DNA of 50,517 nucleotides from Clostridiales bacterium CHKCI006. GTDB lineage: Bacteria > Bacillota_I > Bacilli_A > Erysipelotrichales > Coprobacillaceae. The stretch lies in assembly GCA_900018345.1 (NCBI GenBank), contig FCNA01000068.1:1-50517 (forward strand), given 5' to 3'. Shown here piece by piece: positions 1 to 50,517 of this stretch. Under the pieces are notes generated by a model. That model did not search any database and was not told the origin of the DNA. It saw only the letters and a program-made list of their open reading frames with translations. Position 1 is the stretch's first letter, and the number at the start of each line of letters is the position of its first letter. The position numbers were made by a program, and so were the translations under genes.

Positions 1-120
1 AAGATATCACAAGGTAAAGGTCATCTCTGTGCTTTGGGCCACTGTGTCAGAAAACTCATGAGAGTCATCTATCATCTATTAAGTACAGGAACATACTTTG
101 ATCCTGACCTGCTAAGATAG
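1..120 (+). CDS. IS110-family transposase, C-terminal fragment (cut by window edge)
   Basis: Frame 1 is open from the first base to a TAG at 118-120, giving 39 residues. They contain GKGHLCALGHCVRKLMRVIY followed by a short FDPDLL tail. This pattern is typical of the C-terminal transposase_20 region of IS110/IS116/IS902 transposases, where a small helix carrying a Leu/Cys-rich ALGHCVRKL segment precedes the end. These DEDD transposases act without long terminal inverted repeats, and none is visible downstream. It lies on the opposite strand to its neighbours. The rest of the gene lies left of the window, so whether the element is intact cannot be judged. Confidence 0.72.
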   Translation, partial: KISQGKGHLCALGHCVRKLMRVIYHLLSTGTYFDPDLLR

Positions 121-299
121 TCAACAAGCAAAAATAATGTAAGCGTTGCCAACGAGTTCTTTCTTTTTGGTAGTTTTTAGTGCACCTTAATTTTATACAA
201 ATACTCACAATGTCAATGTTCTTGATTCTTTTTTAGCTAACTTATTGCTTGATTTCCATTTTCATACTTTTTCATCGAAATCTCTTGACTTTTATATAG

Positions 300-461
300 T
301 TAGCTCCTTATTCCATAAAACCCATTAAACATTCTTTTGAAATCCTCATTTTTAGAAACATCAACATCCAGTACATGTTCCATAATATACCTATACCTTT
401 GAAGTCCCAATCCTTTTTCCATGGCAAACCATAAGGCCTTTTCTCCATCAATCTCTACCAT
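300..461 (-). CDS. Small ORF (53 aa) coupled to the FRG gene, possibly a truncated gene
   Basis: An ATG at 461 lies inside the last codons of the FRG gene (ATGGTAG, out of frame), so the ORF is positioned for translational coupling. The 53-residue product begins MVEIDGEKALWFAMEKGLGL and ends FKRMFNGFYGIRS. The ending looks like the interior of a longer protein, and the reading frame meets a TAA and then more stops. I read it as the surviving N-terminus of a second gene in an FRG-centred pair. I do not recognise the family. It was found by reading the minus strand below 461. Confidence 0.5.
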   Translation of the reverse strand: MVEIDGEKALWFAMEKGLGLQRYRYIMEHVLDVDVSKNEDFKRMFNGFYGIRS

Positions 462-1378
462 TGTATGTCACCTCTAATTTTTCTCTTGAAACTATTAGTA
501 ATTTCCTCGCATACGATATCGACACTATCAGCGAATAAAATTTCTCTGCTGATTCCAAACAACCGCAACTCTTGAATAATTTTTGCCTTAATCTCTTTTG
601 GAATAATAATCCGACCACAAATTTTCTCATGATCTTTTGGAATTGGATCAATCACTTTTTCAAAGCAGAATTCTTCAGAATTCCCATAAGGTACAATTCG
701 ATTTGGGAAAAGTATATAACGCCCTCGCTGCATCTGTTGACGCAAATGCCTTGCAGGTGCATATACAAAAAATAATTTCTCACAACATTCCTTAATCCAT
801 TGTCCTCCAGATTCAGATGATTTATGACAAATTTCATGTATCTGCTTCTGTTCAAGAAAATACGGCTGTGAAATAACTGCCCCATAAAAAAGACTAAGTG
901 TGCAGAAGGTTCCTCGTGCAAAACGATAACTATCTGCGATTGCATTAATAACAGGGTTGTTTGCTACATCCGTTTCATTATTTTTAAAAGCGAATACTTC
1001 TCCATTCTTATCATTATCTGAACAGCATGCAAAATACAGTGCAACTAAAGCATTCTCTGTAACATCCAAAAGCCGAGTCGGAATACCGTGATGCTGCAAA
1101 AGAGCTAACAATTCTAAAGGCAGTAGGTCACTATGAAAAATCTCTGGCATCTTATATTTGGCCATTTCAATTAAATTACGTTCTTCGTCTAAAATAGAAA
1201 TATCAACAGAGAATTTCCGGTTTCTTCCTAAAGAGGGAATCAATTCATATGCCATATTCGACTGTCCTCGAAAAAGCAGGTTTTCATTTTTATCTGCTCC
1301 GTTACGAATTAGTTTTCCATCTAATTCGCAAATCGTTTGAATAAAATCTAATAAATTTTCTATTTGTCTTTCAGCCAT
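455..1378 (-). CDS. FRG-domain protein
   Basis: The 307-residue protein carries the FRG signature: FRGQ at residues 36-39 followed by ELIPSLGR, then QHHGIPTRLLD at about 95-105 and ENALVALYFAC. FRG is a small Pfam domain named after its Phe-Arg-Gly motif. It is common in mobile and defence-associated bacterial genes, and its biochemical role is not settled. The start is supported by GGAGCTGAAAA just before ATG 1378 and by a promoter at 1433-1462. The gene is AT-rich compared with the ICE block that starts at about 1.5 kb. It overlaps a small coupled ORF at its 3' end. An anti-phage or stress role is inference only. Confidence 0.8.
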   Translation of the reverse strand: MAERQIENLLDFIQTICELDGKLIRNGADKNENLLFRGQSNMAYELIPSLGRNRKFSVDISILDEERNLIEMAKYKMPEIFHSDLLPLELLALLQHHGIPTRLLDVTENALVALYFACCSDNDKNGEVFAFKNNETDVANNPVINAIADSYRFARGTFCTLSLFYGAVISQPYFLEQKQIHEICHKSSESGGQWIKECCEKLFFVYAPARHLRQQMQRGRYILFPNRIVPYGNSEEFCFEKVIDPIPKDHEKICGRIIIPKEIKAKIIQELRLFGISREILFADSVDIVCEEITNSFKRKIRGDIQW

Positions 1379-1432
1379 TTTTCAGCTCCGTTCTTTATAG
1401 AGAACATCCTGTTCCCTTTCTTATAAATATTT

Positions 1433-1462
1433 ATTATATCACAAACTCTTTTTGAGGTGAAA
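1433..1462 (-). promoter_or_regulatory. Promoter of the FRG gene
   Basis: On the minus strand TATAAT (1433-1438) lies 18 bp from TTTCAC (1457-1462), about 55-80 bp upstream of the FRG start. A tandem 17-bp repeat abuts the -35 side. Confidence 0.5.
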
Positions 1463-1465
1463 TGT

Positions 1466-1499
1466 ACTTTCTTAAGTGCACAACTTTCTTAAGTGCACA
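1466..1499. repeat. Two perfect 17-bp tandem repeats upstream of the FRG promoter
   Basis: The unit ACTTTCTTAAGTGCACA occurs at 1466-1482 and 1483-1499, and a third partial copy (ACTTT) follows at 1501-1505. Each unit holds the palindromes CTTAAG and GTGCAC. The position directly upstream of the -35 suggests a regulator site, and it also lies at the composition change next to the ICE block. A related TTAGTGCAC occurs near 177-185 on the other side of the FRG region. Confidence 0.6.
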
Positions 1500-1519
1500 A
1501 ACTTTTGGAACAATTGCGG

Positions 1520-1954
1520 TTAACTTTCTTCCCATCCTTTCTGCCAGCTCACTGCGTCATCAAAAGAGAAGGAGCCATTCAGTCTTTTAACCTCCTTGAC
1601 ACATTCTCCCCGCAGACGATCCAGTGACACCGGATCGATGTTGTTATTCGCTGCGACAACGTTCATCATGACCGCCAGCTCCACAGCCAGCTTGAAAAGC
1701 ATTCGGTTCTGCCGGTGATCACTCTCCGCTACAATGCTTTTCAGTGTCGAGGTAACGATGTTTGGAAGATAGGTTTTGTTATCCTCTGCGGAGAGATATC
1801 CGGCATAAAAAATCACAGCCTTTTCAATGAATTCGCTCCGGCTGTCGCAGTTATCTTTTTTGTAGAGAGTGTCCGCCAGCTCCAGGGTGGATGGCCTGAT
1901 CCAAAGCTGGAAGCGGCGTTTGATTTCTTTCTTTTCTGCTTCTGTATCCTGCAT
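1520..1954 (-). CDS. Conserved ICE protein with ribbon-helix-helix-like N-terminus
   Basis: The 144-residue protein starts at ATG 1954, nine bases after AGGAGG. The longer upstream reading has no ribosome site. Residues 10-60 (RFQLWIRPSTLELADTLY, then CDSRSEFIEKAVIFYAGYL) have the strand-helix-helix shape of RHH proteins such as accessory mobilisation factors: a basic strand, a turn, and the SRSEFIEKA helix. The C-terminal half is predicted helical. It is the last gene of the visible ICE run and lies where a relaxosome accessory gene would be expected. DNA binding is inferred, and no relaxase follows in the window. Confidence 0.6.
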   Translation of the reverse strand: MQDTEAEKKEIKRRFQLWIRPSTLELADTLYKKDNCDSRSEFIEKAVIFYAGYLSAEDNKTYLPNIVTSTLKSIVAESDHRQNRMLFKLAVELAVMMNVVAANNNIDPVSLDRLRGECVKEVKRLNGSFSFDDAVSWQKGWEES

Positions 1955-2357
1955 GGATGAAGCCCTCCTTCCTGATCGTAGGAACCTGTCAAAGCACCGT
2001 AACATTCCTTGAAACCTCTGGTTTTCAGGGAATAAAAGCACCTGACCAGGAACCTTTTGCCCAAATCCGGCACCGTAATGATATTTCTTTCAGAAGCGGC
2101 GAAAAGCCTTGAAGCGGCCGGCTCTGCCGGACGCAGTGAGCTGGAGCGGGGCCGCCATGCGGCACCGTCCCTTTCTCCTGCTTGATTTTCGACCCTGTAT
2201 CCGCACAGGGAACCGTTGCTTCTCTATGGGGAGGGGCCTGCCTTCACACGGGCCGCAAACGCCTCGCAAACCGGCGGGGAGGGATACTTCCTCGACCTCG
2301 TCCACAAAATCGCAACACGGGGCCGACAGGCGGCTCACCGGGGCGTTCTTTCTTGCA
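1955..2357. other. GC-rich gap with no convincing gene
   Basis: About 400 bases separate two ICE genes. The segment is very GC-rich and holds overlapping open frames on both strands, none with a ribosome site or recognisable domain. The minus frame 2090-2338 is open for 82 codons but reads as low-complexity Arg/Pro/Gly. The DNA may be functional (untranslated leader, transfer origin) or a remnant of lost genes. I see no strong hairpin with a T-run. Confidence 0.4.
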
Positions 2358-3032
2358 TCACATTCCCTGGATCTGTGGTGTTATTTCTTCTGGCTCCTTC
2401 TGCTGGATCTCTTGGCCATGGAGCGCATCTTCAAAAATCTGCTCTCTGGTCTGTAGGGAAAGACCATTTCTCCTTTCTGCCCGGTAGATCGCTGTGGATA
2501 CATCTTTCAACCGATAGCTGCGCCACTCCGGATCGGCTTGCTCTTTTACACTGATGATGCCGGAATCAAAATCAAATTCCAGGAGAGCGGTGATGCGTTC
2601 ATCATGCTCCATGGCATCGCATAGGATCGAGAAGGTCAGGTCATCGATGGGCTGATGCTCTCCGAAGGCAACCGCCAGACTGTCCAGCGTGAGTTTCCCC
2701 ACATCCTCCTGCAGGAAGTTCCGGTAGCGATAGGCGGCGCTGTAAAGCGTATTCCGCAGATCGGAAGTGAAATGAAAATCATCTCCGTCCTCATGGAAAT
2801 GGATCACAGCAAACCGTCTGGCGGCTTCAGCCTCACGCTGTGCCTGTGCTTCTTCCTGACGAATCAACGCTTCGATTTCCTCACGCTTTTCTTCCGGGAC
2901 GAGAGACGCATAGGTTTCCTCAAAACATTTTCGCAGTACACCTTCGATGGTACGCCCCTGATCGTTCAGCACTTCGTCCAGAGCAGCGAGACGATGTTCG
3001 TTAAAATAAACCGTGACGTCGATATCATTCAT
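2358..3032 (-). CDS. Conserved ICE protein, RHH-like N-terminus
   Basis: 224 residues from ATG 3032, which overlaps the end of the DUF6103 gene by a few bases. AAGGGAGA lies about ten bases upstream. The N-terminus (DIDVTVYFNEHRLAALDEVL, then a helix ending in KCFEETY) mirrors that of the DUF6103 neighbour, suggesting a related strand-helix-helix fold. An EEAQAQREAEAAR helix follows, then a globular region of unknown role ending in Gln/Glu-rich residues. It probably belongs to a paired RHH family arising by duplication. Function unknown. Confidence 0.68.
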   Translation of the reverse strand: MNDIDVTVYFNEHRLAALDEVLNDQGRTIEGVLRKCFEETYASLVPEEKREEIEALIRQEEAQAQREAEAARRFAVIHFHEDGDDFHFTSDLRNTLYSAAYRYRNFLQEDVGKLTLDSLAVAFGEHQPIDDLTFSILCDAMEHDERITALLEFDFDSGIISVKEQADPEWRSYRLKDVSTAIYRAERRNGLSLQTREQIFEDALHGQEIQQKEPEEITPQIQGM

Positions 3033-3312
3033 GGGCCATGTCTCCCTTTGACTCATTCATTGTTCCATGCACGTTGGGCGGCTGCACCTTTTTCTCCGGC
3101 CTGGGCCGCCTTACCCTGGGCGCAGGATCTGCCGGTTCGCCAGAGCGCATCTCAATAAATTCCCGCACATTGGACGGGACATGTTTGCCATAGAATCCCT
3201 CCATGGCTTTGGTCAGCTCATCTTCAAGCTGCAGATCTTTCTGCTCCATGTAGAGCCGGAGCGCAGTCAGTTTTTCCTCATCAAAGGAAATTGTTACATT
3301 GGTTTTCTTCAT
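3025..3312 (-). CDS. DUF6103 family protein
   Basis: 95 residues starting at ATG 3312 (MKKTNVTISFDEEKLTAL). The pattern of beta-strand VTISF, helix EKLTALRLYMEQ and helix LEDELTKAMEGFYGKHVP is that of DUF6103, a small ICE-associated family with RHH-like features. A basic, proline-rich tail follows. AGGAGG lies just upstream of the chosen start. The ORF overlaps the next gene by eight bases, so the two are probably co-translated. Role unknown; DNA binding is plausible. Confidence 0.72.
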   Translation of the reverse strand: MKKTNVTISFDEEKLTALRLYMEQKDLQLEDELTKAMEGFYGKHVPSNVREFIEMRSGEPADPAPRVRRPRPEKKVQPPNVHGTMNESKGDMAHE

Positions 3313-3323
3313 AGGTTCCTCCT

Positions 3324-4373
3324 TCACATGGAAAGAGCAGGCCCGGAGTCCTGCCTCCAGTCCTGCTCATCCTCACTTACATGATTCATTTTTGCCTGCC
3401 CCATGGGTGTCTGATGGAACACGGTACTGTCTGTACAGCTGTTCGTCCAGTCGGTCTGTTCCATGCGGCAGCTCTGGATCAGTGCTCCGGAAAAGTTGCT
3501 GTGGGTAAAGATGGCTCCCCGGAAGGTACAGCCATCGGCCACCATCTTTTTAAAGCATGTTTCCTCAGCAGTGACGCCCTTGAGATCACAGGAGAACAAG
3601 GTTGCCTCTGTAAAATCAGAGAAGCACAGCTCCGTCTGCGCCAGATTCGTTTCATACATTCTGGTTCCTGCGAAGATGGCGCTGTTCAGATTCCGATGGC
3701 TCAGATTCAGTCCGGACAGATCGTATCCGGAGAAGTCAGCCTGTTCGCCGCCCGCATCGTGAAGCCAGAGGACATGTTTGGCGCAAATCACATCTGCGTC
3801 CTCCTGGCTGAGCCGGGGAAGTTCTTTTTCTTCATGGACATATTGCGGGTTCAGCTTGATGCACAGCTCATCGCCCAGGTCATCCAGATACGCAATCTCC
3901 GGGCGATCCTCCAGCATCCCAACGAGAAGCTGGGCTTCAACTTTATCTAATGCCAGCTCATCTGTCAGTATCCGGTACATTCCGCTCTGCTGGTCGATGA
4001 TGGCTTTTTGTGTGTATTGCTCCGCCATTTCCGCCATCTCCTGATTGAATTTTGCTATTGTAGGGTACTGATCCAGGAGATAAAGCTGGCGAGCCTTGGG
4101 AAGAAACGCATGGTAGCGGGCATAGTGATAGCCTTCTGCGTCAACGAGGATACCATCCTCCTGGTTTTCCCCCAGCACCAACAGGCAGTGCCGGGTTCCG
4201 TCCGTATCCTGACGCATGGCTCCACGGTGTTTGGCAATAAAATCATACTCCGCCAGCGGTGATTGATAGAAGCGGGCATACTCTCTTTCAGACAGCTCCA
4301 ACACCTTCTCTACCACACAATGCTGAGAGCGGATTTCTTCATCCTTGCGATGAAAAAATGCATAGAGTTCCAT
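3324..4373 (-). CDS. Pentapeptide-repeat protein of an ICE-associated family
   Basis: 349 residues. ATG 4373 is preferred because the upstream GTG at 4382 lies inside the AGGAGGTGA ribosome site. The first 200 residues form a conserved ICE domain without known function. Residues of about 205-320 carry pentapeptide-type repeats (ADFSGYDLSGLNLSHRNLNS, later ATLFSCDLKG and CTFRGAIFTHSNFSGALI), which fold as a right-handed beta helix. Such repeats occur in DNA mimics and scaffold proteins. Nothing here shows which role applies. It sits in the operon between the DUF6103 gene and a small hypothetical gene. Confidence 0.72.
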   Translation of the reverse strand: MELYAFFHRKDEEIRSQHCVVEKVLELSEREYARFYQSPLAEYDFIAKHRGAMRQDTDGTRHCLLVLGENQEDGILVDAEGYHYARYHAFLPKARQLYLLDQYPTIAKFNQEMAEMAEQYTQKAIIDQQSGMYRILTDELALDKVEAQLLVGMLEDRPEIAYLDDLGDELCIKLNPQYVHEEKELPRLSQEDADVICAKHVLWLHDAGGEQADFSGYDLSGLNLSHRNLNSAIFAGTRMYETNLAQTELCFSDFTEATLFSCDLKGVTAEETCFKKMVADGCTFRGAIFTHSNFSGALIQSCRMEQTDWTNSCTDSTVFHQTPMGQAKMNHVSEDEQDWRQDSGPALSM

Positions 4374-4387
4374 TCCTGTCACCTCCT

Positions 4388-4813
4388 TTACCGCATAACA
4401 AGATCCGATGTCATGCCCTCAGTCTGTTCCTTGGCTGCGTCCGGTTCTGATGGATTCTCTGGTACGCCCGCATTCCCCTGGGGGAGATGGTCATCGTAGA
4501 TATTACAGCCCAGCAGAGAGAATACACTCCCCATCCCGGCTGCGCCGCCCTGATTACAGGCCGGACAGTATTCCAGATGGTAAGACATTTCGATATGATC
4601 CTCTGTCATGATCAGCTCATTGATTTCTTCTTCCTGTTTTAACGCAATCACGATCAACCTTCCGGCATCACTGTCGGCGGAAAGGTCAAGCCCAAACCGA
4701 TTTTGGATTTCTTCGAAGCCTACTGACCACCTTCCAGTTGTTGTCTGGCTGGTTCCTTCCCGGACGAGGACATCCGCAATCTCTCTGGCCGTGAATTGTT
4801 TTTTCTTACACAT
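4388..4813 (-). CDS. Conserved hypothetical ICE protein
   Basis: 141 residues from ATG 4813 behind GGAGCGAACAAC. The N-terminus (AREIADVLVREGTSQTTTGR) looks like a small helical, possibly winged-helix-type segment. A CPAC pair occurs near residues 83-86. The C-terminus is disordered. It lies six bases upstream of the pentapeptide gene and after a strong terminator at 4832-4861, so it probably begins or resumes a transcription unit. I do not recognise the family. Confidence 0.6.
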   Translation of the reverse strand: MCKKKQFTAREIADVLVREGTSQTTTGRWSVGFEEIQNRFGLDLSADSDAGRLIVIALKQEEEINELIMTEDHIEMSYHLEYCPACNQGGAAGMGSVFSLLGCNIYDDHLPQGNAGVPENPSEPDAAKEQTEGMTSDLVMR

Positions 4814-4831
4814 GTTGTTCGCTCCATTCCA

Positions 4832-4861
4832 TAAAAATGGGGCGGCCTGTTTTGGCCGCCC
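4832..4861 (-). terminator. Rho-independent terminator inside the ICE operon
   Basis: On the minus strand GGGCGGCC pairs with GGCCGCCC around a six-base loop and is followed by CATTTTT. It lies between DUF5348 (ends 4868) and the next gene (starts 4813), so it separates the T4SS block from the downstream accessory block. Confidence 0.75.
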
Positions 4862-4867
4862 GTCCTG

Positions 4868-5089
4868 TCACATCCGTACTCGAAGCCCCGCAAGCTGATC
4901 CGTTTTTACACCGACCAGATACCAGCGGTCATCCATTTCAATGCGGGTAGGCACCCATCGGCTGCCTATGAGGACATCAAAGCATTCCCCACAGTGCAGG
5001 CCGCCATAGTAACGCTCCATGGAGAAGCGGATATCATATCGTCCGCTTTCCTCATCGTAAACCAGAGTTCCTTGTCGTTTCCGTTCCAT
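4868..5089 (-). CDS. DUF5348 domain protein
   Basis: 73 residues from ATG 5089 behind AGGAGGATGTT. The sequence GTLVYDEESGRYDIRF, then YYGGLHCGECFDV and RWVPTRIEM, matches the conserved core of DUF5348, a short beta-rich family found almost only in Firmicutes conjugative elements. It follows the CHAP hydrolase gene by nine bases and ends just before a terminator, so it closes the transfer operon. Function unknown. Confidence 0.78.
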   Translation of the reverse strand: MERKRQGTLVYDEESGRYDIRFSMERYYGGLHCGECFDVLIGSRWVPTRIEMDDRWYLVGVKTDQLAGLRVRM

Positions 5090-5098
5090 AACATCCTC

Positions 5099-6049
5099 CT
5101 ATTGTGTTGGTGTTTCATTATTACTGTTGTCGGTTTCGCCGCCCACCTGCAAAACGCCATAGCCCAGGATTTCATAATAGCCCACACTGTAGGAGCGCTC
5201 CCGGCAGGCATCCCCGGAGTTTCCTTCGATGGTGTGGACGGTTCCATTCTCCACGCTGGCTACGATCCCCACATGGTCGGACACGCCATCCTGCCCATTG
5301 TCCGCCCAATCAAAGAAGATGATCATGCCGGGGGAAGGTGTTTCTGTTCCCGCCAGCCATTGATTTCTCTGTTGGAACCAATTGACGCCATCGGAACAGA
5401 GGGAGAACTTGGGGCAGATACCACGATCAATGTAGCCGCACTGATCGGCACACCAGGAGACGAAGCAGGCGCACCATTCCACACGGGATTCGAATCCGTA
5501 CCAGCTCCAGTAGGGCTGCCCGCCTTCGTTGCCGAGCTGAGACTGGGCCACGGAGACGATCTCCTGATTGACGCCCACGATGAGCTGGGTAAACTCTGCC
5601 GCATCGATGTCTGTTCCGAAGGCGGCATTGACGGCGGCGATGAGCTGTTCATCTGTCTGATCCGGTGCGAAGCAGCCCACCAGCTTACTCACGAAATCCG
5701 GCTCAAAGGAAAATTCATAGAGGGCAGTCGTATAAAGCACCTGGGCCTCCCGCACCTTCTGCCAGTCATAACCGGCGGCGGTCATGGCATCCTCGATGGC
5801 ATACATGGTATCCTCCACGCCTTGGAGCTTGACGAGTTCCTCGGCGGAGAGGTTCTGTTCTACCATCTGTTGAAGCTCTGCGGTATCGAATTCAATGGTA
5901 CCGTTGAAGATGGATACGATAGCCACGATGGGCATCACAATGATGATAATGATGCCCAGGACGATCCCGCCCACCACCTTGAGTACCTTTTTATCGGTGA
6001 GAAGGGATACGGCAATCTTTTTGAGCGCCGCACCCACTGTGGCACTCAT
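5099..6049 (-). CDS. Membrane-anchored CHAP-domain peptidoglycan hydrolase (T4SS VirB1-like)
   Basis: 316 residues. One membrane segment (about 25-48, VVGGIVLGIIIIIVMPIV) is followed by an extracellular helical region and a CHAP cysteine amidohydrolase/peptidase domain (about 165-300). The catalytic candidates are Cys193 in EWCACFVSW and His259 in SDHVGIVASV. In conjugative elements this enzyme locally opens the cell wall for the transfer apparatus. The start overlaps the VirB4 stop and has CCGGAGGCCG before it, so the two are translationally coupled. Usual Tn916-type homologues also carry an N-terminal lysozyme-like domain; the 120 residues before CHAP here are not clearly one. Confidence 0.85.
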   Translation of the reverse strand: MSATVGAALKKIAVSLLTDKKVLKVVGGIVLGIIIIIVMPIVAIVSIFNGTIEFDTAELQQMVEQNLSAEELVKLQGVEDTMYAIEDAMTAAGYDWQKVREAQVLYTTALYEFSFEPDFVSKLVGCFAPDQTDEQLIAAVNAAFGTDIDAAEFTQLIVGVNQEIVSVAQSQLGNEGGQPYWSWYGFESRVEWCACFVSWCADQCGYIDRGICPKFSLCSDGVNWFQQRNQWLAGTETPSPGMIIFFDWADNGQDGVSDHVGIVASVENGTVHTIEGNSGDACRERSYSVGYYEILGYGVLQVGGETDNSNNETPTQ

Positions 6050-7881
6050 CGGCCTCCGGCCTTTCCGAAGATGGCTGATTTATAGTCCGGCGCAATGACC
6101 TGTAAAAGATACCGCTCAATCCCGCACCGGTACAGGCAGGTGCCTCTCTCCGGATATTTGATCAGTTCAAACTCCGATGGCTCCACCTGGAGGGCATCCA
6201 TAAACTCTGCCGGATTGATCTGGCCGGGGTTAAAGAGGAACTGATGGGTGGGGATACTAAACAGCGGTTTCGTCATCTCGCAGACCTCCGGCATCAGGAA
6301 GTCATTGATGTTCTGGCTGGCGATGATGATCGCTGACTCCTTCTTCCGGACACGCTTCATGGCGTTTCGGATATACTCGATGGAGGTCAGGTTGGTCAGG
6401 TACATATACAGCTCGTCAATGGCGGCTGCGGTATTTCCTTTGCCCAGGAGCTGGTTGGACATAAAGGAAAGCAGATTAAAAAGCATGGCATCCTTCAGCC
6501 TGCGGTTGGTGTCCATCAGCCCCTTCACACCGAAACACAGGAAGGCATCGTCCGTGATGTTGGTGTAGCCATTGAAATACTTGCTTTCCGATCCCACGCA
6601 CATGGAATGGATGCCCAGGCATACCTGCTGGAGGGTTTCCTCTGTGTACAGGTACTTCCGCTGCTTGTCGTAGGTCATGAATTCTTCCTCGCACAGCTTA
6701 TAGAAGTCCTCCATGATGGGGAAATCCGTAGGCTTTTTGGCGCTGTAGTCCGTGCTGTCGGTAATGCCGAACCGGGCATACAGCTTGGCCAACAGGATCT
6801 CAATGGTGTCGATTTGCACATCCGTGAAATCCTTATAGGCCCGGAAGAAGTCCTTCAGGTAAGCGATGTGCTGGGAGAGCCTGGTCACTTTCCGGAAGGC
6901 CAACGGTGTGGTGGCATCGATCTCGCCCTCCGTGCCATCGCCCCATGCCTTTGGCTCTAAGGGGTTGACGATGTACTCGCCGGACATGAAATCGATGTAG
7001 CAGCCACCCAGGGCCTCCGTCAGTTCCTCGTATTCCGCCTCCACATCTAAGGCGATGACCAGCTTTCCTGCCTCCCTTAAGTTGGTCAGGATCAGCTTTA
7101 AGAGATAGGATTTCCCCTGGCCGGAGTTGCCAAGGATCAGGATATTGCTGGTGGTCTTATCCTCGCTACGCCGGTCAAAGTCTACCAGGATATTGGTGCC
7201 ATACTTATCCCGGCCCAGGTAGATACCACGTGGATCGGTCTTGCCGGAAAAGTTAAAGGGGTACAGGTTGGCTACGGAGCTGGCGGGCAGCACACGCTCG
7301 AACTGCGCCCCGAACTGATTGGCCCCCACAGGCAGAACAGAAAGATATCCTTCCTTCTGCCGGAGGGTGAGCCGGTCAACCGTGATTTTGGAGCGAGTCA
7401 GCTCCATAGCGATCTCTGACTGCAGCTCCTTTAAGGCATCCATGCCCTTGGCTTTCAGCTCAATGAACACGGAGCAATGGAGAAGCGGTTCCTTGTTTTT
7501 CCGAAGGTTGGCCAGAAGCTCCACCACATCCTGCAGATTCCCTTCGGCCTCAATGGTTTCATTCACATCGCTGCCGGTACTCATCAGCTTGTTCTTCCGG
7601 GTGGCGTTCTGCAGGATCTTCCTCTGTTCCATGGCCTCCACCAGCCGGTGGTAGATCCGAAGCGTCACGCCATTGCGGTCAGCAAGCTGGGAAAGGATGG
7701 CCTGTTCCTCGGTGGAGGGCGGGTACTCCCGGATGGCCCACACGCAGCGGTAACTGTCTCCAACGATATAGTGGTCGGAAAGGAACTTGATGGTACCCGG
7801 CAGGATGCAGTCGAAGAAGTCCTTGGTGCGGATTTCCTCCATCTGCTCCGGTGTCAGCACCTTGGGTTTTCGTTTGAACAT
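6046..7881 (-). CDS. VirB4-family conjugative transfer ATPase
   Basis: 611 residues, slightly short for VirB4 because its usual N-terminal region is supplied by a separate upstream gene. Walker A is GNSGQGKS at 251-258. The Walker B region is AAAIDELYMYL in the C-terminal half, followed by the ASQNINDF sensor-like motif. It energises substrate and pilin movement at the inner face of the membrane. The start ATG 7881 follows AAGGAGGTAAGAA. It is coupled by overlap to the CHAP hydrolase and sits downstream of sortase, PrgI and VirB6-like genes, the standard order for this ICE group. Confidence 0.92.
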   Translation of the reverse strand: MFKRKPKVLTPEQMEEIRTKDFFDCILPGTIKFLSDHYIVGDSYRCVWAIREYPPSTEEQAILSQLADRNGVTLRIYHRLVEAMEQRKILQNATRKNKLMSTGSDVNETIEAEGNLQDVVELLANLRKNKEPLLHCSVFIELKAKGMDALKELQSEIAMELTRSKITVDRLTLRQKEGYLSVLPVGANQFGAQFERVLPASSVANLYPFNFSGKTDPRGIYLGRDKYGTNILVDFDRRSEDKTTSNILILGNSGQGKSYLLKLILTNLREAGKLVIALDVEAEYEELTEALGGCYIDFMSGEYIVNPLEPKAWGDGTEGEIDATTPLAFRKVTRLSQHIAYLKDFFRAYKDFTDVQIDTIEILLAKLYARFGITDSTDYSAKKPTDFPIMEDFYKLCEEEFMTYDKQRKYLYTEETLQQVCLGIHSMCVGSESKYFNGYTNITDDAFLCFGVKGLMDTNRRLKDAMLFNLLSFMSNQLLGKGNTAAAIDELYMYLTNLTSIEYIRNAMKRVRKKESAIIIASQNINDFLMPEVCEMTKPLFSIPTHQFLFNPGQINPAEFMDALQVEPSEFELIKYPERGTCLYRCGIERYLLQVIAPDYKSAIFGKAGGR

Positions 7882-7968
7882 TTCTTACCTCCTTGCCGCC
7901 GCTTTGCACCGGCAAGGGGATCAGAAAAGGCCGCTTTGCCTGATGCAAAACGACCGATAGTTGATTGG

Positions 7969-8751
7969 TTATTCCGTTTTCGCAGCCACAATGAGCAGAC
8001 GCCCATCCCCGCCGGATGAACCATAACAGGTAGACAGGGTGAGGAGCTGCTGGCCATATGTCGGGATAATCCCGGTGTCATAGAGGGCACACTCCCTGGC
8101 GTAGCGGATCTGGTGCAGGAAATCCGTTTCTGTATCCACTATAAGGAAACGGTACCAAGCATCCTCCTTCTGCACCTTCATCACGGAAAAAATGGTATAG
8201 AGTGCTTTGCCAGCGGCAGTTTCCAACTCAATGGTGGGATGCTCGGCATAGTAACTGGCATCCGTATAGTTTTTCAGGCTCCCGAACATGGTGCCATTCT
8301 TCATGTTGTGGCCGTAGATGATTAAGTTTGCGCTCTCCAGGCTGCACCGGCCATCCAGGAAGGGGACGCCATTTATGCTGTACGCCCCATAGAAATCCTT
8401 CCGAAGATATTTCTCAGAATCCTCCGGGGTGTGCATCAGCGGATAGTCCACCGCTGTGCCGGGGATGCAGATCCAGCCGATGCAGTCGGCGTTCTGCTCA
8501 AACAATAAGGAAAGATTTCTCTGTTCCTCCTGCGGCTCCTGAGCTTCTGCAAATTCCTCCGGCGCAGAGGATTCCGCCTGTGATTCCTCCGGATCTTCCG
8601 GCGCAGTTACCAGATCCGCCAGATCCTCGAAGGTATCCTGCGCCTGTTTCTGCCTCCACAGGTCATGGCCTGCCATGAAAACCGACAGCAGAACAACAAA
8701 AACCAGGACAGTGCCGATGACCGCCCTGGGGATTTTAGGCTTCTTCTTCAT
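7969..8751 (-). CDS. Class B sortase
   Basis: 260 residues from ATG 8751. An N-terminal membrane anchor (about 10-27) is followed by an acidic Glu-rich linker (40-80) and the sortase fold. Catalytic residues are His148 (IIYGHNM), Cys242 (LSTCYG) and Arg251. The segment IGWICIPGTAVDYPLM is typical of class B enzymes. It probably anchors the VPQTG-ended adhesin encoded about 5 kb upstream in the same element. ICE-borne class B sortases are known to use PxTG-type signals rather than NPQTN. The gene overlaps the preceding VirB4-N-like gene by 17 bases. Confidence 0.9.
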   Translation of the reverse strand: MKKKPKIPRAVIGTVLVFVVLLSVFMAGHDLWRQKQAQDTFEDLADLVTAPEDPEESQAESSAPEEFAEAQEPQEEQRNLSLLFEQNADCIGWICIPGTAVDYPLMHTPEDSEKYLRKDFYGAYSINGVPFLDGRCSLESANLIIYGHNMKNGTMFGSLKNYTDASYYAEHPTIELETAAGKALYTIFSVMKVQKEDAWYRFLIVDTETDFLHQIRYARECALYDTGIIPTYGQQLLTLSTCYGSSGGDGRLLIVAAKTE

Positions 8752-9349
8752 CGGAATCCTCCCCGTCAAAGAACTGCTCTCCATCCGTGTCCGGCATCTG
8801 GTCACCATTCATGGATGCTTCAAAGTAGACCGCCAGGAAACGTTTGATCTCCGCCTTCTTCATCCGGTGGGTTTCAAAGCCCTGCTCAGAGACCACCTTT
8901 TCGATCCGGTTGGCGGTATTAAATACCTGTTCCGGCTTCAGATTTCGGCAGCGGCCAATGAGCAGGAATTGTCTGGCGGTAGCCATTTCTGTCTGGATAT
9001 CATCCAGGAAATCAATGTCCTTTTTGATGATCTTCCGTACCTTGGGATTGGTTTCTTCCTCAAGCCGAGCCTGCAGATAGGTTTTATTATCGTCGAAGCA
9101 CTCGCAGGAGTCGGTACAGGTAACCTCGATATCCGGCACGGCGGACAGCACCATCATCAGGTGATGGATCTTGATCTCGATATTAGCCCTGGACAGCACG
9201 GAGATATTGGTGGGCGCAATCATATAAAATAAAAGCTCATATTTCCCCACCGCAAGCCCATACTTGGTAAAGGTTTTGATGCCGAGAAGTTCCTGGGTGG
9301 AGCGCCCTTTTTTCTTTTTCTGGCGGGTTCCTTTTTCCTTCTTCGCCAC
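8735..9349 (-). CDS. Detached VirB4 N-terminal-like transfer protein
   Basis: 204 residues. GTG 9349 is chosen because GGAGGTGA lies at the right distance, whereas the ATG at 9364 overlaps that site. A Lys/Arg-rich start (KKEKGTRQKKKKGR) precedes a globular region: YGLAVGKYELLFYMIAPTNI, later FLLIGRCRN, and near the end EIKRFLAVYF. These echo the N-terminal domain of TraC/VirB4 ATPases that contacts the channel. The neighbouring 611-residue ATPase lacks part of that region, so the two genes may make one split VirB4. The acidic tail is short. Family assignment is inference. Confidence 0.68.
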   Translation of the reverse strand: MAKKEKGTRQKKKKGRSTQELLGIKTFTKYGLAVGKYELLFYMIAPTNISVLSRANIEIKIHHLMMVLSAVPDIEVTCTDSCECFDDNKTYLQARLEEETNPKVRKIIKKDIDFLDDIQTEMATARQFLLIGRCRNLKPEQVFNTANRIEKVVSEQGFETHRMKKAEIKRFLAVYFEASMNGDQMPDTDGEQFFDGEDSDEEEA

Positions 9350-9354
9350 AGGGA

Positions 9355-9615
9355 TCACCTCCATTCAAAGTATTGCTGGGTAGAAATAAAGTAACGTACC
9401 GCATACCGCATAAAGTCCAGGACAGTGGTGTCATCCATCCGGATGCTTAAAAATCCAAAGCACAGGGTAACCGCAGCCGGGACAAAAAAGCCGAGCTGCA
9501 CCAGGGCCAGCACCGACAGCAGTGTTGCGATACACAGGATGGCAAAATCCCGCAGCCCCCACAGCCACAGGTTGGCGGTAGCTTTTAAGTTTTGCGGGTA
9601 AAGATAGGTTGTCAT
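9355..9615 (-). CDS. PrgI-family (VirB3-like) membrane protein
   Basis: 86 residues from ATG 9615 behind GGAGGAATCTC. Two adjacent hydrophobic segments lie at about 25-60 (FAILCIATLLSVLALVQLGF and the following FVPAAVTLCFGFL). They are preceded by YLYPQNLKA and followed by RMDDTTVLDFMRYAVRYF. This is the PrgI pattern, the Gram-positive counterpart of VirB3 that pairs with VirB4 at the membrane. It overlaps the upstream gene by four bases, and its 3' end contains the ribosome site of the next gene. Confidence 0.83.
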   Translation of the reverse strand: MTTYLYPQNLKATANLWLWGLRDFAILCIATLLSVLALVQLGFFVPAAVTLCFGFLSIRMDDTTVLDFMRYAVRYFISTQQYFEWR

Positions 9616-9860
9616 GAGATTCCTCCATTCCTTGATAAATTTTCAGCCCGTTCCAGCAGATCGTCCTGTAAACTTCCGGGCGGCACATAGCCCGCCATTT
9701 CTTTTAGGGCTTCTTCATCCTCCCACAGATGAAAGATGGTCAGATATCCTTGTACAAAGCGATCCAGACCGGCCTGTTTGGTGGACAGATTTTTTCCCTG
9801 GCAAACCGCCGCCATCTTTCGGATGCTGGCCACAGCTTCTGGTTTGATTTTCATACTCAT
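9612..9860 (-). CDS. Small conserved ICE protein
   Basis: 82 residues from ATG 9860 (GGAGGGAATCGT upstream). It is soluble and mostly helical, with no membrane segment: IKPEAVASIRKMAAVCQGK, then FVQGYLTIFHLWEDEEALKE. It lies between the VirB6-like and PrgI genes and overlaps PrgI, so it is very likely a transfer-module component. I do not recognise a named family. Confidence 0.65.
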   Translation of the reverse strand: MSMKIKPEAVASIRKMAAVCQGKNLSTKQAGLDRFVQGYLTIFHLWEDEEALKEMAGYVPPGSLQDDLLERAENLSRNGGIS

Positions 9861-9872
9861 ACGATTCCCTCC

Positions 9873-10820
9873 TTATTTTACGGAGCGGGCCAGCCCCCTG
9901 ATCAGGTTGACTGCCGTGGTGGTGGCGTGAACCACGCTCATCACGTTGACACGCACCGAGCTGTCCAAGCCGAACTGCTGGGCAATCCGAGGTACCTCGT
10001 TGGCTGCCAGCATGATGCCAAGCCCCAGGAGCATATTTCCGGGGAAGGTCAAAAGCCCTAAAAACAGAAGTGTGGTCTGCATAAAGGAGGTCAGGCAAAG
10101 GGCTGCCACCTGCCGCATCCATTGTACGAAGCCATCCGTATAGCCCCTGGGAACACTGAACATATACAATGCGCCCACGGACATCTGGATCAGCAGGATG
10201 CCGCCACGTTTAATGTTGGCGAAAAAGATCTTGATCACACAGTAGGCGAATGCGATCAGCGACAGGATATTGAACAGGCTGGCGCTGATTTCATTTCCAA
10301 TCATAAAACTGCCTACCAGCACGTTGGTGCTTTCCCCAGCCAGCCCCAGGCTCTGTTGTCCGGCAAAAATCCGGGTAAGATCCCCGGCAAAAGTGTTCTG
10401 CAGGCTGATGCAGAACTTATATAGTTCAATGGGTACCACGCCGATCAGGGAGCAGGCAAAGAAGCCTTTCAGCACGTTGATGGCGGCGGATTTGATGTCG
10501 GCCCGTCCGTGCTGGTACTCGATGGCCACATCGAACACCGCCACCACCACGCCTGCCACAAAGAGCGACCAGCCGAACAGGGTAAACAGTTCCACAGTGG
10601 CCCGCACCCAATCCAGCTCGAAGATCTCGGCTCCCATATTTCCCATCATGGTAAAGAACTGCGCCACCGCATCATAGATGGTGGTGTAGAACCACTGGAG
10701 CATGGTATCCCAGATCACGTTGGAGATCTGCTCACCGAGGAAACTGAACACGCTGCCAATGGCATCGCCAATCCCGCCGATGAGGTCACCTAACCAATCA
10801 AATATTGTAATCACCTCCAA
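9873..10820 (-). CDS. VirB6/TrbL-like polytopic conjugation protein
   Basis: About 310 residues with roughly six membrane segments (for example LFGWSLFVAGVVVAVFDVAI and LLFLGLLTFPGNMLLGLGIM) and the N-terminal FDWLGDLIGGIGDAIGSV amphipathic stretch typical of ICE VirB6-like proteins. It probably forms the inner-membrane channel. The start is odd. The frame opens at TTG 10820 inside the ribosome site, while GGAGG is ideally spaced for an ATA at 10805 (Ile-Phe-Asp-Trp), where relatives are expected to begin Met-Phe-Asp-Trp. Either a non-standard start is used or the start codon has mutated. Confidence 0.85.
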   Translation of the reverse strand: MEVITIFDWLGDLIGGIGDAIGSVFSFLGEQISNVIWDTMLQWFYTTIYDAVAQFFTMMGNMGAEIFELDWVRATVELFTLFGWSLFVAGVVVAVFDVAIEYQHGRADIKSAAINVLKGFFACSLIGVVPIELYKFCISLQNTFAGDLTRIFAGQQSLGLAGESTNVLVGSFMIGNEISASLFNILSLIAFAYCVIKIFFANIKRGGILLIQMSVGALYMFSVPRGYTDGFVQWMRQVAALCLTSFMQTTLLFLGLLTFPGNMLLGLGIMLAANEVPRIAQQFGLDSSVRVNVMSVVHATTTAVNLIRGLARSVK

Positions 10821-10822
10821 AG

Positions 10823-10857
10823 GGGAAGGCCGCTTTTACTGAGCAAACAGCCTTCCC
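10823..10857 (-). promoter_or_regulatory. Inverted repeat directly upstream of the VirB6-like ribosome site
   Basis: GGGAAGGC (10823-10830) and GCCTTCCC (10850-10857) can pair around a 19-base loop. No T-run follows. The arm nearest the gene ends about five bases before the SD, so it could affect initiation. A related AAGGCCGCTT string recurs near 7926 and 20126 in other ICE gaps. Confidence 0.4.
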
Positions 10858-10878
10858 GCCATGTTGTCGTTTCTGAAC

Positions 10879-11289
10879 TTACATTCCCGGCCCGGTCATA
10901 CCGATGGATTCGTCCTGATACATCCCCACATAGTCAAGGATCGTATCCGCGATCTGCGTCCGGTTTGCCTGGGTGATGGGAAGATACCAGGAGGGCTTGC
11001 CGTCGTATTCCCATATGTGCGGTTCGATGGCATCCCTTCCGTTTCGGATCTGTTTCCCGATGATGTCAGAGAATCGGAAAAGCTGCTGATCCACCACGCC
11101 ATCTGTCCGGTTGATGATGGACAGCTTGATGGCATCGTATTGGTCTATGATGCCGGTGGTCGTAAGCTGCAGCTTTACCCTCAGATCCTCATCCAACCGG
11201 GCCAGACAGGTTCTCCCGCAGAAGTGGGCATCCTGTAAAAGTTCGCTGTTTCCAAAGAAATTCCGCATTTCCTTTTCGTAAAAATTCAT
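10879..11289 (-). CDS. Conserved hypothetical ICE protein
   Basis: 136 residues. ATG 11289 (MNFYEKEMRNFFGNSELLQD) is favoured over the upstream in-frame start because AAAGGAAACAGC precedes it. It is soluble, with a conserved-looking core (CLARLDEDLRVKLQLTTTGI, then YDAIKLSIINRTDGVVDQ) of mixed alpha/beta character. It is found next to the transfer genes and downstream of a large ICE protein with which it nearly overlaps. No motif points to a function. Confidence 0.68.
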   Translation of the reverse strand: MNFYEKEMRNFFGNSELLQDAHFCGRTCLARLDEDLRVKLQLTTTGIIDQYDAIKLSIINRTDGVVDQQLFRFSDIIGKQIRNGRDAIEPHIWEYDGKPSWYLPITQANRTQIADTILDYVGMYQDESIGMTGPGM

Positions 11290-11309
11290 GCTGTTTCCTT
11301 TCTGCCTTT

Positions 11310-12746
11310 TCACTGGCTCATGGCAGAGCCGGGTTCTTCCGGTTGCACATCCGGCAAGGCATCCTCCTTTGCCGGAGGAGCCAGGATTGCCGGATTGATA
11401 ACGCCCTCTCCGCTGTAGCCCAACCTTTGATTATGCCATTGCCGCAGTTCCTCGCCATGTTCCCAATAGTTACTCAGGAGCCTGACTGCCTGTCCGTACA
11501 TATAGCCGGTGATGCCATCCGTATCCGCTGAATAGTTGGTGCGCTCGGCGGCCTCCGCTACAGAAGCCCCGTCTTTGATTTCCTGTTCCATCATCTGGCT
11601 CCAACGCTCGGCATAGCGGACGATCCCGTCTATGCCTCTTTCTGCTCTCAGTTCCAGATAGTTTTTCTTCATTCCATCCCGGATACGGAAAGACGGAGCA
11701 GAGCCGGTTTCCGGAGCGGATGACACATCCCTTCTGGAAAACAGTTCCCGGTTTCCAAACATGCCCCAGGGATCGTCCTCCGGGACAACATCCGGATATA
11801 ACCGAGGCAGGAGCTGGCTGATTTCATCCAGGCTCATCTCATATAAGACTCGTTCCCCAATCATCCAGTCCTGATTTTCCTGCATTGGCTCTTTTAATTG
11901 CGCCATCAGATCCAGGCTGTTGGCTGGATATTCGTCTTTCTCAAACCGGAAGGTCTGATAAAACTGCCGGAAGGTATACATTTCGACAGCGTGATCCAAC
12001 GCTCCGTTAAAATCCAGGGAAGACCATTGCTGTTCCAAACCGGCATATTCCTGATCCAGATGGGCATCCAAAAGTTCCATAAGGGCCGCATGATCGGTCA
12101 TACCGGCTGCGGCCTCATCCAGCTTGTAATACTCCGCCAGGTTCTCCCGGTTTAGTTCCACATCTTCCAAAAGGAGACTTGCGTTAGGGCCGATTTCAAA
12201 ATATCCGCCCTGGTCATATGCCTGCGCCAGTGTAGTCAATGGTGTTTCTTCTTCTGCCAGGGCCGCTAAATATTCCTGATCGTAGCTGGCGCTGCATTGC
12301 TCCAGGTTGCGATAGACGGTCTGCACCACACAAATCTCAGGGAGCTTTTCATAGAAGGCATCTTTCCCTTGCGAGAAAGCAGCGTTCCACTGGCCCCGAT
12401 AGGCTTCGTATTCTGCCTGCAGTTTCGGATGCAGCGTATCCAATACCTCCGGATTTCCAAAGTAGCGGTAATAGTGAGTCGGCGGCAGGACGGTCATCCC
12501 CGGCATGTGCAGATAGGCATCCTCTTTCGTCCATGCGGCGATTTCCTCCAGGGTAGCGTTCCGGTTTGGCTCCCCGTTTTCATACCAACAGGGATGGTCT
12601 ACGATCTGAAAACTGCGGGGCTGCTCCCTGGCAAGCAGCTCCTGAATCGCCGGGTGCTGATCCAATTCTCCGCTGTCCGGCACGAACAGATCCAGCATGG
12701 TTTCTCCAGGTTTTAAGCGGATCTCACATCGATGGAATATGACCAT
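11310..12746 (-). CDS. Large conserved ICE protein of unknown function
   Basis: 478 residues if started at ATG 12746. ATG 12698, with GGAGAAACC before it, is an alternative. The protein is acidic and soluble, without membrane segments. It is rich in aromatic residues and Glu/Asp: HYYRYFGNPEVLDTLHPKLQ in the first third, repeated small helices with YTFRQFYQTFRF in the middle, and a conserved block ITGYMYGQAVRLLSNYW near the end. It ends four bases into the next gene, so the two are coupled. Proteins of this size and style in ICEs are usually cytoplasmic accessory factors. No activity can be assigned. Confidence 0.7.
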   Translation of the reverse strand: MVIFHRCEIRLKPGETMLDLFVPDSGELDQHPAIQELLAREQPRSFQIVDHPCWYENGEPNRNATLEEIAAWTKEDAYLHMPGMTVLPPTHYYRYFGNPEVLDTLHPKLQAEYEAYRGQWNAAFSQGKDAFYEKLPEICVVQTVYRNLEQCSASYDQEYLAALAEEETPLTTLAQAYDQGGYFEIGPNASLLLEDVELNRENLAEYYKLDEAAAGMTDHAALMELLDAHLDQEYAGLEQQWSSLDFNGALDHAVEMYTFRQFYQTFRFEKDEYPANSLDLMAQLKEPMQENQDWMIGERVLYEMSLDEISQLLPRLYPDVVPEDDPWGMFGNRELFSRRDVSSAPETGSAPSFRIRDGMKKNYLELRAERGIDGIVRYAERWSQMMEQEIKDGASVAEAAERTNYSADTDGITGYMYGQAVRLLSNYWEHGEELRQWHNQRLGYSGEGVINPAILAPPAKEDALPDVQPEEPGSAMSQ

Positions 12747-12766
12747 TCCTTAATTGCCCCCTTCCA

Positions 12767-13099
12767 TCAGAGAATCGACCAGATGTACATGGGAGCGGTC
12801 AGGGTAAAGATCAGGCAGGCGAACAGGATGCATGGGGCTGCGAATTCAAACTGCCCATGCTTTCTGTAGTCGAAGTAAGCGGTGCCGACCTTTACGAAGA
12901 ACAGGATAGCCAGGATCATATCCACCACCGGGAAGACCACGTTGTTGACTACCGTTTTGATCTGTGTCTGGGCCTGCGTCCAGGTCTGTTCAATGGCCCC
13001 GGCCACGTCACCGGCGGCGAAGGCGGGCATGGCGCTGGCTGCCACCAGCAAGGTTACCATGGCCGCAGACAGAAGAATCTTTGTGGTTTTTTTCTTCAT
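12767..13099 (-). CDS. DUF3852 / VirB2-like pilin-type protein
   Basis: 110 residues from ATG 13099; ATG 13108, closer to AGGAGG, is the alternative. A signal peptide (KKKTTKILLSAAMVTLLVAA, ending AFAA) is followed by a short helical region and two membrane segments (VVFPVVDMILAILFFVKVGT and PCILFACLIFTLTAPMYIW). That layout matches VirB2/TrbC pilins and DUF3852. It is placed directly upstream of the transfer block and would form or line the conjugation channel or a short pilus. Assignment is by architecture. Confidence 0.75.
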   Translation of the reverse strand: MKKKTTKILLSAAMVTLLVAASAMPAFAAGDVAGAIEQTWTQAQTQIKTVVNNVVFPVVDMILAILFFVKVGTAYFDYRKHGQFEFAAPCILFACLIFTLTAPMYIWSIL

Positions 13100-13220
13100 A
13101 AGTTGCATTATCCTCCTATCAAAATGGGGAGGAATGTCTGGCGGCAGACGCCTTCGGCATACAGGAACCGCTTTATAACGTCTGCCGCACAAAACGATTC
13201 CTCTGTGTCGAAGTTACATT

Positions 13221-13550
13221 TTACGGCGCTTTGCCGCTTGCGAATTGTTTCTCCGTGATTGTCCGGATCTTCAGACCTAAGTTCTGGCAGAAGCGGATTT
13301 CCTCCCGCATGCCCGCCGAAACATGATCCCCGAAGATCCACAGCTCATCGCACAGCCAGAGTAGACTCCTTCCGGCCTGCATGCCGAGCTGCCTTTCCTC
13401 TGGATTGCCATCCTCCAAAACAAGGGCATAAAAATGAGGGACAACCGGAGCTGCCCCACAGGAGAATACATATCTGGCATACTGCTTGGCCCGTTCCAGG
13501 TTAGCGGAAACATCGCCGCCCAGCGGGGAGCAGATATACACCTTTTTCAT
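13221..13550 (-). CDS. DUF4406/DUF7768-like nucleoside deoxyribosyltransferase-fold protein
   Basis: 109 residues from ATG 13550 (KKVYICSPLGGDVSANLERA). The opening strand VYICSPL, the NLERAKQYARYV helix, the VVPHFYALVLED segment and the ELWIFGDHVSAGMREEI motif resemble the small nucleoside 2-deoxyribosyltransferase-like fold of DUF4406/DUF7768 proteins. Such proteins are frequent in phages and ICEs, and their substrate is unknown. The gene overlaps the adhesin stop codon region. The exact start is uncertain because several ATGs follow closely. Confidence 0.66.
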   Translation of the reverse strand: MKKVYICSPLGGDVSANLERAKQYARYVFSCGAAPVVPHFYALVLEDGNPEERQLGMQAGRSLLWLCDELWIFGDHVSAGMREEIRFCQNLGLKIRTITEKQFASGKAP

Positions 13551-13551
13551 C

Positions 13552-16500
13552 TTACTCATCATCCTTGTTCTTTTTACGGATAATCAGAAGGGCAACCAGG
13601 CCGCCCAGGGCGATGGCACCCAGGCCGATCCAGAAGCCCGTCATGCTGCTGTCTCCGGTCTGCGGCACATCCACAGTCGGGATCTTTTCGTTGGTCATTT
13701 CCGCTTTCACAATCTCACCATCCTCTCTGATCTCAAACGAATGCGGTGTCGTGTCAATCTGGTAACCATCCGGCGCATCGAATTCCTCGTAAGTGTATTT
13801 TCCATACTCCAGAGTGAAACGGGCGATCCCGTTCTCATCGGTATAGCCCTCGGCCACCACGTTGCCATCCTCGTCTTTGATGCGGAAGCCCGCATTCGGC
13901 AGGAGCTTGCCATCTGCGATGTCTTTCTTGGTGATTTCCAGCTCGCCGGTGATTGGCTTGTTCTCAATGTTGCCCAGCTCGATGACCTGGCCGTCCTCAT
14001 CGATCTGTACCTCAAAGATCTCATCGGAAAGGACATAGCCCTCCACGGTAGAAATCTCTTTGATCTGCCAGATTCCGTAAGGCACATCCGTAAAGGAGAA
14101 GCTGCCATCCTCCGCGGATTCCGCAGTCAGGATCGCATTTTCCTCGGTAAACTCCGTGCAGTCTGCCTTAAACAGCCCAAAGACCGCACCGGGGAGCGGC
14201 TCTCCGTTTTCATCCACCTTGATGCCGCTGATGCTGCCACGGATGATCTCGTTGAGGATTGCATCGCCATCATTGACCACGATCTCCACCACAGCGGTGT
14301 CCTCGCCGCCATACTCAAAGACCACCGGATAGGTTTCCTCAGAAATCAGGTAATGCTCGTTGGTGGAGTATTCCTTCACATAGTAGGAGCCAATGGGCAG
14401 GTCTGCCGAGAAGGTCAGGGTACCGTCCGCCTGGACGCCAGCGATCTCAATCAGGCCATCCTTCGGGATAGTCGTGCCATCGGCGGCAGTCAGGTCTTCG
14501 GATGCGTAGAGGGCGAAGTAAACATTGAGGATTTCATCGCCGGTGCCGATCTCGAACAGTTCATCCTTCTCCAGATCCTTATAGAGCTTCACCAGGACTT
14601 TCTGGCGCTCATTGTAGATGGAGACGGAGGTGCTGGTGACCGCCACTTCCTGTCCGGCGTACTCAAGCTCCACAGAAATGGGTTCCTCATTCAGTACCAT
14701 ACCATAAGGCGCTTTGGTTTCCACGATTTCGTATTTGCCCAGGTACAGTTCCGTGCTGGTGGCAGTGCCATCCGCCGAAGTGGTCAGGGTATCCACAACC
14801 TCGCCTGCGCTGTAACGGAGAGTGCCATCCGGCGTAGTAATGTCCTCCGCAGCCCGGATCTCAAACTCGGCCCCTTCCAGCCCGGACTCTGCGTAAATCG
14901 GCTTATACCGATCCTGCAGCTTTCCTTCCTGGATCTCCACGGAAGAGAACACCTCGCCGGTTTTCTCGATGGTGATGGTTCCTTTCTGCGGGGTGTTTTC
15001 CTTCTCCGCAATGACCAGGACAATGCCATCTTCGCTGACCGCATTCTCCGGTGTCACATTAAAGAACACGGGATCGGAATTCAGGACATATCCGTAGGGC
15101 GCTTCAACTTCCACGATGGAGTAGCCCTCGCCAAAGGGAAGTACCTCCGGCGTGATGAGCCAGCCTTCCTCATTGGTCACAAACTGAGTATGCTCCTGTA
15201 CCTCCGGATAGGTGGTGGTCATGGTGACCAGGTTGCCATCGGGATCGTAGATTTCAAAGGTAGCCCCAGCGTAGGGAATGGTTTCTCCCGTTTCCGCATC
15301 CACCTTGACAATCTTCAGGTAGGCTTCAAACTCGGCGTTGTTGATGAGATACTTATAGGTCTTTCCATGTTCGTTGATCGTGACCGTAAAGGCGGGCATA
15401 TACTCGGTGCCATCCCAGCCCTTGGTCTGCTCCACAACATATTCCCCATAGGGGAGCTTCTTGCTCTGCGCGAAACCATCGGCATCGCAGGTCAGGATAT
15501 CCCTCTCGTCCGGATCGGCGGCATCGTAGCTGCCTGCGGACTTCAGGTAAATCTGGAATTCAGCACCTTCCTCCGGTGTCTCGATCTGAGTGCTGCCATC
15601 GTCCGTGTGCTTGATGATAGCAATATCGCCCTTGATCACATCTTCGCCTACGCCTACCGGAATGATATTATGCTCGATGGTAAAGTTCCCGGCATCAGCA
15701 CCCACCTCATGGACGGTTTCATCCAGCAGGTAGCCCGGACTCGGCTCGATCTCACGGATCGTCCAGTCAGGGCCGCAAATGTACTCCGCTGTCGTAAAGG
15801 AGCCATTTTCATCGGTGGTATAGGTGTCCACAAGATCCTCTCCATTGTAAAGGCCATACTTGGCTCCGGCGAGGGTTGCATCGCCCTGGGCCTCGCCCTT
15901 TTCACTGTCGCTCTTGGTAAGCTCAACCGTGAATTTCTTCAGGATATTGGAGAATTCCACAGTGGCCACCTGACTGGCATAAACCGTCACGGTCTGGGAA
16001 TCCTGCGGCACATAGCGATCTTCTGACAGCTCAGTGATGGTGTAATCCCCAGGCTTCAGGTTATCGATCTGGATCTCTCCATTCGGGCCAGTCTGGACGG
16101 TCTGGTCTACGCCATTCCCTGTGATCTGGAAAGAGAGGCCCTCCACGATGCCATCCTCAGAGGTCTTAATGATCTTGGCGGAACCGTAACTTACTTTCAG
16201 GTTCACAAAACCCTGGACGGAATCGCTGACCGTTTCGGCAAACGTAGCCACGTCCTGAACACCGCCGCCCACGTTTCCATCTGTCCAGGTGATCACGCCA
16301 TAGCGGGTGGCCTCCTTATAGGCGGTGATGGTCATGAACTCACTGGGCGCTTCGGCTGCTGTGATGACGAGCTGGTTACCCTCCACCGAGCAGTTGACGC
16401 CGGACTCACTGGCAGAGAAGCTGAACGATCCCACTACGTTGTTTTCATCGGTGAGAACCGCCTTGTACTGGCTGCCATCCCATTCAAACTCAAAGGTCTG

Positions 16501-17202
16501 GGCGCTGTCTGCGCTCTTGCTCATGAAGCTGGGCAGCTTGGTGTGATTCTGTACGTTTGTGGCCATGCTGTTGTAGTAGCTCATGATCTGGTTATACAGC
16601 GGATGGCCGGTGCTGATCTGATCCAGCACTGCGTCATAGCCGCCGGTGTCCACCTTCTGGAAGTTGGAATCCCGTTCCCCGACCACGGTTTCCCAGACGA
16701 GGAGCTGGGTGGCGATCAGGTGGGCCAGGTTATCCGCACCTGCATTCTGGCTGCGCCAGTCCAGGGAGATGTTGCCGGTATAGCCATACTGAAAGATCCG
16801 GCCAATAAAGGTCTTGATCTCATCCGGCGAAATGGTGCTGTTGAGATTCGAGGGATAGTTATCCCAAAAGTTCTCATCCCACTTGGTCAGCACATCCCCG
16901 GTGTTCTGTGTGACACCAGGCTCGATGCAGTAGCAGGCGATTCCCGTATAGGAACCCATGGCCCGGATCGTTGTCTTGTTGGAACTTCCACTTGTCCAGC
17001 CATTCATATAGTGGAGGTTCGGATGGCCCCAATCGCCGCCATAGTTGGCATCCCCGTCACGGGGGAAAGAGATCATATAGACCTCCGCCTGCTCGCCAGC
17101 GGCATAGGCAGTGGTCGTTCCAAGACCGATAAAACTGGAGAGGCACAGAAGCATCGCCATAAATGCGGTGAGGCCCCTCTTGAAAACGCTTGTTTTCGAC
17201 AT
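13552..17202 (-). CDS. Thioester/Cna-B (SpaA-type) LPXTG-like surface adhesin
   Basis: 1216 residues from ATG 17202 (AAGGAGGAAAAATCA before it; the longer reading has no site). The signal peptide ends at AYAA (32-35). A TQXA thioester domain follows, with Cys in IACYCIEPG (88-96) and the TQLLVW motif. About eight SpaA/Cna-B repeats come next, most with an initial Lys strand (for example GTITIEKTG, RGSISGIKVDENG) and a terminal E-x-APYGY-type strand, probably locked by isopeptide bonds. The C-terminus has VPQTG, a hydrophobic helix and RKKNKDDE, so it is a sortase substrate. It probably promotes mating contact or host adhesion. Partner sortase: 7969-8751. Confidence 0.92.
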   Translation of the reverse strand: MSKTSVFKRGLTAFMAMLLCLSSFIGLGTTTAYAAGEQAEVYMISFPRDGDANYGGDWGHPNLHYMNGWTSGSSNKTTIRAMGSYTGIACYCIEPGVTQNTGDVLTKWDENFWDNYPSNLNSTISPDEIKTFIGRIFQYGYTGNISLDWRSQNAGADNLAHLIATQLLVWETVVGERDSNFQKVDTGGYDAVLDQISTGHPLYNQIMSYYNSMATNVQNHTKLPSFMSKSADSAQTFEFEWDGSQYKAVLTDENNVVGSFSFSASESGVNCSVEGNQLVITAAEAPSEFMTITAYKEATRYGVITWTDGNVGGGVQDVATFAETVSDSVQGFVNLKVSYGSAKIIKTSEDGIVEGLSFQITGNGVDQTVQTGPNGEIQIDNLKPGDYTITELSEDRYVPQDSQTVTVYASQVATVEFSNILKKFTVELTKSDSEKGEAQGDATLAGAKYGLYNGEDLVDTYTTDENGSFTTAEYICGPDWTIREIEPSPGYLLDETVHEVGADAGNFTIEHNIIPVGVGEDVIKGDIAIIKHTDDGSTQIETPEEGAEFQIYLKSAGSYDAADPDERDILTCDADGFAQSKKLPYGEYVVEQTKGWDGTEYMPAFTVTINEHGKTYKYLINNAEFEAYLKIVKVDAETGETIPYAGATFEIYDPDGNLVTMTTTYPEVQEHTQFVTNEEGWLITPEVLPFGEGYSIVEVEAPYGYVLNSDPVFFNVTPENAVSEDGIVLVIAEKENTPQKGTITIEKTGEVFSSVEIQEGKLQDRYKPIYAESGLEGAEFEIRAAEDITTPDGTLRYSAGEVVDTLTTSADGTATSTELYLGKYEIVETKAPYGMVLNEEPISVELEYAGQEVAVTSTSVSIYNERQKVLVKLYKDLEKDELFEIGTGDEILNVYFALYASEDLTAADGTTIPKDGLIEIAGVQADGTLTFSADLPIGSYYVKEYSTNEHYLISEETYPVVFEYGGEDTAVVEIVVNDGDAILNEIIRGSISGIKVDENGEPLPGAVFGLFKADCTEFTEENAILTAESAEDGSFSFTDVPYGIWQIKEISTVEGYVLSDEIFEVQIDEDGQVIELGNIENKPITGELEITKKDIADGKLLPNAGFRIKDEDGNVVAEGYTDENGIARFTLEYGKYTYEEFDAPDGYQIDTTPHSFEIREDGEIVKAEMTNEKIPTVDVPQTGDSSMTGFWIGLGAIALGGLVALLIIRKKNKDDE

Positions 17203-17312
17203 TGATTTTTCCTCCTTGTTGGCAAACAAAAAAAGACGCATCCGCAGATGTATCCCTCCATGCTGCCTGATTCAGTTTTCGTTACGCACTTTGCCGGAAT
17301 ACTCCGGCCACT

Positions 17313-17687
17313 TTACATCTGAGGAGCCATCCCTTCGGATGCGTCCTCGCTTTCGTCCAGTCCTTCCGCCTCGCTCTGTTCCAGCTCCTGCTGATAGGCG
17401 GACAGAACCGCCTCATTGATGGCAGTGCGGTCATTGGCATTCAGCGGAAAGAAGGTGTCCGAGTAATGGGTGTTTCCGTGTCTGTCCTGATAAGAGCGGC
17501 ACGGCATCCGGGCAAAGAGTCCGTTCTTGCCCCCCATCACCGCAATGTCACGGACAACAAAGCGCCCGGAAATGCAGACACTGGCAAACGCCTTGGTGCT
17601 GGAGCCGGTGTCGCACAGGGCATCGATCTTGGCGCTGAAGGCCGGGGCTTTTTTCTTCTGCCCGTTTTCTGATTGTTTCGTTGCCAT
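17313..17687 (-). CDS. SpoVG-like protein
   Basis: 124 residues from ATG 17687 behind CAGGAGGAAACAACC. After a Lys-rich start, the core AFASVCISGRFVVRDIAVMG, then MPCRSYQDRHGNTHYSD and FFPLNANDRTAINEAVLSAY, matches the SpoVG fold, an RNA/DNA-binding regulator. ICE copies are common and are not the chromosomal sporulation gene. It precedes the adhesin in the same operon and follows a complex hairpin. A role in regulating element gene expression is inference. Confidence 0.82.
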   Translation of the reverse strand: MATKQSENGQKKKAPAFSAKIDALCDTGSSTKAFASVCISGRFVVRDIAVMGGKNGLFARMPCRSYQDRHGNTHYSDTFFPLNANDRTAINEAVLSAYQQELEQSEAEGLDESEDASEGMAPQM

Positions 17688-17713
17688 GGTTGTTTCCTCC
17701 TGTTTGATTTATT

Positions 17714-17773
17714 CCCGCGGGCAACGAGCCAAGCAGCCATGCTTGCATGGATATTTGGCGACTGCCGCGAGGG
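17714..17773. other. Nested 60-nt stem-loop (structured RNA or DNA element)
   Basis: Read on the plus strand, three stacked stems can form: CCCGCGGGCA (17714-17723) with TGCCGCGAGGG (two bulges), GCCAA with TTGGC, and CCATG with CATGG closing a CTTG loop. It lies between the DUF3849 and SpoVG genes, immediately beside a perfect palindrome. No reading frame explains the pairing. It could be a leader structure for the SpoVG-adhesin transcript, a small RNA, or a single-strand origin type structure. Confidence 0.6.
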
Positions 17774-17801
17774 TAAAAAACATTGTAACAATGTTTTTTA
17801 C
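17773..17801 (-). terminator. Perfect 13-bp palindrome, bidirectional terminator
   Basis: GTAAAAAACATTG, TAA loop, CAATGTTTTTTAC: 13 paired bases with T-runs on both strands. It overlaps the stop codon of the DUF3849 gene and so would end its transcript. Confidence 0.75.
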
Positions 17802-18532
17802 TGCAAAGTCATGCCATCGGACGGGGTTTCCTCCGCCTCCGGCACCTCCATTGCCGCAAGTTTTTCCTTCGCCCAATCCGGCAGATATTCTGCGCTCAGG
17901 ACTCCGATAAAATCGGAGCGGTTGAAAAAGGTGATCTGATCCTTTTCCTCGCTTAAGAATCTCCCGAATACGGTCTGCCTGGGAGCGCCGGGGATGCATC
18001 CCCATCCATCCTTGGCAAGGAAAAGCTGACGCTCCGGTGTCTGGTAGGCGCTGCCCAGGATATGAGGGTTCAGCACCAGCAGTTTCCCGGTATAGTCCTG
18101 ATTCTGGCTGTTCTCCACACAGTGGGCGGCGGTAAACAGGCCCAGGGCCTGCCATGCCTTCCGCACATCGCTTATGAACAGATCCGTCAGCCCCGGATGG
18201 GAACTTACTTCAAACTGCCAGTTATGATCCTCCTGGGGAATCGGGAAGGTTTCTGCCCATTGCCGGTTTTCCGGGGAGATGCGGCCATCTTCTTTTTTCT
18301 GCTGTACGGTATTGGCCAACACCCAGTTCACACGGTTGAAGCCATACTGCTCGATGATCGGCTCCGCCAGATCCGGCCCCAGCTTCTTGCCATCATAGTT
18401 TTCGGCAATGATCCGCTCGATGGCCATGGCGCAGTCGCAGTTGATCTTATAACTTTCCCGCCAGAGATCTTTTTCCTCATGCCGGACAGCCTCCTTCAGA
18501 GAATGGCGGTAAAGGGGCTTTCGGCTATCCAT
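17798..18532 (-). CDS. DUF3849 domain protein
   Basis: 244 residues from ATG 18532 (the GTG at 18541 overlaps the ribosome site). The first half carries the DUF3849 signature: YKINCDCAMAIERIIAENYD, then IIEQYGFNRVNWVLANTVQQ and DGRISPENRQWA. The C-terminal part (FGRFLSEEKDQITFFNRSDF, GVLSAEYLPDWAKEKL) is typical of longer ICE variants that continue into a large polyvalent-type region. Function unknown; it is a marker gene of Tn1549-like elements. It overlaps the AbrB-like gene by eight bases. Confidence 0.8.
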   Translation of the reverse strand: MDSRKPLYRHSLKEAVRHEEKDLWRESYKINCDCAMAIERIIAENYDGKKLGPDLAEPIIEQYGFNRVNWVLANTVQQKKEDGRISPENRQWAETFPIPQEDHNWQFEVSSHPGLTDLFISDVRKAWQALGLFTAAHCVENSQNQDYTGKLLVLNPHILGSAYQTPERQLFLAKDGWGCIPGAPRQTVFGRFLSEEKDQITFFNRSDFIGVLSAEYLPDWAKEKLAAMEVPEAEETPSDGMTLQ

Positions 18533-18824
18533 AAAAATCACCGCCCTTTTTCTCAGCCCATTTGACGGACAGATGGATCAGGGCCGCATGCTGTTCCTCC
18601 GGGGTGAGACTGTTTAGGAATTCCAGCAGCGATACCTCGTCATCCTTGGCCCGTTCCTTTGCCTTGCACTCATCGCAGATCTTTTCCCGTTTTACCACCA
18701 CGGTGCGGTCATCCTGCTCGGTAAAGGACAAAATGTCATTGTAGGCAAAGCCCACACGCTTGCGGATTTCAAAGGGGATGGTAATGCGCCCCCGTTTACC
18801 GAGGACACGGTACATCGGCCCCAT
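18525..18824 (-). CDS. AbrB/MazE/SpoVT-family DNA-binding protein
   Basis: 99 residues from ATG 18824, whose ATGA overlaps the stop of the gene before it. The N-terminal swapped-hairpin AbrB domain is clear: YRVLGKRGRITIPFEIRKRV, then DILSFTEQDDRTVVVKRE. A CDECKAKE segment and a helical C-terminus (LLEFLNSLTPEEQHAALIHL) follow. AbrB-like proteins bind DNA as dimers and commonly autoregulate. A Cys-rich neighbour gene upstream suggests paired action. Probably a regulator of the element. Confidence 0.82.
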   Translation of the reverse strand: MGPMYRVLGKRGRITIPFEIRKRVGFAYNDILSFTEQDDRTVVVKREKICDECKAKERAKDDEVSLLEFLNSLTPEEQHAALIHLSVKWAEKKGGDFYG

Positions 18825-19042
18825 CAGAACACCTCGCTTTCCTCGCAAGCATCCGCATGAGGGCAGTTCTCACAATCGCCATCACAGGCGATATCGTCTT
18901 CCATGCCATCCATCACTTCAATGACGATCCGGCCCTCCGAAGCGGAGTAACGAAGCAGCGACAGCGGCTCAATACCGGAGGCCATGAACAGATCGGCGGG
19001 TACAGGCATGAAAATAAATCCCTTTACGATTTTTTCTTGCAT
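18824..19042 (-). CDS. Small Cys-rich ICE protein, AbrB-partner-like
   Basis: 72 residues from ATG 19042; an upstream GTG at 19054 overlaps the AAAGGAG ribosome site. The N-terminal half (GFIFMPVPADLFMASGIEPL, then RYSASEGRIVIEVMD) resembles a split SpoVT/AbrB-type beta structure. The C-terminus has four Cys and two His-like ligands in CDGDCENCPHADACEE, which suggests metal binding. It overlaps the methylase gene and the AbrB-like gene at both ends, so all three are co-translated. Role unknown. Confidence 0.68.
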   Translation of the reverse strand: MQEKIVKGFIFMPVPADLFMASGIEPLSLLRYSASEGRIVIEVMDGMEDDIACDGDCENCPHADACEESEVF

Positions 19043-20004
19043 GATATGATACACTCCTTTAAGGTTTTTTCGTAATCGAAGCTGGGATCGGAAAACAGCG
19101 TCATCTGATGCGGTTTCCGGCGCTCCCTCTCATACAGGTCATAGTTGCCGATGAGCAGCTCCGGGAATTCCTTGCCCGCCTCGTATTTCTGCACCATGGA
19201 GTGGATACGCTTAAAATCAAAGAATTCCGATCCCCGGTACAGATCCCGGATCTCCGGGCAGTCGTTGTAGGACACCAGCCATTTGCCTTTCGCATCCGCC
19301 AGGGTGCTTTGGAGACGCACATGATCCTCCCAGGTAAATCCGCACTCATACACATACTCGCTGCTGAAATAGGGCGGATCACAGTAAAAGAAGGCATCCG
19401 GGCGGTCATAATGGCTGATCAGCACTTCAAAGTCCTGATTCTCGATGACGGCGTTCTCCATCCGGATGCTGAAATCCTGGATCAGCCCGAACAGGCTCCG
19501 GACGGAGAAGGGCTGGCAGGCGAAGCTCTTTCCTGAACTGGAATAGCTGTAGCGGATGAGTTTTAGGAACATCACCGCTCGGCGCAGGTCATAATCATGC
19601 ATGGCCTTTTTATACAGCTCCCGGATTTCCTCCGCCTTGATCTCCGGCAGGACAATCGTGGTCAGATCCAGCTCCTGATTTAAGAATTCATCGGTGAATT
19701 CTTCCTTCTGGAAGAACTTCTTTAAGACCAGGAAGTCATCCCTGGCGTTTAAGGGCAGAAAGCCCAGCTCCCGGATAAAGGACAGAGGCCGGTCACGCAT
19801 ACAGCGGAACAGGTTCACCAGGTTCCCATTGTAGTCGTTGTAAACCTCGAATTTATCCGGCTCGGCCTTGCCTAACAGCACTGCGCCGGAGCCGCCGAAG
19901 GGTTCGATATACCGCTCATAGCGGATTGGGAACAGCGCATAGAGAATGTGGAGGATGGACGTTTTATTGCCCACCCAGCTCACAGGTGTTTTGATATTCA
20001 CCAC
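19024..20004 (-). CDS. D12-class DNA adenine-N6 methyltransferase
   Basis: 326 residues. The S-adenosylmethionine motif I is EPFGGSGAVLL (34-44), and catalytic motif IV is CDPPYF (208-213) of the Dam/D12 type. The start is unclear: two GTG codons sit within or right after AAGGAGG, and the ideal spacing falls on ATC. No restriction endonuclease is adjacent, so it is an orphan methylase. It probably protects the element from host restriction or marks it. The recognition sequence cannot be read from the protein. A terminator precedes it. Confidence 0.85.
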   Translation of the reverse strand: MVNIKTPVSWVGNKTSILHILYALFPIRYERYIEPFGGSGAVLLGKAEPDKFEVYNDYNGNLVNLFRCMRDRPLSFIRELGFLPLNARDDFLVLKKFFQKEEFTDEFLNQELDLTTIVLPEIKAEEIRELYKKAMHDYDLRRAVMFLKLIRYSYSSSGKSFACQPFSVRSLFGLIQDFSIRMENAVIENQDFEVLISHYDRPDAFFYCDPPYFSSEYVYECGFTWEDHVRLQSTLADAKGKWLVSYNDCPEIRDLYRGSEFFDFKRIHSMVQKYEAGKEFPELLIGNYDLYERERRKPHQMTLFSDPSFDYEKTLKECIISCKKKS

Positions 20005-20034
20005 CTCCTTGGTGGCACCAACCGCCCGGAAAGC

Positions 20035-20078
20035 AAAAAAGCCGGTACCAACCGTCTTAAAGGGCGATTGATACCGGC
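20035..20078 (-). terminator. Terminator or attenuator upstream of the methylase gene
   Basis: On the minus strand a stem of about ten bases (GCCGGTATCA with TGGTACCGGC) is followed directly by TTTTTT. It lies between the DUF3789 gene and the methylase start, only about 30 bases before the latter, so it could work as an attenuator. Confidence 0.7.
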
Positions 20079-20094
20079 GTAATTTTAGCGATAC

Positions 20095-20202
20095 TTAAAG
20101 TTTTGGCATATCCCGGTCAGCACGGAAGGCCGCTTGGCAGAGACATAAAATCACAATCCCCATGATCCCTCCAACCACAGTTCCAGATAAAAATGCAGCC
20201 AT
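20095..20202 (-). CDS. DUF3789-like small membrane protein
   Basis: 35 residues from ATG 20202, read directly from the minus strand. One membrane helix with a Gly-rich face (AAFLSGTVVGGIMGIVILCL) is followed by CQAAFRADRDMPKL. The FLSGTxxGGxxGV and CLCQAA pattern is that of DUF3789, a tiny family typical of ICEs. AGGAGAGG lies just upstream. It is shorter than common ORF-length cut-offs. Function unknown. Confidence 0.75.
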   Translation of the reverse strand: MAAFLSGTVVGGIMGIVILCLCQAAFRADRDMPKL

Positions 20203-20233
20203 CTTTCTTCACCTCTCCTTCCTTTCAAATGGT

Positions 20234-20815
20234 TTATAAGTCCATGTCCATCCCTTCCTCGAAATCCTCATCCGTCTCATCGATAGAAGTGATGTTGACA
20301 TAGTCTCCGATAATTACCAGGGCCTTATCATAGCTGCCGGATTCCATAATGCGGCTCCGCATTTCCCTGGCTTGTTCCTCCATGCCATGTTCCTTGAGTG
20401 TCCGGCTGGCAATCCCCATCAGGTTGAAGATGTTTCCGTTCTGCCCAATGAGAGGGCAGTCCGGCTTTTGTGCCGGGACGTTTTCTTCCAAAGGGCCGCC
20501 CAATCGGTTATCCACGTAGTCGGAACGCCACATGCTCCCGAACTGCTCACGGGTGTTCAAGCGCCAGATCGCCAGCTTTCCCATATCCAGCTTGACATCG
20601 TCAAAGGGGAGGAACAGGTTGGTCAGGCCCTGATGTTCAAAAACGGAAGCCTGTTCAAACCGGCTCCCGTCCAGCAGAATATTTTCCTCCGTCAGCATGT
20701 CATTGATGCCGGTTACCCATTCCTGCAGATCCCCGCCGCAGCCCTGAAGGATCAGCCCTTCCGGAGTATCCGGACGCCGGAGCTGCTCGGCTTTGATTTC
20801 AGTGATTGTTGCCAT
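20234..20815 (-). CDS. Conserved hypothetical ICE protein
   Basis: 193 residues from ATG 20815 with AAGGATTC before it. The core GCGGDLQEWVTGINDMLTEE, then FLPFDDVKLDMGKLAIWRL and MWRSDYVDNRLGG, recurs in many Firmicutes conjugative elements. Soluble, with an acidic C-terminal tail (DETDEDFEEGMDMDL). No catalytic motif is visible. It starts inside the end of the small membrane-protein gene before it, so it is co-translated. Function unknown. Confidence 0.7.
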   Translation of the reverse strand: MATITEIKAEQLRRPDTPEGLILQGCGGDLQEWVTGINDMLTEENILLDGSRFEQASVFEHQGLTNLFLPFDDVKLDMGKLAIWRLNTREQFGSMWRSDYVDNRLGGPLEENVPAQKPDCPLIGQNGNIFNLMGIASRTLKEHGMEEQAREMRSRIMESGSYDKALVIIGDYVNITSIDETDEDFEEGMDMDL

Positions 20816-21002
20816 GAATCCTTCTCTCCATTTCTGTTTGGTTCATCATCGCCTGTGTTTCATTCAGGCGCTTACTCAGCTTTTCAATTTCCGCAGCGGT
20901 TTCCCGCTGATATTCCCGATAACTGAACAAGGCCATGGCTGCCAGGGCGGTAATCGCCGCTCCCAGGATCAGGCCCAGGACAAAATCCAGTGCAAACATC
21001 AT
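20799..21002 (-). CDS. Small single-span membrane protein
   Basis: 67 residues. A membrane helix near the N-terminus (FVLGLILGAAITALAAMALF) is followed by a charged coiled-coil-like tail (EYQRETAAEIEKLSKRLNET). The ATG touches the stop codon of the LPD28 protein gene and has GGAGGAATACAGT before it, a clear coupling arrangement. It is probably a real, ICE-specific membrane protein. Role unknown. Confidence 0.65.
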   Translation of the reverse strand: MMFALDFVLGLILGAAITALAAMALFSYREYQRETAAEIEKLSKRLNETQAMMNQTEMERRIHGNNH

Positions 21003-22588
21003 TACTGTATTCCTCCCATCTGCGGGGCAGAGTCTTCCTCCGGGGCATCCGTCTGGGTGAAATCCGTTTGCAGGAATTCCTCCGGTGTCAGGTCATAGCC
21101 CAGGAAGTTTGGGCTGGTATCCTCATCAAAGACGAGATATTCCTGGCCGCCAAAATCCAGCGGCGCTTTGGTCAGGATCGTACCAGCGTGATTTGCCGCC
21201 ACGTTCCTTTCAATGGTGGCAAAAGCCAGATTTTCTCCTTCCCGCAGGTCATAGCGGTAAAGTCCATCCGGAAGTTCCTGCTCGGTAACTCGGCCATTGG
21301 TAAACAGGGCGGTCTGCCCAAGCACCTCCACCACCTCCAGCTTTTCATCGGTCAGGGCCTGGGCGGATAGTTCCCTGGACGGCTCCCCGTAGGGAACCAA
21401 TTCATACAGGGAATGCCCAGGAGCCGATAGGATTCCGTATTCTGTCTGTGTTGCGCCCAGCTTCTGCAGCAATCTGGCTCCTTCGGCCTGCGTTGCAATG
21501 GTGGACAGCCACCTCCGATCCATGCGGGTGTCCAGGTGATGAGCCAGATACTCTTTGAAAAAGTCCGCTTCATCACAGGGCAACGGCGTGAATTCATACT
21601 CTGGAAGATGAGCGGCAAGCTCCAATGCCTTTTCCATCGTCAGGTGCGGCTCGGCCTCCAGCACCGCCTTGTATTTGATCTGATCCGGTTCGGACATGGC
21701 CTGATACTGCATGGCAATCTGGTTCAACCGGGCAAAGTGATCCATGCTGTTATAGACCTGGTCATCGATCTGCGGGATAGCGGAATCCATGTCGAAATAA
21801 ACGCAGTCTTCCATGCACATCTCGTTATGAGCATGTGCGATTTGCGCTGCCTTTTCCGGCGAGATGGGCAGGCTGATCCACTCGGCACTTCCAGCGGTTT
21901 CCTCCGGATCGTCCATGGGAGTCTGCGCGACCAAAAGCCGGAATACCGCATCCTCCGGTTCTTCTTTTGTTTCCGGCAGATGGGTTCCATCATAAATCTC
22001 GGCCAGCTCGTATTCCCCGGCTACCACGTAGCAGCCATCCACGAACACGCCGCCATCATTTTTTCTCTGCAGTCTTCCAATCTGCGCCTGATCCAGCAGA
22101 TAGAGGGAGGACTCCGGGATGGCGTTTACATCTTCATTCAGCTCATTCTCGACAACAAACCGCCCCAGGGCTTCATCGTCACCGACATTCGAAGCGATCA
22201 TGACTGTATCCAGTCCATAGGTCAGGTTGATCAATTCCTTCATGGGGATTCCGTTCTTATACCGACCAGCCTCCAGCCTCTGGAGAAACACGCCCTTCAA
22301 AAGCAGAATGTCCTCATCCGGCATAAATGCCAAGCGGCGGGCAAAAAAGTTTAGCTCTGGGAGCGTGGGAGCGATCAGGGTAATACCGGCCAGCTCCGGG
22401 AGTTTCGGGCTTTTCCGGATGCTCACATCGAAAGGGCGTTCCGGAGTCGCTGTAGACCGGAGCCTCTGGAGTGCATCCCAAATCCGTCCGCCCATGGCAG
22501 GAAGGTCTAAGACCGTAAAATAGACGCCGCTCCGGTCAGCATTTTCTGCGACCACTTCAATCTGTAAGGTTTCTCTATCAGGTTCCAT
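21002..22588 (-). CDS. Antirestriction-type / LPD28 domain protein
   Basis: 528 residues from ATG 22588 with GGAGATGGAACA upstream. The N-terminal part (GVYFTVLDLPAMGGRIWDAL, later LPELNFFARRLAFM) resembles ArdA-related ICE proteins. The C-terminal region (LPDGLYRYDLREGENLAFAT, then IERNVAANHAGTILTKAPL) matches the large-polyvalent-protein domain LPD28, found in conjugative elements. Such proteins are thought to protect incoming DNA from host defences. The protein is acidic and soluble. Direct antirestriction activity is inferred from family context only. Confidence 0.75.
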   Translation of the reverse strand: MEPDRETLQIEVVAENADRSGVYFTVLDLPAMGGRIWDALQRLRSTATPERPFDVSIRKSPKLPELAGITLIAPTLPELNFFARRLAFMPDEDILLLKGVFLQRLEAGRYKNGIPMKELINLTYGLDTVMIASNVGDDEALGRFVVENELNEDVNAIPESSLYLLDQAQIGRLQRKNDGGVFVDGCYVVAGEYELAEIYDGTHLPETKEEPEDAVFRLLVAQTPMDDPEETAGSAEWISLPISPEKAAQIAHAHNEMCMEDCVYFDMDSAIPQIDDQVYNSMDHFARLNQIAMQYQAMSEPDQIKYKAVLEAEPHLTMEKALELAAHLPEYEFTPLPCDEADFFKEYLAHHLDTRMDRRWLSTIATQAEGARLLQKLGATQTEYGILSAPGHSLYELVPYGEPSRELSAQALTDEKLEVVEVLGQTALFTNGRVTEQELPDGLYRYDLREGENLAFATIERNVAANHAGTILTKAPLDFGGQEYLVFDEDTSPNFLGYDLTPEEFLQTDFTQTDAPEEDSAPQMGGIQ

Positions 22589-22612
22589 TGTTCCATCTCC
22601 ATTTCTTTTTTC

Positions 22613-23329
22613 TTATAACTGCATCCCTGGCGTTTCGTCCTGCCCATCCGAGAGCGCACGGTTTACCATTTCCTGAAGCTGATCCGGATCATCGCAGATA
22701 GCCTTGAATGCCATTCCCATGCGCTCCAGCAGAGCGGCATCCGGGCAGTAGCAGTAAAATCCTCCGGCCTCGCTGTCAAACGAAATCCTCCCCAATCCGG
22801 CATCATCCTGAAATGCTGTCTGGAAGACTTTCTCCCATTCATAGCCATTCCCGTGGGTATACAGGCCGAAGGAATTCTTTGCTTCTTCGCCATGTTCCTC
22901 CGCGAACCGGTTAAACGCCGCCTGTCCATAGTCTTCATAGGGTTCCTGCAGGAAGGAGAAAGGAAGGGACAGCCCATATTTCCCGTTGCCGCATTGATAC
23001 AGTTCAAATGGCTCCAGACGCTTATTGACTTCCTTCAGGCGCTTGTCCTCCGGGCTGGGTTCCTCATCCACCACCATAGTGCCATCCAGTTCCATCTGCA
23101 TGGGGATCAGCGCCTTCAGCAGTGCCTCACGATATTCCATGTCGGCAATCCGGTCAATATAGATGCCAAAGGTATTCAGAAAGTAAGAGCCATCCTCCTG
23201 GGTAATCAACAGATCGCTTTCCAGCCCCTGGCTGCAGATAAAATCCGCCACCTCCTGAATGCTATGCAGCTCCTGACTTCCTTGGTCTGAATGCCCAATG
23301 AGAAGGGGATACTTTTCTTCAATGCTCAT
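22613..23329 (-). CDS. Conserved hypothetical ICE protein
   Basis: 238 residues from ATG 23329, which overlaps the end of the gene before it. GAGGAATGTGAACC precedes the start. It is acidic and soluble. Conserved-looking segments are QEVADFICSQGLESDLLITQ, YGLSLPFSFLQEPYEDYGQA and AGGFYCYCPDAALLERMGMA. The alternating short strands and helices suggest a compact alpha/beta fold. I do not recognise the family, and no motif indicates an activity. Confidence 0.68.
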   Translation of the reverse strand: MSIEEKYPLLIGHSDQGSQELHSIQEVADFICSQGLESDLLITQEDGSYFLNTFGIYIDRIADMEYREALLKALIPMQMELDGTMVVDEEPSPEDKRLKEVNKRLEPFELYQCGNGKYGLSLPFSFLQEPYEDYGQAAFNRFAEEHGEEAKNSFGLYTHGNGYEWEKVFQTAFQDDAGLGRISFDSEAGGFYCYCPDAALLERMGMAFKAICDDPDQLQEMVNRALSDGQDETPGMQL

Positions 23330-23949
23330 GGTTCACATTCCTCCTTTTTTTCTGCCGGTTCTACGGCTTTCAGACCGAATCTGCGGATCGCCATGGCATT
23401 GCAGATGGCGGCGAACTGTTTCGGGGAGATCAGCTCCCGGTCAGCCAGATCCCGGATGGTAAGATGCCGGGTTCCCATATATAAATCCTTGGCGGCACAG
23501 TAAAGGGGATAAGTGTATTCATTCAGGCCGCACAGTTTCCGGCGGTCAAACCGGATGAGGTTCCCATCCACCTGATGCCTCATGATGCGCCAGAGCCTCG
23601 GATCGGCGGTAAAAAGATAAAGTGCCGACAGCAGGGCATAATTTTTCCGGTCTTTTTTCTGGATGGCTATCTGGAAAAGTTTCTGATGGTAATTGCTTAG
23701 ATAGTTCATGGGCCTCATCTCGCTTTCGATTAGAAGTTCCTCCACTCTTTGTAGGAAGGGGCGGTATCGGACAGCATGCATGGTATCCGCAATCATCTCC
23801 TGATAAGTGGGCGGGGGCGGTTCCTGCAGACAGATATAAATCTGATCCGGCATGACCATGCTCCCATAGCCCTTGGGCTGGAAACCGGGAATCATCTGCA
23901 TGAGGATCTCCAGCTCACGGAGGGCTTCGGTTTCGGTAAAATACATCAT
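23326..23949 (-). CDS. DUF6075-like ICE protein
   Basis: 207 residues from the ATG at 23949 (AAAGGAACC upstream). The C-terminal two thirds (ALLSALYLFTADPRLWRIMR, then HLTIRDLADRELISPKQFAA and ICNAMAIRRFGLKAV) recall DUF6075 proteins of Firmicutes conjugative elements. The N-terminal part contains a PPPPTYQE stretch. Mostly helical, soluble. It starts after a strong terminator and overlaps the next gene by four bases, so it may open a transcription unit. Function unknown. Confidence 0.66.
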   Translation of the reverse strand: MMYFTETEALRELEILMQMIPGFQPKGYGSMVMPDQIYICLQEPPPPTYQEMIADTMHAVRYRPFLQRVEELLIESEMRPMNYLSNYHQKLFQIAIQKKDRKNYALLSALYLFTADPRLWRIMRHQVDGNLIRFDRRKLCGLNEYTYPLYCAAKDLYMGTRHLTIRDLADRELISPKQFAAICNAMAIRRFGLKAVEPAEKKEECEP

Positions 23950-23963
23950 TCATGGTTCCTTTC

Positions 23964-23999
23964 ATAAAAAAAGCCCTCGCTTCATCAACAAAGCAAGGG
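23964..23999 (-). terminator. Rho-independent terminator in the ICE
   Basis: On the minus strand CCCTTGCTT pairs with AAGCGAGGG (one wobble) around eight bases and is followed by CTTTTTTT. It ends the first four-gene unit of the element. Confidence 0.8.
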
Positions 24000-24010
24000 T
24001 GTCACTTAGG

Positions 24011-24667
24011 TTACAGATTCAGTTGTGGGCCATCCTCCGGTTCAAAGGTGGGATGATTTTTCTCAATCTCCGGATAGCCATACGACAGCTTTTCCGCCAG
24101 TTCATCCAGCGCTTTCGACTGCTCGAAGGTAAGAGAGCCGCAGTGATTTCTGGCGTAGTCCACACAACGATAGAGATTTTCAGCTTCTGCTGGCTGGAAC
24201 AGGCGTTGTTCCTGGATCAGCCCCGAACGCCGGACGAACGATTCTTTTGCATATTCATAATTTGGAGAGTAATCGCCGCTGGACACATAGCCACGCTCTT
24301 TATCCTGATTCCATGTGGTAAACATGAAACCATAGTTTTCACTGTACGTTCCGGCCAGGACGATATTCCCATACTCCGCCAGTTTCCGGTAATCATGAAC
24401 GCCATCCGCCTCCATCTGTGGGGCTTCTTCATAGAGACCCACATACTCACGAATGGCTCTGACCTCTTGATGAATTTTATCATAGAGTTCCGTCTGGCTT
24501 AGTGCCTCAAACTGATCCTCATAAAATCGTAGAAAGCCTTCAGGTGTCTGGCGACAGAAAGGAGCGTCTCCGTGAAAAATGTGGAGCAGACCATCCCGAT
24601 AGCCATAATACCCAGTACAGTCTAATTGAGGAAGGCGGCGCAGCAGTTCTTCCTGATAAATGGTCAT
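24011..24667 (-). CDS. Conserved hypothetical ICE protein
   Basis: 218 residues from ATG 24667, chosen for spacing after GAGGTGG; earlier in-frame starts at 24676 and 24685 are possible. Segments such as LDCTGYYGYRDGLLHIFHGD, LAEYGNIVLAGTYSENYGFM and EKLSYGYPEIEKNHPTFEPE occur in a conserved ICE family. The middle region (YVSSGDYSPNYEYAKESFVR) is a pattern seen in proteins with unknown roles. Soluble, acidic. It overlaps nothing but lies close behind the acidic repeat protein. Confidence 0.66.
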   Translation of the reverse strand: MTIYQEELLRRLPQLDCTGYYGYRDGLLHIFHGDAPFCRQTPEGFLRFYEDQFEALSQTELYDKIHQEVRAIREYVGLYEEAPQMEADGVHDYRKLAEYGNIVLAGTYSENYGFMFTTWNQDKERGYVSSGDYSPNYEYAKESFVRRSGLIQEQRLFQPAEAENLYRCVDYARNHCGSLTFEQSKALDELAEKLSYGYPEIEKNHPTFEPEDGPQLNL

Positions 24668-24681
24668 AGCCTGCATCCACC

Positions 24682-25545
24682 TCACATTCCCATGGAGAAA
24701 CCTACATTTTCATCCTCCGATTCATCCTCATCCATGTCTTCGTCCTCAATCCCGGATTCATCTTCGTATTTATCCTCCAAGGCTTCTTCGGTTTCTTGCT
24801 CGCCCTCATCCTCCAGGGCTTCTTCGGTTTCTTGCTCGCCCTCATCCTCCAGGGCTTCTTCGGTTTCTTGCTCGCCCTCATCCTCCAGGGCTTCTTCGGT
24901 TTCTTGCTCGCCCTCATCCTCCAGAGTATCTTCAATTTCTTCTACATCTTCATCCTCCAGGGCATCTTCTGACATATCCTCATCGTCCTGATAGTCTGCT
25001 TCGCCGGTTTCCTCCGATAGGGACATCTCATCATCCAGTTCTTCAGCATCAGGGCCTTCCTCAGATGTCTCCGGCACTTCCTGATCAGGGATAGACGGTT
25101 CCGTTTCATCCATTTCCTCCACAGAAGAAGCAGTTTCCTGATCTCCCGGTAACTCCTGAGCAGCATCCAACTGCTCTGTATCCGCCAGTTCCTCCGTATC
25201 CTCGAAGTCACCCTGAGCCTTGCCGGTTTCCTGACTCTCAGCCAGATCCCGATCCAGCTCCTGCTCAATCAGCCCGATGACAAAGTCCTTTTGAGTCATG
25301 TTATTGCGGTGCAGATAATCTTTAATCCGCTGGAACAGGCTTTCCGGCACCTGAAATGCCAGTGTCCTCATTTTCTCCATGTTTTTCCCTTCCTTTTCAT
25401 CAATTTTAGGATGCAGTTCATCCTGCAAGGCCAGCGTGACAAACTCCGTCATCGTCATCCCGTGGTCTTGCAGATACTGTGTGATTTCGGCATGCAAAGC
25501 CGCATCGACTTTGACCGTAATGCCTTTCTTCCCGTCAGCAGCCAC
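24682..25545 (-). CDS. Tandem RHH-like protein with acidic repeat tail
   Basis: 287 residues from GTG 25545 (AGAGGTGAACACA before it). Two similar RHH-like units lie in tandem: GITVKVDAALHAEITQYLQD...EFVTLALQDEL and RTLAFQVPESLFQRIKDYLH...DFVIGLIEQEL. A long Glu/Asp-rich tail follows, with four perfect 12-residue repeats (EDEGEQETEEAL). An internal ATG at 25380 preceded by AAGGAAGGG could produce the second unit plus tail alone. RHH domains bind DNA as dimers, so a single-chain pair is plausible. The highly acidic tail is disordered. Confidence 0.7.
   Translation of the reverse strand: MAADGKKGITVKVDAALHAEITQYLQDHGMTMTEFVTLALQDELHPKIDEKEGKNMEKMRTLAFQVPESLFQRIKDYLHRNNMTQKDFVIGLIEQELDRDLAESQETGKAQGDFEDTEELADTEQLDAAQELPGDQETASSVEEMDETEPSIPDQEVPETSEEGPDAEELDDEMSLSEETGEADYQDDEDMSEDALEDEDVEEIEDTLEDEGEQETEEALEDEGEQETEEALEDEGEQETEEALEDEGEQETEEALEDKYEDESGIEDEDMDEDESEDENVGFSMGM
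24781..24924. repeat. Four perfect 36-bp tandem repeats in a coding region
   Basis: The 36-bp unit at 24781-24816 is repeated without change at 24817-24852, 24853-24888 and 24889-24924. It encodes EDEGEQETEEAL on the minus strand. Identity at third positions shows recent expansion, so copy number may vary in frame. Confidence 0.93.
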
Positions 25546-25675
25546 TGTGTTCACCTCTTTCCATGAATTTCTGAATCGCCCTTGTTACAATTTCCTCTAC
25601 AGGCACTTCCTCAATGGCAGCCTGGATCAAAAGCGGCTCCACCAGCGCCTCCGGAATCTCAATTTCAATTTCCAA
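25535..25675 (-). CDS. Small conserved ICE protein (TTG start)
   Basis: 46 residues from TTG 25675, eight bases after AGGAGG and read from the minus strand. The product starts MEIEIEIPEALVEPLLIQAA and ends in a helix ending RAIQKFMERG. It looks like a tiny dimerising RHH/CopG-like or anti-toxin-like protein common to these elements. It overlaps the start of the tandem-RHH gene by 11 bases in another frame, so the two are coupled. Family not named. Confidence 0.66.
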   Translation of the reverse strand: MEIEIEIPEALVEPLLIQAAIEEVPVEEIVTRAIQKFMERGEHSGC

Positions 25676-25687
25676 ATGATTTACCTC

Positions 25688-25984
25688 CTACATTCCCATG
25701 ACGGGGCCTTGATCCTCAGTCATGCCGGATTCCTGTTCCTCTGCCAGTTCTTCCTCCGTCAGCTTGCGAAATGAGTCCTCACCAGGCACAACGCCGAGAG
25801 ATCTTCCATTGTCAAACGAGCAGTGCAGTGTTCCGATATCATCCACTACTTTGACAGTGCCTCTTGTCTGATCCTCGACAGGACAGGGATCTCTGCCCAT
25901 GCTCAGTAACATGATTCGGGTACCGGGAGGATACTCTGCCTGGTACCGCTTGGCCTGCTGGTGCAGGCGTTCCCATTCATTCAT
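25688..25984 (-). CDS. DUF4314 domain protein
   Basis: 98 residues from ATG 25984 (GGAG nine bases before). Earlier in-frame starts cross a terminator hairpin and are rejected. The core PPGTRIMLLSMGRDPCPVED, then GTVKVVDDIGTLHCSFDNGR and SLGVVPGEDSF, is the DUF4314 beta-barrel pattern. The family is frequent in phages and ICEs, with unknown role. It is the first gene at the right end of the element, so it probably heads the early operon. Confidence 0.77.
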   Translation of the reverse strand: MNEWERLHQQAKRYQAEYPPGTRIMLLSMGRDPCPVEDQTRGTVKVVDDIGTLHCSFDNGRSLGVVPGEDSFRKLTEEELAEEQESGMTEDQGPVMGM

Positions 25985-26038
25985 CGTCTGCATCTCCATT
26001 CTGAAATCTGATTTCCCTTCTGCCCGGTAGGAGGGTAT

Positions 26039-26065
26039 AAAAAAAGCGACCACTTTCATGGTCGT
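26039..26065 (-). terminator. Terminator/attenuator before the first ICE gene
   Basis: GCGACCA (26046-26052) pairs with TGGTCGT (26059-26065) around six bases. On the minus strand TTTTTTT follows. It lies about 55 bases before the DUF4314 start, so any promoter at the element end would read through it, suggesting attenuation or insulation from the host gene. Confidence 0.7.
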
Positions 26066-26077
26066 TCCTACCTTACT

Positions 26078-26157
26078 CTATACACACTTTTTTCTTTCTG
26101 CTGTGTTTTCTGTACCTATTCGCCCTCCTTCCTCTACGCAATACACCGCTATACACA
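26078..26157. repeat. Short direct repeats at the right end of the ICE
   Basis: CTATACACA occurs at 26078-26086 and 26149-26157, with a related CAATACACC at 26139-26147. Their position between the first ICE gene and the interrupted host gene fits recombinase arm sites, but they could be chance in an AT-rich end. Confidence 0.4.
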
Positions 26158-26430
26158 GATATAACCCTGCTCCATTTTAGGAAAACCAACATAGATCGTG
26201 TCATATGCTGACGGATCGACCTCCAGATCAGCCATCTCTGGACGGCTATGAACATCTTTCATTTCAACGCTGCTTCTGGAATGAGGATCATGCCAGTTCA
26301 GATCCGCATGCGTATAAGCCATCTTCGGTTTGATCTCACAGACATCCGCCTCCATGATCTTGGCCATCGTTTGACCAATTTGACGAGTGGTGCCACTCGC
26401 CGAAAAATAAGCAACTAATGTTTTATGCAT
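26149..26430 (-). pseudogene. Flavodoxin, C-terminal part removed by the ICE
   Basis: The frame opens at ATG 26430 with the FMN-phosphate loop KTLVAYFSASGTTRQIGQTM and runs through YDTIYVGFP. Flavodoxins of this family continue with IWW or a similar FMN-stacking loop and about 60-80 more residues. Here the sequence becomes unrelated after GFP and stops at 93 residues. The break coincides with the change to ICE DNA, so integration most likely split the gene. The missing half should lie at the other ICE end, outside the window. The 93-residue product would not be expected to bind FMN properly. Confidence 0.75.
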
Positions 26431-26479
26431 AAAAATTCATTCCTTTCCTATTGAAGTAATGATCCGTTAACGCTACTAA

Positions 26480-27382
26480 TCAAACAAATAGATTGACCAG
26501 GATGCCTGTCGCTAGCGAGAAAAGCATGACATAAGCCAGATATAAACAAAAATGCTTCAAACCTAAAACAATCTTAAGTGCACCGAGATTGGTGATCTTC
26601 GTCGAAGGTCCGGTCAACATAAAAGCTGCCGCACTTCCCATGCTCATCCCATCATAAAGCCACTGCTGCAATAATGGAATGGTTCCTCCACCACAGGCAT
26701 ATAAGGGAACACCGATCGTTGCAGCCATCAAAACACCCAGTGCTTCGTTTCCACCAAATAAGTCTGTCATCAAACGACTAGGGACATAGCGCTGGAACAG
26801 AGCAGAAAGCAAGATCCCCAGCAAAAAATACGGCCCTGTTGCACGGATGTTTCGACCTAAATTTTTTAAGAAACGCCAAAGCGGATTCGGATCAGTATCG
26901 CGATTCACTGGCGCAGCCAAACCATCAAAATGAAAGAAAGAGCGTCCCTTAAAGAACCACCGTACACAAAGCCCCGCGATGACCCCACAAAAAAGCGCGC
27001 TTGCTAACCGGATCAACCAGGCTGTTTGACCCAACGCTAAACTGTAGATCATCAGCTGCGGGTTAAGCAAGATTGAACTCATCATAAACGATGCCAACAG
27101 ATCCTCCTTCAATCCCATTTGGTAAAGCGAAGCCGCCAGAGGGATCGTCCCATACATACATAAAGGTGAGGCAATCCCTAATAGGCTAGCCAAGATAAGT
27201 CCAAAGATACCTAAACGAGGCGTCTGCAGTTTCGTTAATTGGCGATGGATGGAATCCTTCGAAAAAACTGAAATAGCCGATCCCAGCACCATGCCTATGA
27301 CCCAATATTCAAAAATCTGGTTCCACTGTAACGTAAAATAATACCAGATATAAACAAACTCGCGCGAAAGAATATTGATCAT
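26480..27382 (-). CDS. ArsP/YraQ-type permease (DUF318)
   Basis: 300 residues with about eight membrane spans. The conserved motifs SPLCMYGTIPLAASL and GVPLYACGGGTIPLLQQWL, and SAAAFMLTGPSTKITNLGAL near the end, are those of DUF318/ArsP-like permeases. Some of these export methylated arsenicals; others have unknown substrates. The ATG overlaps the stop of the DUF362 lipoprotein gene (ATGA), so both are made together. The chemical substrate cannot be told from sequence. Confidence 0.82.
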   Translation of the reverse strand: MINILSREFVYIWYYFTLQWNQIFEYWVIGMVLGSAISVFSKDSIHRQLTKLQTPRLGIFGLILASLLGIASPLCMYGTIPLAASLYQMGLKEDLLASFMMSSILLNPQLMIYSLALGQTAWLIRLASALFCGVIAGLCVRWFFKGRSFFHFDGLAAPVNRDTDPNPLWRFLKNLGRNIRATGPYFLLGILLSALFQRYVPSRLMTDLFGGNEALGVLMAATIGVPLYACGGGTIPLLQQWLYDGMSMGSAAAFMLTGPSTKITNLGALKIVLGLKHFCLYLAYVMLFSLATGILVNLFV

Positions 27383-28392
27383 TGTGTCGCCTCATCGATG
27401 GATGTCAGCACATAGGAACGCTTGCCTAAACCGATTTGTTCGGCATGTTCGAGTGTGTGGATCCCGTTACGACTCTCAATACGATTGATGAGTGATTCTC
27501 CATCCGGTGCAGCATAAACCAGATCAATACAGGCCTGATCCAATGCGACTGGATCTGTCGAAGCTAAAATGCCAATATCGTGCATATCCGGTTCAGCCGG
27601 ATTACCATCACAATCACAATCAACAGATAACCGATTCATTACATTGATATAAACGATCCTCTCGCCATGCCCTAAATAATCTGAAACAGCTTTACCGGCC
27701 TCAGCCATGGACTCTAAAAAATGATCCTGATCGCCGCCCCATATATTAGAGTGGCTCGTACCAGCCGAATGGATCCAGGCCTTGCCTTCGCTTGAACCTA
27801 AGCCAATCGATATATTCTTGATTGCACCTCCATACCCAGCCATCGTATGCCCTTTAAAATGAGACAGTACTAAATAAGAATCATCATCCGCAAATGAGGC
27901 ACCCACATCATTTTCAGTCAGATGTGAACCACCTTCCACCGGTAAAGTCATTGATCCATTTTCATCTAAAATCTGAAAATCAGCGATAGCGGTAAAGCCG
28001 TGATCTTCTGCTACCTGATAATGCATGGCCGTTTCTGCACGCGATCCACCATAAGCTGTATTGCATTCTACGATCGTTCCATCCACAAACCGGATCAACT
28101 CTCCCACTAATTCCGGGCGCAGATAATTGCTGGCTGGCGGTTCACCTGTAGATAGCTTGACTGCAACCTTCCCTGTCGGTGTCCAATCGAGCGCCTGATA
28201 AACGGCCATCAGACCGGCAGGAGAGATATCGGTGGTCATATAGACAACCGAAGCATTTTCTGTTCCGGCTTCTACCGCATGACTCGTTTGATCATCACTA
28301 GTCGTCTGCGATACGGCAGGTGTTTCCCGCTTGCAGGCAGCAAGCGTAAAGATCAAGCTCCATGCTAATAACATGGTTAAAAATCTTTTCAT
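27379..28392 (-). CDS. DUF362-domain lipoprotein
   Basis: 337 residues from ATG 28392 (AAAGGAGGAATGT before it). A lipobox (TLAAC, Cys about residue 19) marks a lipoprotein. The DUF362 region contains VVYMTTDISPAG, HFKGHTMAGYGGAIKNISIG and the Asp/Cys-rich CDCDGNPAEPDMHDIGILAS, followed by DPVALDQACIDLV. DUF362 proteins in anaerobes often carry iron-sulfur or metal-binding segments. It is co-operonic with the ArsP-like permease and preceded by a promoter with a long dyad. Possible role in electron or metal handling at the membrane; unknown. Confidence 0.82.
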   Translation of the reverse strand: MKRFLTMLLAWSLIFTLAACKRETPAVSQTTSDDQTSHAVEAGTENASVVYMTTDISPAGLMAVYQALDWTPTGKVAVKLSTGEPPASNYLRPELVGELIRFVDGTIVECNTAYGGSRAETAMHYQVAEDHGFTAIADFQILDENGSMTLPVEGGSHLTENDVGASFADDDSYLVLSHFKGHTMAGYGGAIKNISIGLGSSEGKAWIHSAGTSHSNIWGGDQDHFLESMAEAGKAVSDYLGHGERIVYINVMNRLSVDCDCDGNPAEPDMHDIGILASTDPVALDQACIDLVYAAPDGESLINRIESRNGIHTLEHAEQIGLGKRSYVLTSIDEATQ

Positions 28393-28458
28393 ACATTCCT
28401 CCTTTCTTTCTCCTATCCATCCATTTATTAAAAGCATGATTTACCTTCCTTTAACTAT

Positions 28459-28488
28459 ATTATAAAAAACATTGGTTTGCCTGTCCAA
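28459..28488 (-). promoter_or_regulatory. Promoter of the DUF362-permease operon
   Basis: Minus strand TATAAT (28459-28464) and TTGGAC (28483-28488) with an 18-bp spacer, about 65 bases upstream of the ATG at 28392. Confidence 0.55.
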
Positions 28489-28524
28489 TTCCTGAAAGAC
28501 ATATTTCAATATGCTTTTCAGGAA
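28489..28524. promoter_or_regulatory. Near-perfect 16-bp inverted repeat abutting the -35
   Basis: TTCCTGAAAGACATAT and ATATGCTTTTCAGGAA pair with two mismatches around TTCA. The dyad directly abuts the -35 box of the DUF362 operon promoter, as expected for an operator. No T-run follows, so it is not a normal terminator. Confidence 0.6.
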
Positions 28525-28616
28525 TGTATTAGGTAAGAACAGTATATAAAAAGCAGCAGCCCCAAAAGAAAAGACATAGGGGATGCCGCCACTAAAGAAA
28601 ATAAGATGGTACAATA

Positions 28617-28636
28617 GAAAAAGCGCCGGAGCGCTT
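28617..28636 (-). terminator. Terminator of the RpiR-type gene
   Basis: AAGCGC, TCCG loop, GCGCTT on the minus strand, then TTT. It overlaps the stop region of the regulator gene ending at 28635. Confidence 0.75.
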
Positions 28637-29381
28637 AATAGTTCTGATAATAACGAACCCGGATCAAATCCAGGATCATCATCGTCTGGTAATTAAACTG
28701 CAAACTGTCAAATTTGCCTAAAACATGGATGACTTCATCTGCACAAAGATTCTTGTATTCACGGTATTTATCATTTTGGGTAATCAGCAGGATATCCGCC
28801 GCACATATTCCCTGATCGACCAGCTCTTCCACATAGGATTCCATCGTACGTCCCGTAGCGGTAATAAAGACGACCAGATCATCCTCGCCAAAGCGGAAAT
28901 TCTGATCAAACTGGTGATATTCGACGACTTCTTTACCCAGGGTAATCATGTCTGTCTGAAAATCAACAGAGACCGAGCGCGGATAAAGCGCCCCCACGAC
29001 CACTACCCGTTGTTTATGGAAAATCATATCACAGATCTGATCAATCAGAGAAAGCAGCGCTTCGCTCGTACATGTCACATCTAAATGTCTCAGAAAACTC
29101 GTTTCATCAATATTCAGCATACGAGCATGAATCTGTGATAAACGTAAAGCGTGATCGGCCAAGAGGCGTTCCTGAAATTTTTCAAAGCTATCATAACCTA
29201 AATGTTCAACAAAATCATAAAACTCGCTTTTTCGAAAATGGCCCTCTGCCAAAAAAGTATCCAGATCGTAATTTTGCATTTGCGTATAATGCTTCACAAT
29301 AAAATTCCCGATCCGATACATATGATCATCATCCAGGCAGCCATTCAAATAGCGCAGGATCCTAGAAATCATGATTTCCAT
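28635..29381 (-). CDS. MurR/RpiR-family transcriptional regulator
   Basis: 248 residues from ATG 29381 (AAAGGTGGTGTTGCGA before it). The N-terminal HTH_6 region (about 1-75) includes DTFLAEGHFRKSEFYDFVEH and YDSFEKFQERLL. The C-terminal SIS domain (about 110-240) contains VVVGALYPRSVSVDFQTDM and DLVVFITATGRTMESYVEEL, the phosphosugar-binding fold. Such regulators respond to amino-sugar or pentose phosphates. No sugar gene is adjacent, so its target is unclear. The dyad at 28489-28524 is a candidate site but unproven. Confidence 0.8.
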   Translation of the reverse strand: MEIMISRILRYLNGCLDDDHMYRIGNFIVKHYTQMQNYDLDTFLAEGHFRKSEFYDFVEHLGYDSFEKFQERLLADHALRLSQIHARMLNIDETSFLRHLDVTCTSEALLSLIDQICDMIFHKQRVVVVGALYPRSVSVDFQTDMITLGKEVVEYHQFDQNFRFGEDDLVVFITATGRTMESYVEELVDQGICAADILLITQNDKYREYKNLCADEVIHVLGKFDSLQFNYQTMMILDLIRVRYYQNY

Positions 29382-29446
29382 TCGCAACACCACCTTTGTC
29401 TCTATTGTACAATAAATCCTGCGTGAAACAAAAGCATTTTCAAAAT

Positions 29447-29473
29447 AAAAAAATCAGAGATCTTCTCTCTGAT
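29447..29473 (-). terminator. Terminator of the CydC-like gene
   Basis: ATCAGAGA and TCTCTGAT pair around five bases; on the minus strand TTTTTTT follows. The gene stop at 29473 sits at the stem edge. Confidence 0.75.
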
Positions 29474-31104
29474 TAAGATAAACGCCCTTCGTCCATCTGA
29501 TATATGTGATCGACGATCCCTAAAGTGGATTGGCGATGGGAGACTAAGAGGATCGTCTTATGCTGGCTATTCTCCTTGAGCGCTTTTAAAATGATGCCTT
29601 CATTCAAGCTGTCGATATTGCTGGTGGGTTCATCCAATAGCAGGATATCTCCGTCATGTAAGAAGGCTCGCGCCAGACTGAGGCGTTGTTTCTGTCCACC
29701 TGATAGAGATGAACCAAGTTCACTGACCATCGTCTCATAACCCTCCGGCAGGCTCATGATAAAATCATGGATCGCGGCTTTCTTCGCCGCCGCAACGATC
29801 TCTTCATGCGTGGCATCTAGTTTCGCGATGCGGATATTATTTTCAATCGTATCATGGAAAAGGTCAGTACTTTGCGTCACAAAACTTTCATGTGCCCTTA
29901 GATCATGCGTGGCCAGGGTTTCGATGGATTGTCCGCCTACCTCCAGCTTTCCGCTTTGCCGATCCCAGAAGCGCATGCATAATTTCAATAAGGTCGACTT
30001 GCCGCTGCCGCTCTTTCCGCAAATGCCGATCACTTGATTTTGACCGATGTTTACATTCACATGATCTAAGATGACTTCATTTGCATAGGCAAATTGCAGA
30101 TCAGAAATGGCGATTCCATTATGTTCCAGTGCATTACCCGTAGCATTTTCCTGAACACTCGGTGTTTCTTCCAGTAACGACAGCACGCGCTCACCCGCTG
30201 CTAAGGTATTAAAGAGATTATTGGCAAGGTTTGAGAGAGCCAATGTCGGTCCAAAAGAGCTGATCAGACTCACAAAGGCAATGATGGTGGCTGTAGGCGC
30301 AAGATGAAGCGCAAAGCCTGCCCAAAGGATCAGGATCGAAAAGAAGGTCACCATCAGTCCAGACCAACCGGTAATCGAACCTTCAATGGCCTTCAGACGT
30401 TTCTGATAGCCATCCAATTCATTGGTCTTCTCCTCCATGACAGCCAATCGTTTGGCTCCCTGACCAAACTGCAGCACCTCAGATAGGCCACGCAGGCTGT
30501 CCAGCCAGTAACTGGACAAGGCCCCGGATCTCTCTCTTGAGATCATCCCGATCGTTTTACCAAAATGACTGGAAACAAGCGGGATCACCAGCCCTACCAT
30601 GACATATCCGGCTAGCCCGATCAGGGCAAATACCGGATGGAGACCGGCCAGCCACAACAACATGACCAGCGTTGTCAGGATAGCAATGAAGATCGGTGAG
30701 ATCGTATGTGCATAAAATACCTCCAGCAATTCAATATCACTGGTGATCATGGTAATCAGATTCCCGCGTTCTTTGCCCTCGAGCTTAGCCGGACATAAGC
30801 GGCATAGACAAGTGAAGACCTGATCACGGATCAAGGCTAATAACTTAAAGGCAATATAATGATTGCACTGCTGTTCCCCATAGCGTAAGAAGCCTCTGCC
30901 AAGGGCTAAGGCGATCAGTATTAGCAGCCACCCCGTTTGCATCGGGAGGACTTCAAGCACAAACAAAGAACCCAGAATCGGAATGAACGTCGCTGCCAGA
31001 TTCCCCAGTACCCCTAACAAAACGGCTAGAACCATAAAGTGTACGAGCGGTCGAACTAGACCAATCAAAGCGCCCATGATCCTGATTGCACTTCTGCGTT
31101 TCAT
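29473..31104 (-). CDS. CydC-like ABC transporter (membrane and ATPase fused)
   Basis: 543 residues. An N-terminal six-span membrane domain is followed by an ATPase with Walker A GKSGSGKST, signature LSGGQKQRLS and Walker B DILLLDEPTS. The size and half-transporter fusion, together with the CydD-like partner directly upstream, fit the CydDC glutathione/cysteine exporter class. The ATG overlaps the stop of the CydD-like gene, so the two form a heterodimer. No cytochrome bd genes are nearby, so the substrate may differ from the E. coli model. Confidence 0.78.
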   Translation of the reverse strand: MKRRSAIRIMGALIGLVRPLVHFMVLAVLLGVLGNLAATFIPILGSLFVLEVLPMQTGWLLILIALALGRGFLRYGEQQCNHYIAFKLLALIRDQVFTCLCRLCPAKLEGKERGNLITMITSDIELLEVFYAHTISPIFIAILTTLVMLLWLAGLHPVFALIGLAGYVMVGLVIPLVSSHFGKTIGMISRERSGALSSYWLDSLRGLSEVLQFGQGAKRLAVMEEKTNELDGYQKRLKAIEGSITGWSGLMVTFFSILILWAGFALHLAPTATIIAFVSLISSFGPTLALSNLANNLFNTLAAGERVLSLLEETPSVQENATGNALEHNGIAISDLQFAYANEVILDHVNVNIGQNQVIGICGKSGSGKSTLLKLCMRFWDRQSGKLEVGGQSIETLATHDLRAHESFVTQSTDLFHDTIENNIRIAKLDATHEEIVAAAKKAAIHDFIMSLPEGYETMVSELGSSLSGGQKQRLSLARAFLHDGDILLLDEPTSNIDSLNEGIILKALKENSQHKTILLVSHRQSTLGIVDHIYQMDEGRLS

Positions 31105-32828
31105 GCCATCTCCTCCTTTCGCATATAATGTTCCAAATCATATTGTGTCTGGTACAGATGCGCGTAATGTCCCTGCTGTTGCATCAACGACGCATGACTG
31201 CCTTTTTCCAGAACCTGGCCATTCTCCATATAATAAATACAGTTCGCCTTGGTCACGATGGCCAGACGATGAGAAATCAGAAAGATCATTTTCTTCTGAG
31301 CTAATTCTTCGACAACCCGCATGATGACCTCTTCACTCTTGGTATCGATATTGGAAGTCGCTTCATCTAAAATGTAGATGTCCGCGTCTTTTAATAAGGC
31401 CCGTGCAAAACAAAGACGCTGCCGCTGTCCACCAGACAGATTCGCTCCGCGCTCACTCAAATGCGTCTCCAGACCATCTTGCGTTTTGAAAAAGGAAGCC
31501 AGATTGACCTTTTCTAACACTTCCCACATTTTTGCTTCACTGGCATTAGGATCAGCCATCTCTAAAGCTTCTCTGACACTGCCCTGGAAGATATAGTCAT
31601 CATGCCCCAGATACACCATCTGATTCAGCCATTCACTGCGTTGATAATCGCTGATGTTCAGGCCATTGGCCTTCAAAGTACCCTGATCAGCCATATATTT
31701 TCCCAGCAGTAATTTGGCTAAGGTACTCTTTCCGCAGCCGGATTGTCCGACAAAAGCAATCAACTGTCCGGCTTTCGCATTCAGATGGATATCCCGCAAG
31801 ACAGGCTGGCCTTCTTCATATTGAAAAGACAGATGACTGGCTTCAATGTGACTGATCGGCTGACTGACAGATTGCTTTCCGCCCTCTGGCAGCGGCAGCT
31901 CCAGGATCCGAAACATCTTTTTACTGGCTGCCATGCCATTCATGGCAATATGGAAATAAGAACCTAAAAGCCGTAAAGGAATAAAGAACTCACTTGATAA
32001 CAGAATGATGATCAGCGTATCTCGCAAACTCAGATGTGCCATCAGCGCCAGGATGATTCCTAAGACCGAACCCCCATAAGCCACGATATCCATGACCGTA
32101 ATCGAATTGAGCTGCATCATCAGCACCTTCATCGTCACTTTACGAAACTGCTCGGCCTGTTCATTCATCTCCTGCTGCTTATGTTCATCTGCTTCATAGA
32201 TCTTCAAGGTCGTCAGCCCCTGAATATTCTCTAAAAAGCTGTCTCCTAAATTCGTATAACTCGTCCAGTATTTGCTCAACAGCTTCTTTGCGAATTTTTG
32301 AACGGCAACGATCGAAATGGGAATCAGCGGCACACACAGAAGCAGTGCCAGCGCGACACCCCAATGCAGCGGAAAAATAATGACAAACAAAGTCAATGGA
32401 GCCAAAAGGCTATAGAATAGCTGAGGCAGATATTTACCAAAATATATTTCCAGCTGATCGATTCCTTCGGTTGCGACCTGAACCACTTCACTGGTAGAAA
32501 CATCTTTCATATAACCTAGATCCAGCTGCAGGATCTTTTCATATAAGGACCGCCGCAGCATTCCTTTGATGCCCTGACTGGCCTGAAATGAAAAACGACT
32601 GGAAAACTTTGCCAGGATCAAGCGAAGAAGCAGCCCGAGTACCACGGCCCCTAATGTTCGATACAGATCAGATGCAGAGGCATTACCGGCCAACCAATCC
32701 GCTAAAAAACCAGTCAAAGCAAAAATGATGCCGACATTGACAAGCATTGAGATCCAATTGGTCAAAACCTGAGCAATGATATAGATCTGATTTCCTTTTG
32801 CCAGGCGCATTAGTTTTTTGTCAAACAT
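31101..32828 (-). CDS. CydD-like ABC transporter (membrane and ATPase fused)
   Basis: 575 residues from ATG 32828 (GGAGGCTTAAGC before it). The membrane domain has the CydD-type segment YFGKYLPQLFYSLLAPLTLF. The ATPase has Walker A GQSGCGKST, signature LSGGQRQRL and Walker B DIYILDEATS. CydD pairs with CydC to export thiols or haem-related compounds in known bacteria. It follows a DUF454 gene by two bases. The three genes form one operon behind a promoter with two GTTAG-N6-CTAAC dyads. Confidence 0.78.
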   Translation of the reverse strand: MFDKKLMRLAKGNQIYIIAQVLTNWISMLVNVGIIFALTGFLADWLAGNASASDLYRTLGAVVLGLLLRLILAKFSSRFSFQASQGIKGMLRRSLYEKILQLDLGYMKDVSTSEVVQVATEGIDQLEIYFGKYLPQLFYSLLAPLTLFVIIFPLHWGVALALLLCVPLIPISIVAVQKFAKKLLSKYWTSYTNLGDSFLENIQGLTTLKIYEADEHKQQEMNEQAEQFRKVTMKVLMMQLNSITVMDIVAYGGSVLGIILALMAHLSLRDTLIIILLSSEFFIPLRLLGSYFHIAMNGMAASKKMFRILELPLPEGGKQSVSQPISHIEASHLSFQYEEGQPVLRDIHLNAKAGQLIAFVGQSGCGKSTLAKLLLGKYMADQGTLKANGLNISDYQRSEWLNQMVYLGHDDYIFQGSVREALEMADPNASEAKMWEVLEKVNLASFFKTQDGLETHLSERGANLSGGQRQRLCFARALLKDADIYILDEATSNIDTKSEEVIMRVVEELAQKKMIFLISHRLAIVTKANCIYYMENGQVLEKGSHASLMQQQGHYAHLYQTQYDLEHYMRKEEMA

Positions 32829-32830
32829 GC

Positions 32831-33202
32831 TTAAGCCTCCACCTCTCGAATGGTACGTATCCTAAAGAAGAAATAGTAGTATTTAAAGAGCATCACACAC
32901 CCAATCAGCAGGCGAACATGCCAATGATCGACCATCCATATCACGAATAGAAGCATGGCACTTACCGGTAATAAAATAGATAATTTCGTTCTGAGTGTCA
33001 TGGCGCGCTCTCTCACAAAGCCATCCAAATGCTTCTGATATAACTTCGTGGATAAAAACCAGCGGTGAAAACGTGTTGATCCCTTCGCAAAGAAAAAGGA
33101 TGCCAGTAATAAAAATGGAGTGGTTGGTAAAATGGGCAATACGACGCCTATCGCTCCGATTCCTAAAAAAAGCATCGCTAAACCTAAGTAAATATATCTC
33201 AT
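32831..33202 (-). CDS. DUF454 (YbaN-like) membrane protein
   Basis: 123 residues from ATG 33202 (ATG 33205 is also possible). About four hydrophobic spans include GAIGVVLPILPTTPFLLLAS, a motif diagnostic of DUF454. Such proteins are small inner-membrane proteins of unknown role. One is known to be regulated with iron/haem genes in other bacteria. It heads the CydDC-like operon and its stop is next to the CydD start. Confidence 0.82.
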   Translation of the reverse strand: MRYIYLGLAMLFLGIGAIGVVLPILPTTPFLLLASFFFAKGSTRFHRWFLSTKLYQKHLDGFVRERAMTLRTKLSILLPVSAMLLFVIWMVDHWHVRLLIGCVMLFKYYYFFFRIRTIREVEA

Positions 33203-33219
33203 CATGTCCTCCTTTTCCA

Positions 33220-33270
33220 GTTAGTCCTATCTAACCTATCAACTTTAAAAAAATGTTAGCCTTTGCTAAC
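33220..33270. promoter_or_regulatory. Two GTTAG-N6-CTAAC operator-like dyads
   Basis: GTTAG-TCCTAT-CTAAC at 33220-33235 and GTTAG-CCTTTG-CTAAC at 33255-33270, centres 35 bp apart, lie between the -10 and the DUF454 start. A further half-like CCTAAC overlaps the -10. The same dyad recurs at 45487-45502 above hydC. TTAG-N6-CTAACCTA resembles the DtxR/IdeR iron-box consensus, which is an inference. Confidence 0.7.
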
Positions 33271-33282
33271 TTTGCTGAGTCT

Positions 33283-33311
33283 ATCCTAACATATTCTCAA
33301 ATCAAGGTCAA
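33283..33311 (-). promoter_or_regulatory. Promoter of the DUF454-CydDC-like operon
   Basis: Minus-strand TTGACC (33306-33311) and TAGGAT (33283-33288) with a 17-bp spacer. The dyads lie just downstream, in roadblock position. Confidence 0.5.
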
Positions 33312-33364
33312 CCCCTTTTTCATTGTGTCTGGCCAAAGAATGATCTTAGCTAGCGGCAGACATG

Positions 33365-33389
33365 AAAAAAGAGGGATTCATTTTCCCTC
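33365..33389 (-). terminator. Terminator of the VOC gene
   Basis: Minus-strand GAGGGA and TCCCTC pair around seven bases and are followed by TTTTTT. It lies over the VOC stop codon. Confidence 0.7.
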
Positions 33390-33734
33390 AATTTTTTGAA
33401 ACTCGACCTTATATCCGTTTACATCCTCGATAAAAAAAGAGTACACATGAAACTGCGGATGTCGGGCTGGTTTGGACAGGATCTTCTCGTGATGGGCGAC
33501 ACAGCGCGCATAATAGGCATCGACTTCCGCTTCATCCTTTAAGTTAAAAGAGATGCAGGTCTTCGTTGCCAGTTCATGATCCTCATACTCGCAAAAACCA
33601 AGATATCCATATCCTGTATCAAATATTTTACATTTTCCCTGATCATCATATAACTTCAGACCCAGGCGCTCCTGATAAAAAGCCGCTGTTTCGTCAATAT
33701 TCAGACAAGGATAAAAAACAACCATTGATTCCAT
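33378..33734 (-). CDS. VOC (glyoxalase/bleomycin-resistance fold) family protein
   Basis: 118 residues from ATG 33734 (GGGGGAGGTATGTC before it). The VOC fold appears as ESMVVFYPCLNIDETAAFYQ, LGLKLYDD and SFFIEDVNGYKVEFQKIE. Metal-binding positions expected in glyoxalase-type members are not all clear, so the chemistry is unknown. Small proteins of this kind often act in detoxification or ring cleavage. Separate transcription unit ending at the terminator at 33365-33389. Confidence 0.75.
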   Translation of the reverse strand: MESMVVFYPCLNIDETAAFYQERLGLKLYDDQGKCKIFDTGYGYLGFCEYEDHELATKTCISFNLKDEAEVDAYYARCVAHHEKILSKPARHPQFHVYSFFIEDVNGYKVEFQKIEGK

Positions 33735-33747
33735 GACATACCTCCCC

Positions 33748-34083
33748 CTAACTGAACTCAATATGATCTTCATGGCTGACAGCCAAAAGATGATCTCTTT
33801 CACCTATACGCTGCTGATAAGGCCCAGGCAGAAAAAAGCGATTTCCCTCCAGTTCAATTTCTGCAACGCTTCCCAAGATCAACCGGCGGATCACCTGACG
33901 AACCGGTTTTTCCAAAGTTTCAAGCCGCGCCAATAAACCATCCAGATAGGACTGTGTGGCTACCACAAAATGATGTTCCGGATGCCGACATAAATAGAGC
34001 GGCGCTTGCAATGTAAACAGGGCATGATCAGGCGGGAGACTCACCCAGCCAGCCTCATACAAGGCCAATGTTACTTTACTCAT
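33748..34083 (-). CDS. MraZ/AbrB-fold-like protein, divergent
   Basis: 111 residues. The layout resembles MraZ: an N-terminal half with LYEAGWVSLPPDHALFTLQA, a central helix YLDGLLARLETLEKPVRQVI, and a second half RRLILGSVAEIELEGNRFFL with LPGPYQQRIGE and an EF end. MraZ proteins have two AbrB-like repeats and normally sit at the start of the dcw cluster; here none is adjacent. It has its own promoter at 34107-34134. I suggest a divergent MraZ-like DNA-binding protein. Confidence in the fold is moderate, and in function low. Confidence 0.55.
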   Translation of the reverse strand: MSKVTLALYEAGWVSLPPDHALFTLQAPLYLCRHPEHHFVVATQSYLDGLLARLETLEKPVRQVIRRLILGSVAEIELEGNRFFLPGPYQQRIGERDHLLAVSHEDHIEFS

Positions 34084-34106
34084 TCTCTCACCTTCCGTCT
34101 ACTCTC

Positions 34107-34134
34107 ATTATATCAAAAAGAGCGCACTTTTCAA
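34107..34134 (-). promoter_or_regulatory. Promoter of the MraZ-like gene
   Basis: Minus-strand TATAAT (34107-34112) and TTGAAA (34129-34134) with a 16-bp spacer, 24 bases from the start. Confidence 0.65.
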
Positions 34135-34244
34135 CATTTTACCACATATTGAAAATTCAGAGTGTTGGCTAACGGTTCCTGAGAACTGACTTTTCATTTT
34201 AAGATTTTTAAGTTATAATAGATTCAAGAAAGTGAGGAAAAAAG

Positions 34245-35099
34245 ATGGAATATCCAGTTGATTTACATATTCACAGCTATTATAGTGACGGCGTGGACAG
34301 CCTGGAAACGATCCTGGAAAAAGCCAGCCATCGTGGCTTACAAGCCATTGCGATCACTGACCACGATGTCTTTTGCCAGATAGACCAGTATCCGGCACTT
34401 TCAGAACGCTATCATATCGATATCATACCGGGCCTGGAAGTGAGCTGCGTCGATGCAAGCAACGGCCGCAAGGTCCACATCCTTGCCTATGGTTTGACCA
34501 AAGATCGTGCACCGCACCTCAAACCGCTGCTCGATCAATTTCTTGATCATGCACAAGCAATGCGCCAACAGATGATCGAGGACATCAATCAACGCCTGGG
34601 ACCGGTGCTCAGTTACGCAGCCATCAAAAAAGAGTTTCCCCACAGCATCCTCTATAAGCAGCAGATTGCCATTCATCTTTCCCGATATCTGGAAACGCCC
34701 TATCAGGAAGTCTATCAGCGCTATTTCAGAGGACCGGGGAGTCTGGATGAACGTTACCCCGTTCGTTTCAATGATGTCTATACCGTCATTCAGGCCATCT
34801 TAGCGGATGGCGGTATTCCGGTCTTAGCCCACCCGCGGACCTATCGTTCGATGGAACGCATTGAGACCTACATTCATTGGGGACTCAAAGGCATTGAATG
34901 TTCGCACCCATCCTACCGTCCAGGTGATTTACAGATCGTCCTGCCCTATATTGAAAAATATCATCTTCTGAAAACAGGCGGCAGCGACTATCATGGTGCA
35001 CTGTCTTTATCCAATCAGCGCCAACTAGCGAAGTTTGGTGTAGAAATACCCGATTATTTACATTTAAAGGAGGAACTAAGTCATGATGTATCTGACTAG
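34245..35099 (+). CDS. PHP-domain phosphoesterase (TrpH/nucleotide phosphatase-like)
   Basis: 284 residues. Metal ligands of the PHP fold are visible: DLHIHSYYSDG (7-17), TDHD, GLEVS, LAHP and GGSDYHG near the C-terminus. The arrangement is that of TrpH/YciV-type enzymes that hydrolyse 5'-phosphates from 3',5'-bisphosphates or short RNA. The start is supported by GTGAGGAAAAAAG and a TATAAT at 34214-34219. It overlaps the phosphatase gene by 17 bases, so the two are coupled. Substrate not determined. Confidence 0.85.
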   Translation: MEYPVDLHIHSYYSDGVDSLETILEKASHRGLQAIAITDHDVFCQIDQYPALSERYHIDIIPGLEVSCVDASNGRKVHILAYGLTKDRAPHLKPLLDQFLDHAQAMRQQMIEDINQRLGPVLSYAAIKKEFPHSILYKQQIAIHLSRYLETPYQEVYQRYFRGPGSLDERYPVRFNDVYTVIQAILADGGIPVLAHPRTYRSMERIETYIHWGLKGIECSHPSYRPGDLQIVLPYIEKYHLLKTGGSDYHGALSLSNQRQLAKFGVEIPDYLHLKEELSHDVSD

Positions 35100-35817
35100 A
35101 GAAGAGCGTCTTTTAGACGTAGAAAGTATTAAGAACACCCGTGATCTGGGTGGCTATGAGACCCAGGAGGGTTCCTTTACCCATACCCATCGTTATGTTC
35201 GCGCTGCGACCCCAGCGCATCTAACCGAAAGGGATAAAGCTTACCTCTATGATTACGGCGTACGCTGTATCGTCGATCTGCGCAGTCAATACGAAATCGA
35301 AAAAGCGCCTAACCAGATGAGAGGCTATAAAGATATCGAATACTTCCATGTCGATATTTTTGGTGATCCCAATGCCACGCTGGTTCCTCAAAGCGGCGTG
35401 TCTTTCAAAGACATGGGAGATCTCTACTGTCTCATGCTGGATCATTTTCAAAACAGCTTTCGTAAAGTATTCCAGATCTTTCTGGAGCATCTGGACACCT
35501 GCGTGCTGTTCCACTGCTCAGCCGGAAAGGACCGCACCGGTGTGATCGCAGCGCTGCTGTTGGATCTGGCAGGCTGTCATATGTATGATATCGTCAAGGA
35601 TTATTCAGAATCTTATGAAAACAACCAGGAGATCTATGAGGAATTACTGAAACTGGCAAACAATGAAAATGCCCATTATCTCATGTCCGATCCCATTTAT
35701 ATGATGAAGATGATGGATCATCTCTATGAACAATACGGCAGCGCCAGAGGCTATCTGCGTGTGCTTGGTTTTCAGGATGAGGATATCGATGCCCTCGTCC
35801 ATAATCTGACGATATAA
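35083..35817 (+). CDS. Tyrosine-protein phosphatase (Y_phosphatase3-type)
   Basis: 244 residues. The P-loop HCSAGKDRTG places catalytic Cys145 and Arg151, preceded by NTRDLGGYETQEG at the N-terminus, which is characteristic of the DUF442/Y_phosphatase3 family. It may remove phosphate from proteins or small molecules such as inositol phosphates. The ATG is eight bases after an AGGAGG site inside the PHP gene. Two phosphatases in one operon suggest a shared phosphate-metabolism role; this is inference. Confidence 0.85.
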   Translation: MMYLTREERLLDVESIKNTRDLGGYETQEGSFTHTHRYVRAATPAHLTERDKAYLYDYGVRCIVDLRSQYEIEKAPNQMRGYKDIEYFHVDIFGDPNATLVPQSGVSFKDMGDLYCLMLDHFQNSFRKVFQIFLEHLDTCVLFHCSAGKDRTGVIAALLLDLAGCHMYDIVKDYSESYENNQEIYEELLKLANNENAHYLMSDPIYMMKMMDHLYEQYGSARGYLRVLGFQDEDIDALVHNLTI

Positions 35818-35873
35818 AACTTCTATTAAAAAACATGATGTATAATAGGAAAAATGACAAGAAGGATGAAAGG

Positions 35874-36059
35874 ATGAAAAATGATATAAAAGATCTCAAG
35901 AAGTTTGTCAAAATTGCGTTGGTTTGGATTTGTATACCCGCACTATGTATTTTTTTAAGTAATTCGATATCTATATTTGCAGATATGAGTGATGGTATAT
36001 TGTTATATTTTCTAATTTTAGAAATGATAAAGATATCTAAAGATATTTTAAAAAAATAA
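35874..36059 (+). CDS. Small membrane protein
   Basis: 61 residues from ATG 35874 (AAGGATGAAAGG before it); an earlier ATG at 35835 has a poor site. A basic start (MKNDIKDLKKFVK) is followed by a hydrophobic segment (IALVWICIPALCIFLSNSIS) and a second one (ILLYFLILEMIKIS). Low-GC, no homology recognised. It follows the phosphatase gene but has a gap and its own site. Possibly not expressed; confidence moderate. Confidence 0.5.
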   Translation: MKNDIKDLKKFVKIALVWICIPALCIFLSNSISIFADMSDGILLYFLILEMIKISKDILKK

Positions 36060-36176
36060 AATGTTTCTTTCCAGAAAACGCCAAACTGAAAATAACTGAT
36101 CATTTTATTAACAAATGATGGAATAAAAGAAGAAAGCAGCTCTCTCTCATTATTTTTCGACAAAATTAAAGTGTTT

Positions 36177-36211
36177 ACACCTCCTATTCGGGATATAAGA
36201 ATAGGAGGTGT
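36177..36211 (+). promoter_or_regulatory. SD-sequestering hairpin before the sigma-like gene
   Basis: ACACCTCCTATTC (36177-36189), a nine-base loop, then GAATAGGAGGTGT (36199-36211): 13 perfect pairs. The 3' arm contains the AGGAGG (36203-36208) that lies nine bases before ATG 36218, so folding hides the ribosome site. The stem also runs straight into TTTTTT, so the same structure could terminate transcription. Confidence 0.8.
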
Positions 36212-36217
36212 TTTTTG

Positions 36218-36628
36218 ATGAAAGAAAACCAGGAAAAGGCCCTTTCCCTCAAAGCCAAAGATGAAATTCTCCAAGCTGTCTTTAAGGAATATCAGTATGC
36301 CAAAGAAACGCTAGAAAAGATCCACGATGAAAACTATTTCCCCAAGGTTCATTTTGATTACATCATACATGAACAGACCAGTTCCTATCAATTTTATGAG
36401 CATCGTTTGCTGCATCGCCTGGATCAAATGCAAAACAGTCAGAAACTCATCCGTTTCGTGGATGAGGTCCTGGCGCGTCTTCCCCCTAAAGAACGGGAAA
36501 TTCTCACACGGGAATATATCGATCATGCCCAGACTGACTGGTGGAAAGACAGCTATGCCCGTTCCAGCTACTACCGCACCAAAAACCGGGCCTTGGATCA
36601 TATGCTGGAATACCTGATGCTTTCTTAA
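36218..36628 (+). CDS. Sigma-70 region 4/ArpU-like HTH protein
   Basis: 136 residues from ATG 36218. The first part is helical and acidic. The C-terminus is LARLPPKEREILTREYIDHA, followed by DWWKDSYARSSYYRTKNRAL, the pattern of small sigma-region-4 or ArpU/RinA-like proteins, in which the YYRTKNRAL stretch would be the recognition helix. No region 2 is present, so it would be an auxiliary regulator rather than a full sigma factor. It sits alone with a hairpin over its ribosome site. Family is tentative. Confidence 0.6.
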   Translation: MKENQEKALSLKAKDEILQAVFKEYQYAKETLEKIHDENYFPKVHFDYIIHEQTSSYQFYEHRLLHRLDQMQNSQKLIRFVDEVLARLPPKEREILTREYIDHAQTDWWKDSYARSSYYRTKNRALDHMLEYLMLS

Positions 36629-36663
36629 AATATTTGTGCTATAATGTCAATGAGGTGAAGAAA

Positions 36664-36888
36664 ATGAACGCGTTTGAAACAATCAAAAAAGAACTTGAAC
36701 CAAAGTTGAAAGGCAAAGAACTGACCCTTGAGTCTAACTTTAAAGATTTAGGACTGGATTCACTGGATCTTGTCGATCTGGTTTACCAGTTTGAAGAAGA
36801 ATTAGGCGTTCAGTTTGAAGACGAAGAGCTGGCAGGCTTAAAAACGGTTCAGGATGTTGTGAACCTGATTGAAAGCAAACAGGCATAA
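36664..36888 (+). CDS. acpP: Acyl carrier protein
   Basis: 74 residues from ATG 36664 (GAGGTGAAGAAA before it). The phosphopantetheine attachment site is Ser33 in DLGLDSLDLVDLV. The acidic helical fold (EFEEELGVQFEDEELAGLKT-like region and VVNLIESKQA end) is typical. It carries growing acyl chains in fatty-acid synthesis. No other fatty-acid genes are adjacent here. A terminator follows the stop. Confidence 0.92.
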   Translation: MNAFETIKKELEPKLKGKELTLESNFKDLGLDSLDLVDLVYQFEEELGVQFEDEELAGLKTVQDVVNLIESKQA

Positions 36889-36892
36889 AAAA

Positions 36893-36918
36893 GCGGTATC
36901 ATCATGATATCGCTTTTT
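36893..36918 (+). terminator. Terminator after acpP (bidirectional)
   Basis: GCGGTATCAT and ATGATATCGC pair with one wobble; AAAAAA precedes and TTTTT follows. Confidence 0.75.
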
Positions 36919-36954
36919 ACATATGGGGAATTATATCAAAGGTGAAATCATTAC

Positions 36955-37317
36955 TTAGTAGACTAAAGCCGTAAATGTAAACTGGATCAGTTTCAGTTCA
37001 GATTGTTGTTGCTGATAGACTTCCGTTACGGCAAAATGATGGGTCGTTGGTTCTCCATCCAGTAATAAACCATAATCACAATCAGTAATTGCCACAACCG
37101 TATCATCAAAGGCATGAACTGTCTGACTATTGATCGTAATCTTCGTAGGCTGGAATGTCCCATTTTCAAAATAAGCCATCTCCTGATCAAGCGGACAAGT
37201 TCCGCCGATGTGAACAAACATACATTGAGGATCTGCAATCGCACGCATCCCTGTCACATCTGCTTTTTCTAAGGCTGTCCAGAATTGACGAGAAACACTT
37301 AACACTTTATCTTCCAT
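36955..37317 (-). CDS. NTF2-like / DUF4440-type protein
   Basis: 120 residues from ATG 37317 (GGGAGGGTAAGCCA before it). The cone-shaped NTF2/SnoaL fold is suggested by an N-terminal helix (SRQFWTALEKADVTGMRAIA), CMFVHIGG and later strands (THHFAVTEVYQQQQSELKLI). Members include small isomerases and ketosteroid-like enzymes; most in bacteria are uncharacterised. No strong catalytic Asp/His pair is certain. It is monocistronic, facing acpP. Confidence 0.68.
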   Translation of the reverse strand: MEDKVLSVSRQFWTALEKADVTGMRAIADPQCMFVHIGGTCPLDQEMAYFENGTFQPTKITINSQTVHAFDDTVVAITDCDYGLLLDGEPTTHHFAVTEVYQQQQSELKLIQFTFTALVY

Positions 37318-37436
37318 TGGCTTACCCTCCCTTCTCTAAGCATGATTATACCCCTTGATAAAGATTTAGTACAATATCGATCATTCATGACAGTATGACA
37401 TCCGTGCATGACTGCCATTTCCTGGGAAATATCGGC

Positions 37437-37464
37437 AAAAAAAGAGATGGTTTGCCATCTCTTT
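37437..37464 (-). terminator. Terminator of the hydrogenase operon
   Basis: AAAGAGATGG and CCATCTCTTT pair around TTTG; the minus strand continues TTTTTTT. It overlaps the hydA stop. Confidence 0.8.
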
Positions 37465-39236
37465 TATGAATCGTATTTAGAGGAGAGATCAAATTCCTCC
37501 TGTTTAGCGTATGTTGTATGCAGGAGCTCATGCGCTAAATGTGAATTTGGCTCGCCTAAGAAATTCTTATACAAATCGATGATCTGAGGATTCTGGTGGG
37601 ACTTATGGATCGTCAGCGCTTCATCCTCATTGTATAAAGCTTTCGCACGCAGCTTCTTATAGTCCACTCCACTGTTACGTGTCATGGCATTGACATAAGG
37701 CTGACCACCGCCGTTGATACAACCACCAGGGCATCCCATGATCTCAATGAAATGATACTTGGAAGTACCGGCTTTGATTTCATCCAGTAACGGTTTGGCC
37801 ATCTTCATGGAGTGCGCCACAGCGACTTTCAGGATCTTGCCACCAATCATGATCGTGCATTCTTTCAGTCCGCCATCCGTTCCACGTACCTTGCGGTAAT
37901 TGAAGTTATCCAGATCTTCTCCGGTCAGGACATCGGCGACTGTACGCAAGGCGGCTTCCATCACACCACCGCTGGCACCGAAGATAACACCGGCCCCGCT
38001 GTATTGACCAAAGAGGTCCGTATCGAATTCTTCATCAGGCAAGCTGGCAAAATTGATACCAAACATCTTGATCAGTTTGGCGCATTCGCGTGTCGTCAAT
38101 ACCGCATCGACATCCTTGATGCCGTCTTTGATCATCTGAGGACGTTCTTTTTCGCCTTTTTTAGCCACACAAGGCATGATGCTGACCACATAAATATCTT
38201 TTGGATCAATGTTATGCACCTTGGCATAATAGGATTTGACCATCGCACCTAACATCATGTGTGGTGATTTACAGCTGGAAAGATGACCTAATAATTCAGG
38301 ATATTCTTTTTCAATATAGTTGATCCAGCCTGGTGAGCAGGAAGTGATCATTGGCAGGCAATCGTTATTTTTCAAACGTGAAATAAACTCATAACCTTCT
38401 TCCATGATCGTCAGGTCAGCACCATAGTTCGTATCATAAACTTTATCAAAGCCAAGCATCTTTAAAGCTGCGACCATTTTGCCTGTCACACGCGTACCGA
38501 TCGGCATGCCGAATTCCTCGCCTAAAGCAGCTCGAACAGCCGGTGCAGTCTGAACCACCACATGCTTATGTGGATCATTGAGCGCTTCGACAACATAATC
38601 AATTTCTTCTTTTTCGGTCAACGCTCCCACCGGACAGACATTGATACACTGACCACATTGAATACAATTGACGTCTTTTAAAGACAGATCATAGATTGGT
38701 CCGACCTTGGTCTTGAAACCACGCTCCATATAACCTAAGACACCCAGACCCTGCAGCTGGCGGCAAGCCTCTATACAGCGTCCGCAAAGGATACACTTCG
38801 ATGTATTTCGAACGACACCATTGGAGAAATCGTCATAAGTTGGTTCCGTCTTGGAGCCTTTATAATAATCTTCACGCACACCTAATTCCTGGCTCAAACG
38901 CTGCAGCTCACAGTTCGTGTTGCGGATACAGGATAAGCAATCCTTAGAGTGATTGGAAATAATCAGCTCAACGACATTCCGTCTGGCATCCAGTACGCGT
39001 TTGGTATGCGTATATACTTTCATTCCCGGTGCAACAGGATACACACAGGAAGCACACAGGTTCTTTGCACCTTCTACTTCGACCTGACAAACACGACAAG
39101 CGCCATGCCCGGTCAGATCTTTCAAATAACAGAGCGTTGGAATATGAATGCCGTTGATTCTGGCAGCTTCCAGAATCGTCATCCCTTCCTCAGCCTGGAC
39201 TTCTCGATCATTGATATATAAGTTAATCTTTCCCAT
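37464..39236 (-). CDS. hydA: [FeFe] hydrogenase catalytic subunit HydA
   Basis: 590 residues from ATG 39236 (an upstream GTG is inside the ribosome site). Domains: N-terminal [2Fe-2S] (Cys36-Cys64), His-ligated cluster HSKDCLSCIRNTNC (96-109), two [4Fe-4S] motifs (CILCGRCIEACR, CIQCGQCINVCP), then the H-cluster domain with TSCSPGW (298-304), MPCVAKK (354-360) and MGCPGGCINGGGQP (500-513). It makes or uses H2 with HydB and HydC as an NADH/ferredoxin-linked complex. L1 has Ser at the second Cys of the usual TSCCPxW. It is the last gene of the operon, with a terminator after it. Confidence 0.93.
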   Translation of the reverse strand: MGKINLYINDREVQAEEGMTILEAARINGIHIPTLCYLKDLTGHGACRVCQVEVEGAKNLCASCVYPVAPGMKVYTHTKRVLDARRNVVELIISNHSKDCLSCIRNTNCELQRLSQELGVREDYYKGSKTEPTYDDFSNGVVRNTSKCILCGRCIEACRQLQGLGVLGYMERGFKTKVGPIYDLSLKDVNCIQCGQCINVCPVGALTEKEEIDYVVEALNDPHKHVVVQTAPAVRAALGEEFGMPIGTRVTGKMVAALKMLGFDKVYDTNYGADLTIMEEGYEFISRLKNNDCLPMITSCSPGWINYIEKEYPELLGHLSSCKSPHMMLGAMVKSYYAKVHNIDPKDIYVVSIMPCVAKKGEKERPQMIKDGIKDVDAVLTTRECAKLIKMFGINFASLPDEEFDTDLFGQYSGAGVIFGASGGVMEAALRTVADVLTGEDLDNFNYRKVRGTDGGLKECTIMIGGKILKVAVAHSMKMAKPLLDEIKAGTSKYHFIEIMGCPGGCINGGGQPYVNAMTRNSGVDYKKLRAKALYNEDEALTIHKSHQNPQIIDLYKNFLGEPNSHLAHELLHTTYAKQEEFDLSSKYDS

Positions 39237-39245
39237 TGTCCACAC

Positions 39246-41039
39246 CTACTTTCTCACTACGGCACCAAAGTGACAAGCTGTCAGACAGTTACCACACTTG
39301 ATACATTTTTCAGGATCGATATGATAGATTTCTTTACCGACCTGACCGGAAATCGCGCTGACTGGACAATTGCGGGCACAAAGTCCACATTTACGGCAGA
39401 GATCAGGATCGATTTCATATTTCATTAAGGCTTTACATACACCTGCAGGACAGCGTTTATCCACGACATGCGCAATATATTCATCTCTAAACTGATGCAG
39501 TGTGGATAACACCGGATTTGGTGCAGACTGACCTAAACCACAAAGGGCCGTTTCCTTGATCGTGTTGCATAAGCTTTCCAGCTCATCCAAGGTATCCAGA
39601 GTGCCGCGTCCCTCACAGATATCATTCAATAATTCCAATAGACGCTTCGTACCGACACGACAAGGTGTACATTTACCACAGGATTCATCCACAATGAAGT
39701 CCATATAGAAACGCGCCACATCGACCATACAGTTGTCTTCATCCAAGACGATCATGCCGCCAGATCCCATCATGGATCCAAGCTTGACTAATTCATCAAA
39801 GCCGATTGGTGTATCCAGCTGTTCTTCGGTCAGACAGCCACCGGATGGGCCACCCGTCTGCACGGCTTTGAAACGTTTACGGTTAGGACAGCCACCACCA
39901 ATTTCATAAATGACCTCTCGCAAGGTCGTCCCCATAGGCACTTCGACCAGACCCGTATTCGTAATCTTACCGCCTAAAGCAAAGACTTTCGTACCAGGAG
40001 ATGATTCTGTTCCGATCGAGCGGAACCAATCTGCACCATGGTTGATGATCTGCGCAATATTGGCATATGTCTCAACGTTATTAATGATGGTTGGTTTGCC
40101 CCAGACACCGGAATGAGCCGGATAAGGTGGTTTTGGATTTGGCATCCCACGTTCCCCTTCGATTGATTGGATCAACGCCGTTTCCTCACCACAAACAAAG
40201 GCACCGGCACCTAAACGAATTTCGATATCAAAGTCAAAGCCACTGCTGAAGATATTCTTGCCTAATAAGCCTAATTCCTCCGCCTGCGAAATCGCCGTTT
40301 TCAAACGATCGACCGCAATCGGATATTCGGCACGAATATAGATATAGCCGTGATGCGCGCCGATCGCATACCCGGCAATGGCCATCGCTTCTAAGACGGA
40401 ATGTGGATTTCCTTCGAGAATAGAACGGTCCATGAAAGCACCAGGATCCCCTTCATCTGCATTACAGATAACATATTTTTCATCACCTGGTTCATTCAAA
40501 GCAAACTGCCATTTACGTCCGGTAGGGAAACCGCCCCCACCGCGACCACGCAGACCGCTCTTGGTAATTTCATCCACAACTTCCTGAGGTGTCATTTCTG
40601 TCAACACTTTGCCTAAGGCCGTATAACCATCTTTAGCGATGTATTCATCAATGTTTTCAGGGTCGATGACACCGCAATCATTGAGCGCTACACGTCTTTG
40701 CTTCTCATAGAATTTCGTCTTATTGACATCATGAATCTCAGATGTATCCATATCTGTCTCATTGATCATCAGACGATGTACTGGACGCCCTTTATAGAAA
40801 TGCTCCTGTACGATCTCACGGACATCTTCTTCATGCACGCCCTTATAGATGATATTATCCGGATAGATGGATACGTTTGGTCCATGCCCACACAGACCTA
40901 AACACCCCGTTTTTAAGACGGAAACTTCGTTTTCCAGACCGATGGAACGGATCTCTTCCTCAAATTTCTCCACCAAACTTGAGGAATTACCGATACTACA
41001 CCCAGTTCCGGCACAAACTAATACTTGTATTCTTTCCAT
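39246..41039 (-). CDS. hydB: NADH-linked hydrogenase subunit HydB (NuoF-like)
   Basis: 597 residues. An N-terminal thioredoxin-like [2Fe-2S] region has four Cys (VCAGTGCSIG, TGCLGLCGHG). The NuoF domain has the FMN/NADH motifs GRGGGGFPTGRKW and ADEGDPGAFMDRSILEGNPH and the cluster site SCGKCTPCRVGT. Two C-terminal [4Fe-4S] motifs follow (CRKCGLCARNCP, CIKCGNCLTACHF). It passes electrons from NADH to HydA and is thought to bifurcate with ferredoxin in this family. Stop and HydA ribosome site lie ten bases apart. Confidence 0.93.
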   Translation of the reverse strand: MERIQVLVCAGTGCSIGNSSSLVEKFEEEIRSIGLENEVSVLKTGCLGLCGHGPNVSIYPDNIIYKGVHEEDVREIVQEHFYKGRPVHRLMINETDMDTSEIHDVNKTKFYEKQRRVALNDCGVIDPENIDEYIAKDGYTALGKVLTEMTPQEVVDEITKSGLRGRGGGGFPTGRKWQFALNEPGDEKYVICNADEGDPGAFMDRSILEGNPHSVLEAMAIAGYAIGAHHGYIYIRAEYPIAVDRLKTAISQAEELGLLGKNIFSSGFDFDIEIRLGAGAFVCGEETALIQSIEGERGMPNPKPPYPAHSGVWGKPTIINNVETYANIAQIINHGADWFRSIGTESSPGTKVFALGGKITNTGLVEVPMGTTLREVIYEIGGGCPNRKRFKAVQTGGPSGGCLTEEQLDTPIGFDELVKLGSMMGSGGMIVLDEDNCMVDVARFYMDFIVDESCGKCTPCRVGTKRLLELLNDICEGRGTLDTLDELESLCNTIKETALCGLGQSAPNPVLSTLHQFRDEYIAHVVDKRCPAGVCKALMKYEIDPDLCRKCGLCARNCPVSAISGQVGKEIYHIDPEKCIKCGNCLTACHFGAVVRK

Positions 41040-41050
41040 GGGCCTTCCTC

Positions 41051-41419
41051 CTACTTCTTATATTGACCGATCGTATATTCTTCCACGACCTCATCATTTT
41101 TTAAATGCTTTAAAGCCACCTGTTTGGCTTTCTCTGAATTCATCAGTACGTATGTCGTCTTTTCTCCTTTGGCATCAAAGACTTCTACGATGGGCTCTAA
41201 GGAACATAAACCAATACAGCCCGTCTGTGTGACCGTAACCGGAATATTCAGACGTGACACTTCTTCTACTAAAGTATTCAAAACAGGTCTGGCACCGGCG
41301 GCAATACCACACGTCGCCATACCGACAACGACACGATATTTCTGTTCTTCACCTAAGCGCATCGTCATCTTGCGTTTAGCTTCTTCACGAATCTTTTTTA
41401 AATCTTCCAATGATTTCAT
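41051..41419 (-). CDS. Thioredoxin-like [2Fe-2S] ferredoxin
   Basis: 122 residues. The segment YRVVVGMATCGIAAGARPVL with Cys37, then VTQTGCIGLCSLEPIVEV with Cys68 and Cys72, is the small thioredoxin-fold ferredoxin seen in hydrogenase operons. Only three Cys are present in the whole protein, fewer than the usual four, so cluster binding here is unusual or needs another ligand. It is coupled by a four-base overlap to the ATPase gene before it. Probable electron-transfer partner of HydB. Confidence 0.82.
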   Translation of the reverse strand: MKSLEDLKKIREEAKRKMTMRLGEEQKYRVVVGMATCGIAAGARPVLNTLVEEVSRLNIPVTVTQTGCIGLCSLEPIVEVFDAKGEKTTYVLMNSEKAKQVALKHLKNDEVVEEYTIGQYKK

Positions 41420-41949
41420 TGCCCGATTCCCTCCTTAATATATGTCTTCAGCCAAAGCAAGACTTCCGGTGTCAGAATGCTGACCCCTTCCAGTATTTCT
41501 TTGACCTGGTCCGTATCTAAATCAAAGACACGTGCATCGTCCTCATAGTGAAAACGGATGGTCTGCGCTTCGCCTGCCTGGATGATCGTGACCAGGCTCT
41601 CGGCAATATCGCCCAACGGGGGCGTATCCAAATGTGAGCGCTGGTAGCTGGCCTCGATCAGCGTCCCCTGATGGGGTGCCGATTCCAGTTTAAAGCTCCC
41701 ATTAGCCATCAAGGCTCCTTGCTTGAACAAAGGAATCCCCAGTCCTACTTTACGCGTCGTTCGCGTGGTGAAGAAAGGATCCTGAACTTTCTCGACCATC
41801 TGATCGTCCATGCCTTCCCCGTTATCCTTCACGGAAAGCAGCAGCAGATCGCGTTTTTCCGAATTGATGAGGACAATTTCGATCAATGAGGCCATGGCGC
41901 GTATCGCGTTATTGGCTATATCTAATAAATACATCGCTAGATCTTCCAT
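41416..41949 (-). CDS. Histidine-kinase-like ATPase, no kinase core
   Basis: 177 residues. The HATPase_c fold is visible: NAIRAMASLIEIVLINSE, SVKDNGEGMDDQM (G1 box), DPFFTTRTTRKVGLGIPLFK (G2/F box) and HQGTLIEASYQ. There is no DHp domain, phospho-acceptor His or membrane part, so it cannot be a normal two-component kinase. It sits in the hydrogenase operon with a PHP enzyme, DRTGG proteins and an RsbW-like protein. Probable signalling or switch ATPase; partner unknown. Confidence 0.82.
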   Translation of the reverse strand: MEDLAMYLLDIANNAIRAMASLIEIVLINSEKRDLLLLSVKDNGEGMDDQMVEKVQDPFFTTRTTRKVGLGIPLFKQGALMANGSFKLESAPHQGTLIEASYQRSHLDTPPLGDIAESLVTIIQAGEAQTIRFHYEDDARVFDLDTDQVKEILEGVSILTPEVLLWLKTYIKEGIGQ

Positions 41950-42650
41950 GCCCGACCTCCTGATAATAAATAATAATCTTCCAAAGAAAGCAGCTGACCT
42001 GCTTCCTGAATATCATACAAGTGATGTGCATCACTATTTTTCAAAATGATTTTATTTTTTAAATGTGGATATGTCTTTTGAAAACGAGCCACTTCCATTT
42101 CGCTGCATAGTTCGACCCCTTCTATCTGCAAGTGTTCAGGAAACGTGTCATAGACCATTAAGTACCCGTACTTGCGATACAGATGAGCCAGGACGACGCT
42201 GCCTCCCAGGCGATGAACCATCTCGCTGACGGCTTCCAGTCCGACATCCAGGCTCGTTGAGATCAAACGGTTTTCCTCGAAATCCACTAGCCGATCTGTA
42301 ACATCAAAGATGAGCTGCTTACCGTAATAAACAGGATCATTTGGAATACGGATCAGATGATCGTCCAGGAAATGCTGGAAAGTCAGCAACGCATCGAAAG
42401 ACAGATCCTCATGAAAATAAGCTAAAACATGAATGTTCTCAAGGGTTTGGATCTCCACCCCATATAAATAATGGATCTTATTTTGGGCTACTTCCTTTAA
42501 ACAGAAAAGCTGTTTACAGGAATTATGATCAGTCACTGCAATCAGATCCAGTCCTACCAGGCAGGCCATGTTGACGATATTGTTGAGGGTCATATCATCA
42601 TCACTGCATGGTGAAAGGGCTGAGTGGATATGCAGATCGTAATTGATCAT
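41937..42650 (-). CDS. PHP-domain phosphoesterase of the hydrogenase operon
   Basis: 237 residues. Metal ligands: DLHIHSALSPCSDDD (5-19), TDHNSCKQ, GVEIQT, and KNSDAHHLYDI near the end. It is a compact PHP phosphatase or nuclease. The ATGA start overlaps the DRTGG gene stop, and the next gene overlaps its end. Its conservation inside hydrogenase operons, together with DRTGG and ATPase proteins, suggests a regulatory phosphate reaction, not yet defined. Confidence 0.84.
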   Translation of the reverse strand: MINYDLHIHSALSPCSDDDMTLNNIVNMACLVGLDLIAVTDHNSCKQLFCLKEVAQNKIHYLYGVEIQTLENIHVLAYFHEDLSFDALLTFQHFLDDHLIRIPNDPVYYGKQLIFDVTDRLVDFEENRLISTSLDVGLEAVSEMVHRLGGSVVLAHLYRKYGYLMVYDTFPEHLQIEGVELCSEMEVARFQKTYPHLKNKIILKNSDAHHLYDIQEAGQLLSLEDYYLLSGGRAWKI

Positions 42651-42976
42651 AAGCCGGCCTTGACCAGCCAGGCGGCCAGTTCATAAGCCTCGCCCTGATA
42701 AGTATAAAGCGTAATGGCATTCTCCCTAGCGCGCCTAAGCATCTCTTCGGATGGGATAGCTCCCTCGACAAAGACGATCGCTGGACAATCTGCCAACTCG
42801 GCCACAGCAATCGCATTGACCTGATTTTGCACCGTTAGCCAAAGTGTCTTCTCATCCAGATGGGCCATGACCCGGCTCAACAGATCACTGATATAGACAT
42901 GGCTGATTTCATGATCGGCGCCATCCCCCTCAATACAGCGAATCCCATCCAGCTTTTCAAGCTCACTTAATCGCAT
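42647..42976 (-). CDS. DRTGG-domain protein (second copy)
   Basis: 109 residues from ATG 42976, immediately after the stop of the hydrogenase-like gene. The DRTGG fold is suggested by YISDLLSRVMAHLDEKTLWL, AIAVAELADCPAIVFVEGAI and ENAITLYTYQGEAYELAAWL. The domain occurs in serine kinase-type and acetyl-transfer regulators and is thought to bind ligands. It is similar in plan to the first DRTGG protein at 44557-44907. Together they may form a heterodimer. Confidence 0.75.
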   Translation of the reverse strand: MRLSELEKLDGIRCIEGDGADHEISHVYISDLLSRVMAHLDEKTLWLTVQNQVNAIAVAELADCPAIVFVEGAIPSEEMLRRARENAITLYTYQGEAYELAAWLVKAGL

Positions 42977-42978
42977 GC

Positions 42979-44157
42979 TCATTCCTCTTTTCTTACCCGA
43001 CATAAATGTAATCCGGCTTTCCCATCCACGATCGCCCCCGCCAGGGCCCGACAGTTGGGATAGCCACAAGCGCCGCAGTCAAAGCGCGGCAGCTTCTCTA
43101 ATACTTCATTGACAGAGCGGTAACGCTGCATCTTTAATGGCATACTTGTTTTGTCCATGGCTAATTCTCGATGCCCCGACATTTCTGTCTGGGAGAGCGC
43201 AGCCACATGCTTACCGGCAAGATAGGATAATTTTTCCATATGCACCTCACCGATAAATGGATTGGACCAGAGATAACTGCCACCGATACAACCGCCCTGA
43301 CAGGCGAATAACGCCAACAAACCGATTTTATCTAAAGCGCCGAACTCCGCGGCCTCCAGAGCCTGAATACAATGGTTGACTCCATCGACGGCGATGATCG
43401 GTTTTTTCTTCTTGGCATAGTGATAGAAATCACTGACATTGCTCATCAGCCCTTCCCGATTGAGCGTAACTGGAAAACAAGCCTTGCCTTTTTGTCGATT
43501 CGCAGCCGGAAAGATCTGTGAAATCGCCACGGCATGATCGATCGCAGAAGCCTGATTACCAAAAGGAGCCTTCGCCAGCGCCATCTTCGCCAAGCAGTCA
43601 CATAAAGAATAAATACCGATGCGCGGATACTTTCCTTCCAGACGCGCGCGCACCTGGCGTGCTGCGACCTCACAAGGATATTCCAGATCCAGCAGATGTT
43701 CAAACAACATCGGATAATTCTTCTCGATCAACGCGTTGATGCTTGGACAAAAAGATGTGATGCATAACTGATCGGCCACTTCCATCCGACATATTCCTTC
43801 CAGGTATAAGGCACCTTCAATGTCACTGTAATCGACCACTTCATCAAAGCCTAAAGACTGAATTGCCTTCAACATCTGACCCGCTTCCTCTAAGGAAGCA
43901 AACTGAGCAAAGAAACTTCCTGGTACCAAAGCGACCTTATAATCATATGAGGATAAGGTCTTTTCCAGTGGAATCTTTTCCACCGTCAGGCCACCTTTCG
44001 GGCACCCTGCAACACAAATTCCACAGTCGATACATTGAACCGGATCGATCTTGACGATCCCATCCTCTAAATGAATCGCTTCCACCGGACAGATCTTCAT
44101 GCAATGCAGACAATGCGTACAGCTCTCGAGAGTATAAGTCAAACGTGGTTCAGTCAT
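42979..44157 (-). CDS. Hydrogenase-like protein with degenerate H-cluster motifs
   Basis: 392 residues from ATG 44157 (AGGATGGTGTTCC before it). Two [4Fe-4S] motifs (CTHCLHCMKICP, CIDCGICVAGCP) precede an H-cluster-like domain: TSFCPSI (134-140), LCDCLAK (185-191) and FACQGGCIGG (284-293). A C-terminal Fe-S domain has CGACGYPNC. The four H-cluster Cys positions look present, but the proton-relay Cys of TSCCP is Phe. It matches sensory (group D-like) hydrogenase homologues. It is embedded between DRTGG and RsbW-like genes, so a redox or H2 sensor role is likely. Confidence 0.85.
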   Translation of the reverse strand: MTEPRLTYTLESCTHCLHCMKICPVEAIHLEDGIVKIDPVQCIDCGICVAGCPKGGLTVEKIPLEKTLSSYDYKVALVPGSFFAQFASLEEAGQMLKAIQSLGFDEVVDYSDIEGALYLEGICRMEVADQLCITSFCPSINALIEKNYPMLFEHLLDLEYPCEVAARQVRARLEGKYPRIGIYSLCDCLAKMALAKAPFGNQASAIDHAVAISQIFPAANRQKGKACFPVTLNREGLMSNVSDFYHYAKKKKPIIAVDGVNHCIQALEAAEFGALDKIGLLALFACQGGCIGGSYLWSNPFIGEVHMEKLSYLAGKHVAALSQTEMSGHRELAMDKTSMPLKMQRYRSVNEVLEKLPRFDCGACGYPNCRALAGAIVDGKAGLHLCRVRKEE

Positions 44158-44560
44158 GGAACACCATCCTGATATGCGTTCCCTCACCTGAAGAGGCAAT
44201 GTCAAACGCACTGGACATTCGTTTCATATTGACCAGTCCCATGCCCGCCCCAAAGCCAAATTCGCGTGCTTTTTTACTGGCGGTCGAATACCCCGGCTGC
44301 ATGGCAAGATCCAGATTGGGAATCCCTGGACCGACATCATCACAAGCTAAAGTAATGATGCCTTCATCATCCACTTCCAGACAGAGCGTTCCACCTAAAG
44401 AATGGATGATCAGGTTGATCTCACTTTCATAGCTCGACACAGCAACCCGCTTGATCATCTGCGGTCCAAAGCCCATCTGTTTCAGGGTCTTTTTGATCTG
44501 ACTGGAAACACGTCCGGCTGAATCGTAATCGTCTTTTTGCACTTCATAACATATCTTCAT
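44150..44560 (-). CDS. RsbW/RsbT-like ATPase (anti-sigma-type)
   Basis: 136 residues from ATG 44560 (ATGA overlap with the DRTGG gene). GHKL motifs: SSYESEINLIIHS (N-box like), ACDDVGPGIPN (G1), and GFGAGMGLVNMKRMS (G2). RsbW-type proteins are Ser kinases and anti-sigma factors; here no sigma or STAS partner is adjacent. Its place next to a degenerate hydrogenase suggests a switch that senses cluster state. Partner unknown. Confidence 0.84.
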   Translation of the reverse strand: MKICYEVQKDDYDSAGRVSSQIKKTLKQMGFGPQMIKRVAVSSYESEINLIIHSLGGTLCLEVDDEGIITLACDDVGPGIPNLDLAMQPGYSTASKKAREFGFGAGMGLVNMKRMSSAFDIASSGEGTHIRMVFHD

Positions 44561-44907
44561 GGTCTTAACCCCATTCCATAAAGGATCCCGCATGCTTCAA
44601 ACATCGTCAGATGCGTATTGAAGATCGAAATGCCCAGTTCATCGGCCATTTCCATCATCTTGGCATCCGGCTGTTTATTACGTACATAGATAATGACCGG
44701 AATATCCAGCATCTCAGCTGTCCTGAGGGTCTGTACATTCGCCAGTCCCGTCAGAAAGAGCACATGTTCTCCTTCATGAATCATCGCCAGTGCATCGCTC
44801 ATTAAGTCACTGGCAAAAACATGTTTAAAATCCTGTTCCAGAATGTGCGGATCATTCATCTGAACGGCTTCGGCCTGTAATTCTGCCTTAATTTGGGCTA
44901 ACTTCAT
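44557..44907 (-). CDS. DRTGG-domain protein (first copy)
   Basis: 116 residues from ATG 44907 (AAGGAAGAAAGCA before it). The fold is seen as FKHVFASDLMSDALAMIHEG, HVLFLTGLANVQTLRTAEML and ISIFNTHLTMFEACGILYGM. It is directly downstream of hydC with a 20-base overlap and coupled to the RsbW-like gene. DRTGG domains bind small ligands in other proteins. It is probably a regulatory partner; no enzymatic activity is visible. Confidence 0.78.
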   Translation of the reverse strand: MKLAQIKAELQAEAVQMNDPHILEQDFKHVFASDLMSDALAMIHEGEHVLFLTGLANVQTLRTAEMLDIPVIIYVRNKQPDAKMMEMADELGISIFNTHLTMFEACGILYGMGLRP

Positions 44908-45391
44908 TGCTTTCTTCCTTCATATATTCCAGAACGAGTAATTTCAATTCATCCAGCTGTTTCTTACAGCCAAACACCGTACCGTCCACACTGACGACCG
45001 GTGCCAGCCCACAAGCGCCGACACAACGTGTCGCATCAATGGAAAATAAGCCGTTAGGACTTGTCCCATTGACCGGAGCTCCCGTCATCGAAACTAACAG
45101 ATCCAGGATCGTCTGTGACCCATTGACATAACAGGCCGTTCCCAGACATACGCTGATGACATGTTTTCCTTTAGGTTCGGTCGTAAACTGTGAATAGAAA
45201 GTCACGACCCCATACACCTTAGAAATCGGTTCACCCGTTGCTTTCGCGATCATTTCCATGGCTTCAAAAGGAATGTAACCCAGCTGATCCTGCACATCAT
45301 GCAGCATCAGTTTGACCGGGCCCATCTTTCCTTTGTGTTTGGCCACAATGGACTCAATGGTCGCGATAGATGCTTGATTGAGTTTTTTCAT
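44888..45391 (-). CDS. hydC: NADH-linked hydrogenase subunit HydC (NuoE-like)
   Basis: 167 residues from ATG 45391 (GAGAGGTGTTAAC before it). The thioredoxin-like [2Fe-2S] fold has the NuoE pattern: Cys82 and Cys87 (SVCLGTACYVNG), Cys123 and Cys127 (TRCVGACGLAPVV), after YIPFEAMEMIAKATG and GVVTFYSQFT. It relays electrons between HydB and HydA. It is the first gene of the ten-gene operon. A TATAAT at 45424-45429 and a GTTAG-N6-CTAAC dyad lie upstream. Confidence 0.92.
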   Translation of the reverse strand: MKKLNQASIATIESIVAKHKGKMGPVKLMLHDVQDQLGYIPFEAMEMIAKATGEPISKVYGVVTFYSQFTTEPKGKHVISVCLGTACYVNGSQTILDLLVSMTGAPVNGTSPNGLFSIDATRCVGACGLAPVVSVDGTVFGCKKQLDELKLLVLEYMKEESNEVSPN

Positions 45392-45486
45392 GTTAACACC
45401 TCTCTACTTTTCATTATGTGAATATTATAACACAACTCTATGAAAGCCGTATCACTAATTTGCGCTTTTTTTCACATTTTACCCAA

Positions 45487-45502
45487 GTTAGTCAAAACTA
45501 AC
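45487..45502. promoter_or_regulatory. GTTAG-N6-CTAAC dyad upstream of the hyd operon
   Basis: GTTAG-TCAAAA-CTAAC, about 96 bases upstream of the hydC start and 58 bases from the TATAAT at 45424-45429. It has the same plan as the two dyads at 33220-33270. A second inverted repeat, ATTTGTCA-N10-TGACAAAT, follows at about 45522-45547. Confidence 0.68.
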
Positions 45503-45570
45503 CTTACATTTTCAAATATGTATTTGTCAATATCCAAAATGACAAATGCACCCCTCATTCCATCATCCCC

Positions 45571-45598
45571 AAAAAAAGGAACCGTCCCAGACGATTCC
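45571..45598 (-). terminator. Terminator of the MFS gene
   Basis: Minus-strand GGAATCGTC pairs with GACGGTTCC (one wobble) and is followed by TTTTTTT, about 50 bases after the MFS stop. Confidence 0.75.
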
Positions 45599-45649
45599 CC
45601 TGAATAAACATGCCTTCAATAGCGCCTTCTACTTTAGCTGAACGTTCCA

Positions 45650-46849
45650 TCATTTAGACCCTGCGGTGATTCCCTTCTTTCTAAACCATACAAATAGCCA
45701 TAGACAGTTCACCGACAGTAATGTCACAAACCCCTTGAGATGACAGACTTCGACAATCATCGGCGTCACGATCCCGGTAAGAAAGATGGCCGATCCACAT
45801 AATACATTATAGATGGATTTATACGTGATCATCTCGGTAAGCGCCAGGCTGTTTTGGATATAGATGACCATCAGTGTCATTATTCCTCCATTCAGACAGC
45901 CATAGATCCCAATCACCCCGAACATATATCCTTTACCATCTAGAATATTGAGACCCAACCCAACCAAAGAACATAACAATAGTAAAACCGTCACTCTTTG
46001 AAGGATCTTTTTGGTTTGAATATACCCCACTAAGAAAGTGAAGATCAGTGAGACCAGATTAAATAGTCCCATCAGCAACCCTGAGAACTCCAAATGAAGA
46101 TCAAACTCATTAATGCCTTGCTGCAAAAGAATATTGAAAGCCGAATAGAACAACGAGAGCTCCGCCATGATCACGATCATTTGAAAAACTTCCCGGTTCT
46201 CCCTGACAAAAGACCGGATGATAGGTACGATATGCCGGTTCGCACTGCATAGAGCCTGGTTCTTTACCGCTGTATCAACATGGATCGAACGAATCAGCAA
46301 AGCCGCCAGCAAAAATGACAATGCATTAAAAACAAGAAAGAACGACACATCAAAATACATGAGCAATATCGAAGAGACCAGAGTCGTCCCGATACCGACC
46401 AAATTGTCACAGGCCATCAAACGAGAGATCTGGGCATTATTGACGCAGACCAGCTTCGTCATTGTATCCACATACATTTTATAATAGGTATAAACAAGAC
46501 TGCAGAGCGTTTCATATGCGATCACAACGACATAGTGCAGCTCATGATTGGTCTGCAGCAGGGCATAAAAAATGAATGTCAATAGAAAATAAAGCAAATT
46601 CAGCCTGATCAGCATCCGTTTAGGAGACAAAGAGACCGTCAAACGGATGGCAAACATCGAACCCAGGATCCGGACCAGGGCATTGAGGGCCGTGATGCAG
46701 CCAGCAATAAAGACAGAATTGGTATAATAGGCAATCAGGATCACAATGGCCACTTCCTGCAGCGAATCACCGCACACGCTGGTGAGCCTGCTCGCAAAAA
46801 ACTTTAGATAATTGCTTTTCACTTCAAGACTTTTTTCTTCCATTTTCAT
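45650..46849 (-). CDS. Major facilitator superfamily transporter
   Basis: 399 residues with about twelve hydrophobic spans. The MFS hallmark between spans 2 and 3 is present as a variant (RLTVSLSPKRMLIRLNL). The protein begins with a short charged helix (KMEEKSLEVKSNYLKFFASR). The substrate is unknown; it resembles small drug or metabolite exporters. Expression is controlled by a T-box leader at 46955-47249, so it is linked to an aminoacyl-tRNA level, and a 26-codon ORF overlaps its start. The ribosome site (GGTGG) is weak. Confidence 0.82.
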   Translation of the reverse strand: MKMEEKSLEVKSNYLKFFASRLTSVCGDSLQEVAIVILIAYYTNSVFIAGCITALNALVRILGSMFAIRLTVSLSPKRMLIRLNLLYFLLTFIFYALLQTNHELHYVVVIAYETLCSLVYTYYKMYVDTMTKLVCVNNAQISRLMACDNLVGIGTTLVSSILLMYFDVSFFLVFNALSFLLAALLIRSIHVDTAVKNQALCSANRHIVPIIRSFVRENREVFQMIVIMAELSLFYSAFNILLQQGINEFDLHLEFSGLLMGLFNLVSLIFTFLVGYIQTKKILQRVTVLLLLCSLVGLGLNILDGKGYMFGVIGIYGCLNGGIMTLMVIYIQNSLALTEMITYKSIYNVLCGSAIFLTGIVTPMIVEVCHLKGFVTLLSVNCLWLFVWFRKKGITAGSK

Positions 46850-46904
46850 TCAACCACCACGAGTCCACCCCATGATAACAAAAAATCATCATCTGTGTTT
46901 TCAT
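46824..46904 (-). CDS. Putative 26-aa leader ORF overlapping the MFS start
   Basis: ATG 46904 follows AAAGGAG closely (one base), a suboptimal spacing. The 26-residue frame includes two adjacent Trp codons (residues 16-17) and ends at TGA 46824, 25 bases inside the MFS gene. It could couple or limit translation of the MFS gene. A T-box leader precedes it. No conservation evidence; it may be chance. Confidence 0.35.
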   Translation of the reverse strand: MKTQMMIFCYHGVDSWWLNENGRKKS

Positions 46905-46954
46905 GCTCCTTTCCATAAACTCACTACTTCAAGTCATGCCGTTTTAGCAACATC

Positions 46955-47249
46955 AAAAAAAGCTCCCATCTTCCTTCATCAGACGATGAAAGAGGACAAG
47001 AGCCTTACGCTTCGTGGTGCCACCTCTTTTTATCCGTTTCTCACAAAACAGACCTCATGACGTACGCATCATTCAAGATGTTCATACGCTTACACGCTAA
47101 CGGGTGTACCCGGAAATGCCTACTTGATTCGGCATTCAGCTCAGTGATGATGCGCATTTCTCTCTCCGATTCTTCTCACCAGCCAGAACCTCTCTGTAGG
47201 ACAGGGGCAAAATGCTTGTTCACGTCATTGCTTTTATTCAGTAGTTGTT
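46955..47249 (-). ncRNA. T-box riboswitch leader
   Basis: Minus-strand landmarks: a Stem I apical region with AGAGAGG...CTGGTGAGAAG (about 47175-47200), the conserved T-box GGTGGCACCACG (47013-47024), and a terminator stem (46962-46980 with 46985-47003) followed by TTTTTTT. A specifier-loop reading GCATCATCACUGAGCUG suggests AUC (Ile), in the position where the codon precedes A; this is uncertain. Uncharged tRNA would pair with the T-box and prevent termination, raising MFS expression. Confidence 0.85.
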
Positions 47250-47255
47250 GAAAGT

Positions 47256-47284
47256 ATTATAAAAAAGTGAAAAACAAAAGTCAA
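47256..47284 (-). promoter_or_regulatory. Promoter of the T-box leader
   Basis: Minus-strand TTGACT (47279-47284) and TATAAT (47256-47261) with a 17-bp spacer, a near-consensus SigA promoter starting the leader at about 47249. Confidence 0.85.
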
Positions 47285-47311
47285 TCCCTGCAATGCCATT
47301 TTTAAACGCAC

Positions 47312-47339
47312 AAAAAGGAAGTCATGTGAAACTTCCTTT
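47312..47339 (-). terminator. Terminator of the second lipoprotein gene
   Basis: AAAGGAAGT and ACTTCCTTT pair around eight bases; the minus strand continues TTTTT. About 20 bases after the stop at 47360. Confidence 0.78.
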
Positions 47340-47359
47340 GCGTACTCGAAACCTATCCA

Positions 47360-48025
47360 TCAAGGTGAAACGGCACCCACCTCGGTCATGACAACATAAG
47401 CCAGGTCTGTATTCTGACTCACACGTTCTATAAAAGCCGTGAGACCTTCTTCAGGAGCGATCGTAAAAACACTTGCTTCATCGATCTCAGAATTACCCTT
47501 AGTCGACCAAACTGCCGCTAAGACATGATACCGACCATCTAAGGCAATCCTTTCGGGTTGATACAAATGGAAAGTGATCCCCGTTTCATCAAATATATCT
47601 TCGCCCCATGCCTGGTCTGCTTCAACCATCGATCTGGCATAACCCAATACAGAACCATCTTCTGCCTCGTTATAAAGCGCTGTGGATACATCACAGATTC
47701 CGATATCTGCCTGATGAAGATGCAATCCCACAAGCATTTTATTCATCGGGTTTGCTTCGGAGAGATACTGTGGGATTAGATACTCCTGGACCACCCTGCC
47801 TTCATCAATTGCCCAGACAAAAACAGATCCTTGATTATAATTCTGAAACTCGATACCGACTAGTTCAGTCGAAGACATCCTGGCTATCTCCTGTTCCTGT
47901 TCCGTAAAAGTCAATGCCACCGCCTGAGGTTCATCTGTCACAGCCTCTTGATTTTCAGGTGTGCTGGTTGAACAGGCCCCTAACAGCAAGCTGGCACACA
48001 TCAGCATCAATAATTTTTTCTTCAT
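47360..48025 (-). CDS. Lipoprotein, paralogue 2 (unknown function)
   Basis: 221 residues from ATG 48025. Lipobox LLLGAC (Cys about 18), then a Ser/Thr/Glu linker. The mature region shares long blocks with the next gene upstream: FTEQEQEIARMSS, IEFQNYNQGSVFVWAIDEGR, EASVFTIAPEEGLTAFIERV, NTDLAYVVMTEVGA. It is anchored outside the cell. The fold is probably a beta-rich sensor or binding domain, not recognised. Tandem duplication with the following gene. Confidence 0.8.
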   Translation of the reverse strand: MKKKLLMLMCASLLLGACSTSTPENQEAVTDEPQAVALTFTEQEQEIARMSSTELVGIEFQNYNQGSVFVWAIDEGRVVQEYLIPQYLSEANPMNKMLVGLHLHQADIGICDVSTALYNEAEDGSVLGYARSMVEADQAWGEDIFDETGITFHLYQPERIALDGRYHVLAAVWSTKGNSEIDEASVFTIAPEEGLTAFIERVSQNTDLAYVVMTEVGAVSP

Positions 48026-48110
48026 GCTTCTCCCTCCCATCGTTCTCCACACATATAGCGCATCAACCAATCATGAGTTCATTTTCTGACAGGATGCTTG
48101 CGAAAGGAGA

Positions 48111-48749
48111 TTAAAACGTCGCGCCAATCTCCGTCATGATGACATAAGCAAAGTCAGTGTTGTCACTCACCCGGGTAAAGAAATCGGTCAAACTTTCTTC
48201 AGGGTTGATCGTAAAAACACTCGCTTCATCGATAAAACGGGCGACTTGTGCTTGCCAAAAAACAGCCAATACCTGGTACTTGCCCTCTAATACAACCCTT
48301 TCTGGCTGATACAAATGGTAAAAAGCATTTCCCTCTTCGCCCCAGACCTGGGCTGCTTCAACGGTTTCCAGAGATGCAACATAAGGTCCTGTGTCTGCCT
48401 GACGGAAGATCTCCGTCGTCACATCATAAGTCATATAGTTTGCATCCGAACCGCTAAATCCGACCAGTATCTTGGTCACCTGATCTTCTTCGGTAATATA
48501 GAAAGGGGACAGATACTCCTGTGCCACTTTGTTATCATCGATGGCCCAGATAAATACAGATCCCTGTGTATAGTTTTGAAACTCAATGCCGATGATCTCG
48601 CTAAAGGTCAGTCTGGCAATTTGTTCCTCCTGATTCGTAAAAGTGATCGCTGTAGCTTGCGGAACAGATCCTTCTGCTTCAGCAGGGCCATTCGAACAAG
48701 CCCCAAACAGTAAACACGCACATATCAGCATCAACCATTTTTTCTTCAT
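48111..48749 (-). CDS. Lipoprotein, paralogue 1 (unknown function)
   Basis: 212 residues from ATG 48749 (GGAGGTAAAA upstream). Lipobox LLFGAC, then FTNQEEQIARLTFSE and IEFQNYTQGSVFIWAIDDNK, closely matching the neighbouring lipoprotein across the mature part. It is separated from its twin by about 85 bases, which fits an unequal duplication. No family recognised. A dyad at 48816-48843 lies upstream and may be a control site. Confidence 0.8.
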   Translation of the reverse strand: MKKKWLMLICACLLFGACSNGPAEAEGSVPQATAITFTNQEEQIARLTFSEIIGIEFQNYTQGSVFIWAIDDNKVAQEYLSPFYITEEDQVTKILVGFSGSDANYMTYDVTTEIFRQADTGPYVASLETVEAAQVWGEEGNAFYHLYQPERVVLEGKYQVLAVFWQAQVARFIDEASVFTINPEESLTDFFTRVSDNTDFAYVIMTEIGATF

Positions 48750-49215
48750 TTTTACCTCCATTTCCGCCCGACTACGTCGATCGGACACAAATATTTAATC
48801 AAAATTCAAATTTATTATTATCCTAAGCGATTTTAGAATAATACTAACAAATTTGTTTTTATCATAAGTAATATCTGCAATATCAATATTTTGTTCGATT
48901 AATAACAAATTTTATTTTCACACTTCTCCCTCCATTCTACCCAAGAAATGCCTCATTGAAATTCATTTACACTTTCTTATCTCATAATAGATGCCAAGCA
49001 GGACAACTAAGAGGATGCGACTTTGTATCTTGATTATCTCTAGATCCCATCATGTTCCAATAAAGCGGATTGTCCCGTTCCGATTTGATAAACTGTATTC
49101 ACCAAAAACACAATGATTTGTTCAGCAAAACTAACAACAAATAAGCCGACACATACACTAGTCCATTTTAAAATTTTGATTCATGTACCAGAAGATTTCC
49201 TGCACATCTCTCCCT
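48750..49215. other. Intergenic region with one operator-like dyad
   Basis: About 470 AT-rich bases without a supported gene. The only strong feature is the dyad TATTATCCTAA-GCGATT-TTAGAATAATA (48816-48843, one mismatch), about 70 bases upstream of the lipoprotein start. Short open frames on both strands lack ribosome sites. Confidence 0.6.
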
Positions 49216-49503
49216 TTAATCTCCGCTTTCTATTGACCTTGGTAATTTTCGAAGTGCACAAGAGAAATAGATCAGGATATAGACCAACGCTAAGGACCAC
49301 TCTAAAAAATGTAACGGAAGCGACCATTCCAACTGATGGAAATAAAAGAATGGAATGAAAAATAAAGCAGAGACACACATGCGAAACAAGCTCGTCGTTC
49401 GTTTCGTTGAAAGAGAGCCATTGCAGCAGATCAAGATAGCAATGATCTCACTGAAAATAATGATCACATATTGACTTGTATATGATAATCCCGCTAACAT
49501 CAT
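49216..49503 (-). CDS. Small membrane protein (possible truncated sensor)
   Basis: 95 residues from ATG 49503 (AGGTGGTGAGTTA before it). Three hydrophobic segments: YVIIIFSEIIAILICC, MCVSALFFIPFFYF and FLEWSLALVYILIYF. The short basic and acidic end (RKLPRSIESGD) suggests an incomplete protein, for example the membrane part of a GHKL-type sensor kinase, but no kinase region follows. Function unknown. Confidence 0.55.
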   Translation of the reverse strand: MMLAGLSYTSQYVIIIFSEIIAILICCNGSLSTKRTTSLFRMCVSALFFIPFFYFHQLEWSLPLHFLEWSLALVYILIYFSCALRKLPRSIESGD

Positions 49504-49832
49504 TAACTCACCACCTGTAAAATAATCTTTAGTTGGTTCCAAATTAGATCTTCATACATATGGTTGCTTCCCTTTATTCCATTATAACAAAGCGCTTTCA
49601 AAATAACCATATTTTTTGGCATTTTTTTAAAAAGACCCGTTATTTTGTTTGAATGATACGTCAACCGGATAAAAATAACATATAGATAACAATGATGGTT
49701 TCAACCGGTTTAGAATTTTATCAATAATGATGCTCGGATCATCCGATCATTCTCCATCATAAGCATTTACTTTTTTCTCAAAAGCGTGATACAGACGACT
49801 TATAACAAGCGCGTCATTTTAACTACTTTCAT
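49504..49832. other. AT-rich intergenic region, no gene seen
   Basis: About 330 bases between the small membrane protein and the MFS pseudogene. The string TCAACCGG occurs twice (about 49673 and 49710). No ORF with a ribosome site, terminator or tRNA is visible. Confidence 0.5.
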
Positions 49833-50403
49833 CTATGCCTTCCTATTCATCACCAGACCTATCAAAACTAGAATCGTCAATAACATACAGAGTCCTAACA
49901 AATTCCATTCAGATAATAGTCCGCTGACCATCAAAGCCGCTGGTGTCAGACTGTGACTGACGACATTGAAATAAGCATATACACGTCCCATCATCTGATC
50001 ATCTACGGTAGCCTGCAAATGCGCATTGAAAGGAATGTTGAATAAGGGTGACATGATTCCAACGCCCAACATCGTCACCATCAGTATTCCAAGAAATAAC
50101 CAGGACGAGACATACCCACTAAAAAACAGCTGATAATCGAGCATCAAGAGGATGAAACAAACCAGGTAGCAGGAAAAACTGACCAAACTTTTCCAAAGAC
50201 ACATGATTCTTTTTGACCAGATAAGCAGAACAGAAAATAGAACCCACTGTCATTGATGCGTTCAATAAGGATAAACGCGTGACCCCTAACTCAAAGTGAT
50301 GGATCAAATAAGGTAAAATAACTGAACGCAGGGGATTGATCGTCACATTAAAGATAATGGCACAAAGGAAGATACGCATAATGTCCTGACTGTTGAACCG
50401 CAC
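49833..50403 (-). pseudogene. MFS transporter remnant (5' truncated and frameshifted)
   Basis: Two frames together give the second half of an MFS transporter. Frame 1 (50403 to about 50178) has RIFLCAIIFNVTINPLRSVI and SLLNASMTVGSIFCSAYLVK. Frame 2 (about 50174 to 49833) has SSWLFLGILMVTMLGVGIMS and the C-terminal spans with DDQMMGRVYAYFNVVSHSLT. The switch falls in an A5 run (plus strand 50174-50178), so a one-base indel is likely. The first six spans are missing upstream. It is not expected to be functional. Confidence 0.78.
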
Positions 50404-50437
50404 TTTATATCAGGGAAAAATAAAGAAAAACTGCAAA

Positions 50438-50505
50438 ATAAAAAAGCCAATGGATGGCGCGTTATGCCGTATTCAACTGCATAATGTGCCATCTTTTATT
50501 TGGCT
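50438..50505 (-). terminator. Large stem-loop, possible terminator of an upstream gene
   Basis: On the minus strand AGCCAA/TTGGCT, GATGGC/GCCATC and TTATGC/GCATAA stack around an 11-base loop, then TTTTTTATTTT. It lies just upstream of the MFS remnant. It could terminate a gene right of the window or be the end of a small insertion. Confidence 0.6.
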
Positions 50506-50517
50506 GTATCGATCATA

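Follow-up and report, generated by a model that had tools for sequence, protein, structure and literature searches.

A gene set that moves and decays stepwise beside bifurcating [FeFe]-hydrogenases of Bacilli suggests a device for their control or assembly

To our knowledge, how cells control flavin-based electron bifurcation is not established, and we know of no demonstrated signalling path for the sensory hydrogenases of groups C and D. Group D (M2e) hydrogenases lie upstream of trimeric bifurcating hydrogenases, with kinases in between, and have been called sensory and probably regulatory (PMC3561251, PMC8163306). Their definition includes a C-terminal Cx2Cx4Cx16C motif and the lack of a PAS domain (PMC8163306), and the structure of the group D protein TamHydS, which carries a bound H-cluster, changes with H2 (PMC8163306, PMC13104023). 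In Table 6 of Carere et al. 2012 (PMC3561251), M2e genes stand at a distance of five locus tags from the three hydABC genes, as in TTE0887/TTE0892-0894 and Cthe_0335/Cthe_0340-0342; Cthe_0339 is annotated as a histidine kinase (PMC3990059). The hyd operon of A. woodii encodes HydD, a small extra protein, and HydE, a histidine-kinase-like ATPase that is absent from the purified enzyme (PMC3315566).

We analysed a window of 50,517 nucleotides from Clostridiales bacterium CHKCI006, assigning gene identities by Pfam and NCBIfam profile searches (Table 1). An earlier note on this DNA had placed seven genes with overlapping stops and starts between hydC and hydB-hydA, and both observations were confirmed. 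Reading the sequence revealed overlaps of 4-20 nt at all seven junctions from hydC to fdx (hydC/drtA 20 nt, drtA/rsbW 4 [ATGA], rsbW/hydX 8, hydX/drtB 4, drtB/php 4, php/hatp 13, and hatp/fdx 4), after which hydB follows within 11 nt and hydA within 0 nt. The likely true starts of hydX, rsbW, and drtB are at 44157, 44560, and 42982, and the longest-ORF starts are disfavoured. Since the identical ten-gene order occurs at every Erysipelotrichales locus of sufficient length, the block did not arise by chance.

Table 1. Genes of the hydrogenase operon in the window, listed in order of transcription
Gene	Position	Strand	Assignment	Basis
hydC	44888..45391	(-)	NuoE-like thioredoxin-like [2Fe-2S] subunit; first operon gene	PF01257, 133 bits
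drtA	44557..44907	(-)	DRTGG-type protein 1, 116 aa	Weak Pfam match, AlphaFold model, conservation
rsbW	44150..44560	(-)	RsbW/SpoIIAB-like GHKL ATPase	SpoIIAB-like profile match, invariant catalytic residues
hydX	42979..44157	(-)	Truncated group D-like [FeFe]-hydrogenase	2x[4Fe-4S], H-domain, C-terminal Cx2Cx4Cx16C
drtB	42647..42982	(-)	DRTGG-type protein 2	Pfam 18.0 bits, paralogy to drtA, conservation
php	41937..42650	(-)	PHP-family phosphoesterase	Pfam score, metal-ligand set
hatp	41416..41949	(-)	GHKL (histidine-kinase-like) ATPase without DHp/H-box	HATPase_c score, conservation
fdx	41051..41419	(-)	Three-Cys thioredoxin-like [2Fe-2S] protein, putatively HydD-like	Three conserved Cys, PDB matches
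hydB	39246..41039	(-)	FMN/NAD-binding subunit	N-terminal [2Fe-2S], C-terminal 2x[4Fe-4S]
hydA	37464..39245	(-)	Group A bifurcating-type [FeFe]-hydrogenase	NCBIfam NF040763, 885 bits

Among 295 Bacilli genomes, 34 carried the block, counted whether full or reduced. In 33 of these it shared a contig with hydA and lay just upstream of it, and in the remaining genome (G035) a contig break falls inside hydB. The tie to hydABC proposed in the earlier note, against which these families occurring mainly elsewhere would have spoken, therefore holds. HydX is optional: 15 genomes contained it, while 16 lacked it in an otherwise identical order, retaining DRTGG-RsbW-DRTGG-PHP-ATPase. The other three retained only drtB-hatp, and in G302 drtB-hatp is intact beside stop-riddled remnants of drtA and php. 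In one of the Erysipelotrichales (G018), the whole block is gone and hydABC is kept. On a HydB tree there were seven state changes, the genomes with HydX did not form one clade, and the minimal state arose three times. In the surveyed Bacilli we saw no hydX without drtA-rsbW, no intact drtA without rsbW, and no drtB without hatp, a hierarchy of loss that rests on few independent events. Viral contigs contained no relative.

In three genera (family f19), drtA-rsbW-hydX-drtB-php-hatp are grouped upstream of hydC-fdx-hydB-hydA. As an adjoining set of six, they are a unit distinct from the genes for the enzyme. As the majority of hydABC operons in Bacilli lack the block, it is dispensable for making the enzyme generally, which is compatible with both control and assembly. 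The earlier note had counted the three-Cys ferredoxin as part of a signalling block. Fdx indeed has three conserved Cys (C37, C68, and C72), with G42 replacing the second Cys of four-Cys ferredoxins, but in the PDB it best matched the N-terminal domains of subunits of the HydB type, StnB among them. Alignment with the nearest match, the StnB N-domain, revealed the same three-Cys pattern. Fdx is thus best read as a probable part of the enzyme set, similar to HydD, although fdx decays at a locus (L197) where the module is lost.

The two DRTGG-type proteins matched PF07085 weakly, as the DrtA score (18.8 bits) and the DrtB score (Table 1) are both under the Pfam gathering cut-off of 25.2. The predicted fold of DrtA (pLDDT 92.6) is that of DRTGG domains. 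Its best Foldseek match was 2ioj, "Pfam DRTGG" (TM 0.82, E 6e-6), and the matches included DRTGG and HPr-kinase N-domains but no STAS fold. The motifs DLMSD and TGL and positions T63, D68, and R76-K78 are invariant in DrtA, as is a DLLS motif in DrtB. The Ser of DLMS/DLLS may be a general DRTGG feature, in which case it would not specifically support phosphorylation.

The active sites of the three putative enzymes in the block are intact. The rsbW product matched TIGR01925 at 39 bits (E 6e-10; cut-off 135), and scores of its family against SpoIIAB/RsbW equivalog profiles were 39-49 bits (cut-off 135). In all aligned members E56, N60, H64, D86-x-G-P-G (D86, G88, G90), G115, G117, and G119 are invariant, counting from the longer ORF start at 44593. 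HATP, which scored 47.6 bits against HATPase_c (cut-off 26.4), carries N14, D42xGxG, and PFxTTRTTRKxGLG. Its 177 aa consist only of the ATPase domain and a conserved C-terminal extension of ~75 aa; by Pfam and conservation, the DHp domain with its phospho-acceptor His is absent; the earlier note had described a kinase-like ATPase without a kinase core. PHP scored 32.8 bits against its family (cut-off 26.4) and has the metal-ligand set H7, H9, H42, E66, H74, H156, D207, and H209. All of these are invariant or nearly so except H74, which is Asp in 10 of the 16 HydX-less members. The catalytic residues of the RsbW-like protein, HATP, and PHP are nearly invariant, HydX-less genomes included.

In one family (f9), three genomes have a linked HydA that has lost H-cluster ligands, and in a fourth genome part of the HydA pocket is gone. 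Identities are 89-96% for DrtA and 82-94% for HydB and drop to 45-56% in the HydA H-domain. DrtB, PHP, and HATP evolve nearly as fast as this decaying domain, and strong constraint is clear only for the DrtA/RsbW half, in a comparison that uses identities and dN only, as dS is saturated. Since the block persists beside a HydA that has lost H-cluster ligands, its target is probably the electron-bifurcating HydBC/ferredoxin part rather than H2 itself. The core of the block is probably not a sensor of H2 or of H-cluster state.

A model that we favour, with a probability of roughly 0.5, is that the block encodes a nucleotide-driven, two-stage DRTGG switch with kinase-like ATPases, reset by PHP, and with HydX as an optional input. 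DrtB and HATP, which remain with the enzyme when other block genes vanish, would form the output stage, the most retained. DrtA, the RsbW/SpoIIAB-like ATPase, and PHP, which are lost jointly, would form a regulatory stage. Each ATPase would switch the state of its DRTGG partner through phosphorylation or ATP-dependent binding, PHP would reset that state, and the DRTGG proteins would determine how active the HydBC/Fdx flavin unit is or how it partitions electrons. Where present, HydX, the least retained component and a partly degenerate group D-like Fe-S protein, may contribute an H2 or redox signal. Gene content, order, linkage, loss pattern, intact active-site residues, and persistence beside an H-cluster-dead HydA are the observed basis of this model. 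From these we infer two working pairs, DrtA with the RsbW-like ATPase and DrtB with HATP, as well as the transfer of phosphate, HydBC/Fdx as the target, and regulation rather than assembly as the effect. Our fuller proposal is tentative: a previously undescribed GHKL-ATPase/DRTGG/PHP module might gate how HydB-HydC-Fdx splits electrons from H2 between NAD+ and ferredoxin, with H2 sensing by HydX optional and the module kept after the H2 chemistry of its partner was lost.

The main rival to control is a role in assembly or maturation, which we consider rather unlikely. The GHKL ATPases would be small chaperones, the DRTGG proteins would be adaptors that load Fe-S, FMN, or HydC/Fdx onto HydB, and HydX would be a HydA-homologous scaffold. 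Chaperones share the GHKL fold, and HATP could be a chaperone-type ATPase. Also in keeping with assembly, the block is co-translated with the enzyme and kept beside a HydA with a dead H-site, and for HydE of A. woodii a part in "assembly or signalling" has been considered (PMC3315566). However, most Bacilli hydABC operons do without the block although HydB and HydC are homologous throughout, and G018 keeps hydABC after losing it entirely. A PHP phosphoesterase together with an anti-sigma/serine-kinase-like ATPase would also suit signalling better.

The earlier note had proposed a sensor circuit for cluster state or H2. In an H2-sensing circuit, HydX would bind a complete H-cluster and sense H2, and the kinases and PHP would relay the signal to operon expression. 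HydX does resemble the group D "sensory" hydrogenases in its sequence features. It matched PF02906 (54.7 bits) and PF04060 (45.8 bits), and its N-terminal [4Fe-4S] motifs (C13, C16, C19, C23 and C42, C45, C48, C52) and C-terminal Cx2Cx4Cx16C (C361-C364-C369-C386) are invariant. Pfam detected no PAS domain in HydX, and the H-domain has four conserved candidate H-cluster Cys (C137, C188, C286, and C290). The position of the proton-transfer Cys of CpI, C299, is F136 in the window HydX and likewise in nearly all HydX members, and A137 in TamHydS. A Ser or Thr at the position of CpI M353 is well conserved in M2e and is among the criteria for that class, but this residue is C186 in the window and Cys in most Erysipelotrichales, with Ser in f12/f19 members. 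For this reason, we term HydX group D-like rather than a full member. These features, the H2-dependent structure change of TamHydS, and the presence of a SpoIIE-type phosphatase instead in group C HydS loci of Bacilli favour H2 sensing. Nevertheless, we regard it as improbable. Sixteen operons that are otherwise complete lack HydX. The Erysipelotrichales HydX is degenerate, as the earlier note had recognised: its H-domain is short by ~45 aa, among them the GGVMEAALR loop, and it has Phe at the C299 position. The module also persists beside a HydA that has lost H-cluster ligands. Moreover, genes for sigma factors, STAS proteins, or response regulators are missing from the conserved block and its conserved neighbours. 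A regulatory role is plausible, while H2 or cluster state is probably not what the core of the block senses.

Sigma-factor partner switching would make the RsbW-like protein an anti-sigma factor, with DRTGG proteins standing in for STAS antagonists. This is very improbable despite the similarity to SpoIIAB/RsbW, since the scores are far under the equivalog cut-off, the block has no sigma factor or STAS gene, and the predicted fold of DrtA, which retrieved DRTGG and HPr-kinase N-domains, does not support a STAS-type switch.

The block is a fixed, separable gene set that decays in steps. Lying next to the most thoroughly studied bifurcating enzyme, it offers named candidates, an order in which they depend on each other, and deletion variants made by nature. 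Thus, the question of control can be tested directly in gut bacteria that grow in culture and in clostridia that appear to carry this cluster.

With the RsbW/SpoIIAB/RsbT serine kinases of partner switching, the RsbW-like protein shares the E-x3-N and DxGPG motifs and a small single-domain form, but it scores under the family cut-offs and has no STAS or sigma partner. DrtA has the same predicted fold as the regulatory DRTGG domains of a CBS-pyrophosphatase (3l2b), AF1212 (2ioj), and phosphotransacetylase; in contrast, DrtA and DrtB stand alone beside GHKL ATPases, without a CBS or catalytic domain. Group C HydS loci with SpoIIE/PP2C (HydDB C3; Thermoanaerobacterium hfs) likewise link a hydrogenase-like sensor with serine phosphorylation machinery, using a PAS domain and a phosphatase in place of kinase-like ATPases, DRTGG proteins, and PHP. 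Such loci also adjoin hydABC in Bacilli (L192 and L195); by eye, Bacilli loci showed no pattern of group C HydS replacing an absent HydX. As described, the five-gene hyd operon of A. woodii, with HydD and HydE as putative counterparts, resembles the minimal hatp-fdx state.

Among the closest systems are the group D (M2e) loci. Their hydrogenases had already been called sensory (PMC3561251, PMC8163306), so the sensory idea itself is not new; the optional HydX is new in this analysis, and the texts searched on group D (M2e) loci do not discuss a DRTGG, PHP, or RsbW-like gene. Our direct survey covered Bacilli, and linkage in Clostridia was taken from locus-tag spacing in PMC3561251. HydX shares the architecture and position of the group D enzymes but is further degenerate in this lineage and optional in Bacilli. 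The five-tag spacing matches the gene number here, and clostridia appear to carry the same cluster.

The window comes from an Erysipelotrichales genome related to Beduini. The earlier note placed seven signalling-like genes between hydC and hydB-hydA; all are present and each could be assigned to the family named there, with the two DRTGG proteins (DrtA, DrtB) and the RsbW-like protein scoring below curated cut-offs in profile searches of the window. For DrtA, structure prediction gave a DRTGG fold (pLDDT 92.6; 2ioj, TM 0.82). Read from the sequence, successive junctions from hydC to fdx overlap by 20, 4, 8, 4, 4, 13, and 4 nt, which makes translational coupling likely. In HydA, the TSCCP motif reads TSCSPGW, with Ser replacing the second Cys; this is a known variant, since A. 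woodii HydA1 carries the same Ser in a printed alignment. Near the operon lies a second PHP-like gene (about 46-53 bits against the php profile). Upstream of the operon are two similar tandem lipoprotein-like genes, probably a duplication. The window also has two overlapping frames that resemble a single transporter gene split by a frameshift.

Coordinates of the features in the window and in two surveyed loci
Feature	Location	Coordinates	Strand
hydC-drtA-rsbW-hydX-drtB-php-hatp-fdx-hydB-hydA	window	45391 down to 37464	minus
hydA	window	37464-39245	minus
Second PHP-like gene	window	34245-35099	plus
Tandem lipoprotein-like genes	window	47360-48788	minus
Split transporter-like gene	window	49833-50403	minus
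Operon with split reading frames	L046 (genome G061)	8531-15942	
Group C HydS locus	L192	8613-11697	

We grouped fdx, a three-Cys [2Fe-2S] protein gene, with the enzyme set because its closest solved relatives are the N-terminal domains of HydB-type subunits; the three cysteines are retained in nearly all members. The block here means drtA, rsbW, hydX, drtB, php, and hatp. In up to 121 Erysipelotrichales loci (not all independent, as some genomes were fetched twice), the gene order was always that of the window, except at contig ends, in split reading frames, for extra hits outside the operon, and in five loci with other hydrogenases or ferredoxins. In L046, drtA, hydX, and hydA each occupy two reading frames, probably through sequencing errors or early pseudogene formation.

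A phylum-wide sample of 295 genomes, all of class Bacilli as it turned out, contained drtB and hatp in 34 genomes, drtA and php in 32 (one pair a remnant), and HydX in 15. NF040763-type hydA exceeded the cut-off in 84 genomes and reached E<1e-100 in 103. By coordinates, such a hydA lay just downstream of the block in 33 of the 34 genomes; in the last, G035, the contig breaks inside hydB. The neighbourhood survey therefore bears out the proposed tie between these families and hydABC. Even so, most hydABC operons in the surveyed Bacilli lack the block.

The block occurs in several states. Fourteen loci from families f3, f6, f9, f20, and f21 have the same order without hydX (the rsbW gene of one, L219, was confirmed), as do Erysipelotrichales genomes G020 and G035. 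Only drtB-hatp remains in G139, G302, and G284, with drtA and php persisting in G302 as remnants full of stops. G018 has lost the entire block, and its fdx has shrunk to a 99-aa reading frame with an fdx-like start and no cysteine motifs (identified by eye; no Pfam match). In family f19, all six block genes lie together upstream of hydC. Among the surveyed loci, we saw no hydX without drtA-rsbW, no intact drtA without rsbW, and no drtB without hatp. On the HydB tree, the states require seven changes, HydX-containing members do not form a single clade, and the drtB-hatp state has arisen three times. From these states and the absent combinations we infer an order of dependence, resting on few events: drtB-hatp, then drtA-rsbW-php, then hydX.

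Of the five family f9 genomes, three (L215, L216, and L219) carry beside the block a HydA that has lost cluster ligands, and L218 carries one that has lost the GGVMEAALR loop; all four proteins retain the electron-transfer domain cysteines. Between these genomes, including L217 with intact HydA, identities were 89-96% for DrtA, 82-94% for HydB, 83-92% for Fdx, 69-89% for HydC, and 66-88% for the RsbW-like protein, against only 45-56% for the H-domain, 48-58% for DrtB, 50-62% for PHP, and 62-72% for HATP. H-domain conservation equalled that of the N-domain in two control pairs whose HydA is intact. Thus, the portion of the module that evolves slowly tracks HydB/HydC/Fdx rather than the H2 site.

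Whether HydX is present or absent, RsbW-like E56, N60, and D86-x-G-P-G, HATP N14 and D42xGxG, and the PHP ligands vary little or not at all among aligned members, which argues that both ATPases and the phosphoesterase are functional. HATP has no phospho-acceptor domain. Each DRTGG protein may pair with one GHKL ATPase, with PHP as the reset and HydBC/Fdx as the target; the effect could be regulation or assembly.

The predicted HydX structure (pLDDT 91.4) most resembles [FeFe]-hydrogenases (query TM about 0.55-0.66), and profile-to-profile alignment with HydA gave 99.6% probability. With its pair of N-terminal 4Fe-4S motifs, its Cx2Cx4Cx16C motif, a substitution at C299, and no PAS domain, HydX fits the group D signature. 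In the window's lineage, however, it is missing about 45 H-domain residues and has no Ser/Thr at the M353 position. Four invariant cysteines are candidate holders of the [4Fe-4S] part.

The association of such genes with bifurcating hydrogenases is partly known. A role as sensory regulators has been proposed for M2e hydrogenases whose genes, followed by kinase genes, precede those of trimeric bifurcating hydrogenases (PMC3561251); the clostridial locus tags given there are five apart, which fits the gene count seen here. Group D hydrogenases have been treated as putative H2 sensors whose signalling path is unknown (PMC8163306, PMC13104023), and A. woodii HydE was noted as possibly serving 'assembly or signalling' (PMC3315566). 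In the open literature, we found no treatment of DRTGG with hydrogenase beyond a single mention of each in one paper; by title, work on the 'DRTGG domain' mostly concerns pyrophosphatase, phosphotransacetylase, and Ap4A. New, as far as we searched, are the full module and its separability, the ladder of losses, and the retention of the module next to a dead H-site. A phosphatase counterpart of this kinase-type module occurs in L191, L192, L193, and L195, where a small [2Fe-2S] protein precedes a group C HydS with PAS and then a SpoIIE-type phosphatase; in L192 and L195, the HydS and phosphatase genes lie directly upstream of hydABC.
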